A stretch of 64,000 nt of DNA from Rhodothermia bacterium (lineage in GTDB: Bacteria; Bacteroidota; Rhodothermia; Rhodothermales; UBA2364): positions 186,001 to 250,000 of the forward strand of contig JAFLBZ010000001.1 in NCBI GenBank assembly GCA_017303715.1. The letters are read 5' to 3'. Both the position numbers and the translations under genes were made by a program. The notes below the pieces were generated by a model. That model was given only the letters and a program-made list of their open reading frames with translations. It was not told where the DNA came from and did no database searches. Positions 1 through 64,000 of this stretch are shown here, piece after piece. The stretch's first letter is position 1. Each line of letters opens with the position of its first letter.

Positions 1-285
1 ATTGCTCAAGAAGAAATCTTTGGGCCTGTTCTGTCCGTCATTACCTTTAGAACACCTGCCGAGGCCATTGAGAAAGCCAATAATTCGCCTTATGGCTTGG
101 CTGGCGGAATCTGGTCGGACAAGGGAAGCAAACTTTTCAAGCTGGCAGGGGCACTCCGAACAGGCATTGTGTGGGGAAATACCTACAACCACTTTGATCC
201 TGCAAGTCCGTTTGGAGGCTACAAAGAATCTGGATATGGTCGCGAAGGTGGGCTACATGGCCTTCTTCCCTACATCCGACTATAA
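1..285 (+). CDS. Aldehyde dehydrogenase, C-terminal fragment (5' cut by window edge)
   Basis: The frame is open from base 1 and ends at a TAA at 283-285, giving the last 94 residues of an NAD(P)-dependent aldehyde dehydrogenase, which oxidises an aldehyde to a carboxylic acid. The visible landmarks are the EEIFGPVLSV motif near the start and the SPFGGYKESGYGREGG motif near the C-terminus, both characteristic of the ALDH superfamily. The catalytic Cys and Glu lie upstream of the window, so the substrate class cannot be judged. The gene converges on the TPR protein gene on the other strand, with a strong hairpin between them. Family assignment is secure; the specific enzyme is unknown. Confidence 0.93.
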   Translation: MAQEEIFGPVLSVITFRTPAEAIEKANNSPYGLAGGIWSDKGSKLFKLAGALRTGIVWGNTYNHFDPASPFGGYKESGYGREGGLHGLLPYIRL

Positions 286-306
286 AACGATCTCACACAA
301 AGAATT

Positions 307-345
307 AGGGCAGAAATTCCAGATCTTCTGCCCTTTACTGTTTTA
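307..345. terminator. Bidirectional-type terminator hairpin between convergent genes
   Basis: A perfect 9-bp stem (AGGGCAGAA at 307-315 with TTCTGCCCT at 326-334) with a 10-nt loop is followed on the plus strand by TTTACTGTTTT. It sits in the 57-bp gap between the aldehyde dehydrogenase gene (+) and the TPR protein gene (-), where a shared terminator is expected. Confidence 0.7.
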
Positions 346-1242
346 TACCCGCACATACATTGCATCAAAGGTGCTGTGCCATGTACCTCCTCCATCAAAG
401 GAGTCCTCAAAATATTGACGAACATCGCCATTTGGTTGTTTGACAAAGGATAGACGGGTGATTTTGGTCTTTTTATCCGTTGGGTTCATAATATTCGCTT
501 CAAAGATCATCTGGTTTTCGTCTGATTTTACCTCTACAAATTCCATTGGCCCGCCTTGCGTCCCCACCCATGTTTGTTTCCATTTCCCAAGCGCCGCATC
601 ATAAAAATTAATGCTCTTTCCGGTTCCACCGTTTGTTGCTACCCAATTTTCCAACAACGCACATCCACCGGAAATGACCTCGATGGTGTTTTTTCCAACC
701 AATTGCCCACTTACCTTTACCTCCCAAGCGCCAACCCAGAAATCAAACTTCCGATATGCTGCTTCATACATACAAGGCGTTTGCCGCTTTTTGGCTAAAA
801 GAAGCAACTCTTGGAAGGCCGGATCTGCCTTGAGTGACACAAACTCTTCGGCTTGTTCGATTGCGGAAGCCTGCGAAAAACCTGCATTGAGCGCGTCCTC
901 TAAATGGGAAAGTGCCGTTTGAGGATTGGAAAGGGAAGCAAATATCCGAGCTAACTGGAATTGCAACATTGGTGCATTGGGATTCATGCCCAAGCCTTTT
1001 TGATAGGCTGCGATCGCTTCTTGCATTTTTTTCTGCATCTGACGGGCATACCCTAAACGATACCAATTCAGGAAAACATCCGGTTTTTCTTGTACTAAAC
1101 GTTGATACGCCCTTTCCGCATCTTCCCATTTTTGTGCCTGAAAAAATTGGTTGGCAAGCATGGGCGAGGACTGCGCAAAAAGCCATGGCGAAGTCATCGC
1201 AAACAAGAACAAGCAAATAACTGAAACTTTCTTCATCATCAT
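343..1242 (-). CDS. Secreted TPR protein with DUF1579-like C-terminal domain
   Basis: The start at 1242 (one of three consecutive ATG codons) gives about 299 residues that begin with a typical signal peptide (MMKKVSVICLFLFAM, cleavage near FAQ). Starts further upstream would place unrelated residues before it. The N-terminal half holds two or three TPR-like helical repeats (WEDAERAYQRLV..., AIAAYQKGLGMNP..., ALSHLEDALNAGF). The C-terminal half opens with FDFWVGAWEV and fits the calycin-like DUF1579-type beta domain found in many secreted Bacteroidota proteins. The likely location is the periplasm or cell surface, with a scaffolding or ligand-binding role. No catalytic motif is evident and the function is unknown. 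Confidence 0.8.
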   Translation of the reverse strand: MMMKKVSVICLFLFAMTSPWLFAQSSPMLANQFFQAQKWEDAERAYQRLVQEKPDVFLNWYRLGYARQMQKKMQEAIAAYQKGLGMNPNAPMLQFQLARIFASLSNPQTALSHLEDALNAGFSQASAIEQAEEFVSLKADPAFQELLLLAKKRQTPCMYEAAYRKFDFWVGAWEVKVSGQLVGKNTIEVISGGCALLENWVATNGGTGKSINFYDAALGKWKQTWVGTQGGPMEFVEVKSDENQMIFEANIMNPTDKKTKITRLSFVKQPNGDVRQYFEDSFDGGGTWHSTFDAMYVRV

Positions 1243-1465
1243 TAAAAGGTCAAAATGGAAAAAGGAGGGCGGACATTCCAAAATAAACACCTTGCATCAT
1301 TACGTGCCAATCTTATTCAACTGAACGGTTATAATGCGCTCCCGAATAGGCATTCTACGAGAAATTTCCCAAAGATGAATAACACTTTGTAACATTTTTT
1401 GGAACAAAACGAAACCTAACACATATGTATCAACACACTATCTCAATCACCAAATCTATAAACAC

Positions 1466-2077
1466 ATGTTTGGAAAATTAGCAGCAGATGCGCTTGGAAT
1501 CAGCGATATTGGTTCAGTGATCTCACCCGCAGATTATAACAAAGTGGATTCCGACGATTATGTGATGCACGAAGAAGGTGAACGCATTTTCTTCCTCATC
1601 AAGTCCAAAACGGACGAGTATTGTTTTACCAATACCGCTTTTATCCATGTGGATGGCGCTTCTGCCGTCAGTAAGAAACGTAACCTATACCGACGAGAAT
1701 ATGCCCACAACCAAATTCATCATGTCTCGATGGAAACGGCTGGCACCATTGACATGGACGTGGAAATTAAATTCAGCATGGGCGATAAGCACTACTCCAT
1801 TGACATTCATAAAAAGCACTTGGAAGAAGTTAAGGATCTCTACAAAACCCTTGTACGCATCGGGACAATCCAAAAGGAAAACAATGTGATGCTCGGCTAT
1901 GCTCAAACCAGCCTAAACCACGCCACAAGTGCCGTTGGACGAGCAACCGCCTCCACCAGCCTTGAGGCCGAATTTAAAGCCATCAATCAGTACTCCTTCG
2001 ACTGGCTCCGTCAAGCTCACAAGACCTATAATGTGAAAGATTTCTCTTCGGTTTTCGAGATGTTTATCAAAAACTAA
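1466..2077 (+). CDS. Bacterial PH-domain protein, YvbH-like
   Basis: 203 residues. The N-terminal two thirds (MFGKLAADALGISDIG, later KSKTDEYCFTN, HVDGASAVSKKR and METAGTIDMDVEIKF) match the bacterial PH-domain family (bPH_1, Pfam PF08000). The C-terminal third matches the YvbH-like oligomerisation region (PF11724). In described members the PH-like domains assemble into ring oligomers of unknown cellular role. There is no signal peptide, so the protein should be cytoplasmic. The gene stands alone, preceded by a 223-bp non-coding stretch and followed by a clear terminator. Family assignment is strong; function is undetermined. Confidence 0.88.
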   Translation: MFGKLAADALGISDIGSVISPADYNKVDSDDYVMHEEGERIFFLIKSKTDEYCFTNTAFIHVDGASAVSKKRNLYRREYAHNQIHHVSMETAGTIDMDVEIKFSMGDKHYSIDIHKKHLEEVKDLYKTLVRIGTIQKENNVMLGYAQTSLNHATSAVGRATASTSLEAEFKAINQYSFDWLRQAHKTYNVKDFSSVFEMFIKN

Positions 2078-2097
2078 GGTCTTTTTAACGTTTTTAT

Positions 2098-2128
2098 GGG
2101 CGGATCTCTAAGGTTCGCCCTTTTTTTT
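2098..2128 (+). terminator. Rho-independent terminator of the PH-domain gene
   Basis: GGGCGGA at 2098-2104 pairs with TTCGCCC at 2114-2120 (one G-T wobble) and is followed directly by eight T residues at 2121-2128. It lies 20 bp after the stop codon of the PH-domain gene. Confidence 0.85.
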
Positions 2129-2291
2129 GAACAAAATCCACCATCTGAAACCAGCGTGAGTTATGAAATTATCAAACTGTAGATGATCAAATTTTGCATG
2201 GTTGCTACCAAGATTAATAGACGAAACTTAACCGCATCGGGACGGTTTCATCGTAAAAAATCGTTTCCGAGCTAACAGTCAAGCCCCATAC

Positions 2292-2324
2292 AAAAAAGGG
2301 GGGAACGACTATCATCGCTCCCCC
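2292..2324 (-). terminator. Rho-independent terminator of the susC/susD-like operon
   Basis: On the minus strand, GGGGGAGCGA (complement of 2315-2324) pairs with TCGTTCCCCC (complement of 2299-2308) across a 6-nt loop, with one G-T wobble. Six T residues follow (complement of 2292-2297). It is 31 bp beyond the stop of the SusD-like gene. Confidence 0.88.
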
Positions 2325-2354
2325 AGTCAACCGTAATCGGTTTAAGGAATGGGA

Positions 2355-3854
2355 TTATTTATCCCACCAAACACGGGTTTTGAACTCATTTGCACCTTGA
2401 GCAGTAACCGCAGCATTATAGCCTTCTGGATTAGAAGCTGCTTCACCGGCTGGGTACATCAGTCGGCGAGGAATGGTACCACCAGTCAAGTTACCCACTG
2501 CATTATTGGCCGTCAAAGCAGGAACTCCGGTTCTCCGCCAGTTCGCGAATCCTTCGTACCCGTTAAGATAGGTCGCAATGTATTGTTGCGTTGCAATTAG
2601 CTCCGTTGCCTTTGCAGCATCATACTTCACACTTGCTTGGTTTAGATAGGTGGTGACATCCGCATCCGACACCGAACCCAACCCACTGTTCACCATAGAC
2701 CACATTTGCATGGAAGCTTTTACACCAGCGTTGTAATAGTCTGCGGCGGAGCCACTGGCCCATCCTCGTTGAACAGCCTCAGCCATTAAGAGATTTACCT
2801 CGGCAGCGGTCATCAGCGGTTGTTTATTGCTTTTCACTTTTAACTTGGCGTTTGCCATGGCATAAACGTCTTTCCAGTTGGCAGGCAACGCACCGGGGTC
2901 GGTACCGGGAGTAATGCCCGTCATTTTAGAAACATCGGCAGAACCATCTGGGTTTTGGAAATAGATGGCCATACGTGGGTCGTTTCGGCTCTTCATCATA
3001 TCAATGAACGTTTTAGAGATCCGCGCATCACCGTGATAGATATCTAAAGCATGTGCCACACCATTGTTGTTGATGCCACTTGGTCCATCGGTATGCAATA
3101 CGAACGGCATATCCGCATTCGACGTAAATACCCCGCCAGCAATCGCAGCTTTCACGGTTGCCTCCGCTTTGGCAGCGTCAACTTTTGTTAGGCGCATACC
3201 CATCCGAAGCATTAAAGAATATGCAAACTTTTTCCACTTAGCAACATCCCCATTATAAACAATGTCCGCCGAGCCGGGCGTTTTTTTCGACGCATCCAAT
3301 TTGGAAGCGGCATCACCCAAATCAGCGATCATGCTGTTATAAATGTCTTGCTGCGAGTCGTATTTCGGGTTATAGATGCCTTTCAGCACACCTTGTCCGG
3401 CTTCGCTGTAAGGAATCATCCCGTAGGTATCCGTCACGCGCTGGTACGTAAAGACCCGCCAGATCCGCATCATGTTATTGAAATTGGAGAGGCTTGCATC
3501 TTGTGAGGTCGTATTCAAAAGGTCAGTCATATTTCTCGCCAATTCACTATAGCTCCGGTTATAGAGAGATCCGGAATAATCGTCGTTGAGCGTGTATTTA
3601 TCACCATGGGCACCAAAACTCAAAACCGCCATTCGCTGGATAAAAGTTTCGGTGTAGATCATGTTGGCACGAATGTGCGTGTACTCATCTCCTGCCGTTA
3701 AGAGTTGCAGGTAGGTGAATTGGAACGATGGATCAATACTGTTTGCAGTATTTGGGTTGGTATTGATGTCCACAAAGCCATCATCGCACGAGGTGAGAGC
3801 GACAGCCAGAAACATCATCAGTGCAACCTGTTTGATTTTAAAGTATGTTTTCAT
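2355..3854 (-). CDS. SusD/RagB-like outer-membrane nutrient-binding lipoprotein (SusD-like_2 type)
   Basis: From ATG 3854 the product is 499 residues and starts with a lipoprotein signal (lipobox LTSC, lipidated Cys about residue 23). A longer reading from 3920 would put 22 unrelated residues before it. DINTNPNTAN after the signal, the helical TPR-like body and the C-terminal YEGFANWRRTGVPAL and TGGTIPRRLMYP stretches are typical of the SusD-like_2 family (PF12771). Such lipoproteins cap a SusC barrel and capture oligosaccharides or peptides at the surface. It lies 78 bp downstream of its SusC partner in one operon. No hydrolase gene adjoins the pair, so the substrate cannot be inferred. Confidence 0.95.
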   Translation of the reverse strand: MKTYFKIKQVALMMFLAVALTSCDDGFVDINTNPNTANSIDPSFQFTYLQLLTAGDEYTHIRANMIYTETFIQRMAVLSFGAHGDKYTLNDDYSGSLYNRSYSELARNMTDLLNTTSQDASLSNFNNMMRIWRVFTYQRVTDTYGMIPYSEAGQGVLKGIYNPKYDSQQDIYNSMIADLGDAASKLDASKKTPGSADIVYNGDVAKWKKFAYSLMLRMGMRLTKVDAAKAEATVKAAIAGGVFTSNADMPFVLHTDGPSGINNNGVAHALDIYHGDARISKTFIDMMKSRNDPRMAIYFQNPDGSADVSKMTGITPGTDPGALPANWKDVYAMANAKLKVKSNKQPLMTAAEVNLLMAEAVQRGWASGSAADYYNAGVKASMQMWSMVNSGLGSVSDADVTTYLNQASVKYDAAKATELIATQQYIATYLNGYEGFANWRRTGVPALTANNAVGNLTGGTIPRRLMYPAGEAASNPEGYNAAVTAQGANEFKTRVWWDK

Positions 3855-3932
3855 ATGGTCAAAAAAGGTAATAAACTGAATGAATAATGACGTATCGAAT
3901 TGTGTTTCAATCCAATACATCGTCTCAAGGAC

Positions 3933-6900
3933 TTAGAAACGTAAGCTTACGTTAAAGCCGAGTGAACGGGTTTGCGGTACGCCATACATTTCAAGACCGT
4001 AGCTACCACCAACGGAATAGCTGGATTCTGGATCAATGTTTGGAACTTTTGAATAGAGCAACAAGAGGTTCCGTCCCACCAATTGGAGTTCAGCACCACG
4101 AATGGGGGTTTTCGCAAGCATGGAAACAGGAATCCGATAGCCCAATGCAAACGAGCGGAGTTTCACGTAGCTTGCATCATACACAAATTGCTCGGTATAG
4201 TTGTTGTAGAACTTTTGATAGTATGTTTGGGCGTTCATCGCTACATTTGAACCCGGAGCTTTGAAGTTATTGCCTTGATCACGGCCTTCAAGTGTGTCCT
4301 TGTGGAGTCCGAAATAATAGGCATACGCATTGGTTGCGGAGTACATTTCGCCACCCATGCTGATGTCAATCAAAGCATTCAAGGAAAAGTTGCCAAACAA
4401 GAAGGTATTGCTAATGCCCGAAGTCCAGTCTGGATTTGGATTACCCAATACACTCAAGGCAGATTCGCGAACAGGGAAACCATCTGCACCATGTTGGATG
4501 CTACCATCTGCATTACGTACAAACTTGTATCCTTTGATAACGCCCATCGGTTCTCCAACTTCAGCATAGGTAAAGGCATTCAAGGTACGGCTTTGTCCCA
4601 AGAACAAAGAGGTTTGTTGTCCTTGCAACGAAACAACTTTGTTGGTGTTCTTCGCAAAGTTCACGTCCAATTCCCAACGGAGTTTACTATTGTTTACGGG
4701 CGTCAAGGAGAGTAATGCCTCTACCCCTTTGTTGGTGATTTCACCAGAGTTGATTACCCGTGAGCCATAACCAGTGGTTCCGGAAATGGTGGCGGAAAGA
4801 ATCTGGTTGGTAATGCTTTTATTATAGAACGTGACGTCTAAGCCTACTTTGTTGTCCAAAATGCGCGTTGTTAGACCGAGTTCCATTCCCGTTCCAAGTG
4901 TTGGTTTGAGACCCGCTGGTGGAACCGCACCATTGTTGAGGGCGCCAAGTGGCGAGCCATTATGACCTTGCGCTACCAATCCATAGGTAAGACCAAGTGC
5001 ATAGGGTTCGATTTGACTATCACTACCGGTTTGTGCCCAAGAGCCACGTACCTTGAGGAAGTTTACCAATTCTGGCAATTTGGTCATGTCCGAAACCACC
5101 CAGCTTAAGCTAGCAGAAGGGTAGAACTGCGAATTTTCATTCGATGTAGCCGAAGTTAGTGTAGAGAACCAGTCGTTACGGCCTGTAAAGCTCAAGAAGA
5201 GATAGTTTTTGTATCCTAAGTCTAAACCACCATACAAGGAATTTACTTTTTTGCGGCTATAACCAATACTACGGTTTTGGTTTTTCAGGTTGTTGATCGA
5301 AACCAAGCCCGGAATATTGAAAGTATCACCACCGGTAAATAGACCTTCATAAGTCCGATCCAATTGGTTACCACCTGCATAGGCCGAGACGGAAATATCG
5401 CTCATATTGCGCTTAGCAGAGAGCAAAAAGTCGCTATTGCGTTCTTTTACGTTTTGGCTGCTTTCGCTCATACCACCTTGTTTTTTAAAGGCGGTTCCTT
5501 GCGGTTCGAGCGAGGTGACACGAAGGTTATACCAGTCTTGGCCGGTACGTCCCATCAACGAGAGCCAGTCCGTAAACTTATACGTTGCAGAAACGTATCC
5601 AATAACGCGCTCACGGTTGTCCGAATTCTTATAATGATAAACCGCCCAATATGGATTTGTAACAAATGGGTTGTCATTAAATTCTTGCTCGGCCAAGGGG
5701 TTACCTTCGACCTCTCCTCTTGGATTGAAAGACAAGATGGAGACGTTGGTTGGCAAGCGATAAATACTTGCGTTGGGGTTCCCCGGTGAGTCGGATTGGT
5801 TGGAGCGGTTGTTTGTACCTTCGGTGACATAGTTCACTTTCGCATCAACTTCAAGGCGGCTGCCCAATTGGGTAGAACCACGAAGATTAAAACTGGTACG
5901 GTTAAGGTCATCGTTTACCAACAGTCCTTTTGCGTTCAAATTGGTCGCAGAAAAACGGAAGGTGGACTTATCCGTGCCTCCAGAGAAAGCAATGGTGTTG
6001 TTTGCGGTCAATCCCGGCTGGTAAAAGTCCTGCATATTGGTTTTCACAGCGGAATATGGGCGGCTAACGCCATCAAATTGGATTACACTTGAGCCATCCA
6101 ATTTTGCACCCCAAGAGAGTAGTCCTGTTGCAAGGGCATCCGTGGCCGTAGTGGGCTTGGTTCCTAGTTTCCCTTGACCGTACTCATACTGCCAGTCGGC
6201 CAAAACAGCAATAGATTCGGTGGTTAGGTTAGAGTTAAACTCAACCCCAATTCCATTGCGTTTTACCCCTTTTTTGGTGGTGACCAATACGACACCATTC
6301 AAGGCGCGTGAGCCATAAAGAGCGGTAGCGGCATCGGACTTCAGGATGGTAAAGGTTTCGATGTCATCTGGGTTCAAGCTAGAAACCCCATCTCCACCGT
6401 CACGTCCACCCCATTCACCGGCCTGACCTTGGTTGCTGTTATCAATCGGCACACCATCTACCACATAAAGCGGTTGGTTATTACCAAAGGTGTTGTTACC
6501 ACGGATGATAATGCGGCTGGAGCCGTTTACCCCTGAAGCGGGCTTGGAGACATTCACCCCAGCGACTTTACCTGCAAGCGCATTCACGATATTGTTTTCG
6601 CGAACCGCTACAAGGTCTTCCCCCCGAATTTCGGTGACGGAGTAGCCTACTGATTTTTGTTGTTTTTCAATACCTAATGCCGTGACGACGACCTCGCTTC
6701 CTAAAGAGGTGTCTTCTGCTAGGACAATATTTACCGTACTACGTCCATTCACCGCAATGGTTTGGGTAACATAACCCACAAAAGAGACGGTGATAGAGGC
6801 ATTGCGGCTTGAAAGCGAAAAGGAATAATTCCCGTCAATATCGCTTTGTGCCCCGTTGGTTGGTTTACCGGCTTCAAGTATGGTAGCGCCGGGCAAAGGT

Positions 6901-7061
6901 GCGCCATCTGCTACCGTTACTTTACCGCGTACCTGAAAACTCTGCGCGAACGACCATTGGACACCCAGCATCAGCAGGAGGCATCCAAAAGCCAATACAC
7001 GCTTTACGACGGATACCGTACCCGTAGCCATCGTACTGTTTTGGTTGTTTTGGTTTAGCAT
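3933..7061 (-). CDS. SusC/RagA-type TonB-dependent outer-membrane transporter
   Basis: The preferred start (ATG 7061) gives about 1042 residues with a signal peptide ending near WSFAQ. An upstream ATG at 7163 would put 34 extra residues before it. The order is typical: an N-terminal carboxypeptidase-regulatory-like domain (VRGKVTVADGAPLPGATI), a TonB-box-like segment (EVVVTALGIEKQQKSVGYS), a plug domain (NALAGKVAGVNVSKPASG and QPLYVVDGVPIDNS), then a long beta-barrel ending in an aromatic residue (LGFNVSLRF). It imports ligands captured by the SusD lipoprotein downstream, powered by TonB/ExbBD. It is first in the operon, after a long non-coding leader region. Confidence 0.96.
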   Translation of the reverse strand: MLNQNNQNSTMATGTVSVVKRVLAFGCLLLMLGVQWSFAQSFQVRGKVTVADGAPLPGATILEAGKPTNGAQSDIDGNYSFSLSSRNASITVSFVGYVTQTIAVNGRSTVNIVLAEDTSLGSEVVVTALGIEKQQKSVGYSVTEIRGEDLVAVRENNIVNALAGKVAGVNVSKPASGVNGSSRIIIRGNNTFGNNQPLYVVDGVPIDNSNQGQAGEWGGRDGGDGVSSLNPDDIETFTILKSDAATALYGSRALNGVVLVTTKKGVKRNGIGVEFNSNLTTESIAVLADWQYEYGQGKLGTKPTTATDALATGLLSWGAKLDGSSVIQFDGVSRPYSAVKTNMQDFYQPGLTANNTIAFSGGTDKSTFRFSATNLNAKGLLVNDDLNRTSFNLRGSTQLGSRLEVDAKVNYVTEGTNNRSNQSDSPGNPNASIYRLPTNVSILSFNPRGEVEGNPLAEQEFNDNPFVTNPYWAVYHYKNSDNRERVIGYVSATYKFTDWLSLMGRTGQDWYNLRVTSLEPQGTAFKKQGGMSESSQNVKERNSDFLLSAKRNMSDISVSAYAGGNQLDRTYEGLFTGGDTFNIPGLVSINNLKNQNRSIGYSRKKVNSLYGGLDLGYKNYLFLSFTGRNDWFSTLTSATSNENSQFYPSASLSWVVSDMTKLPELVNFLKVRGSWAQTGSDSQIEPYALGLTYGLVAQGHNGSPLGALNNGAVPPAGLKPTLGTGMELGLTTRILDNKVGLDVTFYNKSITNQILSATISGTTGYGSRVINSGEITNKGVEALLSLTPVNNSKLRWELDVNFAKNTNKVVSLQGQQTSLFLGQSRTLNAFTYAEVGEPMGVIKGYKFVRNADGSIQHGADGFPVRESALSVLGNPNPDWTSGISNTFLFGNFSLNALIDISMGGEMYSATNAYAYYFGLHKDTLEGRDQGNNFKAPGSNVAMNAQTYYQKFYNNYTEQFVYDASYVKLRSFALGYRIPVSMLAKTPIRGAELQLVGRNLLLLYSKVPNIDPESSYSVGGSYGLEMYGVPQTRSLGFNVSLRF

Positions 7062-7584
7062 ATTTTTTAGTGTTAATAATGGAAGGGTTTTTACAAATTT
7101 GAAGGTTTCTTTAAAAACCTCACGTAGCAAGCTTTGACCTAAATAAAACTTGCTCAGAAACAATTTTCTACTTTAATTCATAGTCATTAAACTTGGGTTG
7201 AATGTGGCAAGGAAAGTGAATGATGTATTGTGTATGAATAAAGACCAATTCCATTTTTGTTATGCGTTTTCAGAAGCGCTTCCAAAATAAAATGTGACCT
7301 AAATTTCCAAAAGTACTTACCATCCCTGTCTTCATTATATAAGCAAATTAGCCTATAATAACATAGAATTACCCCAATAAAAAAGCTACAAACCACAAAG
7401 ATTTATAGCTGATCTTCTTTATACACGATTTACTGAAAAAACAAATTGTGGGGATGGGGTATTACAAATTGGATTGTACATTATAGGGGATTTCCAATTT
7501 TAGGGCTTAGGTTTTGAGACTGGGTGGAATAATAACAATTTGGCAACCTCATTGCAAGCGCTTTTATTCCTTAACGGTGTTACT
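7062..7584. other. Non-coding region upstream of the susC-like gene
   Basis: This 523-bp AT-rich stretch contains no convincing gene. The short minus-strand frame near 7187-7396 has no signal or recognisable composition. On the minus strand TACTTTTG (complement of 7308-7315) fits the Bacteroidota -7 consensus TAnnTTTG, but no TTG lies 19-21 nt upstream and the leader would be about 240 nt, so I treat it as a weak promoter candidate. ACAAATTG occurs twice near 7440 and 7466 with no clear meaning. Confidence 0.4.
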
Positions 7585-8172
7585 TTATGAGGATACGCGG
7601 CGAAGTATGGATTGGAGCCGCTCATGGTCATCCCCAAGCAGACGGCTCAAGGCCCTTCCTGCCTCTACCAAAACAACCATCCGATCGCGATCTAAAGGCA
7701 TGGCATTAGACATTTTCTGAAAAATGGTGACAAACAAATCATCTGTAGGAAGGCCATTCGTACCACCGCCAAGAATCAAACGAAAAAAATCGTAAGGCGG
7801 CTTCACTTCTTTAAGTAATTCCTGGCCGGTCACAAAGACAAAATCATGTAAGGCTGGTGGATTGGGTGGGATCGTTTGCCGATAAACACCTCCACTTGTA
7901 CGATATCCTACGATCAAGCACGAAAAAACAGTACGGAGTAACTCAAACACATGTGGCATTTCCAGCGCCAACTCGTCTTTGGTTCGTCGCAAAGCCTCAA
8001 CTTGTCGTCCCGGCTCAATGCTTTCATGTAGTACGGAGTACACCACTCCAAGCACGAGGCTTCCATCCTCCAGCCGGACTTCCACCCATTCCCCAAATGC
8101 AGGGACACGATTTGAAGAAACGACTTGTGCTTTAAACGATTTAGACTCAGAAGCAATCACTTCACCGATCAT
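7585..8172 (-). CDS. Stand-alone HAS-barrel domain protein
   Basis: 195 residues, no signal peptide. The N-terminus (MIGEVIASESKSFKAQVV, then FGEWVEV and LGVVYSVLHESIEPGRQVEA) resembles the HAS-barrel, a small beta-barrel that usually forms the N-terminus of HerA-type DNA-translocating ATPases. The C-terminal half (LLRTVFSCLIVGY, NPPALHDFVFV and LLGDDHERLQSILRRV) resembles conserved stand-alone proteins of about 200 residues that I recall from cyanobacteria. No Walker motifs are present, so this is not an ATPase. It is divergent from the TonB-type receptor gene, with 145 bp between. Function is unknown; the domain assignment rests on pattern recognition. Confidence 0.65.
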   Translation of the reverse strand: MIGEVIASESKSFKAQVVSSNRVPAFGEWVEVRLEDGSLVLGVVYSVLHESIEPGRQVEALRRTKDELALEMPHVFELLRTVFSCLIVGYRTSGGVYRQTIPPNPPALHDFVFVTGQELLKEVKPPYDFFRLILGGGTNGLPTDDLFVTIFQKMSNAMPLDRDRMVVLVEAGRALSRLLGDDHERLQSILRRVSS

Positions 8173-8317
8173 TGGCTTGTGTTTTAAATGTTATGGATAT
8201 CCAAGAACTTTTGAGGAAGCCTTTTTTTCTGTTTCGGTTCATATGCTATGGATGTAACCTTTGTCCTTATTGGGCGTTCTCAAATATTGAACAAAATACA
8301 TCATTAAATATCCTTAT

Positions 8318-10723
8318 ATGCACCCTTCATTTGTACGCCGCTTTGCAACGGCTGTTTTTTTCTTGTTCTTTTCGATCTTACCGAGTATCGCACAGACCAC
8401 GATACAGCTTCGCTTCACCGATTCTCAGCAGACGGGCATCATTGGGGTGAGCATCCGTTTGGCGAAAAACGGTGAAACCGCGCAGGCACAAACCGGAACC
8501 AGCGATACAAACGGTTTCTTCAAGGTGCGTATTCAGCCAGAGGTTGATTATCGCCTACAAGCCACCTTTGTGGGTTATAAACCCATAGATACCACAGTCT
8601 CCTTTCGCAAAGAGGAAACCGAGCGCGTTTTTGTTTTGATAGAAGATACGGCTTCCCTTGGTGAAGTGACCGTAACTGCCAAGAAACCGTTGATCACACA
8701 AGTGGATGACATGAGTGTGGTGGATCCGGGGCCAGTGGCCGATATTAGCTCGAATGCGATGGAGGTTTTGGAAAAAATTCCGGGTGTATTTATTGATCAA
8801 GACGGCAATATTTACCTAAACAGCACCACACCCGCTTCGGTCTATCTAAATGGCCGCGAACAAAAAATGAGCCGCGAAGACATTGCCGTTCTGCTTAAAA
8901 ACTTACCACCCAATAGCATCGAGAAAATAGAAATTTTACGTACGCCCTCTGCGAAATTTGATGCCGGTAGCAGTGGCGGACTTGTGAATGTGGTCTTAAA
9001 ACGAGGGTTCAAAATTGGCAGAACCGGAAGTGTAAATTCTGGATTTAGCCAAGGACGGCATGGCGAAGGTCGTTTGGGGATTAATCTGAACAACCAAGAT
9101 GGAGCGCGAACTTCGTATTTTGGCCTAAATATTGGCGGAAGAACCGGATATGACCAAGTGGAAACCACCCGTCGGTTCTCGCCGGACTCGCTGCTTATTC
9201 AATTTGCCACGACGATTTCGCCCAACCAAAACATTTTCTCTCGTTTTGGATTTGGATTTGAGCCAAAGAAAAACTGGGAACTAAATTTGGATACACGCTT
9301 GAGTACCAACCGAAACACCTCCGATGTATTAAACCAGAACACTATACGACGAGTAAGTAATAACTCCATTTTCTCCCAATCCGAAAACGTAACCGATAAT
9401 GAAGGGCTTAGCTGGTCGGTCAATCAAGAAGCTTCTACAAAGTACAAAATAGACGAAGACGGCTCCGAGTGGACAAATGAAATAGACCTGACCTTTGCCA
9501 AATCTGCGGGCGACCAAGTCTATAACAACCTATTTGTTCTGCCCACGGCTTTCGATTTTGGCGGTGAAGGCTCCACGGGTAATGAGCGCCTAACGTTTAC
9601 AGCGCAGAGCGATCTAAAATATAAACTGCCCCAAAAAATCACTTTTGAAGCCGGTATAAAATCCAACTGGCAGAATATCCGTAACGAAGCCGAATATGTG
9701 CGGATTATCGGTGGCTCCAAAACGGCGGATACCTTCCGAACACGGGCCTTTTCCTACAACGAGAACACCCACGCCGCTTATCTGCAAGCCTCCAAAATGC
9801 TGGGTTCTTTTGTCCTAAAGTTGGGTGCGCGCTTAGAGAATGCCTACATCGAAGGCCGTCAAACGATTCCAAGTGATACCACGTTTAAAGTCAAGCGAAA
9901 CGACTTCTTCCCTTACGTATATCTTAGCCGGAAAATTGTATCCATCGCCAATTTTGAGCTGAAGGGTTTTGCCATTTACCGTCGCTCAATCTCGCGGCCG
10001 GGATATAGTTTTCTGAACCCATCGCCCAGATACTTAGACCAATATGCGTATGAAGTGGGTAATCCGAACCTACGTCCGCAGTTTACCACCAACTACGAAG
10101 TGAACATTAGTGTGGGGGATATGCCTATCTTTGCATTAGGCCGGAACGATACCGAGGACATTTTTACGAATGTGGTCTATCAAGACCCGAAAAACCCAAG
10201 TGTGGCCGTCCGAACCTATGACAATCTTGGCAAACGTTCAGAAGATTATTTCCGGCTAACGGCTGCCATTCCGCCCGGAGGCCGCTACTTCTTCGTGGTT
10301 GGAACACAGTATGGCCGCAACCGCTACAACGGACTTTATGAGGGCCAGCCGCTTACATTTGATCGAGGCTCTTGGTCTATTTTCACCTTCCATATGTTTA
10401 AAGTGGACAAGTTTACGAACATCACCCTAAATGGTTTTATGCAAATCAAAGGGCAACAACAATTTTATGAATTGGATACGTTTGGGGCATTGAACTTGGG
10501 TTTAACTCGCAAATTCCTTAAGGACAAATTAACTGTAGCCCTCCGCGTCAACGACCTTCTGAATACACAAAAGAATGGCTTTACCCTGAACCAAGGAAGT
10601 GTTAACGCAACCGGCTTCCGATCTGGAGATGCACGACGTATTGGCCTTAACGTGCGCTACAACTTCGGTTTCCGCCAAAAAGAAGAAAAACGCAACATGT
10701 TTGAGGTCAATGGAGACGACTAA
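8318..10723 (+). CDS. TonB-dependent receptor-like outer-membrane protein (OMP_b-brl_3 type)
   Basis: 801 residues with a signal peptide ending near SIAQ. An N-terminal carboxypeptidase-regulatory-like fold (residues about 25-110, ending VFVLIEDTASLGEVTVTAKK) is followed by a plug domain (LEKIPGVFIDQDGNIYLN, VYLNGREQKM and ILRTPSAKFDAGSSGG) and a barrel (RRSISRPGYSFLNPSPRYLD, GNPNLRPQFTTNYEV) of the outer-membrane beta-barrel family 3 (PF14905). The C-terminus extends about 15 charged residues beyond the last strand (RQKEEKRNMFEVNGDD). No SusD partner is encoded nearby. The transported ligand is unknown. Confidence 0.92.
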   Translation: MHPSFVRRFATAVFFLFFSILPSIAQTTIQLRFTDSQQTGIIGVSIRLAKNGETAQAQTGTSDTNGFFKVRIQPEVDYRLQATFVGYKPIDTTVSFRKEETERVFVLIEDTASLGEVTVTAKKPLITQVDDMSVVDPGPVADISSNAMEVLEKIPGVFIDQDGNIYLNSTTPASVYLNGREQKMSREDIAVLLKNLPPNSIEKIEILRTPSAKFDAGSSGGLVNVVLKRGFKIGRTGSVNSGFSQGRHGEGRLGINLNNQDGARTSYFGLNIGGRTGYDQVETTRRFSPDSLLIQFATTISPNQNIFSRFGFGFEPKKNWELNLDTRLSTNRNTSDVLNQNTIRRVSNNSIFSQSENVTDNEGLSWSVNQEASTKYKIDEDGSEWTNEIDLTFAKSAGDQVYNNLFVLPTAFDFGGEGSTGNERLTFTAQSDLKYKLPQKITFEAGIKSNWQNIRNEAEYVRIIGGSKTADTFRTRAFSYNENTHAAYLQASKMLGSFVLKLGARLENAYIEGRQTIPSDTTFKVKRNDFFPYVYLSRKIVSIANFELKGFAIYRRSISRPGYSFLNPSPRYLDQYAYEVGNPNLRPQFTTNYEVNISVGDMPIFALGRNDTEDIFTNVVYQDPKNPSVAVRTYDNLGKRSEDYFRLTAAIPPGGRYFFVVGTQYGRNRYNGLYEGQPLTFDRGSWSIFTFHMFKVDKFTNITLNGFMQIKGQQQFYELDTFGALNLGLTRKFLKDKLTVALRVNDLLNTQKNGFTLNQGSVNATGFRSGDARRIGLNVRYNFGFRQKEEKRNMFEVNGDD

Positions 10724-10743
10724 GCCTTTACATAATTGAAGGC

Positions 10744-10772
10744 AACCTTATGAGTTTGAGGTTTTATTTTTT
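10744..10772 (+). terminator. Weak terminator after the TonB-type receptor gene
   Basis: AACCT (10744-10748) can pair with AGGTT (10759-10763) over a 10-nt loop, followed by TTTATTTTTT. The stem is short but position and T-tract suit termination of the preceding gene. Confidence 0.4.
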
Positions 10773-11010
10773 GGAGGTGCAAGATCGTATAGCAGATAAG
10801 GTCGTTCCGATGAAGTATGTGAACTGAAAGTTTGGGCAACTTCACTCATGAGAACGGCAATAGTAAGCACCAAAAAGAATGGGCAACGTCATACTACTGT
10901 CGCCCATTAAAAAATCCTTCCCTTTCGTTTTGGTAAAAAATCCCCGTCAACTTTATGAACCAAACACCTGTTTTAGCTTTAGTTTGTTCTTTTGGGCAAA
11001 AACGAGACAC

Positions 11011-11481
11011 ATGAAGATCTTAATGCTTATTGGGACACAGACTGGAAATACGGAAACAGTGGCGGAGGCAGTTGCGCAGCATTTGGCAGTTGCAGGACAC
11101 CTCATCCATTTCGTGGATTTGGCAGATGCCTATCCCGAAATGTTGATGGAATATCCCCACCTTATTTTGGCAACCAGTACTTGGGGAGATGGAGAATTAC
11201 CAGACAATGCCTTAGATTTCTACGAAACCCTGCTTGCCCTTGCACCTGATTTATCGCACCTTCAGTATGCAATCTTGGCTTTGGGCGACCATACCTATGA
11301 TCCCTATTTTTGCAAAGCCGCCGAGATCTTTCAAGATATTTTGCACCAATTTGGCGCACGGCAATCACAAGCACCTTATGAAATTGATGCAGGCCCCACA
11401 AAAGACGACATTCGTGGAGCCTGCGAATGGGCTATAAAAGTATCTCTGGCCTTTAACGGCGGAGGACCACCTTCTGCATGA
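11011..11481 (+). CDS. Flavodoxin-domain protein, MioC-like
   Basis: The chosen start ATG 11011 makes a 156-residue protein that opens directly with the FMN phosphate-binding loop (MKILMLIGTQTGNTE). The frame runs back to 10879 but the upstream residues are unlike flavodoxin. STWGDGELPDNA is the 60s loop and LALGDHTYDPYF the 90s loop that sandwich the FMN isoalloxazine. It is a short-chain flavodoxin-like electron carrier similar in size to MioC. Its last 29 bp overlap the 3' end of the convergent subtilase gene. The partner reductase is not in the window. Confidence 0.88.
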   Translation: MKILMLIGTQTGNTETVAEAVAQHLAVAGHLIHFVDLADAYPEMLMEYPHLILATSTWGDGELPDNALDFYETLLALAPDLSHLQYAILALGDHTYDPYFCKAAEIFQDILHQFGARQSQAPYEIDAGPTKDDIRGACEWAIKVSLAFNGGGPPSA

Positions 11482-14344
11482 AAACCTGTTTGCGCGAACC
11501 AACTGCCACTTCTAAACGTGCCAAATAAAGCCCATTGGACAAACCTGCGGCCGAGAGGCGCACCTGATGGGTTCCATGAGAGGCCATGCCGGATTTTAGC
11601 CGTTTCACTTCCCGCCCTTGGACATCAAACAGAGCCAGACTGACCTGAGCCGTTTCGTTGATGGTAAAAGACAACGTTCCTTCTCCAGCAAAAGGATTGG
11701 GATAGACGGGATGGAAGTTGGCCACTTCAGGCATAGGCGTTTTTTCGGTGGATGTAATGGTGTTGGTATAGAGATTCTGGGCAGCATCTGCAAAAGCATT
11801 GAGTTCATCTACCGACCTTGCGCCAATAACGGCAAACGCAAATTTGACGGTTTCTCCAGCTTCCAAATCGCCCAAAGTTGCCCCAATCATCGTAGAAACA
11901 TCCTGTTTATCAACCGTTTGCGTTTGCACACCCGTCGTCATAAAAGACCATTTTTCACTCGCCCGAAAGCCATTACAACCTGTACAGCCACTTCCATAAA
12001 TCTCTGGATTATTGGCAATAGAGCGATAATTCACGGGCTTATCCAACGTAAGTAGTTTGGTAGCTCCAATCAAAGTAGGACTTGTTACCGCATTTTGAAC
12101 ACTCCCTAAACGCCTAATACCGTCATATTTTGCATAATCGTCCTGCCCACCATTGGCAATGTCCCAATCCATAAACAACGCACCATGCAAGCCCGTAATT
12201 CTGGTTGAATTTAGGTTCCTCACTTCGTATTCAACGATAATAAAGCCTTGGTTTCCCACCTTATCGTCTGCAAATGTTTTTTGGGTTACCTCCACATTGA
12301 TGGGGATATTGGCGGTAGAGTCCGACATCACAAAATGGGTTTCTTCTTTGGTTCTTTTGCCTGTTCCGATGGTCAAAACACTACTTCTAAGGGGTTGAAA
12401 ATCCGCTTCCTGCGTGCTGCCATCATCTCCACGAACCACATCCGACACTTTTCCCTGCGAAACCCCCAGTAAGAGTCCTCCCTCGAACAAGAGATCGGTT
12501 CCATTCACACGAAACCCTTTCCCATTGTTCACATCCTGAAAGCCATTGTAGCCAATATTGCCTCGTGTTGTGATAGAGGCCGTGATTAAGCCCGTCTCAT
12601 GATTTACAAATCTTGGTGGATTTAAGACCAAGTTGAAGGATTCTTTAAGGCTGAATTGATCCGCAAGAATTTCCAGCACCAAGTGTATGACATAGCCGTC
12701 GGGCTGGGTTCCCGTCACCTTAAATTGCAGTCCTGTTCCGGTAGCCGTTCCTCCGGCAGCAAGAATTCCCACGTTTATCGGGCCAGCAGTTTGGATCACC
12801 ACATTTTGGTCTGGTGAAGAGAGTTTTAGTTGCACATTATTGGCAGTTGCCAGCCAATTTTTAAGACCCATTGTGAGGGTAATCACCTCATCTAACTGAA
12901 TCACCCCATTTCGATTTGCATCCGTAAACGATGTCCGTTCAAGCCGAAGTGCCGGAAGCAAGAAGTTGGTCAGGGCATTTTTGGCATTTATTCTTCCTCC
13001 GCCCAAAGTGGAGGCAAAATTCGGATTTGCGGTTTCAATACGATCTGCCGTTACCCGCACTTGTTCCCCAAGTTGCTGTGGTGTGAGTGTTGGCTTCAGG
13101 GTTTTGACCAAGGCCGCTAAGCCCGAAACCATCGGCGCAGCCATCGAAGTACCACTTAGAAAAGCAAAATTGCTATTCGGAGCCGTACTAACAATATTGG
13201 AACCCGGCGCGAAAACATCCACCGTATGGCCATAATTGGAGAAGGGAGATTTTACATCGGTGGCATTGGTAGCGCCAACAGACAATACATTTTGGTAATT
13301 TGAAGGATAATGCGGAAGGAGGTCATTGTTATCTCCAACCCCATCTTCGCCGCCATTTCCGGCAGCAGCCACCACCAAACTTCCCAAACTTGTAGCCAAC
13401 TGAATGGCCTGATTTTCAGTCTCGGAGTAAACATCCTCCGAACCCCAACTACAGTTAATGACTTGTGCGCCCAATTGAGCGGCATATGCAATGCCCCGAA
13501 AGCCAAAGGCCATCAGGTTATCGGCAGTGGCCGAACTCGCATTAACCGGTAAGATTTTGGCATTCCAACTCATGGAAGCGACCCCAATGCCATTGTTCGT
13601 CACACCCGCAGCCGTACCAGCGACGTGGGTTCCGTGCAGGGCATTATTGGGCGTATTGGAAAGGCCCGTTGGATCATTGGAATTGTTGGCAAAGTTCCAC
13701 CCATTGACATCATCCACATATCCATTACCATCGTCATCCACGCCGTTGGATGGTATTTCTTTAGAGTTTTGCCAAATATTGGCCGCTAAGTCAGGGTGTT
13801 TCCAATCCGTCCCACCATCCACAATCGCAATCACCACATTGCCCGTTCCGCCCTTTACCACATCCCACGCAGCCTCGGCTTGTACGGCAGCAAAAGCATT
13901 TTTTTGGGAGGTTAGGTATTGAGGATCGTTGGGTGTGGCCAATATTTTGCGCCGATATACTGGTTCGGCATAGGCTACATGGTCATCGGTAGCAAGTTTT
14001 TGTGCCACCCACCACGGATCCGTGTTTTCGGAAATTTGTAGGGCATAGGTTCTGCTTAAGGCACTTGCCGTTTTGTTTAATCCACCGTCTAAGCCGGGAA
14101 ATGCCGTCTCTACTTTTCGTAAGCCATCATCAGCCAGTTTATCGGTAATCGAGGCAGGCAAAGACAGTTGTTTTCCCATGGGCAAAGCGCCAGTTTTTAG
14201 TTGAAGGATTACCCAACCCGGCTCCATCATGGCCAAACTTGGACGCTTGCCCTTTGTCCCTAAACCGTTTTGATGGGCTGGAATCAACGAAAAACCGGCA
14301 AGAACTAAAAATAACCAAGCCGTCAAAGGCCGAAATGTTTTCAT
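11453..14344 (-). CDS. Secreted subtilisin-like (S8) serine protease with T9SS sorting domain
   Basis: From ATG 14344 the product is about 963 residues with a signal peptide (MKTFRPLTAWLFLVLAGFSL). The catalytic triad is visible: Asp in IAIVDGGTDWKHPDL (about residue 176), His in ALHGTHVAGTAAG (about 237), Ser in LSGTSMAAPMVSG (about 400), with the oxyanion-hole Asn in AAAGNGGE. The central part is beta-rich. The last 85 residues (HPVYPNPFAGEG to FMQKVVLRR) form a type A T9SS C-terminal sorting domain with the YPNPF signature, so the enzyme should be exported across the outer membrane and attached or released there. It probably digests extracellular protein. Confidence 0.95.
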   Translation of the reverse strand: MKTFRPLTAWLFLVLAGFSLIPAHQNGLGTKGKRPSLAMMEPGWVILQLKTGALPMGKQLSLPASITDKLADDGLRKVETAFPGLDGGLNKTASALSRTYALQISENTDPWWVAQKLATDDHVAYAEPVYRRKILATPNDPQYLTSQKNAFAAVQAEAAWDVVKGGTGNVVIAIVDGGTDWKHPDLAANIWQNSKEIPSNGVDDDGNGYVDDVNGWNFANNSNDPTGLSNTPNNALHGTHVAGTAAGVTNNGIGVASMSWNAKILPVNASSATADNLMAFGFRGIAYAAQLGAQVINCSWGSEDVYSETENQAIQLATSLGSLVVAAAGNGGEDGVGDNNDLLPHYPSNYQNVLSVGATNATDVKSPFSNYGHTVDVFAPGSNIVSTAPNSNFAFLSGTSMAAPMVSGLAALVKTLKPTLTPQQLGEQVRVTADRIETANPNFASTLGGGRINAKNALTNFLLPALRLERTSFTDANRNGVIQLDEVITLTMGLKNWLATANNVQLKLSSPDQNVVIQTAGPINVGILAAGGTATGTGLQFKVTGTQPDGYVIHLVLEILADQFSLKESFNLVLNPPRFVNHETGLITASITTRGNIGYNGFQDVNNGKGFRVNGTDLLFEGGLLLGVSQGKVSDVVRGDDGSTQEADFQPLRSSVLTIGTGKRTKEETHFVMSDSTANIPINVEVTQKTFADDKVGNQGFIIVEYEVRNLNSTRITGLHGALFMDWDIANGGQDDYAKYDGIRRLGSVQNAVTSPTLIGATKLLTLDKPVNYRSIANNPEIYGSGCTGCNGFRASEKWSFMTTGVQTQTVDKQDVSTMIGATLGDLEAGETVKFAFAVIGARSVDELNAFADAAQNLYTNTITSTEKTPMPEVANFHPVYPNPFAGEGTLSFTINETAQVSLALFDVQGREVKRLKSGMASHGTHQVRLSAAGLSNGLYLARLEVAVGSRKQVFMQKVVLRR

Positions 14345-14584
14345 GTATAAAATGTGCTTAAAGGTTAAGTGAATACGGACTTTCTGCAATCTCTCTTCTT
14401 GTATTAGCACCTCTTTATGAATCAAGTATAAAGGAACTCATGAAGATGCGCTAAATTTATGTAAATAAAAGGCTTTTGAAACCGCTTTCTTGCATTTTTT
14501 TGACGTTAACCCCTTGAGACTTCACAATCAATTTCTGAAATTAAGGTGTTTTTTATCACAACCCACTGCATTAATCCAAAAAAC

Positions 14585-14881
14585 ATGATCACGAAAAAGT
14601 ATAATGCTAAAGGAACAGCTTGCAAAGTAACCTTTGAAGTGCCGCAAGAAATAGCCGAAAAAGAACTCGCGGTTGTTGGAGATTTTAACAACTGGAATAT
14701 CGAAGAAGGGGCTATGAAGTTCGTAAAAAAGGACAAGAAATGGAAAGCCACCCTCAACTTAACGGCGGGCAATTCCTTCCAATTCCGGTACTTTGGTGAC
14801 AAAGGCTGGCACAACGATGAGGCCGCAGACGAGACCGCTTATGGGCCTTTCTTGGCAGAAAACTGTATATTGAGTGTTTAA
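14585..14881 (+). CDS. Stand-alone isoamylase-N/CBM48-like glycogen-binding domain protein
   Basis: 98 residues from ATG 14585 (an upstream in-frame ATG at 14546 adds 13 residues without family features). VTFEVPQEIA, LAVVGDFNNWN, KFVKKDKKWKATLNL and FQFRYFGDKGWHND follow the early-set fold of glycogen-branching enzymes and AMPK beta-type glycogen-binding modules. There is no catalytic domain and no signal peptide, so it is probably a small cytoplasmic glycan-binding protein. It is monocistronic, with a strong terminator just after it. Confidence 0.82.
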   Translation: MITKKYNAKGTACKVTFEVPQEIAEKELAVVGDFNNWNIEEGAMKFVKKDKKWKATLNLTAGNSFQFRYFGDKGWHNDEAADETAYGPFLAENCILSV

Positions 14882-14902
14882 TCGCTGAATTGCATGTATT
14901 TT

Positions 14903-14936
14903 AAACCCCGCCCTCTCCGTAGAAGCGGGGTTTTTT
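14903..14936 (+). terminator. Rho-independent terminator of the CBM48-like gene
   Basis: AAACCCCGC (14903-14911) pairs perfectly with GCGGGGTTT (14925-14933) over a 13-nt loop, with six T residues at 14931-14936. It begins 22 bp after the stop codon. Confidence 0.92.
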
Positions 14937-14983
14937 ATTCGTTTTTGGTATTTCCCCATTTTTATGCCACCCATACCTTGCAA

Positions 14984-15856
14984 ATGACCCAAAAACTTCC
15001 GTCCCTATTCCGTGTACTTAGGCCCTATCATTGGATCAAAAACATTGTTGTTTGGTCGGCTCCTATATTTGCCCTCCACTTCACGATAGAGACAGTGTTG
15101 CGGGGAAGTTTGGTTTTTTTGGTATTTTCTTTGATAGCAAGTACATTCTATGTCATCAACGACCTAAAAGACGCTCCCCACGATCAGCTCCATCCAACCA
15201 AGAAAAACAGACCTATTGCTTCAGGTGCTGTTTCTCGTCAACAAGCGCAGTTTCTGGCAGGCATTACAGGGACTCTTGGCATAGGTCTGGCCTGCTTCTT
15301 ACCCATACAGGCCCTGCTGCTGGTTGTCGGCTACATTGCCTTGCAAATGGCCTACAATCTGCATTTAAAACAAGAGCCTATTTTAGATTTGCTCACACTT
15401 GCCCTTGGATTTGTGCTTCGTGCTTTGGCCGGCGCATTTGCCATGAATGTTCCGGTTTCAAAATGGTTTGTGCTTTGCCTCGGTTTGCTGTCCTTGTTTT
15501 TGGGCATAGAAAAGCGGAAGGCCGAACTATTGTCCCTTGGCTCCGAGGCCAATACCCGTAAGGTTTTGGCGCATTACTCCTTAGGTTGGTTGCACCGCAT
15601 GGAGTCTATCGTCTCGGCAGCCGCATTGATGGCGTATGCACTCTGGACTATCGAGGCGGCCACTTCTTCGTATATGCTCACCACCATCCCGTTTGTGGTG
15701 TATAGCCTTTTCCGATACCAATACCTTACCGAAAACGGCTTGGGTGAAACCCCAGAAGTAACCCTCTTTGCAGATCGGGGCATGAGGTATGCCTTTTTGT
15801 CTTGGCTTATATTCGTACTAATCTTTTTGGCTTTGGAAAAAGGTTTATGGGCCTGA
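14984..15856 (+). CDS. UbiA-family membrane transferase, decaprenyl-phosphate phosphoribosyltransferase-like
   Basis: From ATG 14984, 290 residues. LRPYHWIKN at the start, the Asp-rich motif NDxxDxxxD (N59, D60, D63, D67, then HPTKKNRPIASG) and the later KRKAELLSLGSEANTRKVL segment resemble the UbiA subgroup that moves phosphoribosyl from PRPP onto a polyprenyl phosphate, the first step of decaprenyl-phosphoryl-arabinose synthesis in actinobacteria. Seven to nine hydrophobic segments indicate an integral inner-membrane enzyme. The usual epimerase partners (DprE1/DprE2) are not adjacent, so the product may serve another cell-envelope glycan. The superfamily is certain; the reaction is inferred. 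It probably shares a transcript with the CDF transporter 35 bp downstream. Confidence 0.85.
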   Translation: MTQKLPSLFRVLRPYHWIKNIVVWSAPIFALHFTIETVLRGSLVFLVFSLIASTFYVINDLKDAPHDQLHPTKKNRPIASGAVSRQQAQFLAGITGTLGIGLACFLPIQALLLVVGYIALQMAYNLHLKQEPILDLLTLALGFVLRALAGAFAMNVPVSKWFVLCLGLLSLFLGIEKRKAELLSLGSEANTRKVLAHYSLGWLHRMESIVSAAALMAYALWTIEAATSSYMLTTIPFVVYSLFRYQYLTENGLGETPEVTLFADRGMRYAFLSWLIFVLIFLALEKGLWA

Positions 15857-15891
15857 TTTTATTCTATTCACAAATCTGACACCTAATAGAC

Positions 15892-16689
15892 ATGTACCAA
15901 ACCACTTTTAAGATCACCAAAATGGATTGTCCGTCCGAAGAACAGTTGATTCGGATGAAACTCGCAGGCTTTCAAAACATCGTGCAGTTGGATTTCGACC
16001 TATTGCATCGAACACTTGTCGTGGTACATAAGGATGTGTATGAACCTATTTATCAATCACTTATGGCCTTAAATCTGGGAACCAATGTTTTAGAAAGTGT
16101 TCCATGTACCGAGTCACCACTCCAAAACGACAACACCACCTTAGAAAGAAAACTTTTATGGCAGGTTCTTGCGATAAATCTTTTCTTCTTTGGGTTAGAG
16201 GGCATTACCGGATGGATCAGCCACTCAATGGGTTTATTGGGGGATGGTTTAGATATGCTGGCGGACGTTTTTGTATATGGTTTGGCACTTATCGCCATCG
16301 GTGGAACAGCTTCACGTAAAAAAAACATTGCCAAAATAGCCGGCTATATACAAGCCTTGCTTGCTTCTCTTGGCTTCATAGAAGTGATAAGAAGGTACTT
16401 TGGAACAGAAACGATCCCGAATTTTGAAACCATGCTCGTCGTTTCGGTGCTTGCCCTGATCGGTAATGGCCTATGTCTGTACCTCCTTCATAAAAGTAAA
16501 AACACCGAAGTTCACATACAAGCCAGTATGATTTTTACCTCGAACGACATCATTGTAAATTTCGGTGTGATACTCGCAAGCGCCTTGGTTTATTGGACAG
16601 ACCATAAACTGCCCGATCTACTTATTGGCGCCATCGTTTTTGTCTTGGTTGGAAAAGGAGCCTTAAACATTTTAAAACTATCGAAATAG
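15892..16689 (+). CDS. CDF-family cation efflux transporter with degenerate heavy-metal-associated N-domain
   Basis: 265 residues. The first 70 (MYQTTFKITKMDCPSEEQL...) resemble a ferredoxin-like heavy-metal-associated domain, but the usual CxxC is reduced to a single Cys (MDCPSEE). From about residue 85 there are six hydrophobic segments of a cation diffusion facilitator core, with the metal-site motif SHSMGLLGDGLDMLADVF in the second and a second copy-like HIQASMIFTSNDIIVNFG in the fifth. It would export a divalent metal in exchange for protons. The usual cytoplasmic C-terminal CDF domain is missing. It lies 35 bp after the UbiA-like gene. Confidence 0.85.
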   Translation: MYQTTFKITKMDCPSEEQLIRMKLAGFQNIVQLDFDLLHRTLVVVHKDVYEPIYQSLMALNLGTNVLESVPCTESPLQNDNTTLERKLLWQVLAINLFFFGLEGITGWISHSMGLLGDGLDMLADVFVYGLALIAIGGTASRKKNIAKIAGYIQALLASLGFIEVIRRYFGTETIPNFETMLVVSVLALIGNGLCLYLLHKSKNTEVHIQASMIFTSNDIIVNFGVILASALVYWTDHKLPDLLIGAIVFVLVGKGALNILKLSK

Positions 16690-16719
16690 CTTCACTTTAC
16701 CCTTTCCCTTTAGTTGGCG

Positions 16720-17721
16720 TTATAAATCCTTTGGCCATTGTGGAATGGACTCTGGCGCTAATTGATGCACCTGTCTTTGTACCACTTCCAAAATACCATC
16801 TTTTACAAATGCCCCAGAAGCATTCCGATGGCCACCCCCCCCAAACCTACTGGCCCATTTATTCACCGCCCATTCGCCCTTAGACCTAAAACTCATCTTA
16901 ACCCCTTTCTCAATCTCCAAAAACATGACGCCCACTTTTACCGATCCGATGGAAAGGATCATGTTCACAAAACCCTCTGTTTCGCTCGTATGACAACCAG
17001 TTTTACGAATCATCTCTTGCGTAACGGACATATACCCCACTTGATCATCATAGGCTAAAGTCAGTGTTTCCAAGGACATACCTAGAAGACGTAATGCAGC
17101 AGCAGCCTTATTGTCAAAAACCTTCAGGTGAATATCCGACGGGAACAGGTCGCCACGTTCAATGAGATCGGCGGCTATTCTGTGGGTATCGGCCACCACC
17201 GAGTCGAAGCGGAAAGAACCCGTATCCGTCATAATGGCCGTGTAGAGCGCCGTCGCAATGTCATGATTGATTTGTTCAGGACGATGGCCGTGAATCAACT
17301 GGTAAATTAGTTCACCCGTAGAAGTAGAACGGACATTAACCGCTTTATGATCGAACCAGTTTTCAGGATCTAAATGATGATCAATCAATACTTTGGTGGC
17401 ATTGCTTTCTTTAATGGGTCGTGCCAAAGCGCCAACGCGGTCTAAAGTATTCACATCAACCACAAAAATTACATCCGCAAAGGCAATTTTGGAGCGCTGC
17501 TCAATCCCGCCATCAAACGTTTGTACCTGCAACTGATTGGCAAGCCAAAACAAATTGGGCGGTGGAGGATCGCTCAGGATGACATCGGCTTGTTTACCGA
17601 GGCGGTTTAAATACGCACCAAGCGCAGCGGCAGAGCCGATCGCATCGCCATCTGGCCGCACATGCGAGGTGATTACAAACCGTTTTTTCTTCTCAATAAG
17701 TTTTAGAATTTCTTTGAACAT
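16720..17721 (-). CDS. nrnA: DHH/DHHA1 phosphoesterase, NrnA-like (oligoribonuclease/pAp phosphatase)
   Basis: 333 residues, cytoplasmic. DHH-family motifs are intact: SHVRPDGDAIGS (residues 19-30), VVDVNT (about 87-92), LIDHHLD with D114-H115-H116, and TDTGSFRFDS. The C-terminal DHHA1 motif GGGGHRNASGA lies near 294-304. Members use two metal ions to hydrolyse nanoRNAs (2-5 nt) and 3'-phosphoadenosine 5'-phosphate, replacing Orn where that enzyme is absent. It is monocistronic and converges on the CDF transporter gene with a 30-bp gap. Length and motif order fit NrnA well, though a cyclic-dinucleotide or pApA hydrolase role is possible in this family. Confidence 0.9.
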   Translation of the reverse strand: MFKEILKLIEKKKRFVITSHVRPDGDAIGSAAALGAYLNRLGKQADVILSDPPPPNLFWLANQLQVQTFDGGIEQRSKIAFADVIFVVDVNTLDRVGALARPIKESNATKVLIDHHLDPENWFDHKAVNVRSTSTGELIYQLIHGHRPEQINHDIATALYTAIMTDTGSFRFDSVVADTHRIAADLIERGDLFPSDIHLKVFDNKAAAALRLLGMSLETLTLAYDDQVGYMSVTQEMIRKTGCHTSETEGFVNMILSIGSVKVGVMFLEIEKGVKMSFRSKGEWAVNKWASRFGGGGHRNASGAFVKDGILEVVQRQVHQLAPESIPQWPKDL

Positions 17722-17814
17722 GAACCCAAATATTTAGGAAAACACAATTTATGGGAAGTGCCTGCGTGTATAAAAAAACAACGATCTGTATGTGAACACA
17801 AACCTACACACCAA

Positions 17815-18906
17815 CTACTTCATCTTTTTTTCAAACATTTTCAAGACATTGTAAGCCAATTCTTTTAGGGAAGTATTTTGGAGATTACATACCATAGCAA
17901 TCACCAATTGTTTCTCTGGACGGAGCACCAGAATGGCACTTCCGCCCACGGGCGAGCCAGAATGCCCAACGTATCGCTTCCCTTCAACAACCTCTGCGCC
18001 CCATCCAAAACCATAACCCGTCTCCTTGCCATTCTCCGTTTTGCCCGACGTAAAAAACTGCTCCAAAGTTTTGCGTTTCAGCAACTTTTCCGCCAGCAGG
18101 CCACCGCCAAACCGCGCCACATCTTCTGCAGTGGAGAGAAATCCGCCACCGGCCCATTTATTGCTATTGTCCACCCATGGTGCTTCGCGGACTTTCCCTT
18201 TCTGGAGCGAGTAAAACTTGGCCGTCCCCATCCGAAATCTTGCACGGTCTTCTGGATACGTATTGTACATCATGAGCGGGTCAAAAACCCGTTGACGGAT
18301 AAAGGAACGATAATCCTGCCCACTTGCACCTTCAATGACAGCCCCAAGCAAAGTAAACCCATATGTAGAGTACAGGTATTTTGTACCCGGCTTGGCCATA
18401 AGACTATCATTTTTAAATATTTCCAAGGCGTCTGTTACATTCCTGAAATAACGTTTGCTGTAATATTCTGCTTCTCGATAAGTACGAATGCCCGCCAGAT
18501 TCTGGCCCACTTGCAGTACCGTGATGGGGTATTTTTTTTCTGGGAAGGTATGGGCATATTTCTGAACAGATGTCTGCAAATCAACGTCTCCAGATTCCAC
18601 TAGAACCCCAATGGCCGTCGTTGTAATGGGTTTCGAGATACTCGCAATGCGCATCAAGGTGTTGGGACGCATCGGCTCTTTGGTCGCCAAGTCCGAATAG
18701 CCAAATCCGCGTGTCCAAACCACTTGATTTTTGATGGAAACCGCCACCGTTAAGCCTGGCACTTTTTTTTGTTGCATGAACGCCTCGATGGCCTTAGCCG
18801 CCTGCATGGACAAATCTGCATCAAACGTAAATCCTGCGGGTTGTGAAAAGACAAAAACCGAGCATAGACCCGCAACGGCCATGCTGAGATAAAAACGAAA
18901 CATCAT
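17815..18906 (-). CDS. Secreted serine hydrolase, class C beta-lactamase fold, LACTB-like
   Basis: 363 residues with a signal peptide (cleavage near VFSQ). The nucleophile motif is S89-I-S-K92, and the second motif is Y179-S-T181 in KYLYSTYGFTLLG, with Thr where many relatives have Asn. The third motif is GHSGSPVGGSAIL. The Thr and the NSNKWAGGGFLSTAEDVARFG and MVCNLQ segments resemble the LACTB subgroup of penicillin-binding-protein-like peptidases rather than true beta-lactamases. It probably acts in the periplasm or at the cell surface as a peptidase or esterase. No beta-lactam resistance should be assumed. It is monocistronic. Confidence 0.88.
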   Translation of the reverse strand: MMFRFYLSMAVAGLCSVFVFSQPAGFTFDADLSMQAAKAIEAFMQQKKVPGLTVAVSIKNQVVWTRGFGYSDLATKEPMRPNTLMRIASISKPITTTAIGVLVESGDVDLQTSVQKYAHTFPEKKYPITVLQVGQNLAGIRTYREAEYYSKRYFRNVTDALEIFKNDSLMAKPGTKYLYSTYGFTLLGAVIEGASGQDYRSFIRQRVFDPLMMYNTYPEDRARFRMGTAKFYSLQKGKVREAPWVDNSNKWAGGGFLSTAEDVARFGGGLLAEKLLKRKTLEQFFTSGKTENGKETGYGFGWGAEVVEGKRYVGHSGSPVGGSAILVLRPEKQLVIAMVCNLQNTSLKELAYNVLKMFEKKMK

Positions 18907-19118
18907 GCGTAATTAGACTGAACTTGATTGGGCAACCCAAGATACACGTTTTAGATATCAGACGAATCCAAAAGTTTTAAAAGATTGAACAAATAATAAT
19001 GCTCCACTTCAAATCGCATTGACCTCCGCCTTCATGATCCCTTCTTGATTTTTTTTACGGTACATCAGATATAGCACCTTCTCATACAAACATTTCACAA
19101 TTCAACCTATCATAAGCC

Positions 19119-19622
19119 ATGAAAAACATCTTTAAACACCTCCTAACACTTAATCCTGTTTGCCTCTTGGCCATTATTTTTCTTTCGGGATGTAGTGCAG
19201 CTCAAAATGAAGCCTACTGGAACCAAGTTCGTGAAAACCACCGAAACCAAGAGTGGGCAGAGCAATTTGTGGGTAATTATTCGGGCGTCATTTATTCCGA
19301 AACCATAGATCCGGCGGTTCCTACCCCAGTCCGACGCGACCACAGTTTTACCGTTCAAGTAACCCGCGTTTCAAACCAAAGAATCAGGGTCGTAATTCCA
19401 AACTTTACCAATGGCGGACGTACTTACCGCGCCGATTTTGAAGCGCAATTGGGCTTGGTTGGACTGTTTAACACAAACGAAACTGTGGACGGCATTCAAA
19501 TTAATGGTGGCGGCGCTTTCACGAAACCTGAGGGAAGTTCAACCTTTCGCCTCACCCTCAGATACGAATTTACGGACGGAACTCGCGGTGTTGTCCTAAA
19601 CATGAACCCCCTCTCATACTAA
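19119..19622 (+). CDS. Predicted lipoprotein of unknown family
   Basis: 167 residues with a lipoprotein signal peptide (lipobox LSGC, Cys about 25). The mature part is beta-rich: EQFVGNYSGVIYSE, HSFTVQVTRVSNQRIRVVI, then GIQINGGGAF and FRLTLRYEFTDG, compatible with a small lipocalin- or calycin-like barrel, although I do not recognise the family. The gene is divergent from the LACTB-like gene with a 212-bp intergenic region. It probably sits in the inner leaflet of the outer membrane. Confidence 0.75.
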   Translation: MKNIFKHLLTLNPVCLLAIIFLSGCSAAQNEAYWNQVRENHRNQEWAEQFVGNYSGVIYSETIDPAVPTPVRRDHSFTVQVTRVSNQRIRVVIPNFTNGGRTYRADFEAQLGLVGLFNTNETVDGIQINGGGAFTKPEGSSTFRLTLRYEFTDGTRGVVLNMNPLSY

Positions 19623-19953
19623 GCCATACGACATGGGGATGAAGAAATAAATAGTGACTCATTCTTGGTACTTAATTTTGGTTAAGTTCAATAATTCAAA
19701 GTACTTAACCAATACAGAATATGGTGTTTAAATTTGCTTCAACTCCTGATGAACGATATGCTCACCCTGTATGACAAAGACAATCTTCTTACCGAGGTTG
19801 TCTTTTTTTGCACCTACGACTATGGAAACCCAACTAACCAAGGGATGCTTATTAATTTTTTTTACACAAATGTGCTACAAGAGGTTAAGAGAATCTTATA
19901 CATGATTTATGGAGAGGTTTAGTATTTTGTAACAAATCAACTGACATAGTCAT
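19623..19953. other. Non-coding region with a 10-bp inverted repeat
   Basis: This 331-bp AT-rich spacer holds no convincing gene; the 62-codon frame at 19734-19922 lacks any recognisable feature. A perfect inverted repeat, TTGGTTAAGT (19678-19687) and ACTTAACCAA (19703-19712), is separated by 15 nt and has no following T-run. TAATTTTG at 19673-19680 matches the Bacteroidota -7 consensus and overlaps the left arm, but has no TTG at the expected distance. The repeat could be an operator or an mRNA hairpin. Confidence 0.45.
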
Positions 19954-22500
19954 ATGAAAACGCTCTCAACCCTACTTATTTGGTTCATGGCAATTCTTAC
20001 AACCCCTGTTTTCCCTCAAAAAACAGACCCTTGTTCTAAGCCAGCACCAGAATTTAACCTCAAAAACAGTTGGAGAACTCCCTTTTGGAAAGCCAGATGC
20101 CACCTCTATTACGGTGTGCAAAAAGCAACCAATGGTAGAGACTCTTCGGAAGCGTACCGTAAAGGCATTGTGTTTTTAAACGAGGCCATGCAAGCATCCA
20201 AGTCCAATCAAGAAACGGGAATGACGTTTGAAGATGAAGCGGAGATAGATGGTGTAACTGTGGGTCTCAATCAAAGCTTTTCCACCAGTTCAGTACTTGT
20301 TGAAGCCTATGGAGCCACTTTTGCACCTTGGGGAATAGACTTTACCGCCACACTCGTTGGTAGTAACCTCTTCGATGATCGTTCTTTCAACCTAAGAATT
20401 TTACCGGTTTATGACGAAAATGCCACAACGTTATACTTTGATGTTCCTCTTCCTTCCAGTACAAAAGTACCGCTTTTGGGAGAGGCCAATACCAACAGAA
20501 AAGTCTTTGGCTATTTAGACGTGAAAGAATGGGAGTTTATGAACAGCACGTTCAATTTAAAAAAGGATCAAGTCATCAACCGTATAGAATTTCTTCGGAT
20601 TTATTCCCCATCATGGTACGATGTCGCCATAAGTGATGTGGTAGGATGGATCAAAAAAGGCATCAAAATCAAAGCAGCGGTATCGGCAGGATTGGCCATT
20701 ACATCTGGTGGCGCTGCACCTTTTCTCTTCCTTTACGAAATGAATGAATTGTACGAAGAATTTTATCCGGACGAAGATTTTGCCCGAGCCACTTTTGTGG
20801 TACAACTTGCTGACAAAACGGGGGAATCACTCTTAGAAACGTCTTTAGATGTGATAGATGAAGACCTGAAACACATTCAAGGGCTGGGGGAAATGAGGAC
20901 GGATGCATTTGGAAAAAAACTAGGTTACGACATGGCCGGGAAAATGGTGGAATTAATGGCAGAACGGTACTTGGCTTCTGCAGAGGTTAAACTGCGGGAA
21001 ACGATTCGTACCGCCGGAGAACCCACGGGCTACCATGCGGAAGAAACCTATTTTAACTTCTATGCTGCCAAAGCCCCAAGACCGCCCGTTCTTTTGTTTG
21101 CTCAATTAAGCGCAACACATCAAGCCATTGACCGGCCCTGTTATATCGGAGAATGTTATGACGAAACCGCTTGGGGAACGCAAATCTTCCGCTTTGCGCC
21201 ACATCTGATTCGCTCCCAAAATTCATCCGACAAAACGTTACACGAAATAATGGCTGACAAATCCTCAAAAGAAATTAATTGGGTTTCGAGCTTAAGGGAT
21301 CAACAAAAAGGCTTTTCCAAGTGGTGGTATATCGAAAACAATGCCTTCACACAAGCCATTAATGAATCAAAAATCATTTCGGCAGAACCCACTGTGCAAG
21401 AAGTGAAATTTTCTCTACCAAAATCCCTTCTTGAAAAATGGGCCGCTCAAATCAATGTACCACCGAAAAAAGTTTTGGATCACTTAGAAGTTGCCCTTTT
21501 CCTGAATAAAACCGCCGCTACTTCTGCCCATACGCCAGGACTTAGGAGCCAATATGCCACAAAGACGTTGTTGGGCGAGCTGGAGCATGGCAGTGCTGGT
21601 GATACACGAAAATTTCACTTCGGAATCATCAATCTACGTGGACCACTAGGCCAAGACTTGGGTGCAGCGCTTCGAGATGATCTTCCGAACAGCCGAATTC
21701 CCTATTTTGTTTTCGATTTAAGGCCGCATAGATCGTATTTTCTCCAGGTTCGATACAAACCAGAACCAACCAAGCCCTACATAAACTTGGGTATGATTCA
21801 AGCCCAATTTAATGACCATTCTGAAGGATTTGAGCGTAAAACTGTAAAACACAAGGACTACTCCTACTTTTCGGATACTGTCGTTGGACATTTATTAGAA
21901 CCCGATACTCCGCCCGAACTTAACATTCTTCTTCCGAGAATGGATTTGGAACACAAAGGGCGAAAAATGGGGCCTTTGCTCAAACTTTCGTTTAACCCTC
22001 ACATTCGGTATCACCAATCTGGAACCATAAAAACACCGGGATTTTCGCTGATTTCAAATGAAGCACATCAGGCATGGAGTACTGCACGGTATGTTAAACT
22101 ACGTGTTCCATCCAGCCTACGTGTCAAAAATCCAATCTCGGTTGATGTTCAAGTGGACTACGACAAATTGTCGGTAGCAAATGAGGAAAAATACCCATAT
22201 GCCAAACAAGGCGATACGTGGGTGGCAGCGGGCGGTAAAAATGTTGTTCGCTTTACGGGATATGAACTTCGTAAACTTAAAGGGGGGATTGGGAATAACG
22301 ACGAATATTGGAAAATGAATCTCATGAGTTCCACACTTGTCGCCACTTCCGATACGCCCAAGTTTGATATTCCTCTTCAAAATGAAACGCTTTCTCAACC
22401 CGTAGTCTATATGGTACTGCTCCGCTGGACACTGACCGTTCCACCCGGGGTTTCCGTACCCGGCAATACCCCTTTGATGGTTATTGAAGTTGGGCAGTAA
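19954..22500 (+). CDS. Large secreted protein of unknown family
   Basis: 848 residues starting with a signal peptide (MKTLSTLLIWFMAILTTPVF, cleavage near FPQ). I recognise no domain. The N-terminal third is mixed (KGIVFLNEAMQASKS could be a helical repeat, then beta strands around YGATFAPWGIDFTATLVG). A hydrophobic helix-like stretch (IKIKAAVSAGLAITSGGAA) lies near residue 240. The C-terminal half is beta-rich. The four cysteines I see form two local pairs (DPCSKP with KARCHLY, and RPCYIGECYD), which suits disulfides in an extracytoplasmic protein. It has no T9SS sorting signal. It is monocistronic, ending at a long hairpin. Confidence 0.75.
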   Translation: MKTLSTLLIWFMAILTTPVFPQKTDPCSKPAPEFNLKNSWRTPFWKARCHLYYGVQKATNGRDSSEAYRKGIVFLNEAMQASKSNQETGMTFEDEAEIDGVTVGLNQSFSTSSVLVEAYGATFAPWGIDFTATLVGSNLFDDRSFNLRILPVYDENATTLYFDVPLPSSTKVPLLGEANTNRKVFGYLDVKEWEFMNSTFNLKKDQVINRIEFLRIYSPSWYDVAISDVVGWIKKGIKIKAAVSAGLAITSGGAAPFLFLYEMNELYEEFYPDEDFARATFVVQLADKTGESLLETSLDVIDEDLKHIQGLGEMRTDAFGKKLGYDMAGKMVELMAERYLASAEVKLRETIRTAGEPTGYHAEETYFNFYAAKAPRPPVLLFAQLSATHQAIDRPCYIGECYDETAWGTQIFRFAPHLIRSQNSSDKTLHEIMADKSSKEINWVSSLRDQQKGFSKWWYIENNAFTQAINESKIISAEPTVQEVKFSLPKSLLEKWAAQINVPPKKVLDHLEVALFLNKTAATSAHTPGLRSQYATKTLLGELEHGSAGDTRKFHFGIINLRGPLGQDLGAALRDDLPNSRIPYFVFDLRPHRSYFLQVRYKPEPTKPYINLGMIQAQFNDHSEGFERKTVKHKDYSYFSDTVVGHLLEPDTPPELNILLPRMDLEHKGRKMGPLLKLSFNPHIRYHQSGTIKTPGFSLISNEAHQAWSTARYVKLRVPSSLRVKNPISVDVQVDYDKLSVANEEKYPYAKQGDTWVAAGGKNVVRFTGYELRKLKGGIGNNDEYWKMNLMSSTLVATSDTPKFDIPLQNETLSQPVVYMVLLRWTLTVPPGVSVPGNTPLMVIEVGQ

Positions 22501-22515
22501 TGCGCCTTTCTATGC

Positions 22516-22556
22516 ATAACGTCTCCGGAGAAGCTAAACTACTCTGGAGACGTTAT
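22516..22556. terminator. Long hairpin between convergent genes, probable terminator
   Basis: A 15-bp stem, ATAACGTCTCCGGAG (22516-22530) with CTCTGGAGACGTTAT (22542-22556), contains one G-T wobble and an 11-nt loop. It starts 15 bp after the stop of the 848-residue protein gene and faces the 3' end of the VOC gene on the other strand. No T-run follows on either strand, so it may block or stabilise 3' ends rather than act as a classical terminator. Confidence 0.6.
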
Positions 22557-22612
22557 ATCCATTCCCGTAATGAGAAAACATCTTGTTTGTCGGAAAGAAA
22601 GGCATTCACAGA

Positions 22613-23011
22613 TCACGGCTCTGGTGTGTTCATCCACGCAAACAAATCCACCAAATTACCGTCTGCGTCTTCCACGACAGCATAGCGTTGCCCCCAAAAA
22701 GCTGCCCATGGTGGCTTAATACTATTGTATCCCGCCTCAATCACCCGATGGTACAAGCGATCCACCTCTTCGGGGTCTTCGCACAAAAATGCAAGCCCCA
22801 TCCGGTGTCCGGTAGCGGGTTTCCAATCCGCATGAAAACGTTTGACCAACTCAGTGGTATCCCATGCCAATCGAAAACCGACCTCTGTTCGGAACTCAAC
22901 ATGGTCTTCGGCATCCATTTCCGAAGGAATATCGAGACCAAGCAAGCGATAAAACTTGAGGGCTTTGGCCATGTCTTGTACCACCAATCCCACCAAATCA
23001 GGTTTTGCCAT
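22613..23011 (-). CDS. VOC-family (glyoxalase/bleomycin-resistance fold) protein
   Basis: 132 residues, without a signal peptide. Two beta-alpha-beta-beta-beta halves are seen: MAKPDLVGLVVQDMAKALKFYRLLGLD and then MGLAFLCEDPEEVDRLYHRV with WGQRYAVVEDADGNLVDLF. The C-terminal ADGNLVDL element carries the usual metal-ligand or structural position of VOC enzymes. The reaction cannot be read from sequence. It is last in a tight three-gene operon (5-bp gap) after the RidA lipoprotein and the PLP enzyme, but unlike them seems cytoplasmic. Confidence 0.88.
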   Translation of the reverse strand: MAKPDLVGLVVQDMAKALKFYRLLGLDIPSEMDAEDHVEFRTEVGFRLAWDTTELVKRFHADWKPATGHRMGLAFLCEDPEEVDRLYHRVIEAGYNSIKPPWAAFWGQRYAVVEDADGNLVDLFAWMNTPEP

Positions 23012-23016
23012 TGTTG

Positions 23017-23469
23017 TTATTTTTTATGGACATGAATAATAGCCGTAACCGCAATTTGCACCCGTGCGTTTCGGGGTAAGGCTGCTACTTGTACCGTAGA
23101 ACGCGCCGGTGGATCTGTTGGAAAGTATGTTCCATAGACGGAATTGAACTTTTGGAAATCGGCCAAATCGGTCAGAAAAACATTGACTTGCACGACATGT
23201 GCAAGGTTCATCCCTGCCGCACGCAAAACTGCCATGGTATTTTCCATGGCCTGTTTGGTTTCCGCCTCAATCCCACCCTCAACCAATTGCCCACCCGGTG
23301 TAAGTCCCAATTGCCCAGCAAGCCAGACCATGTCCCCCACTTTTACGGCTTGGCTATAAGGGCCAATGGCTTTCGGCGCTTGATCGGTCGCTATGATTTT
23401 CCGAACCCCACTCGGTGGAACGGAACACGCTGATAGGCTACACAAAACCAAGAATAACCAATTCCTCAT
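23017..23469 (-). CDS. RidA-family enamine/imine deaminase predicted to be a lipoprotein
   Basis: 150 residues. The core matches the RidA/YjgF family: APKAIGPYSQAVKVGDMVWLAGQLG, TMAVLRAAGMNLAHVVQVNVFLTDL, and ARSTVQVAALPRNARVQIAV, which holds the substrate-carboxylate-binding Arg. RidA hydrolyses reactive 2-aminoacrylate-type intermediates released by PLP enzymes. Unlike ordinary cytosolic RidA it starts with a lipoprotein signal (MRNWLFLVLCSLSAC, lipobox LSAC), so it should be anchored in the cell envelope. It starts 4 bp after the stop of a Tat-exported PLP enzyme, which suggests the pair works together outside the cytoplasm. Confidence 0.88.
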   Translation of the reverse strand: MRNWLFLVLCSLSACSVPPSGVRKIIATDQAPKAIGPYSQAVKVGDMVWLAGQLGLTPGGQLVEGGIEAETKQAMENTMAVLRAAGMNLAHVVQVNVFLTDLADFQKFNSVYGTYFPTDPPARSTVQVAALPRNARVQIAVTAIIHVHKK

Positions 23470-23473
23470 GATG

Positions 23474-24760
23474 TTAGGTTTTTGGAAGTCCGTTTTTTAG
23501 AACCAGATTCATGGCATCTGCAAAGCGGTCTAATTCCTCTATGGTGGTATAAACCTGTGGCGTTACGCGAATTCCCTCGAATTCCGGATGCTTAATCGCA
23601 ACCGTTAAGATGTTGTATTTATTGAGTAAATAGTCACTGAGTTGTGCAGAGTCCACGCCCAGAATTTGCACATTCGCCAAACCACAGGCCAGACCGGGTT
23701 TACGACTGGTGTGGAATTTCACGCGATCCGAGCTTTCCAATTGCTTCATCCAATGTTCGCGAAGGTACACCAAGCGTGCCGCTTTACGCTCTGCCCCAAT
23801 CCCATTGTGAAACATGATGGCTTCCGAAATAGCCAAGATATTGGCAGCTGGATGCGTCCCGATTTCCTCGTATTTCCGAATGTTTTCATCCATCGAGGCT
23901 GGTGCAGCTTGTAAGGGCCAAAGGTCTTTGATTTTGTCTTTTTTGACATACATCATGCCAGTTCCATGCGGGGCACAAAGCCATTTATGCAAACTCGTGG
24001 CAAAGAAGTCGCAGTCCAAATCCGCTTGTTTAAATGGGAAATGCGCAAAAGAGTGTGCACCATCCACAATGACCGGAATTCCCCGTCGGCGTGCCATTTG
24101 TACCACTTTCTTAACGGGTAAAATCTGCCCTGTCAGATTGATCATGTGGCTAATGTGGATGATTTTGGTGCGTGAAGTGATGCCTTGCTCAAAACGGCGA
24201 ACCACCTCGTTATCGTCCTCGGCCGGGACTGGAATTTGGATTTGAACCAGTTTTACGCCATCTCGTCGCTCTCGTTGTTGATAGGTGGTAATCATACGCG
24301 GATAATCTTGCGTCGTGGTCAAGATTTCGTCCCCCGCCTTAAGGTCAAAGCCACATTGTGCAATTTGCAACCCTTCGGAAGCATTACGAACCACCGCCAA
24401 TTCCTCTGGATCACACTGGAAAAGCCGTCCTAATTGCTGACGAACAGACTCCCGCTGCGGTTCTAACCAACGCCACATGGTATAGGCCGTTGACTCGTTC
24501 GAGACGTCTAAGTACCGCTTCATCGCTTGTTGCACAATTTGGGGCGCTGGCGAAACCCCACCATTGTTCAAGTTAACCATTGTCCGATTCACGGTATAGG
24601 CTTGTTGTACCTCAAGCCAATACGACTCATCTGCCGCCAACTCTTGCGCGGTGGCGGTATGCTGGCTCAAGGATTGTAAGGTCTCGGCAAAGGCTTCCGG
24701 CGAATATGCGGACGCAACGCCTACGGTTCCGATTGTACTTAGGAACGTTCGTCTTTTCAT
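23474..24760 (-). CDS. Tat-exported class V aminotransferase-fold PLP enzyme (isopenicillin-N-epimerase-like)
   Basis: 428 residues. It opens with a twin-arginine signal (MKRRTFLSTIGTVGVASAY), so a folded, PLP-loaded enzyme would be exported. The body is class V aminotransferase fold type I: NRTMVNLNNGGVSPAP near residue 57, VVRNASEGLQIAQCG binding the cofactor phosphate, VDGAHSFAHF with the PLP-pyridine Asp, and SLHKWLCAPHGTG with the Schiff-base Lys. Relatives include isopenicillin N epimerase-like and cysteine-desulfurase-like proteins; the substrate is unknown. It is first in an operon with RidA and VOC genes. Confidence 0.9.
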   Translation of the reverse strand: MKRRTFLSTIGTVGVASAYSPEAFAETLQSLSQHTATAQELAADESYWLEVQQAYTVNRTMVNLNNGGVSPAPQIVQQAMKRYLDVSNESTAYTMWRWLEPQRESVRQQLGRLFQCDPEELAVVRNASEGLQIAQCGFDLKAGDEILTTTQDYPRMITTYQQRERRDGVKLVQIQIPVPAEDDNEVVRRFEQGITSRTKIIHISHMINLTGQILPVKKVVQMARRRGIPVIVDGAHSFAHFPFKQADLDCDFFATSLHKWLCAPHGTGMMYVKKDKIKDLWPLQAAPASMDENIRKYEEIGTHPAANILAISEAIMFHNGIGAERKAARLVYLREHWMKQLESSDRVKFHTSRKPGLACGLANVQILGVDSAQLSDYLLNKYNILTVAIKHPEFEGIRVTPQVYTTIEELDRFADAMNLVLKNGLPKT

Positions 24761-24920
24761 GGGGAGTAGGGTCTAAGGGTGAATGAATATGGAAAGTTAA
24801 GCTCATTCGTCCAAACTTCAAAGAAGGAAATAAAAAAGGCGTTTCCATTGCTTACCCTTCTCGCCGTTTACAGATGTGTTTTTCCTGTCATTACGAAAAA
24901 AACCAAACTTTATTTACCAA

Positions 24921-25847
24921 TTAGGAGACCTGTCGAGGGATTTTTTGCAGTAAAAAAGCACAAGATTCTCGGCTAATTTGTTGGCGTACCATCGCATGTC
25001 GCTTATTTGAGAGCAAGTGGATTAGGCGTCGTTTGCAGGCTGGTGTAAACAAAACCACCTGAGCCGTCTCCAATAATGACTTTTCTGCTGCGGCGATTCC
25101 ATCCAAGGCAATCCCAAAGAGCTGTCCGGCGAATCCTGTTTCTACTTTGAGAGCAGCGATTAGATATGGTATGGTTTCGGAATCTCGTGCCACCAAAACA
25201 ATGGTTTCGTTCGGGAGTACCTCAGCCACCATCTGAAGGACATCTGGTGCAATAGACAAAAAGACACCTTGAATTTCGGTCTTTGGTAAGCGCTCCTGAA
25301 CAGCACGAATGTTCATAAATGGGGTAATTAACAGATCTGCTTCCCGAACAGAGCGCAGAAAATTGAATGTAACACCCTCGATAGGCTCATGGAGGAGGTC
25401 GTGTAATTGTTGAACGCCGCCTTCAACCAATTCGGGATAAGCAGCAGCGAAAGCGAACCGCCATTGGGGTGGCTTGAACACCTCATCAATTTGTTCTTCA
25501 AACAGGTAGCGTACTTCTTCGTCCTCTAAACCTAAACCCACCAACCGTCGAAGCGCATCTTGTACAATAGCGGCTCCAGCCTCCATCCTTTCCGTCTTGC
25601 CCGCTTGGTCGCGCGAGGCCACCCGATAATGGCGGCTCCCAGAAACTGCCAAGTACCCTTGACGTTCCAATTCCTGATAAGCCTTCCGAACGGTATGAAA
25701 GGAGACGCCCAATCGGTCGCCCAGACTTCGTGTAGAAGGCATGGGATCGTTTACTTTGAACGCCCCAGTTGCGATCTTGTATTTAATTTCCTCTATGAGG
25801 TTTTCGGTTAAAGCGCCTTTGCTTTGGCTTTGAGGGGAGCGCATCAT
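24921..25847 (-). CDS. GntR-family transcriptional regulator
   Basis: The chosen start ATG 25847 (the frame continues to 25931 without family features) gives 308 residues. The N-terminal 75 residues are a GntR winged helix-turn-helix: LIEEIKYKIATGAFKVNDPMPSTRSLGDRLGVSFHTVRKAYQELERQGYL. The following 230 residues are an effector-type domain that I cannot place in the FCD, UTRA or aminotransferase-like subclasses with certainty. It faces the tRNA-Arg gene head to head and is separated from the downstream PLP/RidA/VOC operon by 160 bp on the same strand, so that operon is a plausible but unproven target. Confidence 0.85.
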   Translation of the reverse strand: MMRSPQSQSKGALTENLIEEIKYKIATGAFKVNDPMPSTRSLGDRLGVSFHTVRKAYQELERQGYLAVSGSRHYRVASRDQAGKTERMEAGAAIVQDALRRLVGLGLEDEEVRYLFEEQIDEVFKPPQWRFAFAAAYPELVEGGVQQLHDLLHEPIEGVTFNFLRSVREADLLITPFMNIRAVQERLPKTEIQGVFLSIAPDVLQMVAEVLPNETIVLVARDSETIPYLIAALKVETGFAGQLFGIALDGIAAAEKSLLETAQVVLFTPACKRRLIHLLSNKRHAMVRQQISRESCAFLLQKIPRQVS

Positions 25848-25895
25848 GGCTATTCCGTGAAACGATGGTGAAACCTTGTAAGATACAAAAAAACC

Positions 25896-25927
25896 TTTGC
25901 ATTGGTACGACAAAAGCCTTATCTTAT
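25896..25927 (+). promoter_or_regulatory. Candidate Bacteroidota-type promoter for tRNA-Arg
   Basis: TTTG at 25896-25899, a 20-nt spacer and TATCTTAT at 25920-25927 approximate the Bacteroidota consensus (TTTG at -33, TAnnTTTG at -7). The expected start would be about 10 nt before the mature tRNA 5' end at 25945. Confidence 0.45.
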
Positions 25928-25944
25928 CCATCCTAAAAACAAAA

Positions 25945-26021
25945 GCGCTCGTAGCTCAACTGGATAGAGCATCTGACTACGGATCAGAAGGTTAGGGGTT
26001 CAAATCCTCTCGAGCGCGCCA
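25945..26021 (+). tRNA. tRNA-Arg (anticodon ACG)
   Basis: The full cloverleaf folds: acceptor GCGCTCG with CGAGCGC, D arm GCTC/GAGC, anticodon stem TCTGA/TCAGA with loop CTACGGA (anticodon ACG at 25979-25981), T arm AGGGG/CCTCT with TTCAAAT, discriminator G and encoded CCA at 26019-26021. A34 of this tRNA is the standard substrate of TadA, whose gene lies 150 bp downstream on the same strand. Confidence 0.97.
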
Positions 26022-26025
26022 AGTT

Positions 26026-26062
26026 AAGCTGTAATTTTAATAAAATTGCAGCTTTTTGTTTT
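26026..26062 (+). terminator. Terminator of tRNA-Arg
   Basis: A 13-bp stem (26026-26038 with 26042-26054, one T-G wobble) closes a 3-nt loop and runs into TTTTTGTTTT. It begins 5 nt after the tRNA CCA end and separates the tRNA from tadA. Confidence 0.88.
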
Positions 26063-26171
26063 ATGGCTCTTTCTGCGTCAAAAAAACAAACCTGAACGCC
26101 ATTTTCATTTCGTGTCAAGACCTGCCTCTTTCGCACCATCCCATCGTATCTTCCTCAAAAAAAGAGTCATT

Positions 26172-26666
26172 ATGTCTTTAGAAAGCTTGCTACATACCGA
26201 GAAGCGCTGGATGAAATATGCCTTAAAAGAAGCCGAACGAGCAGCGCAATCCGGAGAGGTGCCAGTTGGTGCGATTGTGGTAAAGGAAGGAAGGATTATT
26301 GGGCGTGGGCACAATCAAGTGGAACATCTGCAAGACCCAACCGCACATGCCGAAATCTTGGCTATTACGGCTGCATGTGAAACCTTAGGACAAAAATGGT
26401 TACAAGGTTGTTCGCTGTACGTCACGCTTGAGCCATGCCCGATGTGCGCCGGTGCATTGGTGATGGCAAGGCTTTCACGCTTGGTTTTTGGCGCTTTCGA
26501 TGAAAAAGCGGGGTGTTGTGGAACGCTTCACAACTTGGTACAAGACAGAAAGTTCAATCACCAGATGGAGGTTATCTCTGGGGTGGAAGCAGACCTCTCT
26601 GCGCAAATGCTTCGTGCGTTTTTCCATGAGCAGCGGATGAGGCCGGAAAATGCTAAAAACAATTAA
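26172..26666 (+). CDS. tadA: tRNA-specific adenosine deaminase
   Basis: The start ATG 26172 gives 164 residues, the usual TadA size; the frame upstream to 26046 overlaps the tRNA terminator and is not part of the gene. Zinc and catalytic residues are intact: H59-A-E61 (TAHAEIL) and C89/C92 in TLEPCPMCAGA. TadA converts A34 to inosine in tRNA-Arg(ACG), allowing one tRNA to read CGU, CGC and CGA. The substrate tRNA gene is immediately upstream, and ypdA follows after 13 bp. Confidence 0.96.
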   Translation: MSLESLLHTEKRWMKYALKEAERAAQSGEVPVGAIVVKEGRIIGRGHNQVEHLQDPTAHAEILAITAACETLGQKWLQGCSLYVTLEPCPMCAGALVMARLSRLVFGAFDEKAGCCGTLHNLVQDRKFNHQMEVISGVEADLSAQMLRAFFHEQRMRPENAKNN

Positions 26667-26679
26667 TCGTTAAATAAAG

Positions 26680-27639
26680 ATGTACGATATATTAATCATT
26701 GGGGCTGGTCCTCTTGGACTTGCCTGTGGAATTGCCGCAAGGCGTGCCGGACTTTCGCATCTGATCTTAGAAAAAGGGGCTTTGATTAATTCCTTTGTGG
26801 GGTATCCCACCGATTTAGAGTTTTTTTCTACGCCAGAATTATTGGAGATTGGCGGTGTTCCATTTACGACGCGGCATTACAAACCTGTCCGGTCGGAGGC
26901 TCTGGAGTATTACCGCCATGTAGCAAGGGTGGAGGAATTAAATATCCGTCTTTATGAGCGCGTCACGGATATTCACGGGGTGTCAGGAAATTTTAGCGTC
27001 CTCACGGAAAAAGGGCTTTATAGCGCCAAAAATGTGGTTATAGCTACCGGTTTTTTTGATTGTCCTAATCCCTTGCAGGTAAAAGGTAGCGATTTCCCCA
27101 AAGTGATTCATTATTACAAGGAGCCTTTTGCCTATGCCTACCAAAAAGTTGCAGTGATTGGGGCCAAAAACTCGGCGGCAAAAGCAGCTTTGGATCTCTA
27201 CCGACACGGCGCAACCGTATCCCTAATTGTTCGGGGAAATGAGATTTCGGACAAGGTTAAATACTGGATAAAGCCAGATTTGGAGAATAGAATTCTGGAT
27301 GGGAGTATAAAAGCTTATTTTAATTCAAGCGTTCGAGAAATTACAGAAAAGAGCATTTCCTTAGACACGCAAAAAGGTTTCGTGGTTTTAGAAAACGACT
27401 GGGTTTTTGCCATGACGGGTTATCGCCCCGATTTCGAGATGTTACGGCGTTTTGGTTTGGACTTTGAGGCTGATGAATGGCAAACACCCGTTCACCACCG
27501 TGATACGATGGAAACCAATCGTGAGGGTGTGTACTTAGCAGGTGTTGTGTGTGGTGGACTACGAACCAATATCTGGTTTATCGAGAACAGCCGCATTCAT
27601 GCAGACATGATCATAGACGACATCCGTAGAAAGCAATAA
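26680..27639 (+). CDS. ypdA: YpdA-family bacillithiol disulfide reductase
   Basis: 319 residues. The FAD-binding motif is IIGAGPLGLACG near residues 6-17 and a second nucleotide-binding motif (VIGAKNSAAKAALDLYRHG) lies near 156-175. GYPTDLEFFSTPELLEIGG is characteristic of YpdA. It uses NADPH to reduce oxidised bacillithiol (BSSB), keeping the thiol pool reduced. No CxxC redox motif is present, as expected for this family. It suggests that the organism makes bacillithiol. It follows tadA by 13 bp and converges on the cytochrome gene with only 5 bp between. Confidence 0.9.
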   Translation: MYDILIIGAGPLGLACGIAARRAGLSHLILEKGALINSFVGYPTDLEFFSTPELLEIGGVPFTTRHYKPVRSEALEYYRHVARVEELNIRLYERVTDIHGVSGNFSVLTEKGLYSAKNVVIATGFFDCPNPLQVKGSDFPKVIHYYKEPFAYAYQKVAVIGAKNSAAKAALDLYRHGATVSLIVRGNEISDKVKYWIKPDLENRILDGSIKAYFNSSVREITEKSISLDTQKGFVVLENDWVFAMTGYRPDFEMLRRFGLDFEADEWQTPVHHRDTMETNREGVYLAGVVCGGLRTNIWFIENSRIHADMIIDDIRRKQ

Positions 27640-27644
27640 AGAGT

Positions 27645-29801
27645 TTAAGGAGCCTGCAAAACTTGTCGTGCCATACCATTACTTGGGTCTAACACAAGAG
27701 TCCTTTTTGCCAAATTTATCGCCTCAGTTTTTTTTCCAAGTTGATAATAAACAGCGGCTAATGTCCCCATAGTTGTCGCATTATTTGGAACCAATTGCGC
27801 GGAACGTTCCAACAAAGATTGGGCATCCGCAAAACGACTCGTTTGAATATAGAGCGAGGCCAAATTGTTTAGCATGGCTGCATTATTAGGGTTAAGTTGA
27901 GTGGTTCGCCGGAACATTCGCTCCGCATTTTTCAGTTCGCCTCTTTTTGCCAGAATGACCCCAAGGTTTCCCAAACCGTTTATATGGTCTGGATTTAGCC
28001 GTACTGCTTGGAAAAGATATTTTTCTGCCTCAGAAGCGTTATTTTGCTTAAAATACAGGGTTCCAAGGTTATAATTGGCCTCCGTTTGCCATGGGTCTTC
28101 AGCAACAGCGGCTTTATACGCCTCAATAGCTTCCGAGAGTCGTCCTTGTGTTTCTAAGAGCCGTCCCAGATTGGTACGGATATTGGCCAAAGCGGGTTGA
28201 ATTTCCAGCGCTTTACGGTATAATTTTTCCGCCTCATGCACCGGACGTCCAGCCGCTTCATAGGCTTGCGCAAGACCATTCAACCGCTCTGGAACCCCGC
28301 TATTCTGTGCATTTGCTTTTTCCATCCATTGAATGGCCTCGTCAAAATTTCCTTGTAGAAACAGCGCATAGCCCAACGAAAACATGGCTTCTCCCATTTT
28401 GGGAAAATTGGGAAGTTTCTCACGGAGCAGGTCTATGCCTTTTTGGAGCAGGTCTTCCCGATCCATTCTGCGGCCATAAACCATGTAAGCCATTCCCACA
28501 TAAAGTTCAGCCTCCGGAGTATTGTCTGGAAAATGTGATTTCAGTTCAATATTGCCATCCCCCAACGATTCGTCATATCGCACCTTACCCGATCGAACCA
28601 CGCGCACCTGATGATCGGTAAAAGAGGAATGGGGCGCATCTGCCGTTTGTGTTTTGGGCATATGGCACGAGATACAATTAGAGGTCGTTTGGTGATTGGC
28701 TTTTTCGGTCGTAGCCACTTTCGCCGGTAATCCCGCAGCCGGATGACAAGAGAGGCATTTTTGGTTAAAATATTCGACACCTTTTTCTCGGAAGCCTTCA
28801 TGCGGATCGTGGCAAGTGGTACAATCCATGGGTTTTTTTGCGGTTATTGACCCCGTAAAACAAGCACTCTCCTTCATCCTATCGGCATGGGACACTACCG
28901 AAATCCGTCCGTTTGCATCAGCATTAGCCACTTTAAACACCGCAACATGGCTTGATAAAGTCATGGAAGGGCGAAAATCAAAGGCTTTTACGCCTTCACG
29001 CAGCAAAGAAACGGGGCCGTGTAAATGGCATTGTTGACAAACATCCAAACGCCGATCCAAAGAAAGGTGTTTGGGGTTCACAATGGTATAATCTGTCCCC
29101 TTGAAATCTGGATCGGAGGTGCGCTCCTCCACGTGCAAAGCACCCGGCCCATGACAGCGTTCACAACTGATGCCTTCCGGCATTTTGGTGTATTTCCCCT
29201 CGACAAACGGGACTGGTTCTGGATAAGAATTGTGGCAGGCCATACACCGCTCTGGAATTTCGCGGTTAAATCGTGCGTTTTTTTCTTTATATCCCGGACT
29301 AAAAGACCATTTTTTTTCTTGGGTGTACCACGTGAGCGGCAGTTCGTAATGGCGACCATTTTCAACGGTGATATAGGTGCGTGCGGCAGTCCCACTACCC
29401 ACGACATAGTTCATTTCTCGGATAAGCGAGGTCGTTTTTTCGCCATTTTCCAAACGGTACTCTTCTTGGAAAAACTTATTGCCCTCACGGAATGGGCGGT
29501 AATAAAATCCGGTAGCCTCATGATAGATCGGAGCTGTATCAAAATTTTCTACCGTATTGGCCTCCGTAAGTGTATAAAAAGAGTTGGCCATGCCATGCGA
29601 CTCGTAGCGTGCGACCAAATCTTCATGACACGAGGCGCATGCTTCATCACCCACAAAAGAAGATTTTAGGTTTTTGAACGGGTTGGGTTCCACTGGATCG
29701 GAGGATTCGGAGCCGTTCTGACAGGCTGAAATCAGAAAAAACATTCCCAAAACTAAAAAAGCAATGGGGAAAAAGGAAATACGGACAAATAAGCGCTTCA
29801 T
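27645..29801 (-). CDS. Multihaem cytochrome c lipoprotein fused to TPR repeats
   Basis: 718 residues. The signal carries a lipobox (ISAC, Cys 27). Seven CxxCH haem-c sites are seen at about residues 55, 186, 213, 255, 327, 349 and 376, arranged as in the cytochrome c554-like family. From about residue 430 to the end runs a string of TPRs (AMFSLGYALFLQGNFDEAIQW, NLGTLYFKQNNASEAEKYL, LNNLASLYIQTSRFADAQSL). It is probably an envelope electron-transfer protein with a protein-docking tail. The redox partner is unknown. Relatives of this architecture are common in environmental Bacteroidota and Planctomycetota. Confidence 0.93.
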   Translation of the reverse strand: MKRLFVRISFFPIAFLVLGMFFLISACQNGSESSDPVEPNPFKNLKSSFVGDEACASCHEDLVARYESHGMANSFYTLTEANTVENFDTAPIYHEATGFYYRPFREGNKFFQEEYRLENGEKTTSLIREMNYVVGSGTAARTYITVENGRHYELPLTWYTQEKKWSFSPGYKEKNARFNREIPERCMACHNSYPEPVPFVEGKYTKMPEGISCERCHGPGALHVEERTSDPDFKGTDYTIVNPKHLSLDRRLDVCQQCHLHGPVSLLREGVKAFDFRPSMTLSSHVAVFKVANADANGRISVVSHADRMKESACFTGSITAKKPMDCTTCHDPHEGFREKGVEYFNQKCLSCHPAAGLPAKVATTEKANHQTTSNCISCHMPKTQTADAPHSSFTDHQVRVVRSGKVRYDESLGDGNIELKSHFPDNTPEAELYVGMAYMVYGRRMDREDLLQKGIDLLREKLPNFPKMGEAMFSLGYALFLQGNFDEAIQWMEKANAQNSGVPERLNGLAQAYEAAGRPVHEAEKLYRKALEIQPALANIRTNLGRLLETQGRLSEAIEAYKAAVAEDPWQTEANYNLGTLYFKQNNASEAEKYLFQAVRLNPDHINGLGNLGVILAKRGELKNAERMFRRTTQLNPNNAAMLNNLASLYIQTSRFADAQSLLERSAQLVPNNATTMGTLAAVYYQLGKKTEAINLAKRTLVLDPSNGMARQVLQAP

Positions 29802-29974
29802 AACATCCTATTAATTGATCTAATAAGTTAGGATTTTCGAATGCGGCTTACAAATTTTTATGCACGGCGGTTAACTTACGTTGCTGGATGTGATTAGCGT
29901 GGGGAAGGAGAGTTTGCACAATATTAGCACGCAAGGTGGATAGCGCCTTACCATAAATGGAAGCCTCTGGCCAA

Positions 29975-30006
29975 CAAAAAAGCCTCGTCTTTTGTGGACA
30001 AGGCTT
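29975..30006 (-). terminator. Terminator of the LRR/DUF11 surface protein gene
   Basis: On the minus strand AAGCCT (complement of 30001-30006) and AGGCTT (complement of 29980-29985) form a stem extended by GTC/GAC past one mismatch, followed by a T-run (complement of 29975-29980). It lies 24 bp past the stop at 30030. Confidence 0.8.
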
Positions 30007-30029
30007 GTTAGGGAACTTATCAGCAATAT

Positions 30030-33000
30030 TTATTCAGACTTGGTAACCCGTTGGACATACGTCTGGCTGTTGATGTTTACCCGAACCAAGTAGATACCAT
30101 TGGACGCAACCGTACCGTGAGTTGTTTTACCATCCCAGACCAATGTATGAAAACCTGCATCTAATACTTCATGTTTCTTTAGGACATTCACGCGGCGACC
30201 CAAAAGATCAAAAACCTCGGCATGAACGGTGGCTTCCTCGGCCAACTGGAGGGGCAACGTGGTTTGGAGGCTAAAAGGATTTGGGTAGCCGGAAGACAAT
30301 CCACTTTGTTGCGGAATTTCTACCGAAGGTGCTTGCGTGCCCACGCGAATTTTAAACTTCCTGACACTATTTTCTTGTTGTGAAACAAACGTGAAGGAAG
30401 GCTTTTTTCGCAAGTCCTGAACCGTTTTGGTCACAGGGTCAATGGCCCACACACCCAAGTTTTCTGGAAGTATCTCTGGTAATAAACTGGAAATATGAAC
30501 CAAACCTTTTTCGGAGGTACGGACACTCATTTCCCATTGTTCCTCTTGTTGGAATGGGCGGATGTCCGTTTTGTAGCGTTTAAGCGGCCTGTCCCAATCC
30601 ATATGTTCGAAAGCCACTTCAAGGTAAGGGCCTAAGATTGGTGGTGCGGCTTTGTCCAATTCATCCCACTGCGGACTGGCGGCTTGGTGAATCCCCAATG
30701 TGGCTTCGTTGGCACTCCGGTTACCGACCTTTGCTTTAAAACGGATAGACCAATCTGGTTGGACTTGGGCAAACACCTCTGTTTTGGTCACGATGCGCCG
30801 AAAAGGATCAACAAATAAGCTGTCGTTTTGATTGCCCGACAAATTGTTTGCCACGATGTAACCCTTAAAAGGAGAGAAGACGTCTGCTGATAGCCAATTG
30901 GGTTCAGGTGTTCCATCTTCGTCCAAATCGGCTGGAGAAAAGGTCTCTATCTGAAGATTTTGGCCAGACTTTGCACTAATGTTGGCGCGTGGTAGATCAA
31001 ACGCAAAAGGTGAACCTACCATATTCCAACCGGGTGCAAGTTTGCGTTTAAACACGTTGTTTAGTGGCACAGAGGTTGCTTCTCCGAGTAAAATGTCTTG
31101 AGGCAAGGGATCTCGGAAGATCAACCAGAATGCTGCCCCCGGCGCAAACTCCAATTCCGCCTCCGAGAGTTCGACGAGTTCTTCATTATTGGGGTTTTGG
31201 CCAAATAAGCGCCAACGCACCGGATTGTATGCCCCCAGAACTGGCTCAAGCAATGCGCGGATATTGGTTTCCTTAAGCGAATGGGGTGTTGCGATAAAGT
31301 TAAATTGGGCTGGATCGCTTCCATTCACCAAGAGGCTGGAAATAAAACTTACGTTCCCACTAGGAATCGCAGCTTGAATCGCCCGACGCCCACTGATGAC
31401 GTTTTGGTCTTTTGTATCGCGAACCGTCGCAAAATACTCCACACCTTGGATGCCTACGGCGGTTGCGGGGATGGTGGCTACAAAAGTGGCTGGATTGTTT
31501 TCGGTGCCCTCTTTTGTCATCGTTAGACTTGTGAAACCCGCCTCACCACCTCGTCTAAATTGTAATACAGCACCAGCAACCCCTACATCATCTTGTGCCT
31601 GAACCCTAATGACAATGGGCTGCGCAATAGGCTGCGGAGTGGCGAAATTCGTGACAGAAACAATGACCGGTGCGGTATCGCGTGTAATATTGATCTGTAC
31701 GCGGCTCAAATCGTCCTCCGACTGCACATTGTTGCCCGGTGTAGAATCCACATCCAATTCGGTTGCTTTGGACACTTGTGCAACGTTGGAGGCAAGTCCG
31801 GGTTCGCCCAAAAGTGCCGTTATGGTAAGTTGCACCGATTCCGACTCTAAAAGCTCACCGATTGCCCATTGGCCGGTTTGTGAATTAAACGTGCCTTTAT
31901 TGGGGCTTCCAGAAAGAAATGTGAGGTTCGCGGACTTTGTTTGGCTTAGTTCCACATTGGTGGCGGGGCTTGGCCCTTTGTTCACCACGATTATGCGAAG
32001 TGAAGTTGTTGTGCCTTGGATTCCCGAAGTGGGGTTTGCCGTTTGCGATACTTCCAGATCAATCCTTGGTGTAACCGTCACCTCCACACACATGTCGTCG
32101 TCCTCATTCGTTGCACCATTGTTAAAATTACCGGGCTTAGAGTCTATATCTGCTTGTACGGCGGTGGCAACTTCGGCACAATTCCGGTGACTTTGCAGGG
32201 CACGGGCAGTTATCCGAAGTGTTGAACTTGCTTGTGGGGCAACGCTTCCTACCGTCCAGAGGTTATTGGCAAAGACTCCCGTTGGGCTTGCAGAAACAAA
32301 ACTGACACCAGATGGCAACAGATCGCGTACCGTAACCCCAGTTGCAGCGGCATTTCCTGTATTACGAACTGTAATCGTATATACAAGGTTGTTTCCTGCC
32401 AATGGATTTGCATTGTCAACCGTTTTGCTTAGTTCGAGGTCAATAAAGGGATCATTCACCACCAAAACCTTGTCTCGGCTCCGGAGTGTAAGACCTGTTA
32501 CGGCAGTATTGGTCACTTCCAAATAGTAGGAACCACTGTCATTAAGTTGGGCATTGCTAAAACTCAAAGTGTTGGTTATAGCGCCTTGCACATTGTTCTG
32601 ACCTCTTCGCCACTGATAACGGTTATTCGCCCCGCCAACCAATTCCGTGAAAGACGTACTTTGCCCCACTTCTATGGTGCGGTTTTCAGCCGTTCCAAAT
32701 AGGTTTTGTGGCGAAATAATGGGAAAGGTTTTGCCAACCAGCCATGCGGCAAAGGGTTCAAAATCCTCGAAGGTCAAGTTGTTGTTAGAGACATTTAAGG
32801 TTTGTAAACTCCTGAAATTGCTAAAATTCGGCAGGTCTGATAATTGGTTGTTCTGAAGTTGTACCGAGAGCATGGTAGTGGGCAAATTTGCGGCCCCAGT
32901 TGACAGGTTGTTGTTTGCGAAATTGACAAATTGAAGTGCACTCAAATTTGCGAAGGAAGCCGGAATACTGCCGTTTAGGTTATTACTTGAGAGGGCCAAA

Positions 33001-34079
33001 CCTGTAACACGGTCTCCGTTGATCGTCACACCCTCCCAGTCCTTCACACGTCCGATAAGCCAATTACTTTTGCGAAGCCAACTTTGTCCGCCTGTGCTGT
33101 TGTACAAATTTACCAACCCAAGTGAATCTGCTTGGTTGATAAGCGTGCGGATTAACAAATTAATGGTGCCAGAACCAAGCGTGAGACCCGTAACTTGGCT
33201 GTTTGTAATGGCGTACCGATACTGACCAGCAGCGGCCTCGGTAACGGCGCTGAGCAGCAACGGATTCTGGTTGGAGTTGGGAAGCACGGTGTTGTTCTTA
33301 TACCAAGTGAATACATTATACTGGCCATTTATGGAGCCATATCCCAAACTAACGTTCGTGCCATAGTTGGCAACCTGTGTGCGGTTTATCCCAATAGTTT
33401 TCTGAGGAGCAATAATAAACTTGGCCGCATTCTGGTTGAAAAAGCCCGCATTTGGCTCAAAATCTGCGAAATCAAATTGATTATTGGAAAGGTTTACCGT
33501 CTCTAAATAAATGGACATCTGCTGCGGGTTGAATAAGAATCCCGTGAAATTGTTGTTGGAGATATCCAATACCGATAAGTCATAGACCTGCTCAACTTCC
33601 GCCGGGAAATTCCCCGTAAAGTTGTTACCATTTAGCAAAAGACGATAAAATCCGGTACTTTTTTTACCTAAAGAACCATTTCCTACCCCACCGTTTGGAT
33701 TGTTAGAGACTTGTGTTCGGATTATAGACTTTGGGACGTTGCCCGATAGGTTGTTTTTTGACAAATCCAAGAGCGAGACATAATATAGTGCATACATGTT
33801 TTGTGACAAATGATTGCCAAAATCAACAAGCGTTCCTGTCAAGTTGTTATCGGACAATTGAATTTCATCCACCCAATTATAATATGTTGTGATGCCATAC
33901 CACTTCGAGACCGGATCTTTGAGCCAGCCAGAATTGTTTTTCCAATTTGGCCCACCTGTTGCATTGTAAAGTGCAACCAAAGCCAAGGAGTCTGCCTCAA
34001 GAACTGGGCCTTGCGCCTTTGCTTGTTGTGAAGTAAACAGAATCGGCGCTAATGCGTAGAAAAGAAGTCGCTTAAACAT
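30030..34079 (-). CDS. Secreted LRR-Ig-DUF11 protein with T9SS sorting domain
   Basis: 1349 residues with a signal peptide (cleavage near AKAQ). Leucine-rich repeats open the protein, introduced twice by LVALYNATGGPNWKNNSGW and LVNLYNSTGGQSWLRKSNW. Both repeat blocks are followed by Ig-like segments of the QWRRGQNNVQGAITNTLSF and DSGSYYLEVTN kind. Two DUF11-type repeats follow (NPLAGNNLVYTITVRNTGNAAATG, then TSLRIIVVNKGPSPATNVEL). The last 85 residues (SSGYPNPFSLQTTLPL to YVQRVTKSE) form a type A T9SS sorting domain. It is probably a surface adhesin or binding protein. It is monocistronic. Confidence 0.92.
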   Translation of the reverse strand: MFKRLLFYALAPILFTSQQAKAQGPVLEADSLALVALYNATGGPNWKNNSGWLKDPVSKWYGITTYYNWVDEIQLSDNNLTGTLVDFGNHLSQNMYALYYVSLLDLSKNNLSGNVPKSIIRTQVSNNPNGGVGNGSLGKKSTGFYRLLLNGNNFTGNFPAEVEQVYDLSVLDISNNNFTGFLFNPQQMSIYLETVNLSNNQFDFADFEPNAGFFNQNAAKFIIAPQKTIGINRTQVANYGTNVSLGYGSINGQYNVFTWYKNNTVLPNSNQNPLLLSAVTEAAAGQYRYAITNSQVTGLTLGSGTINLLIRTLINQADSLGLVNLYNSTGGQSWLRKSNWLIGRVKDWEGVTINGDRVTGLALSSNNLNGSIPASFANLSALQFVNFANNNLSTGAANLPTTMLSVQLQNNQLSDLPNFSNFRSLQTLNVSNNNLTFEDFEPFAAWLVGKTFPIISPQNLFGTAENRTIEVGQSTSFTELVGGANNRYQWRRGQNNVQGAITNTLSFSNAQLNDSGSYYLEVTNTAVTGLTLRSRDKVLVVNDPFIDLELSKTVDNANPLAGNNLVYTITVRNTGNAAATGVTVRDLLPSGVSFVSASPTGVFANNLWTVGSVAPQASSTLRITARALQSHRNCAEVATAVQADIDSKPGNFNNGATNEDDDMCVEVTVTPRIDLEVSQTANPTSGIQGTTTSLRIIVVNKGPSPATNVELSQTKSANLTFLSGSPNKGTFNSQTGQWAIGELLESESVQLTITALLGEPGLASNVAQVSKATELDVDSTPGNNVQSEDDLSRVQINITRDTAPVIVSVTNFATPQPIAQPIVIRVQAQDDVGVAGAVLQFRRGGEAGFTSLTMTKEGTENNPATFVATIPATAVGIQGVEYFATVRDTKDQNVISGRRAIQAAIPSGNVSFISSLLVNGSDPAQFNFIATPHSLKETNIRALLEPVLGAYNPVRWRLFGQNPNNEELVELSEAELEFAPGAAFWLIFRDPLPQDILLGEATSVPLNNVFKRKLAPGWNMVGSPFAFDLPRANISAKSGQNLQIETFSPADLDEDGTPEPNWLSADVFSPFKGYIVANNLSGNQNDSLFVDPFRRIVTKTEVFAQVQPDWSIRFKAKVGNRSANEATLGIHQAASPQWDELDKAAPPILGPYLEVAFEHMDWDRPLKRYKTDIRPFQQEEQWEMSVRTSEKGLVHISSLLPEILPENLGVWAIDPVTKTVQDLRKKPSFTFVSQQENSVRKFKIRVGTQAPSVEIPQQSGLSSGYPNPFSLQTTLPLQLAEEATVHAEVFDLLGRRVNVLKKHEVLDAGFHTLVWDGKTTHGTVASNGIYLVRVNINSQTYVQRVTKSE

Positions 34080-34177
34080 GATATCAATGAGATAGGAGGA
34101 AGGTATTTGTTTTCACAAAATAGAAAAATGAAAAGGCAATTCAAAGCCTTCTTACAGGACTACTTTTTTTGGGGCAC

Positions 34178-35089
34178 TTACTCCCAAATATTGGGGCGTC
34201 TGCCCACCTGATTGGGTGGCGGGTTTCCTACTTGGTTGCCCATTTCGCCAAATGCTGCCCCAACGCCTGCCGGAGAAGTAATAATCCCCACATCGGTGAG
34301 CATTCGCCGTCTTGCCCTCCCTTCAGCGGTATCGGGGCTTCCCGTCCAATTCTGTAGGGCGTTGTTAATGTGGCCGAGCGTGGCTCCAAGTACGCCTTCT
34401 AAAACTTTGGTGGCCACTGCTTCCGAGGCGCCAAGTCTTCTGGCCAAAGTAGGTGCAACTCTTCCCGCAACCCGCGAGAAAAACTTAGACCCCGTCAGAA
34501 AGTCACCAATTTTAGAACCAATTGCCGCTGCAAGTGCATCCCCAGCCATGCCAATAAATCCGGCGGCTACATCTGCTAAGGTAAACCCAACAAAGCGTGT
34601 GGTTGGCATACAAAAAACCGTGCCAATGGGCAAGACAAAACCAACACCCGCTGCATCTTGGCATTGCTGTACCATCATCATCCCAGGAGGAGCAGAAATG
34701 GCAATGGGACCAGATTGCCCGATGTTGATCGCCCCCATCGTTGCTTTCTCTTGTACCCCAAAAGAGGGCATAAAGTGCTTGGTGGAAGAGCCAAGCATAA
34801 CGGTTATCGTCTCTATAGGCGGGATCGCCCATGTGGCAATGTGCGGAATAAGCATCCCCTTGTCGTGTCCATGCAAGGTGTCGCTAAACACCATTCCTGT
34901 ATGGACGTTGCCAATGGTAAACTTCCCCAGCAAGAGTTCTCCAACGGGAACGCCCGGCGGGATAACCACAATCCACGGAAAAACAGGCGCTGGAACAGGT
35001 GGTGCAGGCGGCGGATTGATGAGGGTCGCCTTGTGCATGTCGGTCGAAAAACCGCCCAAGTTGGGGTGTTTTGTCGAGATTGCCGTCAT
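34178..35089 (-). CDS. PAAR-like VgrG-island protein, paralog 2
   Basis: 303 residues, no signal peptide. It shares its start (MTAISTKHPNLGGF), a proline-rich segment (NPPPAPPVPAPVFPW), HDKGMLIPHIATW, VMLGSSTKHFMPSFG, MVQQCQDA, VFCMPTTRFVGFT and its very end (GRRPNIWE) with the neighbouring 335-residue protein. The proline segment and paired HxxP-type turns recall PAAR-like/DUF4150 spike-tip proteins, though I cannot prove membership. The variable middle (ADVAAGFIGMAGDALAAAIG and following helices) could be an effector part. It is the last gene of the VgrG island, 167 bp after its paralog. Confidence 0.65.
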   Translation of the reverse strand: MTAISTKHPNLGGFSTDMHKATLINPPPAPPVPAPVFPWIVVIPPGVPVGELLLGKFTIGNVHTGMVFSDTLHGHDKGMLIPHIATWAIPPIETITVMLGSSTKHFMPSFGVQEKATMGAINIGQSGPIAISAPPGMMMVQQCQDAAGVGFVLPIGTVFCMPTTRFVGFTLADVAAGFIGMAGDALAAAIGSKIGDFLTGSKFFSRVAGRVAPTLARRLGASEAVATKVLEGVLGATLGHINNALQNWTGSPDTAEGRARRRMLTDVGIITSPAGVGAAFGEMGNQVGNPPPNQVGRRPNIWE

Positions 35090-35256
35090 AAATACGGGTG
35101 TTCATGTCGTTTATTCAAAGAGCAGAAGCTCGGATTTACGGGTGTATAAACCGTTAGGTGCTAATTATGGGTGATAATAGTTTTAGCTAAATTATTAAAT
35201 ATACTTGACTTATTCAATAAAAAAAGCAAGTTATTTGTCAGACAAATACAAAGGGC
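35090..35256. other. Spacer between the PAAR-like paralogs with a 15-bp palindrome
   Basis: The 167-bp AT-rich gap is the only real gap in an otherwise tight operon. ATTTGTCAGACAAAT at 35233-35247 is a perfect 7-bp inverted repeat around one base, 10 bp past the stop of the upstream paralog. It could be a regulator site or part of an mRNA hairpin. No T-run follows it. Confidence 0.4.
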
Positions 35257-36264
35257 TTACTCCCAAATATTGGGTTGCCGCCCTCCGGTTGTTGGTGGAT
35301 TACCAACTGCATCGCCAAGTTGTGAAAACAAAGTTGCCATACCAACAATAGGTACATAGTACCAAATTTGATCCGTCACTGATCTTAATTCTGCAGGTAA
35401 CGCCCCATAGATGTTTTGGATGAGGGTTAAGGAAATACCAAGCAACGATCCAAATATGCCCTGCGCAATTCTGGTCGAAATGTTCGCAGCCAATTCTCTA
35501 GTGATTCTCAAATTCCTTAGCAAGACTGCCGCAAGCCTTCCGGCTTGTTGCTCCATAATTCTTGATATGGGGGCAACTTTGGTTAACAGAGGCCCAATTA
35601 ACGAAGTCAACGCAGCAACAATAGCATCGCCAATCAACCCGACAAAACCAGCTATCAAGTCACCCCAAGTAAATCCAACCAAACGAGTTGTTGGCATGCA
35701 AAAAACAAATCCAGTAGGCAGAACAAAAGAAGTAGAATCGGTAGGGTCAACATTGACGCCCGGGACGTTTGCATCTTGGCATTGCTGTACCATTATCCCA
35801 CCTGAAGGCGCGGAAATGGCGATTGGACTACCACCTCCGGAAGAATTTTGAGGCAACTCGCCTCTTGCCAAAGAAATTGACCTTGTGACCGCTTCGGTAG
35901 CATTCAATATTCCCCATGTTGGCCTTTCTTGGATTCCAAAAGAAGGTAAAAAATGTTTTGTTGACGAACCTAACATAACCGTAATGGTCTCAAGTGGCGG
36001 AATCGGCCACGTAGCCACATGGGGAACCATCATTCCTTTATCGTGACCGTATAAGGTATCGCTGTGAAGGGTTCCGGTGTGGACACTTAGGATGGTGGTT
36101 TTGCCTGTAAGAATTTCTCCTATCCCTACTGGTGGAATTATAACAAGCCACGGAAAAACCGGTGCTATCACGGGCGGTGCTGGCGGTGGATTTACCAAGG
36201 TCGCTAAATGCAAATCAGTGGCAAAACCACCCAAGTTTGGGTGTTTAGTAGAGATAGCCGTCAT
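35257..36264 (-). CDS. PAAR-like VgrG-island protein, paralog 1
   Basis: 335 residues, no signal peptide. It shares the start (MTAISTKHPNLGGFATDLH), NPPPAPPVIAPVFPW, HDKGMMVPHVATWPIPP, VMLGSSTKHFLPSFG, MVQQCQDA, VFCMPTTRLVGFTWGD and the ending GRQPNIWE with the next gene. It has two extra insertions, after SFGIQE and after QQCQDA. A hydrophobic run (LIAGFVGLIGDAIVAALTSLIG) and a helical region precede the conserved end. In the order of the island it follows the DUF2169 proteins, as PAAR-type proteins often do in orphan VgrG clusters. A role as spike tip or cargo carrier is inferred. Confidence 0.65.
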   Translation of the reverse strand: MTAISTKHPNLGGFATDLHLATLVNPPPAPPVIAPVFPWLVIIPPVGIGEILTGKTTILSVHTGTLHSDTLYGHDKGMMVPHVATWPIPPLETITVMLGSSTKHFLPSFGIQERPTWGILNATEAVTRSISLARGELPQNSSGGGSPIAISAPSGGIMVQQCQDANVPGVNVDPTDSTSFVLPTGFVFCMPTTRLVGFTWGDLIAGFVGLIGDAIVAALTSLIGPLLTKVAPISRIMEQQAGRLAAVLLRNLRITRELAANISTRIAQGIFGSLLGISLTLIQNIYGALPAELRSVTDQIWYYVPIVGMATLFSQLGDAVGNPPTTGGRQPNIWE

Positions 36265-36270
36265 AGGATT

Positions 36271-37566
36271 CTACGAAATGCGTTTATAATGGACCTGAAC
36301 ATTTTCCGGAAGTGCCTTTAGCCAATCTGGATGGGGCGCGGTCTGCATTTTATACCTTACCGACCAAATTTGGATCAGTTTCCGGTTTTCGGAATCCAAG
36401 TGGATTTTAGTCAGCTGAATGGATTTAACTTCGGGCAATTGAAGCCCCTTGAGCGGCAACACCACCGGATACTCGTTAGGTAATACAACGCGAAATACGG
36501 GGTATGCGGGATCAACGCCAAGTAATTCAAGGGTTTCACTTCCACGCAAATGACCAAACCATAGCCCTAATGAGGCTTGCCGCCCTAGCATGGGGTGTAA
36601 CACGGAGGCTATATCCGGCCCTGTTGTGTGTGCAATACTTCCCCTAAAAAAATCCGCAGGAAGTAAATTTCTTTTCACTTCTGGTTGAGGCCCAGTGGGA
36701 TCAAAGGCGGGAGGCGGGACACCCATCATGGCGTTTATCGGAAAGGTATAAGGGTCTAAATAGTCAAATCCTATGGGAATGGGTTGTTTTTGCCAATGGG
36801 CAGGATTGCCACTGATAAGGCGTTCGGGCGTGAGTCTGTCATCTGGGCGTTCTAAATGCGGCAACGTTCGGCCAATGTGCCAATTCGGATGTGGTGCAAC
36901 AGCATACGCCATTCCAAAGCGGTTACGTGGATATCGAAGCAGATAATTGTTGCTTCCCCATAGGTGTTCTAAGGCTGGTATGGCACGCCGGAATTTGTCT
37001 TCTGGGATGTTTTTCTTTAGCTCTTTGATGTAGGTTTCTTCATAAACCAAATCTGCACCACCATAGGCCAATTCATATCGTAAAGGCAATGCTTCGAAGG
37101 GTTGTGGTGGTGTAAATACCAAGCGATTGTGCAGCACATCTACTTCACGACGTCCAAAAACCAAGGCTTCGTGGGTATAGCTTCCGAGTCGTACCCCCAC
37201 TTTCCACTCGGTCGTAGATTGGGGCGGACGTGCAAAGCCTTGAAGAATGACATCGGTTCCGGTTTTATGCCCAATCATTTCCGGAAGGGATTTCCAAGAG
37301 GGTTCTACAACCTCGGTAAGGGGGTCGTGTAATTGGCCTTCGGCATCTATGGCCATTTGTTCATCAGCCACACGCGGCAGCGCATTTGGGAAGAGGTTGT
37401 AGGTTTTTTTGATGATAACGGCAAGCGTACCACCCTCCAACCCAGAAAGATGTATAGCGCCAATGTTACCCAACGGCTTTTCGGGCGGAGGCGGGTTTTC
37501 CATGACCTTTTTCATGGCCACAGATGCGGGTGTTGGTTTGGGGACTTTTATGGCAAGGCGTTGCAT
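36271..37566 (-). CDS. DUF2169 protein (VgrG-island accessory), large
   Basis: 431 residues, cytoplasmic. The DUF2169 signature is visible as ALPLRYELAYGGADLVYEE near the middle, with further conserved stretches such as RYPRNRFGMAYAV, WHIGRTLPHLERPDDR and PIPIGFDYLDPY. DUF2169 proteins accompany vgrG, PAAR and effector genes in type VI clusters and are thought to act as adaptors or chaperones for effector loading; this is not established for all members. It is 1 bp from the preceding DUF2169 gene and 6 bp before the PAAR-like gene, so co-translation is likely. Confidence 0.88.
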   Translation of the reverse strand: MQRLAIKVPKPTPASVAMKKVMENPPPPEKPLGNIGAIHLSGLEGGTLAVIIKKTYNLFPNALPRVADEQMAIDAEGQLHDPLTEVVEPSWKSLPEMIGHKTGTDVILQGFARPPQSTTEWKVGVRLGSYTHEALVFGRREVDVLHNRLVFTPPQPFEALPLRYELAYGGADLVYEETYIKELKKNIPEDKFRRAIPALEHLWGSNNYLLRYPRNRFGMAYAVAPHPNWHIGRTLPHLERPDDRLTPERLISGNPAHWQKQPIPIGFDYLDPYTFPINAMMGVPPPAFDPTGPQPEVKRNLLPADFFRGSIAHTTGPDIASVLHPMLGRQASLGLWFGHLRGSETLELLGVDPAYPVFRVVLPNEYPVVLPLKGLQLPEVKSIQLTKIHLDSENRKLIQIWSVRYKMQTAPHPDWLKALPENVQVHYKRIS

Positions 37567-37567
37567 G

Positions 37568-38563
37568 TTAGCGTGGTTTGACGGGTTTTACCGGAAGTTG
37601 GGCGGTCCAATGAAGTTCGGCGGTACGTTTGGTGAAGGCTTGCATCAAATACCGGAAGTCAGCGCGATAGCTTGCAATCACCACTTTATGATCTGCAAGC
37701 ACGATGAGGCTCCGAAGAATGAGGGGAAAGCGGCTACGTTTTTCGCCCAAGGTTAGGCGTACAAATCCGGCATTCAAAGGTGGTGTGGGGTAATATTGGT
37801 CGCCATTGTGGTCAAACCCAATAATTCGGAGCCATTCGCCCAAGTCGTTTGGGTCTAACCGCAATTCGGGAATGGCATTTTGCATGGCGTTGGGCAACAT
37901 CACGGCCGCCAAGTCTTCGGGCTTGATCTGTCCGGTAGCAGCCAATTCGAGCGGCCCAATCGGTTTATAGAGGCAGCCCGGAATTGGTCGGTCTTCCCAT
38001 TTTTGGATCAGGTTTTCTGTGCGTTCTACATTGGGCAATGGTTTGTTTAGTGCGTCCTCTGCAGTAAAATAATAGCCTCTTCCGACGGGATTAATCATGT
38101 GCCCCACGTCTTGCCCATTCATGCTGATCATGCCTCCAAAGGCAAATTCGTTGGTTATGGGCATTTCGGTAAAGGGTCTTGGCTCCGAGGCTTTCAGCCC
38201 ACCAAACATATCTTTTAACCAAAAGCGATTGCCGAACACCCACCGAGCTACCAATGTGCGTTTACTGCTTTGAAGGCCAATCGGCATTTTCGCTAAGGGC
38301 TGTTGTTTGGGTGTTTTTGCACTTCCAAAGATCAGCAGATCCGTTTTTTGTTGGCGATAATCGGTGTCAACATTTAGCGTAACCCCTTGAAAATCAAAAG
38401 GTTCTTCAAATACTGGCCACATCTCTTCATCGGCAACGGGAACCAACCAACCTTGGTCTAATCCGAAAGTAATTTTGCACGTCACTGAGGCCAGAAGTTC
38501 GCGTTCCCCAAGTGCGCCTTTTGTGAGTACAGCCGGTAACGGGGTGGTGTTCAAAAATTCCAT
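37568..38563 (-). CDS. DUF2169 protein (VgrG-island accessory), small
   Basis: 331 residues. It has the standard DUF2169 layout: FLNTTPLPAVLTKGALGERE, DFQGVTLNVDTDYRQQKTDL, TNEFAFGGMISMNG and NPVGRGYYFTAEDALNKPLP followed by LIQKWEDRPIPG. Its ATG overlaps the stop of the 111-residue gene by one base (TGATG), implying translational coupling. It is a second, diverged copy beside the 431-residue DUF2169 protein, so the island might load two different cargos. A chaperone role is inferred from family context. Confidence 0.9.
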   Translation of the reverse strand: MEFLNTTPLPAVLTKGALGERELLASVTCKITFGLDQGWLVPVADEEMWPVFEEPFDFQGVTLNVDTDYRQQKTDLLIFGSAKTPKQQPLAKMPIGLQSSKRTLVARWVFGNRFWLKDMFGGLKASEPRPFTEMPITNEFAFGGMISMNGQDVGHMINPVGRGYYFTAEDALNKPLPNVERTENLIQKWEDRPIPGCLYKPIGPLELAATGQIKPEDLAAVMLPNAMQNAIPELRLDPNDLGEWLRIIGFDHNGDQYYPTPPLNAGFVRLTLGEKRSRFPLILRSLIVLADHKVVIASYRADFRYLMQAFTKRTAELHWTAQLPVKPVKPR

Positions 38564-38898
38564 CAGGGTTCCAAGAAATCTGGGTGGCCATGAAAGGGCA
38601 GGTTTTTAAGCAAGTGATGGCTGTACCACAAGGTTGCCTCGCCACTGTCCTTTGTTGTGCGCTTTTCGTAGTCTTCTTTAGCCGTCATTTGTTTATTCGG
38701 AAAAAGTGCATTGGTGGTTGCTTGGTTGAAGTATAGGACTTTAACGGATTCCACAATTTCGGCCTCTAACCGATCCCACTTTTCCGGTGGAGGAAGTTTG
38801 CCGCGTTCGAGGGCAAACTGCATAAAAGATGCCCTAAGATCGGAAAGTTCATGATCCAAATAGAACATCGCAGCAATGTTTCGGGCTTCTGCAAGCAT
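38563..38898 (-). CDS. Small conserved-context protein of the VgrG island, unknown
   Basis: 111 residues, acidic, with no signal or membrane segment. It is mostly helical by composition (LAEARNIAAMFYLDHELSDL, then EKWDRLEAEIVESVKVLYF). I recognise no family. It sits 12 bp after the spike-like gene and overlaps the next DUF2169 start by one base, so it is almost certainly a real, co-translated member of the island. A structural or adaptor role is more likely than enzymatic activity. Confidence 0.7.
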   Translation of the reverse strand: MLAEARNIAAMFYLDHELSDLRASFMQFALERGKLPPPEKWDRLEAEIVESVKVLYFNQATTNALFPNKQMTAKEDYEKRTTKDSGEATLWYSHHLLKNLPFHGHPDFLEP

Positions 38899-38910
38899 AG
38901 GGATTGGGGT

Positions 38911-39300
38911 CTAACAATTCATCATAATGCGTTCGCCATCCACTACCACATCGTCGTTGGCATAGAGCGATAGGTTGCCGAGTTCGGCGCGGTGAAATTG
39001 CTGACGGGCCGAGGTCTTGAGGTCGAGATTAACGGCTACATCCATTTCGCCATCGGAAGAAAGAGCTATTTTTTTTCGACCATGTAAAGCGATTTCCTCG
39101 GCCTCGAAACGTAGGTTATGGTCTGTTCGGATGCACAAGTCGCCACCGGTTACTTGTAATACTGGGCCCGCCTCCGTAACAACAATCGTGAGCGAGATAA
39201 TGCCATTTTTACCCACAAACTGGAGCAGTGCCTCTTCTGGTTTACCTTCTATAAGCAAGGCTTGTTCGCCGGGTAAAGCAATTTTTTGGATGTCTTTCAT
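38911..39300 (-). CDS. Small spike-like protein of the VgrG island (DUF3540-like, tentative)
   Basis: 129 residues. The sequence is a ladder of short alternating strands (GPVLQVTGGDLCIRTDHNL, LRFEAEEIALHGRKKIALS, MDVAVNLDLKT and LSLYANDDVVVDGERI) typical of gp5/VgrG-like beta-helix tips and of the C-terminal part of DUF3540 proteins found beside vgrG and DUF2169. There is no OB fold. It begins 19 bp after the vgrG stop. The assignment to DUF3540 is uncertain; the beta-ladder character is directly visible. Confidence 0.6.
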   Translation of the reverse strand: MKDIQKIALPGEQALLIEGKPEEALLQFVGKNGIISLTIVVTEAGPVLQVTGGDLCIRTDHNLRFEAEEIALHGRKKIALSSDGEMDVAVNLDLKTSARQQFHRAELGNLSLYANDDVVVDGERIMMNC

Positions 39301-39319
39301 GGTTTTTAGGGGTGATGGG

Positions 39320-41539
39320 TTATGCGTTTTGTTTGATCATGGCGCCAGAAATATCCACAATAGCGCCCGCTGAGATTTTGATGCCCATTGCGCCAAGTTC
39401 GATGGTATTACCCATTGCCGTGAGCTTGATTCCTGTGGGGCCTAATTCTATTGTAGCGCCACTGGCCGTAAGTTTAATCGTTGGTGAGCCTTCAATTTCT
39501 ACACCACCACCCATTCCTTTTAGGGTGAGTTTGCCTCCGGTGGATTTAATATCCGCATTTGCAGTGGCTTGTACGTCTAAGGTTTGGGTTTTAATGGTGT
39601 GTTTTCCGGCCTCCGAAAGTTGCCAAATTTCCCCACTTACCGAACGAAGTTCCACTTTGTTGGCGGCGGATTGGATCACCATTTTGTTGTTGAGGGCTTG
39701 GTCTGCCAGCACGATGAGGTTGTTCTGATCGTCTAAGGTGAGGTGATGACCGGCTTTGGTAGAGAGCCGGATTTTTTTGGCCGGATCCTCCATTTTAAGT
39801 TCATGGCCATACTTCGTTTGTACCGCGATGCCCTCGCGTCTGTCATCCAAACGAATGACATTCTCTCCGGTGGATTGTAATTGGATAAACTTGTCTTGGT
39901 CGTGCATCACAAAGATATGCTTATCCGTTGTGTCCATTCGGATGTAATTGTCTTTATCGTGCATCACCAATTTATTTTCCTCTTTCGTGACCAATTCCAC
40001 CTTTTCCCCGCCATCGGTCATGTTTAGGACGTGGTTATTTGAGGTTTTAAGGCGAATGGCGGTCTCGGCATCGTCCATCAACAATTCGTTGTGCGCATGT
40101 GTACGGATGATGTTCTGCTTTTGGTTTTGAGCAGTAACGGGAGAAGTGTTATTGGCGTTTGGAACGGTTCCGAGTGCAATTGGGCGGTTAGGATCGCCTT
40201 CTAAACACGCAAAAACCATCTCGGTCCGCTCGTGGTGGGGAAAGTGGAAGCCATAACCGGAGCCAGAATAAGGCTGTGTCATGCGGATTGGCAAGGTCGC
40301 ATCGCCATTAGGTGCAACTTGTTGCGAGCGTTGGTCAAAGTGTAAACGCGCATGATAGCGGCCTTTATCATCTATATAATTGCCTTGGTGATGTTCCATG
40401 GTGGCGGTTAAAAGGCCATCCATTCTTGGAACATGGGTTTTACGTTCGGGTCGGAAGGGCAGGCTAAACAATACGCTCTCGAACTCATTTACGTATTCTT
40501 CGCCTTGTTGCGATGAAAGTGCGGTATGGCGGTGGCGTTGGTCTCCATAGTGGATCACTTGGGTGAGCAAATAACTGGTGTTGCGATCGTCCCGGAAGTG
40601 TTGTCGCATTCCAAAAATGTATCCAGCGCGGAAGGCACGGCAGTCACCACGGCCAGAAAAAACCATCTGACGACAAGCAATTTCCTGCGCCCGTCGCTGT
40701 GCCAACTGGTCTGACGCACCCGGATCTGGTACATTGGCGCCATATTCTACCGCCACACCATTCATCTGGTCTATGGTTTGCGTACCCGGAGAGAGCAAAT
40801 CGGTTGTGGGTGTCTCGTAATTATAGTCATCCACGTAATATGTACCCGTCACCATTTTGCCCCGCGTTATAAAATCTCGGATAATTTCGGTTCCGGACTC
40901 GTCCTGCATCCCGCCTTCGCTATGATATGCAATGTCATCGTCTAAGGCCACAAATGGGCAGAAGGCGCTTTCGTCTGCAATTACCCACTTGTCGGTATCC
41001 CCTTCATGGTCAAAGTAGAAAAAAATACCCTCATGTTCCATCAACCGCTTCAGGAAATCCAACTCCGTTTCTTGGTACATCACTACATATTCTTTGCGCG
41101 GATATTGGCCAAAATGGGACTCGAACTCAAAATCTACGCCAGCTCTAAAATTGTACCGCCGTGGAAGCAAGTCCTCAATGATTTCTCGCACGGATTTATC
41201 TTGGTAAATATGATTTCCTTTACTAAGCGATAACTTCCAAATCTTAGGAACCATTACGACGCGGTAAACACATTGCTCCACCACAAATTCATCTTGAATA
41301 AACTCGCTGACAATGCCATGATGCGTCACCCGTTCGCCATTGCGCATAATGGTCAGAGTGCAGGCTTGCATGACCACATCCGCAAAATCTATGGCGTGAT
41401 CATCCGAAAGAAGGTTGATCCGAAATTCAAAGAGATCCGAAATGGTTTCTTTGCCTTCAAAATGGGTGACATGCCAATGATCTTCGGGGATGGCTGCCGT
41501 CCGGAAGGTGAATTGCGTTTCGTGCGCGCGTGGTGGCAT
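39320..41539 (-). CDS. vgrG: VgrG / Tss I spike protein
   Basis: 739 residues. Residues 1-390 form the gp27-like base (HWHVTHFEGKETISDLFEF, MYQETELDFLKRLMEHEGIFFYF). The gp5 OB region follows (GRYHARLHFDQRS, THPYSGSGY-type segment and GFHFPHHERTEMVFACLEGDPNRPIA, about 405-470). From about 480 to the end runs a beta-helix spike (NHVLNMTDGGEKVELVTKE, NYIRMDTTDKHIFVMHD). No extra effector domain is fused at the end. It is the first gene of the minus-strand island. No tail-tube, sheath, baseplate or ClpV genes are in the window, so it is an orphan cluster or the apparatus lies elsewhere. Confidence 0.95.
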   Translation of the reverse strand: MPPRAHETQFTFRTAAIPEDHWHVTHFEGKETISDLFEFRINLLSDDHAIDFADVVMQACTLTIMRNGERVTHHGIVSEFIQDEFVVEQCVYRVVMVPKIWKLSLSKGNHIYQDKSVREIIEDLLPRRYNFRAGVDFEFESHFGQYPRKEYVVMYQETELDFLKRLMEHEGIFFYFDHEGDTDKWVIADESAFCPFVALDDDIAYHSEGGMQDESGTEIIRDFITRGKMVTGTYYVDDYNYETPTTDLLSPGTQTIDQMNGVAVEYGANVPDPGASDQLAQRRAQEIACRQMVFSGRGDCRAFRAGYIFGMRQHFRDDRNTSYLLTQVIHYGDQRHRHTALSSQQGEEYVNEFESVLFSLPFRPERKTHVPRMDGLLTATMEHHQGNYIDDKGRYHARLHFDQRSQQVAPNGDATLPIRMTQPYSGSGYGFHFPHHERTEMVFACLEGDPNRPIALGTVPNANNTSPVTAQNQKQNIIRTHAHNELLMDDAETAIRLKTSNNHVLNMTDGGEKVELVTKEENKLVMHDKDNYIRMDTTDKHIFVMHDQDKFIQLQSTGENVIRLDDRREGIAVQTKYGHELKMEDPAKKIRLSTKAGHHLTLDDQNNLIVLADQALNNKMVIQSAANKVELRSVSGEIWQLSEAGKHTIKTQTLDVQATANADIKSTGGKLTLKGMGGGVEIEGSPTIKLTASGATIELGPTGIKLTAMGNTIELGAMGIKISAGAIVDISGAMIKQNA

Positions 41540-41692
41540 AGGAGTAGCAAATTTAGAAGGTTAGACTTTTCTGAATAGGTCATTTTGCTAAAGGCAGCAG
41601 ACCTCGAAATAAGATTAGAAAATACAGCGGCCTAAGTTTTGAAAGCGAGTGTGCACGGCCAACATATAAGATAACGCTAACTTACACAACTT

Positions 41693-41961
41693 ATGGATCA
41701 AAATAACGATTCTGTACCAGAAAATTTATGTAACCAACTTTGCCACCCGATGTTGCTCAGGCGTTCATTCACCAATCGAAAAAAGAGTTCTGCAAGAATC
41801 TCAATCGAGCATGTAATTGGGTTCTTAAAACGATTCAGAGTATTGTCTAAAAAACTTAGACGTATGAAAATGAGACTGCTGAAAGGATACTGGAAATTTG
41901 TGCGGGATTATGGAATTTAAAGCTCAAAAATTCAAAACATGAATCTTACACCCAAACTTAA
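41693..41961 (+). pseudogene. IS5-type transposase remnant, frameshifted
   Basis: The C-terminal piece of a DDE transposase of IS5-family type is readable across two frames: ISIEHVIGFLKRFRVLSKKL from the first frame, then from about 41863 in another frame YENETAERILEICAGLWNLK with a stop at 41961. The catalytic DDE part is mostly missing and no terminal inverted repeats are apparent. The remnant lies between the VgrG island and the giant-protein operon and is a sign of past mobility here. Confidence 0.7.
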
Positions 41962-42002
41962 TTACCTCTAAACCCAATAAAAACAAGTTCAACAAGTCTA
42001 AT

Positions 42003-42152
42003 ATGGTGGATACGACTTTTGAAGAAGGCGAAGTGAAAGAAAAACTTGAAAGAAACTATGAAGTAACCGAAAGTATGAAGGAAAAAGGGATAGATATTGC
42101 CTTTATTGCTGAGATTACTGGCCTTTCAGAAAATGAAATTATTAAACTTTAA
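42003..42152 (+). pseudogene. Rpn / PD-(D/E)XK transposase C-terminal remnant
   Basis: A 49-codon frame (ATG 42003, TAA 42150-42152) matches only the tail of Rpn-family recombination-promoting nucleases/putative transposases: a charged helix (EEGEVKEKLERNYEVTESMK) followed by IDIAFIAEITGLSENEIIKL, the conserved C-terminal helix-turn-helix-like end. The nuclease core with its catalytic residues is absent, so this is probably a decayed fragment. Confidence 0.6.
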
Positions 42153-42205
42153 CCGCCACCAGCTATAAAATTTGACGATGTGCGTGATACAGACGAAAAG
42201 CTGCC

Positions 42206-44188
42206 TCATTTTCCTGTTACAATCTGCGAGGCTATGCCTTCATTTCCGGCCAGATCAAAAGCCTTTATGTGGTAATAGCCTTTTTCGGGTGGTTTAGTGT
42301 CACTCCATTCTACGGTTTCGGCATTTGTCTCGCCTACCAAGTGATAAACCCCTGTTGGAAGGCCAGAGGTGCGGTAAATTTTATAGCCTACGACATCCTT
42401 TGTGATTAACTTTTCCCACCTAAGCAGAACCGTTCCCGCATCTATTTTTGATTGGACATTTTGCACAATAGGTGGCGGTATATTGTCTTTTAATGTAATC
42501 GGCTGCGAAACGGTGGGCTTACTTGCATTTCCTGCCGCATCCAGAGCAGAGACATAGTAAGTATATGTATTTCCGACAACAACCGCTTCATCTCTATATG
42601 GAAAAGCCTGATTACGGGTGCGCTGAATGGATTGTAACGGGCCACTTCCAGTTTGGCGGAAGAGTTCATACATCACCACATCAGGCGAGATAGAAGCGCC
42701 GTAAAAAACCGAGATATAGCGCCCGTCTATGTTTTGAACAGAAATTTGCAAAGGCGGTTCTGGTGGGTTTATGTCCTTTATTTCCAAAAATATGCGGGTA
42801 GAATCACTAAAATTCTGTTTTTTGTCCATCGCCGTCACCACGTATTCATAAGTTACCCCTTCGCTCAGTTGTCCTTGCGCAAGCCCATCATCCACAAATT
42901 GATCTCCGACAAATGTTCTGGTGGTGAGTTGTGTGAAGAGTTCGGGCGGATTTTTCACTTGCCGGCGTAGCAAGACATAGGCCAATAAGTCATCGGATGT
43001 GGGTGGAATCTGCCAAGCGAGGTTAATCTTCCGGTCGGTAGTAAGGCTTGCTTTTAGGTTTTTTGGCGGTGGCGGTGGGGTTTTGTCTAAACTTTCCGCC
43101 ATTACGGCATTGCTTTGGGCGCTTTCGTTTCCGGCGGCATCCACAACCGAAATGCGGTAATAATAGGTCTTTCCGGGTAAGATGGTTTTGTCTTTATACA
43201 CGGTTTCGAGTGGCCCAAGCGTCTTTTCATTGATGCGGACAAAGTTTTTCTCGATCTCTAAACTGCGATAAACGTGATAGCCGGCCAATTGTGCATCTGT
43301 ACTCATGGGGAATGTAATCGTAGCCTCATTGCCTTTTGGCGAGACCACAACCCGAACCTTGTCCAAGACTTCAGGGGCTTTGTTGTCGTCGAGTTTCAGA
43401 TTAAATACATTACTTCCGGCGCTTGAGGTTCCCGCCACATTGACAGCAACAACTTGATAGCGTTCGGATTCTCCCGATTTCAACGCCGTAAAGAGGTAAG
43501 TATGTTGGGATTGGTTGGCATCACGAAGTAACCACGCCTCTTGAATCGGTACAAATTTGCCATTTTCCATTTGCTTCATGATGTCAAATCGTACCACCTG
43601 ATCACGGATTTCATCATCGGATTTGGGGTAACTCCACCGGAAAGTGACGCTTAGTCCTTCGTGGCTGGCGGTTAGGCTTTGCGGGGCGGCGGGTATTTCT
43701 GGACGAACCAGTACCGTGCCCGTCATCGCTTTTCCTCTGGGTATGCCCGCCCCATCCACCATTTCTATTTTATAGGTAACGGCTTCCCCGCTTGGGGCGT
43801 TTTCATCCACATACAATTGTCCCAAAGCCTTTCCCAGCGGTGGCAGTGCATAAGCATACAGTTTAGCCCGAAAGCGATCTGCCCGCAACCGTAAATAGAC
43901 TGCCTGCGGCTCCGACTCGTCCATTTGCCTACGAAGATGCTGAAATGCCTCTCCCAGTTGAGCAACCAATTCTTCGCCTGAAGTCACGCCCGTAATGGGT
44001 GTATCGGTCAACTTCTCAAATGAAGCTTCTCCTATTTTTCGATAGACATGATATTGCTCACCCAACCTCGGAGCGTGATCTAACCATACAAAAACCTTGC
44101 TCCCTTGCGCATCGGGAACCAACCGCATTTGTGCAGATACCGGAATCGCAAGAAAAAAAATGGCTACATAGAAAAACAGTTTTCTCAT
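42206..44188 (-). CDS. Secreted protein with five fibronectin type III domains
   Basis: From ATG 44188 the product is about 660 residues with a clear signal peptide (MRKLFFYVAIFFLAIPVSAQ). The frame extends to 44236 but that part overlaps the giant gene. After a 130-residue N-terminal region come five Fn3 domains, introduced by PAAPQSLTASHEGLSVTFRW, KAPEVLDKVRVVVSPKG, PPPPPKNLKASLTTDRKINL, PPEPPLQISVQNIDGRYISV and PPPIVQNVQSKIDAGTVLLR, each with a VYR/YRT-type strand. No cysteine and no T9SS sorting signal is evident. It begins 10 bp after the giant gene's stop, so the two are one operon. Its probable role is binding or structural at the surface or in the periplasm. Confidence 0.88.
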   Translation of the reverse strand: MRKLFFYVAIFFLAIPVSAQMRLVPDAQGSKVFVWLDHAPRLGEQYHVYRKIGEASFEKLTDTPITGVTSGEELVAQLGEAFQHLRRQMDESEPQAVYLRLRADRFRAKLYAYALPPLGKALGQLYVDENAPSGEAVTYKIEMVDGAGIPRGKAMTGTVLVRPEIPAAPQSLTASHEGLSVTFRWSYPKSDDEIRDQVVRFDIMKQMENGKFVPIQEAWLLRDANQSQHTYLFTALKSGESERYQVVAVNVAGTSSAGSNVFNLKLDDNKAPEVLDKVRVVVSPKGNEATITFPMSTDAQLAGYHVYRSLEIEKNFVRINEKTLGPLETVYKDKTILPGKTYYYRISVVDAAGNESAQSNAVMAESLDKTPPPPPKNLKASLTTDRKINLAWQIPPTSDDLLAYVLLRRQVKNPPELFTQLTTRTFVGDQFVDDGLAQGQLSEGVTYEYVVTAMDKKQNFSDSTRIFLEIKDINPPEPPLQISVQNIDGRYISVFYGASISPDVVMYELFRQTGSGPLQSIQRTRNQAFPYRDEAVVVGNTYTYYVSALDAAGNASKPTVSQPITLKDNIPPPIVQNVQSKIDAGTVLLRWEKLITKDVVGYKIYRTSGLPTGVYHLVGETNAETVEWSDTKPPEKGYYHIKAFDLAGNEGIASQIVTGK

Positions 44189-44198
44189 GGTCATTGGT

Positions 44199-47100
44199 TT
44201 ATTGAAGTTCGATGGTGAACGTGCGGATAAGGCCAAGCGGGTTGGCTACGGTGACATGAATCTCGAAGGGTACGAAGTCCTTGTTAATGGAGAGCGGAAT
44301 GGAAAATTCTTTTGTTCCCACCTCTTCGGGTTGCAACGTACCAAGCCAAACATTCTGGGAAATCGTGCGATAGACTTCTTGCGACAACAGCCCTAAGTTA
44401 TTGGTTTTGCGGTAAGAAAAGACGTATGAAACCCGTCCATTAACCCCAGACTCTTCGTCTTTCAGGTCTATCAACGAAACGGTTAGCGTCTGTTTACGAG
44501 GATCCCAAATGCCTTGTGCCTCACCCAGATTTGGCGGCGTTTGGTCTTCTCTGATCAATACCGGACCTACCACCGAAAGACCAGACATGTTGCCTTGACC
44601 ATTAGAGACCCTGAAGGAGACAAAATAGGGTTCTAATCCCAAAGTTTCGGTATTTGGAACCGCAAACGATTGTCCAAAATCTCCCCGATCACAGCCCTCT
44701 GCTTTCGTCCAGCCACGTACATCCGCCAATCCTGCAGCCGTACCAATGGCATATTCGCACGTCCGAATGCCTGTTTCCTTATCTAATCCGGGTTCGGTGT
44801 TGACAAATACTGCTTGGCTGGTATTGTGTGAAATTAGGCGGTAAGACCGCATAATCGGTGCTAAAGGCCGCGTTGGGTCTGGTGTATTGCCTAAATTTAT
44901 CATGATTGCAGCACTGCGCCGCCCAAGGAAGTCCTCCGAGAACACCAACAATCGGGCATCGGCATAAGGCACGGTGTTGCGAATATCCAAGGTCATGGTT
45001 TCTCCTTCTATCCTGTCCTTGTACCGTACCGGCGGATCCAGATACCAAAATTGCTCCATGTTCCGACGCGCAAACGCATCTGCAATCACTCCCGACGTAT
45101 CGCGCTTGTTCGTTACCACATATCCATACCGCCGGATGGCATCTTTGGGATTAAAGATTTCCACTTGGTAATATGTGGGCAAATATGGGGAGTCTCCTCG
45201 TTTTGGGTAATTATTAATTTCCGTCTGTTCTACGGGCGGATACACAACGGCATCGGGCATCGGAGCATCTTGGATGGCCGCCTGTCCGTTGACGAATTGG
45301 ATAAGCGAAGGCGCTTTGGGTGGTAAAAGGTCTAATCGAACCGGATTGGCGGCGTACCACACCGTTTGCAACCCTTGGCCGTTTTCTGCTACCACACTAA
45401 AGTAATAATCTTGGTCTTCTTGTAAATTTAGCCCACTAACTTCACCACTTATCCGTGACGAAGTTTGTGTGCGTGCGATATTCCCGACCAATGGTTGCCA
45501 AGACTGGATATCCGATTCGCCGTATGCTGACCCGATCGCATATGAAAACGATTTGATATCAGACTCTGGGTCTGATGCAGAAACGTCTATTGCAACACGA
45601 TTCCGTTTACTCACCCAGATGGGCGTAACACCCTTCTCGGTATCTAAAATGCCCATTTCTTGCACATATCCTTCTTTTCTCATGACCAAATTTGCCGAAT
45701 TAATGGTGGGTGACGAGGAGTCTTGAGACACCAAATTACCATTGCTTGTTGGTACTTTCACCCCCACTTGTAAGACATTTGGGTTTACGACCACCACGCC
45801 TTCCTCACTTACGTCCACATTAAATGTCGCCGTTCTACGGATAACGTTGCCTGCGGCACCTCTTGCTTGAAGTGTCACCGTGAGGGTTTGTACCTTTTCG
45901 TCTTTCAGCAATCGAGGTGTTTCAAAACGCTGTTCGGTATTTCTGCCCACACTCAAGGCCGTTCGTTCTGGGAGGAAGGAGGCCATCACGTTAGAGACAT
46001 ATGCTATTTTTTGCAGATAAAGTGGTTTTGTCGCATCAATGGTAGGTGGTGTATTGTTAATAGGATTTGCACGCACGGTGGCGATCCCCCCCGATACCGC
46101 GAGCGCATATTCAGTTACAGCAAGTGGGTGATATGCCGCCCAAGTCAGGTTAACCACGCCCAGATTTGCATTTCGTTGCGCAACAAGGCTGATATTCGCA
46201 ATAACGGGTGCTTGAAGGGCTTGTCCAAGTCCAGTTTTTAGCGCCTCCAGCGGCTCATTGCCTTGCAAGTTGGTCGCAGTACGCCAAGTCTTGAAGTCCG
46301 CCACCATACCATAAAGCGTCACTACCATCTGCGATTTTAAGCGGTGGATTTCGCCCACTTTTGTGGAAAAGTTCTCCCACGCGCTAAGCAGGTTTTCGCG
46401 TTGTGTGGAGAAGGAACTAATTTCGTTTTGTATTCTTTCTGGTCCCGTTCCCTCTATGAGCCATTCAAGTCCCAGTCGGAAGCGATCCACCCAAAATTCG
46501 CGTTGGATGCGGTTAACGTTTTCCTTAAAACTGCCTTCATTTCCGTCGTCTGCCGCTTTTTTTATGGCATTGTTCATCGTTGTGGCATTGGTAGCCATGT
46601 CGTTATAAGAGATACTCGTCCCAATCGTCATGTTTTGATATAGGATTGATGCCATAGCTCCTGCGTCGTAATTGACACTATTGCTACAGTGTCCAAAGTT
46701 TTGTGGATCAAGCGCATTTGTAAGGAGACACCTTCTTGTCCAAGCGACATCGGTGGTAACGGTTATTTCGTTTTCAGTTGCTGGCGCCAAGCTATTTAGG
46801 AAATTCAAGCGTTGTTGGAACTCCTTACGCAAAGTCCAGACATGGGCAATCCGCCTGCTAAAATAGCTATAAACATTGTTCAATGATGCCGAGAACATAC
46901 GAGCCTGCGCCTCGATCTCCCCCTCGCCGGAGGAAGGAATTGCGGGCAGGGTGTTCGGGCGCTCAAGCCCATTCATCCAGTTGGCATCGCCGAGCAAACT
47001 AACTTCGGTTTTGCCAATGTGTTGCCAGACCTGAACAATGGCTTGTCGGTATTTGCCCTCGATGACCTCCATTGCAGCTTGTAGGTTGCCGAGTGCATTT

Positions 47101-50100
47101 TGGTTTGCGGCCTCCGCTTGGTCATCCATCCCAAAGGAGGGCGGAATTTCGCCTTGCCAATTCATCTGGACATTTGTGATTGGATTTCGGATGGCATCCA
47201 TATCCTGCTCCATCTTCTCCGATTCCCGTACCGCTTCGATGGCAATGGATTTAATTTCCTCCAAGCGTGCCAAGATTGAGGCTTCTTTGGTTTTCAGGGC
47301 ATCTAAGGAAGCGCGCATCATATTCATGTAATGGTCTTCGCTGTAGAATTTTTCTGGTACATCACCTGCAAGGACTTGGCTATAAATATCCGAGAATGCG
47401 GTTGGGCGGTAATTGCGTCCGGTTCTGCTGTAATATTTTGCCGAATAGTTCCAGACATTACTTCCCGGCCCCATAATGCTTGCCTTTTGGTCTGGCCGCA
47501 AGAGAAGAAACGCTTTTCCAGAAGCGGTAAGTTGTTCTTTGCTCATAAAAGCGGCAGCAGCAATAGCGGCTTGTAAGGCTTGTTGGGCGGCATTGGCCTC
47601 GTTTTTCATGTTTTCGGCATCTTGCATGGCTTCAGCAATCATGGCTTCATAGGCCGAGTTCGACCCAAGCCCGCCGTCCCAATCACCATTATAATTTGCA
47701 AGATAGATGGAGACCTTTGCAAATAAGACCTTAACCTTTGCACCCGCATAAAAAAGTGTGTTGTTATTGCGTTTGATAAAGGCGCCTTTTGCCGTCACAC
47801 TTGCCACTTCAAAGCCCAAGACCTCGATACCGGCGGTCATTTCTCCATAAGCCCCCATATTTCTTCCATTGCTCCGCCACCAGACCATAAAGTCGAAATG
47901 TACGGTTGTAGAAACAATGGCCAACGCTAGACCGGCATCCACTTTAAGTTTGAACAAAAACCCTGGATCTCCTACAAAGAATTCTCCTTCCATCCCTACG
48001 AACAAAACACGCGCTTTTACATTCCCCCAAATTGCCCAATTTGTTTTCCCATTTTGCGAAACGAGGTTAAAGCCCACTTCTGCACCCGCATACAGCAAGA
48101 AACCAAAATCCAACTTCACACCGACCTCACCCCCAATTCGGAAAAGATTTGGCTCTTTATGGATGCTAAGATACATGCCTGCTTGGAAAACAGGTAGATC
48201 AAAAATCGTGACATTGGCATTTAGCGTAAAGTCAAATTTTTCAAACCCATCGCCAAAGCTAAACGCCAATAAAGCTCGCCCTTTTACCAACCTTAGTACC
48301 TCTACTTGGGCAAACAACAAGGCGGTAAAATCCATGCCCTCGATCTGCGGCACCCGATCCGGTTTATAGAGAGCCTCCCGCAACCCCGGCAGGGTCATCA
48401 CCAATTCCATATCCGCTTGTTCGGGTCGGATAAAGAACCCTGCGCCAATACTCGTCAGGGTCAGCACACCGGGGAAAATCTCGATCGGGAAGTCCACTTT
48501 TGCAAAAAGCCCCATTGTGACCTTTCCATCCCGCACCCCAATTTTACCGGCTAAGGCCCCTCCAAGCCCCGGAGCAAGTTCCACCCCTCCGGCCACCCTT
48601 AGTACAAAACCGCGTGCGTCGGTCAGGTATTGCATAGAGGCCGTCGCTTTAGCAATTCCTCCCAATTCCAAATGCGCATTTTTAATGGAAAGAAAGAACC
48701 CGCCGCCTTGTTTTTCATACACCAAGACCTCATCCACACCACCACCAAGACCTTCACCAATGGTAATACTTGCACCGGCTTTCAGGTAATAATTCACCGC
48801 AATGGCCTCCGTGCTTTGTTGCACACCGCTTGGCCCACCACTACTGGTTTGTAGATTAAGTGTCGTGGGGCTGCTGCTGAAGGAAAACCCATTCAGGGTT
48901 AACGAAACCACCTCCATCAATTTCACACTGACTTCACCTGTTGGGCCACCCGAATCAAGGATGCCGCTTGATCCTATGGTTAAGCCTTGATACCCAAAAG
49001 AACCCGAAGAACCTGCCAAGTTTAAACTGGCCGTTCCACCAATCACCACCGCAAAGCCATTTTGGGGCTTAAAACCAATGCTCAGGTTCGTCATTTTGAA
49101 AACCCCTGCATCCAAATCAAATCTAAATTGCGCACTTGGCATCCGCCACTCCACGCCATTGGTTGCAGAAAGCCGGAATCCCCAATTTTGGTCTATATCC
49201 GAAGGCGAACCAAAAGCAATGACTTTAGCGTCGTCGTTCCCAAACTTCAGAGACGCCGAGGCCATGATAGACGTATTGCTTAGGTTATTCCAATCAGCTA
49301 CAAACTTAATTCCGGTCAATTTAAGCCGCGCAATGCCGCCTAAGTCCACCTCCGGCGATCCAGCAACAGGCTCATCCTTCCCAAAATCGAAGGTGGGATA
49401 AATAGGGGTGAAAATGGGCGAGCCATCTTGTGCAAGTGCAACGGTAAGTCCAGCCTCCCCCGTTGACTTAAAAGGTTCCGGAAGTGTAATGAGTCCAGAT
49501 GCCGTGATTTTCGGGCGATTGTTCTCTACCCCAATTTTTAGGGTATTGAACTCAAAAAGATTGGGGATAATCTTGATGGGATCGTTCGGATTGAGGAGGT
49601 TTAGGGCGGCATCGCCCACTGAAAACGAGCCGTCCGTACCTATGACCAAGTTATTGATGGGCAACGTTTTCCCGAGGAAAGAAAGTTCGCCATCCAATCC
49701 AAACCGTAAAATGGCGTTTTGAATACTGAGGCGCATTCTCCTAATGAGCAAGGGGAATTGCTCACCCAGAAACTTGGTTTGTTGCTGATTATTGAACTCC
49801 GCTTGGGTGAGCGCAACGCCTCCGGTTCCGATTTTAAGCCCACTTACGCCCAGAGCAAAGCCTTTTCCGAGCAGTTTTTCCATTTTGAAGATGCCGTCGA
49901 GCATCAAGGCAAATTCTTGGTCGTTATTTACAAGACCAATCCGTGAGGGCACAAAATCCGCAAAACCAAGCGGAATACCTTCTAATAAAACAGGCCCCGG
50001 CGCTCCAAAAGCATCCTCACCGGAGTTACCGAGGTTTTTACCACTGAATCTTGGATCCATCAAGACATCAAAATTCCACGCATTGTTGTAGCCACCCACC

Positions 50101-53100
50101 AACTGGAAACGTCCGGGTTTTCCGGCGTCATCCTTGAAGAAGGCCGTCGCTAATTGCCCACTCAAGGCCATACCGCCAAAGCTGTTGTTTTGGATATTAA
50201 ACGAAACGCCACAAATGGAAATCTGCACGGAATCCCCACCGAAGTTCAGTTTTTTTAATGGGTTATCGGAACAACTTTGTTGAAATTGTGGACTCGCATC
50301 GCCAAGTGTGAGTGTGGCATTATCGAAACCGCGATCGGTAAGGCGTAGGCCAACCAATTCTAAAGGCGCATCTCGGTCTAACATCTTTGGCAGTTTTACC
50401 GTTGCATCCACCAAAAGTGCAGGTGCGCCATTTACCACTTGGAAGCGCATTTGCTTGAGCGCAAGCGGTGTGCCATTGAAGAGTTTTTGGTTCAGTGCAT
50501 CCGTCACCTCAACGTCTAATTTCTCGAAGGCCTCCACCGATGCACCATTAAAGACCACGCTAAACGAAGTTTTTGCAGTTGGTTTGCCTGAAATTCCTTC
50601 CAGAACCAAGTCGTTTGTTTGTCCCGGACGAGAGAACAAGCGCATCCGGCCACCGCCCAAGTTTTCTGTAGCAACGAGCAGGTTATTGCCTTGTTTTAGT
50701 TGGACATACGCCACCGATGTCGTGGGAACGGGTAGCTTTTCTGGAATTAAATCGGCAATTGCTTCCCCGATATTGTCTGGATGAAACCCATCTTGATCCA
50801 AATAAGCCACACGTTCTTCTTGGCCATCGTCGCGGGTGCGGAAGTATTCAATTTTACCATCGCGCACATAGACCGAGCCAAATCCCAACGCAACAGGCCC
50901 AAATTTTTGTTTGAGTTGTGGGAAGACCAAGCCACCAATCCGCATCTCCGCCGAACCCTCTCCCGAAAGTGTTAAGCCATCTTTGGTGATATTGATGAGG
51001 GCAGGAAGACCCATTTTTAGCACATTTCCCGAACTGGGCAAAGGTGTTGCAACGTCTGTTAAGCCCCATTCCCCGCGATCGAAGAAGAATTGCAATGCCA
51101 ACGGAGCCGAAACTTGAATAGAACCGCTTTGGAGTACGTTTCCCGCAAGACCAAAAACGGCATTGTTGAACGACGTATTGACCGTAGCGCCTCCAACGCG
51201 CAGTCCTCCAGAGCCATTTAATTTTAAACCACCTTCCGTCAATAAAGCGTTACTGATGGAAAAAGCAAAAATGGGATTGTTTTTGGGATATTGCCAGATA
51301 AATGGCTGGTTGATGGCAATGGATGTGGGTGCTAACAAGTCGCCATTGAGCAAATTTACCGCCAACCGCCCAGTCCCACGTACCTCACTGTTTTGACTTG
51401 CAATAACGGCTTCTGCATTACCGGATAATAAGAAGGTTTCCTCCCCGCCGCCGAGTTTTAAGGACAAAGCAGATTGTTGAAACTGAAGCGATACTTCCCC
51501 AAAACGAATCGCACCACAAGGAGCAAGATTCGGTATTTGGCCTTCAATCTGACCAGAAAGGGACATCTTAAGTGATAATGAGGTCTTGCAATTATCGGCG
51601 TTTTGAACAACCGAGGGCCACTTTAGCTCACCTTCCATCCGCACTTCACCGTTCTGAACTCCTTCATCTGCAAAAAGCCTCCCTCCTATCCGCTTTACCA
51701 ATAATGCTGCTTGTCCTCCGAGGGACAACGGCTTTTCTTGCAACAATTCGAGGTCATTGAACTGCCCATTTAGGAGGCCATTCTCAAACCCAGCATTTCG
51801 AATGATGAGCGTTTGCCCTGCCAATTCTGGTGCGCGATCGGCAAGCCCAAAAGGTTTTACACGTAGATCTATTTCAGGCGAAATTTGTGGCGGATTGACG
51901 CCAAATACATTTATCCGTGTCTGGGGCAACCTAAATCCAATAGGCTGAATTTGGTAGGCATTGAGGTTTACATATGGTGCATTGAGCGGCGGATTGGTTC
52001 CTTCGTGCAAATCCAATGCAGGCAAGTCGAGGCCATTTTCGGTTAATTCAAGGCCATTAACGGGAATTTCTAAGCCGCGTTCGTTTTTCAAACTTAGCCA
52101 TAAAGAAGCCGCCAAGCCCATCCGAAACGCAAAATGGTTCTGCTGATAGTCCATTTGAAGGTTACGAATCCCAGCAATACGCAAACCGAGGTTGCCTACT
52201 TCCCACGTTTGTGCCTCCGCATAAACCGGATCGAAACGTGTAATGGCAAAGCCATCCGGCGAATACCGAAATTCCGCCGAGGCAGAGGCCAGAATCAGAT
52301 TAGACGCATTCCGCACTTGGATATCCGATTGGCCTGTGATGAGGAAGGTGGGACTTCCATTTTGGAATGGAACCGACATCTGAATGTTCAGTGTGCGCAT
52401 GTTCATCCCGACCAAGCCGCGTTCTGCTACTAACGGAATGAACTGACTGGGATTGCAGGTTGTAGATACCTTCCATTGATGATCGGTTTGCGTAAACAAC
52501 TGCACTGGACAGCCATCGCCTAAAGGTTGCCCAAAAAGGGACATTTTTCCGGTCAGGTTCAGCTTTTCATCTTCAAAACCCACCATCAGCACTGAAAATG
52601 GAAGCCCGTCGGGCAATTTAAGGTCTTCGCGACCTGCAACCGAAACGCCCAAGCGCCCTCCTACCACCTGCCGTGTGTTCGGGTTATAAACCAGATTGTC
52701 GAAGGCAACCTCGACCATTGGTGGCTCTGCTTGCTGGCCCTGTAGCGCAGGGAGCATCCAACGTGCTTTTTTCCCCGGAAGCGTAAAGAGTCGCAAGAGG
52801 CCATTGCCCATATCCTCCGAGGAAACCACTGCCGCACCGTTTGTCTTCACCGTTATATAAGCGACCGACTCCAAGGGCAATGAAATTTGATCAGGTAACA
52901 AAGCCGAGGCCAAATTGGTGGCCATTCGTAAACCCAAGGCATTCAGTGTAGCAATGCGGTTGCCGTTTTGGTCAAAGCCAACCTCTCCTTCTTTTGGGGC
53001 AAAAGGCGAAAGCGAGAACCAAAGATCAGGTGACACTTGGGTTTCGAGACCCGTTAGGGCGAGTTCACCCACCCGTATATCGCCATTCTGCACAACATTT

Positions 53101-56100
53101 TGTACAGCTGCTCCGGCCTCTGGCTGCGGAAACGTCCAGCCAAGCGAGGAAAGTTGGGAGGATGCCGGAAACACAAAGCGCAGTCCTTCTGGAAGTTCGG
53201 TTGCAGGTGACTGTGGTACACTGGTGTAAGTGATGTGTCCCGTCTGACGATCAACCGCTGCAAACATGGGTAGTGCGTTATCAAGGGTAATTGTGCCGGA
53301 TTGAATCTGATGGGTTGCGGGGTCTAAGCGTACCTCATCAAACGTAACCCCGCCTAAAGTTGACGTAGCAGTTTCGCTCAACGTGCCAATTCCCAGCAGG
53401 TTTCCACGCCCGTTGATGCGGATACCGGATGCCTCAAATTGCACTTCATTCGCATAAAACCGAAAAACGGGATTGTTTTTGGGAAGAGAAATTTGGGTCT
53501 GTGTTATTCCACCTGCCGTAGCACCTATCTGCCAGTTGTCAAAGCGGCCATTCATCACATCCAAATTCACCTGAACGGGTACAAGGCCAACTCCGGCCAA
53601 ATCTCCTTCCCCCGTGAGATTGGAGAAACGTGCAGTTTGTTTGCCCGCCTCTTCTCCAAAAACCAATCCCGAAGAGGTCAGTTTTACTCGATAATGCTGA
53701 TGGGTAACCGATACATTTTGCAGACTATTGCCGATTCCTGTTGTTTCGGAAACCCAGAAACCACGACGATTCAAATAAACTTGTGCCAGTTCTTGGCCTT
53801 GTAGCACGGTGACTTCGCCGAGTACAATGTTTTTTTCCGGTTGTAATGGCCCTGAAAGGCGTACTCGTCCCGTTGGAAGTGCTCTTCCATCAATAGTAAG
53901 GCTACCATTCTCTTCAAGATTTATACGAATGTTTGCCCGCATTTTTTCCACATCCAATTGGGCGATCGGTTCCGCAAGTTCTGGCGATTTAAGCCCAACC
54001 ACACACGGTATCGGGAGTTCGGCAAGGTTGCTCGACCACCCAAAAAACGTACCGTTCCACAGACCGTTTTGCACCTTCATCGCTAAAGCCTGGAGGCAAG
54101 AAGGAACACGAGACAAGGCACTGCTCATCCGTAGTTCCAGATCAACTTGTGCATTCCAAGGCCCAGCATCTGCCTTAGACATCCCAAGCCAGTCTAGAAC
54201 CACCGCCGGCTGCCGAAATCCTTCTATGCGCCCCTCGAAAGGTGCTAAACTGATCGTGGTTGTGTGGGATAAAAGTGATTTCGAGAGCGAGATTTCGGGA
54301 ATCTGAATGGGAGTTCCATCAAAATTCAACCCAGAAAATGTAGCAAGTGGTTGGCTCCCAAAGATCGGATGACCCAAACCCGCATCCAGATTAAACCTAT
54401 ATGTCCAAGTAAAATCTGCATTAAAAGCAAAGGTTGCTAATCGAATCCGCCCAATATTTAGGTCAAGGCTCCCCGTTTCTAAATACGTTTGCCGAGGGTC
54501 GCAGTTTTGAATGCCCAACTCTGGTTGTGGAACCGTTTCCTCCCGAACACGAATGGGAAAGACCACACCACAATACTTACCGTCACGAGTCAACAAGGCC
54601 AATTCAGCCATCAGGGTTAAGTCTGTAACCAAACTATTTTGAGTAGCATCAACTGCAAAAGTACCGTTAAGTTGCTGTATTTTAAGCTTAATTTTAGACT
54701 GATCTGGCGTATTGTTTACGGAAAGATCAAGGCGACACAATACTGGAATTTGTCCAGCAAGGTCATTCAGGGAAACACCTTCGATGCGACAAGTGGTTGG
54801 GTTGCCAAACAGATTAAGTGTGGCCACACCCGTTGTTTCGCCAGCGGGGAGCCGCACCCCAAGCCGCCCCAAAATGAGTTTAACAGGCCCGCTTTCATAC
54901 ACGACCGGATTCGGCAAATTTGCTTCCAGAAAGCCCGAAAATCCCGATGCGTCAAAGGAAATCTGACCTGTAGCGGGTAAATAATTACCCGTTTGTGGAT
55001 GCCGAATTTTGGCCTCCGCGACAAATCCTTTTATGCGATCCCAATACAAGTCCTGAAGTTGTACATTTTGGTCGGGGAAGGGAACGCCAAGCGAAGAAAG
55101 GACATTCCCCAAATAAACCTGACCATTCGTAATAGCGAATGCTTGAGGCTGAACCTGAAGATTTTGCAAGCGGACACGAAGTTCGATTGGGCCATTCATC
55201 ATTTCAAGACGCAAGGTAGCAAAGCCGGAAAGGGTTTTGAGTCCGGCAATATCTTGCGAAAACGCCTTTGAAAGGCCACGCAGTTGGGCAAATCCGGGCA
55301 CCAAATCCACTTGATCCCATGCAGGAATGGCATTAGGATCGTCAACGGGCGGTGCGACAGGATCCTCAACCACGTTCGCACTCATTTTGGTAAAGGTAAC
55401 AATTTCCGAAAAGCCGTCACGGGTGATGGGCGCATTCCGGCTGGTTTCTTCTGTCTTTACCCGAACGGCGTAGCGTGTATTGTCTTCTAAAGCCGGATAA
55501 GCCGCAGAATAAACAAAGGTGGTTTGATTGGTACGAACCACTTGGCCGGTTACTGGCGGATTACTGCTAAGGGCTTGAGAGGGCGTCTGATTAGGAAGAA
55601 TTTTGACGATTTGTAATGAATACTGAAACCGATCTGTGATTGCGCCAACGACGGGAAGCCATGAAAAGGTCATGGGCGCGATAAGCACTTCCGACTCGTT
55701 TATAGGAGAAATAAGTTCAGCAGGTTCTGGATACGTGATCTCGGAAGTACCAATCCCCGGTACGGTCATGATTGCCGCATCTGTAAGGGGTTCAATTTCG
55801 AGTTCATACCTTCCTTCTGGAATGAGGCCAGATCGTAGCGCAACCGATTGATATTTGCTTTCTAATTTGTTGATTACGTCTTGAACGCCATCATCAAACG
55901 TAATACTTGGGGCGTCTTTAAAGGTTCGATAGGTGTAAATGCCCGGTGAGTAGGTATTGGGGCGCGAAGTGGTGGTGTATAAAACTTTATCGTTATGTCT
56001 AAAAGTCACTTTGAACCGAAAGGACACAGGACTTGCATCTAATGGATTTTGATACAAAAATTGTATCTGGTATTTTCCCGTTTCATATTCACGGAGCAGG

Positions 56101-56216
56101 TCTGTATAGGTCGAAAAACTGGCTTGGGGCAAGATGCCAATAAGGTTAACCTGTGCCGTCTGTGACCTTACAAGCGGTGTAAATGCGAAAAGGAGTAGAA
56201 AAAGAATACGTTTCAT
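44199..56216 (-). CDS. Giant secreted beta-rich protein (about 4005 residues), unknown family
   Basis: The start ATG 56216 yields about 4005 residues with a signal peptide (MKRILFLLLFAFTPLVRSQ). An Fn3-like domain covers about 165-285. The bulk to about 2850 is repetitive beta-strand sequence; a module near 905-1170 is repeated near 1635-1880 (PKNNPVFRF/PKNNPIFAF and SVAYITVKTNGAA/SVAYVQLKQGNNL). An Ala-rich helical, coiled-coil-like stretch follows (ENMKNEANAAQQALQAAIAA, near 2880) and continues to about 3300. C-terminal Fn3-like modules carry YAIGSAYGESDIQSW and YAIGTAAGLADVRGW. The 16 cysteines I found lie in eight local pairs, fitting disulfides outside the cytoplasm. There is no T9SS domain and no catalytic motif. 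It is the middle gene of a three-gene operon. Family and function are unknown. Confidence 0.85.
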   Translation of the reverse strand: MKRILFLLLFAFTPLVRSQTAQVNLIGILPQASFSTYTDLLREYETGKYQIQFLYQNPLDASPVSFRFKVTFRHNDKVLYTTTSRPNTYSPGIYTYRTFKDAPSITFDDGVQDVINKLESKYQSVALRSGLIPEGRYELEIEPLTDAAIMTVPGIGTSEITYPEPAELISPINESEVLIAPMTFSWLPVVGAITDRFQYSLQIVKILPNQTPSQALSSNPPVTGQVVRTNQTTFVYSAAYPALEDNTRYAVRVKTEETSRNAPITRDGFSEIVTFTKMSANVVEDPVAPPVDDPNAIPAWDQVDLVPGFAQLRGLSKAFSQDIAGLKTLSGFATLRLEMMNGPIELRVRLQNLQVQPQAFAITNGQVYLGNVLSSLGVPFPDQNVQLQDLYWDRIKGFVAEAKIRHPQTGNYLPATGQISFDASGFSGFLEANLPNPVVYESGPVKLILGRLGVRLPAGETTGVATLNLFGNPTTCRIEGVSLNDLAGQIPVLCRLDLSVNNTPDQSKIKLKIQQLNGTFAVDATQNSLVTDLTLMAELALLTRDGKYCGVVFPIRVREETVPQPELGIQNCDPRQTYLETGSLDLNIGRIRLATFAFNADFTWTYRFNLDAGLGHPIFGSQPLATFSGLNFDGTPIQIPEISLSKSLLSHTTTISLAPFEGRIEGFRQPAVVLDWLGMSKADAGPWNAQVDLELRMSSALSRVPSCLQALAMKVQNGLWNGTFFGWSSNLAELPIPCVVGLKSPELAEPIAQLDVEKMRANIRINLEENGSLTIDGRALPTGRVRLSGPLQPEKNIVLGEVTVLQGQELAQVYLNRRGFWVSETTGIGNSLQNVSVTHQHYRVKLTSSGLVFGEEAGKQTARFSNLTGEGDLAGVGLVPVQVNLDVMNGRFDNWQIGATAGGITQTQISLPKNNPVFRFYANEVQFEASGIRINGRGNLLGIGTLSETATSTLGGVTFDEVRLDPATHQIQSGTITLDNALPMFAAVDRQTGHITYTSVPQSPATELPEGLRFVFPASSQLSSLGWTFPQPEAGAAVQNVVQNGDIRVGELALTGLETQVSPDLWFSLSPFAPKEGEVGFDQNGNRIATLNALGLRMATNLASALLPDQISLPLESVAYITVKTNGAAVVSSEDMGNGLLRLFTLPGKKARWMLPALQGQQAEPPMVEVAFDNLVYNPNTRQVVGGRLGVSVAGREDLKLPDGLPFSVLMVGFEDEKLNLTGKMSLFGQPLGDGCPVQLFTQTDHQWKVSTTCNPSQFIPLVAERGLVGMNMRTLNIQMSVPFQNGSPTFLITGQSDIQVRNASNLILASASAEFRYSPDGFAITRFDPVYAEAQTWEVGNLGLRIAGIRNLQMDYQQNHFAFRMGLAASLWLSLKNERGLEIPVNGLELTENGLDLPALDLHEGTNPPLNAPYVNLNAYQIQPIGFRLPQTRINVFGVNPPQISPEIDLRVKPFGLADRAPELAGQTLIIRNAGFENGLLNGQFNDLELLQEKPLSLGGQAALLVKRIGGRLFADEGVQNGEVRMEGELKWPSVVQNADNCKTSLSLKMSLSGQIEGQIPNLAPCGAIRFGEVSLQFQQSALSLKLGGGEETFLLSGNAEAVIASQNSEVRGTGRLAVNLLNGDLLAPTSIAINQPFIWQYPKNNPIFAFSISNALLTEGGLKLNGSGGLRVGGATVNTSFNNAVFGLAGNVLQSGSIQVSAPLALQFFFDRGEWGLTDVATPLPSSGNVLKMGLPALINITKDGLTLSGEGSAEMRIGGLVFPQLKQKFGPVALGFGSVYVRDGKIEYFRTRDDGQEERVAYLDQDGFHPDNIGEAIADLIPEKLPVPTTSVAYVQLKQGNNLLVATENLGGGRMRLFSRPGQTNDLVLEGISGKPTAKTSFSVVFNGASVEAFEKLDVEVTDALNQKLFNGTPLALKQMRFQVVNGAPALLVDATVKLPKMLDRDAPLELVGLRLTDRGFDNATLTLGDASPQFQQSCSDNPLKKLNFGGDSVQISICGVSFNIQNNSFGGMALSGQLATAFFKDDAGKPGRFQLVGGYNNAWNFDVLMDPRFSGKNLGNSGEDAFGAPGPVLLEGIPLGFADFVPSRIGLVNNDQEFALMLDGIFKMEKLLGKGFALGVSGLKIGTGGVALTQAEFNNQQQTKFLGEQFPLLIRRMRLSIQNAILRFGLDGELSFLGKTLPINNLVIGTDGSFSVGDAALNLLNPNDPIKIIPNLFEFNTLKIGVENNRPKITASGLITLPEPFKSTGEAGLTVALAQDGSPIFTPIYPTFDFGKDEPVAGSPEVDLGGIARLKLTGIKFVADWNNLSNTSIMASASLKFGNDDAKVIAFGSPSDIDQNWGFRLSATNGVEWRMPSAQFRFDLDAGVFKMTNLSIGFKPQNGFAVVIGGTASLNLAGSSGSFGYQGLTIGSSGILDSGGPTGEVSVKLMEVVSLTLNGFSFSSSPTTLNLQTSSGGPSGVQQSTEAIAVNYYLKAGASITIGEGLGGGVDEVLVYEKQGGGFFLSIKNAHLELGGIAKATASMQYLTDARGFVLRVAGGVELAPGLGGALAGKIGVRDGKVTMGLFAKVDFPIEIFPGVLTLTSIGAGFFIRPEQADMELVMTLPGLREALYKPDRVPQIEGMDFTALLFAQVEVLRLVKGRALLAFSFGDGFEKFDFTLNANVTIFDLPVFQAGMYLSIHKEPNLFRIGGEVGVKLDFGFLLYAGAEVGFNLVSQNGKTNWAIWGNVKARVLFVGMEGEFFVGDPGFLFKLKVDAGLALAIVSTTVHFDFMVWWRSNGRNMGAYGEMTAGIEVLGFEVASVTAKGAFIKRNNNTLFYAGAKVKVLFAKVSIYLANYNGDWDGGLGSNSAYEAMIAEAMQDAENMKNEANAAQQALQAAIAAAAFMSKEQLTASGKAFLLLRPDQKASIMGPGSNVWNYSAKYYSRTGRNYRPTAFSDIYSQVLAGDVPEKFYSEDHYMNMMRASLDALKTKEASILARLEEIKSIAIEAVRESEKMEQDMDAIRNPITNVQMNWQGEIPPSFGMDDQAEAANQNALGNLQAAMEVIEGKYRQAIVQVWQHIGKTEVSLLGDANWMNGLERPNTLPAIPSSGEGEIEAQARMFSASLNNVYSYFSRRIAHVWTLRKEFQQRLNFLNSLAPATENEITVTTDVAWTRRCLLTNALDPQNFGHCSNSVNYDAGAMASILYQNMTIGTSISYNDMATNATTMNNAIKKAADDGNEGSFKENVNRIQREFWVDRFRLGLEWLIEGTGPERIQNEISSFSTQRENLLSAWENFSTKVGEIHRLKSQMVVTLYGMVADFKTWRTATNLQGNEPLEALKTGLGQALQAPVIANISLVAQRNANLGVVNLTWAAYHPLAVTEYALAVSGGIATVRANPINNTPPTIDATKPLYLQKIAYVSNVMASFLPERTALSVGRNTEQRFETPRLLKDEKVQTLTVTLQARGAAGNVIRRTATFNVDVSEEGVVVVNPNVLQVGVKVPTSNGNLVSQDSSSPTINSANLVMRKEGYVQEMGILDTEKGVTPIWVSKRNRVAIDVSASDPESDIKSFSYAIGSAYGESDIQSWQPLVGNIARTQTSSRISGEVSGLNLQEDQDYYFSVVAENGQGLQTVWYAANPVRLDLLPPKAPSLIQFVNGQAAIQDAPMPDAVVYPPVEQTEINNYPKRGDSPYLPTYYQVEIFNPKDAIRRYGYVVTNKRDTSGVIADAFARRNMEQFWYLDPPVRYKDRIEGETMTLDIRNTVPYADARLLVFSEDFLGRRSAAIMINLGNTPDPTRPLAPIMRSYRLISHNTSQAVFVNTEPGLDKETGIRTCEYAIGTAAGLADVRGWTKAEGCDRGDFGQSFAVPNTETLGLEPYFVSFRVSNGQGNMSGLSVVGPVLIREDQTPPNLGEAQGIWDPRKQTLTVSLIDLKDEESGVNGRVSYVFSYRKTNNLGLLSQEVYRTISQNVWLGTLQPEEVGTKEFSIPLSINKDFVPFEIHVTVANPLGLIRTFTIELQ

Positions 56217-56240
56217 ATCGTTTGGCAAATCTGGAAGGTC

Positions 56241-57950
56241 TTAAAAACGGTGTTCGTACCGGAGCGTCCCCCGAAATTCAGTAAAAGAAGCGAGCGTGCC
56301 TTCGGCAGCATTTGAGAGAAGTTGTAAACCCAGCGATAGGCCGTCTTTTTGCGTTAAAGTGTAATTACCCTGAAGCAGCGCCGTCCGCTGCCTGCTTATC
56401 AAGGACACGCCCGCAACCGGAAGGGTCTCGTTCTGATTCGAGGCAGCGGTAAGATTCAACCCCAATTTGCGGTTAAACAGTTGTGTCCCGGCCCCCAAAC
56501 TCAAACCGGAAGCCTTCGTTTCCGAAAAGTTATTCTGGTTTTGTAGGGTACTTCCCCCCATATTCACGGTTAAACCAGATGGCAAACTCAGGCTGTAGGC
56601 GGCATGTAGGGTTCGCGTATTAAAATCGGGCGATGGCCGTTTTCCGGAAAGGACGGAAGGACTGAAGTCTGAAAACCTTTGCAGGCTAAACGTTGTATTG
56701 ATGGCATGTCCCAAATTGCCCGTGCGGAGCGTAAGGATGGGCATTATGGTAAGCATATTGGTCTTTTGGTCTTGTATAAGTCCGGAGGTCTCCAAGGTCG
56801 GTTCTATTGGTTTGGATTCGTTCCGCATTTGATTCCAAACTACCGAAAACATAACATTTTTCAATAACCGCACTTGTAAGTTCGCACCCATTTGCGATCG
56901 CGTCAAGGTGGACATGCGCTGCTCCAAGAGATTGTTCATCTGTCGGTTATACTGCAATCCAAGATTTAAACGGCGTTTAAACAGACGAAAAGTGGGTTGG
57001 ATATAAAGGGCCTCACGATCGTCCTGCGCACTCACAATCCCTAAAGACCTAAAATTGGGCTGAATACGCTCGTAGCCCATACGCATACCAAAGGCGGGAT
57101 ACGTAACCCGTAATTCCCCATTTGCTGCAAAATCTGCACGAGTTGAGGTATGTAGGGTAAACCGGCGGAGCACTTTGTTGAGGGTTTCGGTTAATCGTGC
57201 GTCTAAGCCTGCATTTGCAATCGAGAGGGTGTCTAAGGATATGTCAGACGAATAAGCGGATAGGGTTCCTTGTAATTGTAAAACAATTTTTTCGGGGATG
57301 ATAGGCAGTTGAAAATCCGGGGTAAGGGTTGCGTTTTTTACAGGTTTGATGTTTGGACGTACAAGGGCAACATGGTTGGTATCGTCAAAGGCATAGGTTA
57401 ATGCAAGGCCGATGTACCCTTTTGGGTCACCCAGTGCAAACCTGCCCGCATACATCCGTTGTGCAAAAGTGCCATTTTCAAACAAGGACTCTGTAGAACC
57501 TTTGGTGGCACGTTTTGTTTGTCCGGCAGCCACATTTAGGACAAAAAAACGAGGGCTTAGCTCGATAGCACCGCCCAACATCGAAACGCCATTGAGGGCA
57601 TATCGTCCCAAAACCGGACTGACCGAGCCAATGCCCAATTTCCCCCACTTCCATTGCGTGTTAAAGCCAACTTGATTGATGCTTTGACGCAATTTATTGT
57701 CTTCGGTAGAATAGAGTAAATTTATACCAGATTGTAGCCCCAAAAGATTGAACTGCACATTACCAAAGGCTTGCGCACTGCTGCCCGGACGTCGTGCTTC
57801 GATACCGGAAACGTGGTACAATTCGCCACTAAAACCAATACCTCCATTCACTTTAAAGACTTGTTTTTTAAGATTTTGAGCATATGAAATTAGGGGACTT
57901 GACAAAATACAAAGCCCCAATCCTATGCGAAGCAAGTGTTTAACCTTCAT
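56241..57950 (-). CDS. Outer-membrane beta-barrel-like protein, first gene of the giant-protein operon
   Basis: The start ATG 57950 gives 569 residues with a signal peptide (MKVKHLLRIGLGLCILSSPL). The mature sequence is alternating amphipathic strands ending in an aromatic residue (FRGTLRYEHRF), the classic outer-membrane insertion signal. Segments such as VNGGIGFSGELYHVSGIEA, GLQSGINLLYSTED and LNLGLQYNRQMNNLLEQRM look like barrel hairpins. No plug, POTRA or TonB box is apparent. It precedes the giant gene by 24 bp, so it may anchor or export that protein. I do not recognise a named family. Confidence 0.8.
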   Translation of the reverse strand: MKVKHLLRIGLGLCILSSPLISYAQNLKKQVFKVNGGIGFSGELYHVSGIEARRPGSSAQAFGNVQFNLLGLQSGINLLYSTEDNKLRQSINQVGFNTQWKWGKLGIGSVSPVLGRYALNGVSMLGGAIELSPRFFVLNVAAGQTKRATKGSTESLFENGTFAQRMYAGRFALGDPKGYIGLALTYAFDDTNHVALVRPNIKPVKNATLTPDFQLPIIPEKIVLQLQGTLSAYSSDISLDTLSIANAGLDARLTETLNKVLRRFTLHTSTRADFAANGELRVTYPAFGMRMGYERIQPNFRSLGIVSAQDDREALYIQPTFRLFKRRLNLGLQYNRQMNNLLEQRMSTLTRSQMGANLQVRLLKNVMFSVVWNQMRNESKPIEPTLETSGLIQDQKTNMLTIMPILTLRTGNLGHAINTTFSLQRFSDFSPSVLSGKRPSPDFNTRTLHAAYSLSLPSGLTVNMGGSTLQNQNNFSETKASGLSLGAGTQLFNRKLGLNLTAASNQNETLPVAGVSLISRQRTALLQGNYTLTQKDGLSLGLQLLSNAAEGTLASFTEFRGTLRYEHRF

Positions 57951-58208
57951 CAACAAAACCATATGATGCGCATTGAGATACGGAAAGACTTGACTGTAGC
58001 GACGAGCAAAACAACTGTTTATGGGATGACAAAGCAGACTACCCCAATTTTTATACACCAGTTCTTCTTTTCTCCTCTACATCTTATATTCCGACAATTC
58101 ATCGGGTTATTAATCATCCACTTCAAAAAAAGATGACCTCTTTGGGGGCTTTATTTTCGATAAGTTGGTATAAGTGTTTGATTATGGTAACCAAGCCCAC
58201 GCCCAGCT

Positions 58209-58799
58209 ATGATCCCACCGTATTCTTCAGATGAATTTTCCGAACTGCTCTTGCAGTACCGCGAAGGAGACAAGTCGGCCTTGAACGAATTGTGGCCGAT
58301 GGTTTACCCCCAATTACGTTCTTTGGCACACCGCCACCGTTTGCATTGGCATCAAAACGAGACCCTTAATACCACAGCCCTCATCCACGAAGCCTACCTC
58401 CGTTTTGCGGAGAACACCAAAAATGCCGTACAAAACCAAGCCCATTTTTTTGCACTGGCTTCGCGGATCATGCGTTCGATCGTGTTGGATTATGCAAAGC
58501 ACCGCAATCGCCAAAAACGAGGCGGGGACGTGTTACATGTTTCCTTAGATTTTGCCATCGAATTATCGGAAGACGTAGCCGAACATTTGATTGAATTGGA
58601 CGAAGCCCTCCAAAAACTGGAAGCGTTTGACGAAAGAGGTGCAAGAATCATCGAAATGAGGATATTTGGCGGATTGTCTCTTCAGGAAACTGCAGCGGCT
58701 TTAGACATCTCGATACCAACTGTAACGCGAAATACCAAGTCTGCTCAAGCATGGCTTTATCGCTTCATGCACGAGGATGAATTGGGCCATCAAAAATAA
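58209..58799 (+). CDS. ECF-type RNA polymerase sigma factor (ECF sub-family linked to Ser/Thr kinases)
   Basis: 196 residues. Region 2 is visible as YREGDKSALNELWPMVYPQL with ETLNTTALIHEAYLRF and HFFALASRIMRSIVLDYAKH, and region 4 as EMRIFGGLSLQETAAALDIS followed by TVTRNTKSAQAWLYR. This is the ECF sigma group (PF07638/TIGR02999) regularly encoded beside a Ser/Thr kinase with TPRs. The kinase gene follows 4 bp after the stop (TAA at 58797-58799, ATG 58804). The sigma gene is divergent from the barrel-giant-Fn3 operon, 258 bp away, and may activate it. No anti-sigma gene is present; kinase signalling is the likely input. Confidence 0.93.
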   Translation: MIPPYSSDEFSELLLQYREGDKSALNELWPMVYPQLRSLAHRHRLHWHQNETLNTTALIHEAYLRFAENTKNAVQNQAHFFALASRIMRSIVLDYAKHRNRQKRGGDVLHVSLDFAIELSEDVAEHLIELDEALQKLEAFDERGARIIEMRIFGGLSLQETAAALDISIPTVTRNTKSAQAWLYRFMHEDELGHQK

Positions 58800-58803
58800 A
58801 GTA

Positions 58804-61410
58804 ATGAACGCTCTGGATGCTCGCCAACAAGTACAAACAGCGTTCGAGGAAATCTCGGACTTGCCTAAAACAGCCCAGAATGCGGCACTGGCGCACTTAA
58901 GCCCACCATTACGCCAAGAGGTTGAAGCCCTTTTGTCTGCATCCGAACATGCCGAAGCCTTTTTCGAGGATGCACAAATACACATCAGCAAGAGTATTCG
59001 CCAACGCCCACAAGTGAATAAGGAAATTGGACACTATCGGTTGGTTTCACTTTTAGGCGAGGGTGGCATGGGTACCGTTTATCGCGCCAAACGCATTGAC
59101 GGCGCCTATGAATTGGAAGTCGCCATTAAAATCTTGCAAAATGCCCTCAGTTCCGCTTTGTATCAACGGTTTTTGGCGGAACGACAGATTTTGGCGCACC
59201 TGAGACATCCAAACATTGCCCAATTGGTAGATGGCGGAACCACTCATGAGGGCTTGCCGTGGTTGGCTATGGAATTGGTGGAGGGTGAACCCATCACCCA
59301 GTTCTGTGAACGAAACGGGCTTAACCTTACTGCTCGGATAAAACTCTTTTTGAAGACATGTGAAGCAGTTCGATTCGCGCACCGGAATTTGGTGGTACAC
59401 CGAGACCTGAAGCCTTCTAATATTTTTGTGACGCCAAACGGAGAGGTTAAGCTATTGGACTTTGGTATTGCCAAACTCATTGAGGCCGATGCCTTGAATA
59501 CCCAAACCGCCTCCCATCATCTTTGGTTTACACCAGCCTACGCCTCGCCAGAACAGCTAAAAGGTGAATCCATTACCACGGCCTCAGATGTTTATCAGCT
59601 TGGCCTAATCCTTTATGAATTAATCACTTCCGAAAAACCGTTTTCTAAAAACCAAACTTCTTCCGCACAACTTCAACACGAAATCCTAACGCGAACGCCT
59701 ACACCACCCAGCCGAAAAATGCCGACGGGATACGCAAAAAGAAGAACCGCAAGAAATGAATTGGATGCCATTTGTTTGATGGCCTTGCGGAAGGAGCCAG
59801 AAAGGCGTTATGGAACCGTAGAAGCCCTGATGAATGACTTGCAACACCACTTAGATGGCCTGCCCGTCTTTGCACAGCCAGATACGTGGGGGTATCGGCT
59901 CCAAAAGTTTGTATCCCGCCATCGCCTATCCGTACTTATAGGGTTTATCACACTTTGTGTCGTTTTCGGTTCAGCCATTTTTATGGCCTTCCAGCAACAA
60001 CAAATCCGTGAAGAACGCGACCGCGCCAAGTCGGAGGCAGAACGTGCCCAGTTGGTGGCCTCTTTTATGGAAGAAATGTATGCCCTCGGCGAATCCGACG
60101 CAGCAAGAGGCGGGATTATACAAGTCAATAAGCTCTTAGCGCAAAGCGAGGCCAAACTACAACGCAGCCAATCGGAAAATCCGGGGGTGCAAGGGCAACT
60201 AATGGACGTGATTGCACGCGCACACACGCAGGTAGGCAATCATCGCAAGGCACTTTCTTTACGATTTCGGGCATTGGCACTCAAAAAACAAGCCTTTGGT
60301 GAACAGCATATCGAAACGGCAATTACACTCGAAGACCTTACAACTTCGTACATGTATCTCTTTTTGCCAGATAGCGCTGCCTATTATATGGAATCGTCAT
60401 TGGCACTATTCGAGAACTTGCTGCCGACAAACGACCCTAAGACGCTTTATGCCTATCTACATTTAGGAACCGTTCGCGAAGCACAACACCGACCACAAGA
60501 CGCCATCGCTTTGTATAAAAAAGCAGAATCCGGCTACAAAACATTGCAAAATCCACCTAAAAAGGATCTCGCAAACCTTTATAATGCTTGGGGATATGTC
60601 CTTGTAACCACCCGTCGCTACAAAGAGGCCGGCGCAATTTTAGAAAAGGCACGTACTGCCGCATTACAACACAACCAAGGACTCCACGAAATCACCCCAA
60701 TGATCTGGGGAACGCTTGGTTTGATGTATGCCGGACAAAAAAGCCTCGTTCAAGCTGCACAGGTTTATCAAAAAGCCATTACCACACGAGCGCAATTATT
60801 GGGCTGGCAAAACAAACGCCTACTACAAAGCTTAAATTATTTAGGCGGTTTCCAAATGGCGGCAAATTTGGATAGAGATGCTTTTAACACCTTTGTGAAA
60901 ATTGAAGCCATACAGCAGACGCTACCGCATATCACAACCGAAGAAAAAGGTTTAAACGCTTTCTATTTGGCCCTTTTATCGGAAAAACGCAAAGACCAAA
61001 CTGCTGCAAAGCAATTTCTGGCCAAAGCAGAGACCGCCTTTGGTTTTGAACAAAAAAAATCAGGTCTTAACCCGCAATTAAATACCACAAGGGTTTTATT
61101 TCTTAAGGCTCTTTTAACTAATAAATCGGCGGAAAGTGCCTTTAAAAATGCTTTTTATCAACTCAAAAGTGCATTTCCAACATCGCCAGAGGTACACTTG
61201 CTTCAGGGCTATCAATCGGATTTATACACAAAGTCGGGGCAATTTGAACGCGCAGAAGCCTTATTGTTAGAAGCCAATAACACACTTGACCGCCTTTCAG
61301 GAATGAACCTGCGTTTCCAGATCCAAATCTGGTCGAGGCTCCATACCCTGTACCTAAAATGGGACAAGCCAGAAATGGCCGCCAAATGGCTAAGTACGCC
61401 CGCACTGTAA
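58804..61410 (+). CDS. Membrane Ser/Thr protein kinase with C-terminal TPR domain
   Basis: 868 residues from ATG 58804 (an upstream in-frame ATG at 58777 would overlap the sigma gene by 23 bp). The kinase core has GEGGMGTVYRA (P-loop, about 85-95), the ATP Lys K109 in VAIKIL, HRDLKPSNIF (199-208) and DFGIA (219-223), all intact. A transmembrane helix lies about 375-396 (LIGFITLCVVFGSAIFMAF), followed by a charged linker and TPR-like repeats to the end. The kinase faces the cytoplasm and the TPRs should be periplasmic. It is translated with the ECF sigma factor and probably controls it, by phosphorylation or binding; this is inferred. Confidence 0.95.
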   Translation: MNALDARQQVQTAFEEISDLPKTAQNAALAHLSPPLRQEVEALLSASEHAEAFFEDAQIHISKSIRQRPQVNKEIGHYRLVSLLGEGGMGTVYRAKRIDGAYELEVAIKILQNALSSALYQRFLAERQILAHLRHPNIAQLVDGGTTHEGLPWLAMELVEGEPITQFCERNGLNLTARIKLFLKTCEAVRFAHRNLVVHRDLKPSNIFVTPNGEVKLLDFGIAKLIEADALNTQTASHHLWFTPAYASPEQLKGESITTASDVYQLGLILYELITSEKPFSKNQTSSAQLQHEILTRTPTPPSRKMPTGYAKRRTARNELDAICLMALRKEPERRYGTVEALMNDLQHHLDGLPVFAQPDTWGYRLQKFVSRHRLSVLIGFITLCVVFGSAIFMAFQQQQIREERDRAKSEAERAQLVASFMEEMYALGESDAARGGIIQVNKLLAQSEAKLQRSQSENPGVQGQLMDVIARAHTQVGNHRKALSLRFRALALKKQAFGEQHIETAITLEDLTTSYMYLFLPDSAAYYMESSLALFENLLPTNDPKTLYAYLHLGTVREAQHRPQDAIALYKKAESGYKTLQNPPKKDLANLYNAWGYVLVTTRRYKEAGAILEKARTAALQHNQGLHEITPMIWGTLGLMYAGQKSLVQAAQVYQKAITTRAQLLGWQNKRLLQSLNYLGGFQMAANLDRDAFNTFVKIEAIQQTLPHITTEEKGLNAFYLALLSEKRKDQTAAKQFLAKAETAFGFEQKKSGLNPQLNTTRVLFLKALLTNKSAESAFKNAFYQLKSAFPTSPEVHLLQGYQSDLYTKSGQFERAEALLLEANNTLDRLSGMNLRFQIQIWSRLHTLYLKWDKPEMAAKWLSTPAL

Positions 61411-61467
61411 TGTTTCCCTCTTAAATGCGACAAAAAACAGAAATACCTTTTGTAAACACCAGCATAT

Positions 61468-61977
61468 ATGAAAAAGTACTTGACACTCTTCTTCCTGACC
61501 GTGATAACCGCGTGTGACACAACCATCCCGACAAATCCAGACAACCGAACAACCGACCAAATCATGTACGACCTATCAAAATCAATTAATGGTTATGTTT
61601 GGTACAAGAAAACGGATGTATTCTTACCCAAAAGTACTGGTAGCGGCCACAACACTCCACTCATGCGCACGCGGTTCAACACCATTGCAGCCGAAAAATT
61701 GGACGGTGCAGGGAAGGTAAAGCCCGGCAGCACCTTTCCCGAAGGTTCCTTAATTGTCAAGGAATTGGCTGCCTCAACCGGAGAAGTGTCAGTCTTTGCG
61801 ATCATGTATAAAAGCACGAAAAGCACGAATGCCGATGCAAATGGCTGGAACTGGGCCTATCTCAACACCGATGGCAGTGTGCGGATTTCGTCCGATCAAA
61901 AAGGCGCGGCTTGTATTTCGTGTCATGCACAATCCGGACATATTGACGCGGTACTGATGAACAAATTTTTTCCCTGA
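61468..61977 (+). CDS. Cytochrome P460-like monohaem lipoprotein
   Basis: 169 residues with a lipobox (ITAC, Cys about 16). NGYVWYKKTDVFLPKSTGSG, TFPEGSLIVKEL, VFAIMYKSTKS and WNWAYLNTDGSV resemble the cytochrome P460-like fold, and the C-terminal CISCH is a single haem-c motif. It is probably an envelope redox or NO/hydroxylamine-related protein; the activity is not provable from sequence. It starts 57 bp after the kinase gene on the same strand and may share its transcript. Confidence 0.78.
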   Translation: MKKYLTLFFLTVITACDTTIPTNPDNRTTDQIMYDLSKSINGYVWYKKTDVFLPKSTGSGHNTPLMRTRFNTIAAEKLDGAGKVKPGSTFPEGSLIVKELAASTGEVSVFAIMYKSTKSTNADANGWNWAYLNTDGSVRISSDQKGAACISCHAQSGHIDAVLMNKFFP

Positions 61978-62593
61978 ACCGTTCCTATGAAGGTTCGCAT
62001 TGAAATGTAAGCAATGGATTAATCAAGCCATCAACATAAGAGGCTCAAGCACCATTGGATGCTACGAATCTGTAATTAACCTCGGACAATCATTGACCGT
62101 CTATCACTGAATAACAAGTATATTGTCAATATTAAGCCAATCTTTAACTTTAAAAAAATTAAGGCTTTAACGTGCATTCTATAATCAAGCGGAAGCCTGC
62201 AAAAGCCAGTCCCGGCCTCAAGAGCGTCTTGTAAGAACTCACGGGATTGCATAAATTTGAGTTTTACTAGGGTTTGTTCTACTTTTAATGAATGGCATAG
62301 CTCTGTAGGTGCGGTATCTTATTAGAAATCGGTTTCCAAATGCACAACAAAGCCCCGTAGGGGCGGCATCTTTACATGACGAGGAATACTGGTTGTTCGT
62401 AGCCAAAGCCATCCATTTTGGTTGAATGCAGTCATCAATGTTGACGGTATGAGCCGAAACCCGGTGGCTCAGCTAACCAGCGGATTTTCCTAAGGGTTGC
62501 TCTGCCATTATTGAACAACACATCATACTATTAAGATAGAGGCGATCTTAATTATGCAAAAAATAAAGGGCAGGATTGTTAATATGATACAAA
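61978..62593. other. Non-coding region carrying dispersed repeats
   Basis: About 620 bp with no convincing gene on either strand. It holds the two degenerate repeat copies at 62295-62379 and a small stem TGAGCC/GGCTCA (62450-62455 with 62466-62471). Nothing else is recognised. Confidence 0.5.
62295..62379. repeat. Two diverged copies of a GCCCCGTAGGGGC-type palindromic repeat
   Basis: Copy 2 (62347-62379) holds AGCCCCGTAGGGGCGGCAT followed by CTTTACATGA. Copy 1 (62295-62324) holds AGCTCTGTAGGTGCGGTAT followed by CTTATTAG. Aligned over about 20 bases they match at about 16. The core GCCCC-GTA-GGGGC is palindromic. Similar GTAGGGGC elements recur across intergenic regions in some environmental bacterial genomes, from memory. 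Confidence 0.6.
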
Positions 62594-62630
62594 CAAAATA
62601 AGCGCGTATGCCCAAAAAACATGCGCGCTT
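62594..62630 (-). terminator. Terminator of the beta-propeller/barrel gene
   Basis: An 11-bp stem, AAGCGCGTATG (62600-62610) with CATGCGCGCTT (62620-62630), one wobble, encloses a 9-nt loop. On the minus strand it is followed by ATTTTGTTTG. It is 30 bp beyond the stop at 62660. Confidence 0.85.
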
Positions 62631-62659
62631 TGTATTTAAATACCTAAGCTAAGAAGGCG

Positions 62660-64000
62660 TTAATTGCTGATAAACACCCAATCAAAGTTCTGGTCTTGCA
62701 CTTTAAACACCAAATTGTATTGCAAATCAAAGGCAAATAGCCGGAACAAACGCATACGAAGCCCCAAACCTAATCCAAAACCGGTGTGGCGATGACTCAT
62801 TGATGTAGTGTTGATCACCGAGTTCGCAAATGCAGTCGCATACAACACATCCGCATGAACTGGCAACGTCATCATGCCTCGGTCAATGTACCAAACGGGC
62901 GTTAGGTAATCCGCCCCGATACGCAAAAAGTGCCGACCTTCGGGCGTTTTGGGGTAGCCAATAATCCGAAGTGCCTCCAAGCCATGTTCTCCAGATTCAT
63001 TAAAAGCGGCATAAGCAACCGAAATTTTACCGCTTCGGTTACGCTCTTTTCCATAGCCGATATAACGATCCGCAGAAAGAGCATATGAAAGCAAGCCTTT
63101 TTCCTCGCCTGTAGATTTATCCAAAGCGCCATTTAGGTTGAGTATCGTTCCCGTATTTGGACGTAAATCTCGGATATTGGCTTGGGCCTTGTGAATAACA
63201 GACAAGCCACCTGCTACTCCCGTATTGCCCGTATAGGCTGCATCAGACTTCAAGGGGCGAAGACCTCTTCTAAATCCAGCAAGAGCCAAATCTGCTTGTA
63301 CCGGAAAAACACCACTTTTACGAATGAGCGGTTTCTTTAGGCTCAGTCCCAAGCCCACTTCCTCCATGTTGTCACCTTTACGATTCACAGGCCGATTAAA
63401 GAGCGTAAACTCCGGCAAGAAGGGTAAACGGGCCGTACTAAGGGATACGCTTCCCCATAACTTTTTATCATACACATAACCAGTGATGTTGCTCTTAAAA
63501 CGCTGTAAAACATCAACCGATGAATATGAAATGCCATAACCATTTTTGTCTTCGATAGGAGAAACCGCAAAAGGCAGAAAGTATGATCGCAAATTTTTAA
63601 GCGGTTTATAGCTTACCTCCGTTCCACCTTCATATGGTCTAATGGGCATTTTTTGCAAGGTAGAGGCCCAGTCTTTCGTCAAGCCACGTTTCCCAAAACC
63701 ATTTACCGGAACGAACTTTTCGGGATTGAAGGGCAAGATGCCAATGCTTTCCCTTTCACGGCCATACCAGACAAAAGCGACCTGCCCGCCATCGGGCGAT
63801 AAAGAAGCCTCGTATGCCCCATAGGGCGCATTCGTCACCCGGAAGCGTTCGTTGGTGGTAATGTCCCAAGCATACACATTTGGCACACCCGTAGAATCCG
63901 CTGTGAACAACATCCACCGTCCATCGCGGCTCCAAGCAGGGTCGAATACCGAGCCACTTTCAGGCAATATAACAGGTTCATACGTGCAATTTTCTGAACG
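62660..64000 (-). CDS. PD40 beta-propeller / outer-membrane barrel-like protein, partial (5' cut by window edge)
   Basis: The minus-strand frame is open to the window edge, so the N-terminus is outside. The first visible part is a WD40-like PD40 propeller (VFDPAWSRDGRWMLFTADS, YEASLSPDGGQVAFVWYG), as in TolB-related proteins. The rest looks like an outer-membrane barrel of alternating strands (GLGLSLKKPLIRKSGVFPV, GFGLGLGLRMRLFRLFAFDL) ending FDWVFISN. The TTG that could serve as a start at 63967 lies inside the open frame and is not the real start. A periplasmic propeller joined to a barrel suggests an outer-membrane receptor or insertion factor; the function is unknown. Confidence 0.8.
   Translation of the reverse strand, partial: RSENCTYEPVILPESGSVFDPAWSRDGRWMLFTADSTGVPNVYAWDITTNERFRVTNAPYGAYEASLSPDGGQVAFVWYGRERESIGILPFNPEKFVPVNGFGKRGLTKDWASTLQKMPIRPYEGGTEVSYKPLKNLRSYFLPFAVSPIEDKNGYGISYSSVDVLQRFKSNITGYVYDKKLWGSVSLSTARLPFLPEFTLFNRPVNRKGDNMEEVGLGLSLKKPLIRKSGVFPVQADLALAGFRRGLRPLKSDAAYTGNTGVAGGLSVIHKAQANIRDLRPNTGTILNLNGALDKSTGEEKGLLSYALSADRYIGYGKERNRSGKISVAYAAFNESGEHGLEALRIIGYPKTPEGRHFLRIGADYLTPVWYIDRGMMTLPVHADVLYATAFANSVINTTSMSHRHTGFGLGLGLRMRLFRLFAFDLQYNLVFKVQDQNFDWVFISN

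Follow-up and report, generated by a model that had tools for sequence, protein, structure and literature searches.

In the SprB-SprF system, a giant adhesin is anchored by an adjacent barrel (PMC9143113). MtrB, a 26-strand barrel, forms a sheath round MtrA across the membrane (PMC7198977). The TamA/TamB and TamL/TamB pairs combine an outer-membrane barrel with a long amphipathic beta protein, and the chaperone-usher pores FimD and PapC have a large barrel fold. The window analyzed here is a stretch of 64,000 nt (C1:186001-250000) in the 4.35 Mb genome of Rhodothermia bacterium GCA_017303715.1. It has a three-gene unit, hereafter the cassette, that shares features with each of these systems and for which no description was found in the open-access literature. 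A large proportion of Bacteroidota genomes have the cassette, frequently as multiple copies. It includes some of the longest genes of the genome and apparently has no name, family model, or assigned function.

The three genes are in a row on the minus strand and encode a barrel of 569 aa (56241-57950), a giant secreted protein of 4,005 aa (44199-56216), and a separate secreted Fn3 protein of 660 aa (42206-44188). Their ATG codons are at 57950, 56216, and 44188, and a TTG-extended ORF of the giant reaches 56228. As described in the initial annotation, gaps are 24 bp between barrel and giant and 10 bp between giant and Fn3 protein, when ORFs are taken from their ATG starts. All three products have Sec signals of the cleavable type (..LISYAQ, ..LVRSQ, and ..IPVSAQ, respectively), an earlier call that was upheld by eye. 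The five Fn3 units reported for the third protein are clear in a domain search, which also uncovers a degenerate N-terminal unit.

Recurrence of the three genes in Bacteroidota

The initial annotation regarded the trio as a candidate undescribed surface system and suggested a neighborhood search for co-occurrence. In this search, the genes recur side by side in paralogues, congeners, and across the phylum, an arrangement that is far beyond chance, and no characterized system was found to which they belong. Slices of the giant were used as queries for relatives in the same genome. The barrel, the giant (2,099 to 6,397 aa), and the Fn3 partner are each present there four times. Contigs C2 and C20 each have the full trio in order: barrel, giant (2,099 and 3,712 aa, respectively), and Fn3 protein. 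The barrel on C3 stands alone with no giant beside it, and C7 has a giant of 6,397 residues and an Fn3 protein without a barrel. Identities of barrels, giant N-terminal domains, and Fn3 proteins yield the same pairing, with the window cassette grouping with C3/C7 and C2 with C20, and these identities make the orphan barrel on C3 a plausible partner of the C7 giant. Sets of four barrels are also found in two congeners, each of which has a giant of approximately 6,400 residues. Open frames of these counterparts are 6,396-6,398 codons in both, indicating that giant length is conserved within the genus.

Across 394 Bacteroidota genomes, the barrel profile matches 165 and the profile of the N-terminal domain of the giant, giantN, matches 117. 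The two are together in 110 of the 117 genomes with giantN, relative to an expectation of 49 (Fisher p 3e-46, with shared ancestry not corrected for). Among the 88 barrels listed, 63 have a giantN on the same strand within 1 kb and 14 more have one within 25 kb; approximately a quarter of tested barrels have no giantN inside 1 kb. In most of the 40 loci that were opened, the genes for barrel, giant (289 to 4,137 aa), and Fn3 protein are consecutive and in that order; in a few the Fn3 gene is ahead of the barrel. No relatives were found in viral contigs or plasmids.

In at least two genomes, giantN and the barrel are fused into a single protein (L159, 947 aa; L160, 911 aa). The fusions argue for a physical complex and are the best evidence of contact between the two partners. 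We consider it likely that the barrel, the giant, and the Fn3 protein form one outer-membrane complex. In the fusions, giantN sits ahead of the first barrel strand, and a periplasmic location of giantN is thus equally possible.

Some relatives of the barrel are found in other contexts. A barrel type of approximately 700 aa is located beside ORFs that appear by eye to be ECF sigma- and FecR-like, mostly without a neighboring giant (L091-L097). Another locus has proteins of 1,515 and 1,774 aa, with no match in Pfam or PHROG, directly upstream of a barrel-giantN pair (L089:2644-12548, minus strand). In L162-L164, barrels of approximately 800 aa are in an operon with a short relative of giantN (hhalign 94%) and proteins judged by eye to be FecR-like and CHASE2-like, possibly a part of the barrel family with a sensory role. 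These operons, together with the kinase and ECF neighbors in the window, are what would be expected if the unit as a whole were a sensory complex. However, FecR- and CHASE2-like genes were not seen next to cassettes that bear a giant, both assignments were made by eye, and sensing leaves the length of the giant unexplained. We therefore give this explanation little weight.

Predicted fold of the barrel

Initially identified by eye, the barrel is now backed by an AlphaFold model and a family alignment. The model was computed from six sequences and has a mean pLDDT of 76 and approximately 26 strands, a count that may err by a few given low confidence in several stretches. The chain ends in ..EHRF, and the model has neither a plug nor a periplasmic domain. 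Sequence profiles place the barrel in no family of Pfam, NCBIfam, or PDB. The top solved-structure match by both Foldseek and VIA is MtrB, with an alignment of 444 residues at Z 19.3; among large barrels, pilus ushers rank next. We suggest that the barrel is a wide plug-less outer-membrane pore or sheath, its fold and size both being predicted.

The match to MtrB covers predicted barrel size and fold, and porin-cytochrome complexes likewise have a wide barrel holding a partner, but no sequence relationship was found between MtrB and the cassette barrel. Nor is there a multiheme cytochrome partner, and a CXXCH heme motif is not possible in the giant, where cysteines are at least 14 residues apart. 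Chaperone-usher pores are similar in having a large barrel fold, whereas the cassette has no chaperone or pilin genes nearby, the model is plug-less, and the partner is a single giant chain.

SprB-SprF is the nearest functional parallel: both systems belong to Bacteroidota and pair a giant protein, probably at the surface in the case of the cassette, with a dedicated outer-membrane barrel encoded next to it. It documents the same logic, raising the possibility that the barrel is a PorP/SprF-kind anchor and that type IX secretion exports the giant by way of an unrecognized signal. The two systems nevertheless differ in that the cassette has no sequence match to SprB-SprF and no type B CTD. PF11751 (PorP_SprF) matches neither the 25 barrels examined nor those of the same genome, ruling out a PorP/SprF identity, and the barrel is predicted to have approximately 26 strands rather than 14. 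The giant had been described as lacking a T9SS signal, and indeed no T9SS C-terminal sorting domain model of Pfam or NCBIfam matches the giant or the Fn3 protein. Instead, the domain shared among giants is an N-terminal docking domain, and the cassette has an additional Fn3 partner. Type IX secretion is thus an improbable route for the giant.

A plug-less barrel is also difficult to reconcile with uptake, in which the barrel would be a channel and the giant and Fn3 protein a substrate-binding surface apparatus for nutrient acquisition, in the manner of SusCD. Some giants have carboxypeptidase-regulatory and Fn3 domains, and the presence of several paralogous sets per genome is consistent with such a role. 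But the TonB plug is absent from the barrel model, SusC/D domains are unmatched, and no conserved hydrolase or transporter genes are evident beside the cassettes examined. We regard nutrient uptake as the least probable of the alternatives.

Architecture of the giant

The giant has no Pfam or NCBIfam match above cut-off, and parts of its plan, delimited with iterative HMMs, are common to approximately 18 further giants. Its N-terminal docking domain (giantN; 55299-56159), delimited by alignment and from the barrel fusions, consists of two Ig/Fn3-like halves and is the part common to all giants. It is followed by module 1 (52557-54827), an amphipathic beta repeat of approximately 750 aa, and by module 2 (50385-52559) of approximately 725 aa. 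The C-part (47739-49982; approximately 750 aa) is a divergent continuation of the module repeats; profile matches, with a negative reversed control, indicate that it and the modules are remote copies of one another. The C-part had looked by eye like DUF6603, a reading that was dropped because the genome has no match to that family. The C-part is followed by a helical region of approximately 470 aa (46272-47675), defined by an HMM and a helical hydrophobic periodicity, and by an Fn3/Ig-like tail (44202-46067) found by domain search and HMM. All of these features are on the minus strand.

The core of the giant, approximately 2,350 residues, is repetitive amphipathic beta. Modules of approximately 730 aa are the large unit, with two in the window giant and five in the 6,397-residue paralogue (G000:C7:116340-135533; L022-L024), and an offset of approximately 75 residues runs throughout the core inside them. 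Some giants have two to five full module copies, and others have partial and shortened ones. The shortest have little beyond the docking domain, and the giant of 289 aa in L158 indicates that a long rod is not essential. All 16 cysteines of the window giant are in eight close pairs, which fits an oxidizing compartment.

Features of the core bring TamB to mind, and the initial annotation drew a loose parallel to TamA/TamB. Hydrophobic alternation in the core is like that of TamB and outer-membrane barrels and unlike that of Fn3 proteins. An AlphaFold model of module 2, computed from the two window repeats, is of low confidence (pLDDT 41). In a fold search with this model, TamB chains rank second and third and have the longest alignments among the top matches, but their Z-scores of 4.8 and 4.6 are in the noise range. 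These similarities would be accounted for if the giant were a periplasmic or envelope-spanning hydrophobic groove, in the manner of TamB, AsmA, or VPS13, and the barrel were the exit through which lipids or glycolipids move. However, kinship with TamB is not supported. The TamB (PF04357) C-terminal domain model does not match the giants of the same genome, and comparisons of the modules and C-part with TamB by hhalign are no better than reversed controls. Genuine TamB genes are located on C8 and C4, apart from the giants, and TamB copies are present in all 40 members of the order that were searched. Furthermore, the giant has no N-terminal inner-membrane anchor of the TamB type and its N-terminus reads by eye as a cleavable signal, and the barrel model has no POTRA-type domain. 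The profile tests and the true TamB genes elsewhere rule out the giant as a TamB; TamA/TamB may still serve as a loose structural analogy based on the long amphipathic beta repeat.

Length also bears on where the giant resides. If strands average approximately 15 residues, a value taken from the early part of the low-confidence module model, then a linear core would measure, by estimate, on the order of 70 nm. Such a length exceeds that of the periplasm and is the main reason why a rod on the surface is favored over a bridge within the periplasm. Overall, a lipid-conducting groove is unlikely.

Proposed surface rod and its probable regulation

We propose that the giant is a surface rod anchored by the barrel, a reading to which we assign a probability of approximately 0.5. 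The wide, plug-less, and dedicated barrel would hold the giant by its N-terminal Ig-like domain, and the giant would be anchored through or at the barrel and probably displayed on the cell surface. From there, amphipathic beta modules would form a long rod, the length of which would be set by the number of modules and which would end in the helical region and the Fn3-like tail. The Fn3 partner, a protein of its own, may bind or extend the giant, and the assembly may have a role in contact or adhesion. The possibility that the barrel anchors or exports the giant had been raised from the outset and is consistent with the giantN-barrel fusions and with a barrel that is large and has no plug in the model.

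The surface rod could further be part of a separate Bacteroidota system for export and anchoring, in which the barrel threads or sheaths giantN and displays the rod under the control of a kinase-activated sigma factor, with no sequence kinship to T9SS, TAM, ushers, or two-partner secretion. We advance this extension tentatively. If the barrel does export or anchor the giant, the cassette would add to the few routes known in Bacteroidota for very large surface proteins, and module number would be a built-in length variable.

Two genes on the plus strand are candidates for regulating the cassette. Divergent to the barrel gene is an ECF sigma factor (58209-58799) that matches TIGR02999 (Sig-70_X6) with 179 bits against a cut-off of 126. 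The overlapping gene (58777-61410) encodes a Ser/Thr kinase with a C-terminal TPR-like part. The sigma factor has NTTA in place of DAED, at the position of STTA in EcfP of V. parahaemolyticus, where STTA is the phosphorylated motif. It thus has the features of an ECF43-type factor, namely a TIGR02999 match, an STTA-like motif, and an adjacent Ser/Thr kinase. The sigma/kinase pair is kept beside the cassette in two congeners, and another kinase gene precedes the C2 cassette. The genome that includes the window has eight TIGR02999 matches, and approximately 16 kb separate one of them from the barrel that stands alone on C3. We infer that an ECF43-like sigma factor, switched by the adjoining kinase, probably controls expression of the cassette.

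Other genes in the window flank these loci. Just downstream of the cassette is an island of T6SS-type delivery genes (34178-41539, minus strand). It encodes a VgrG that has a baseplate hub domain of the phage type, as well as two DUF2169 proteins and small proteins of no assigned kind. The VgrG and DUF2169 genes were rejected as part of the cassette, as they have no homologues beside the cassettes of the two congeneric genomes. Farther along, a minus-strand gene (27645-29801) encodes a 718-aa protein that combines cytochrome c-type (CXXCH) and TPR repeats. On the plus strand, a small secreted cytochrome P460-like protein is encoded right after the kinase gene (61468-61977).
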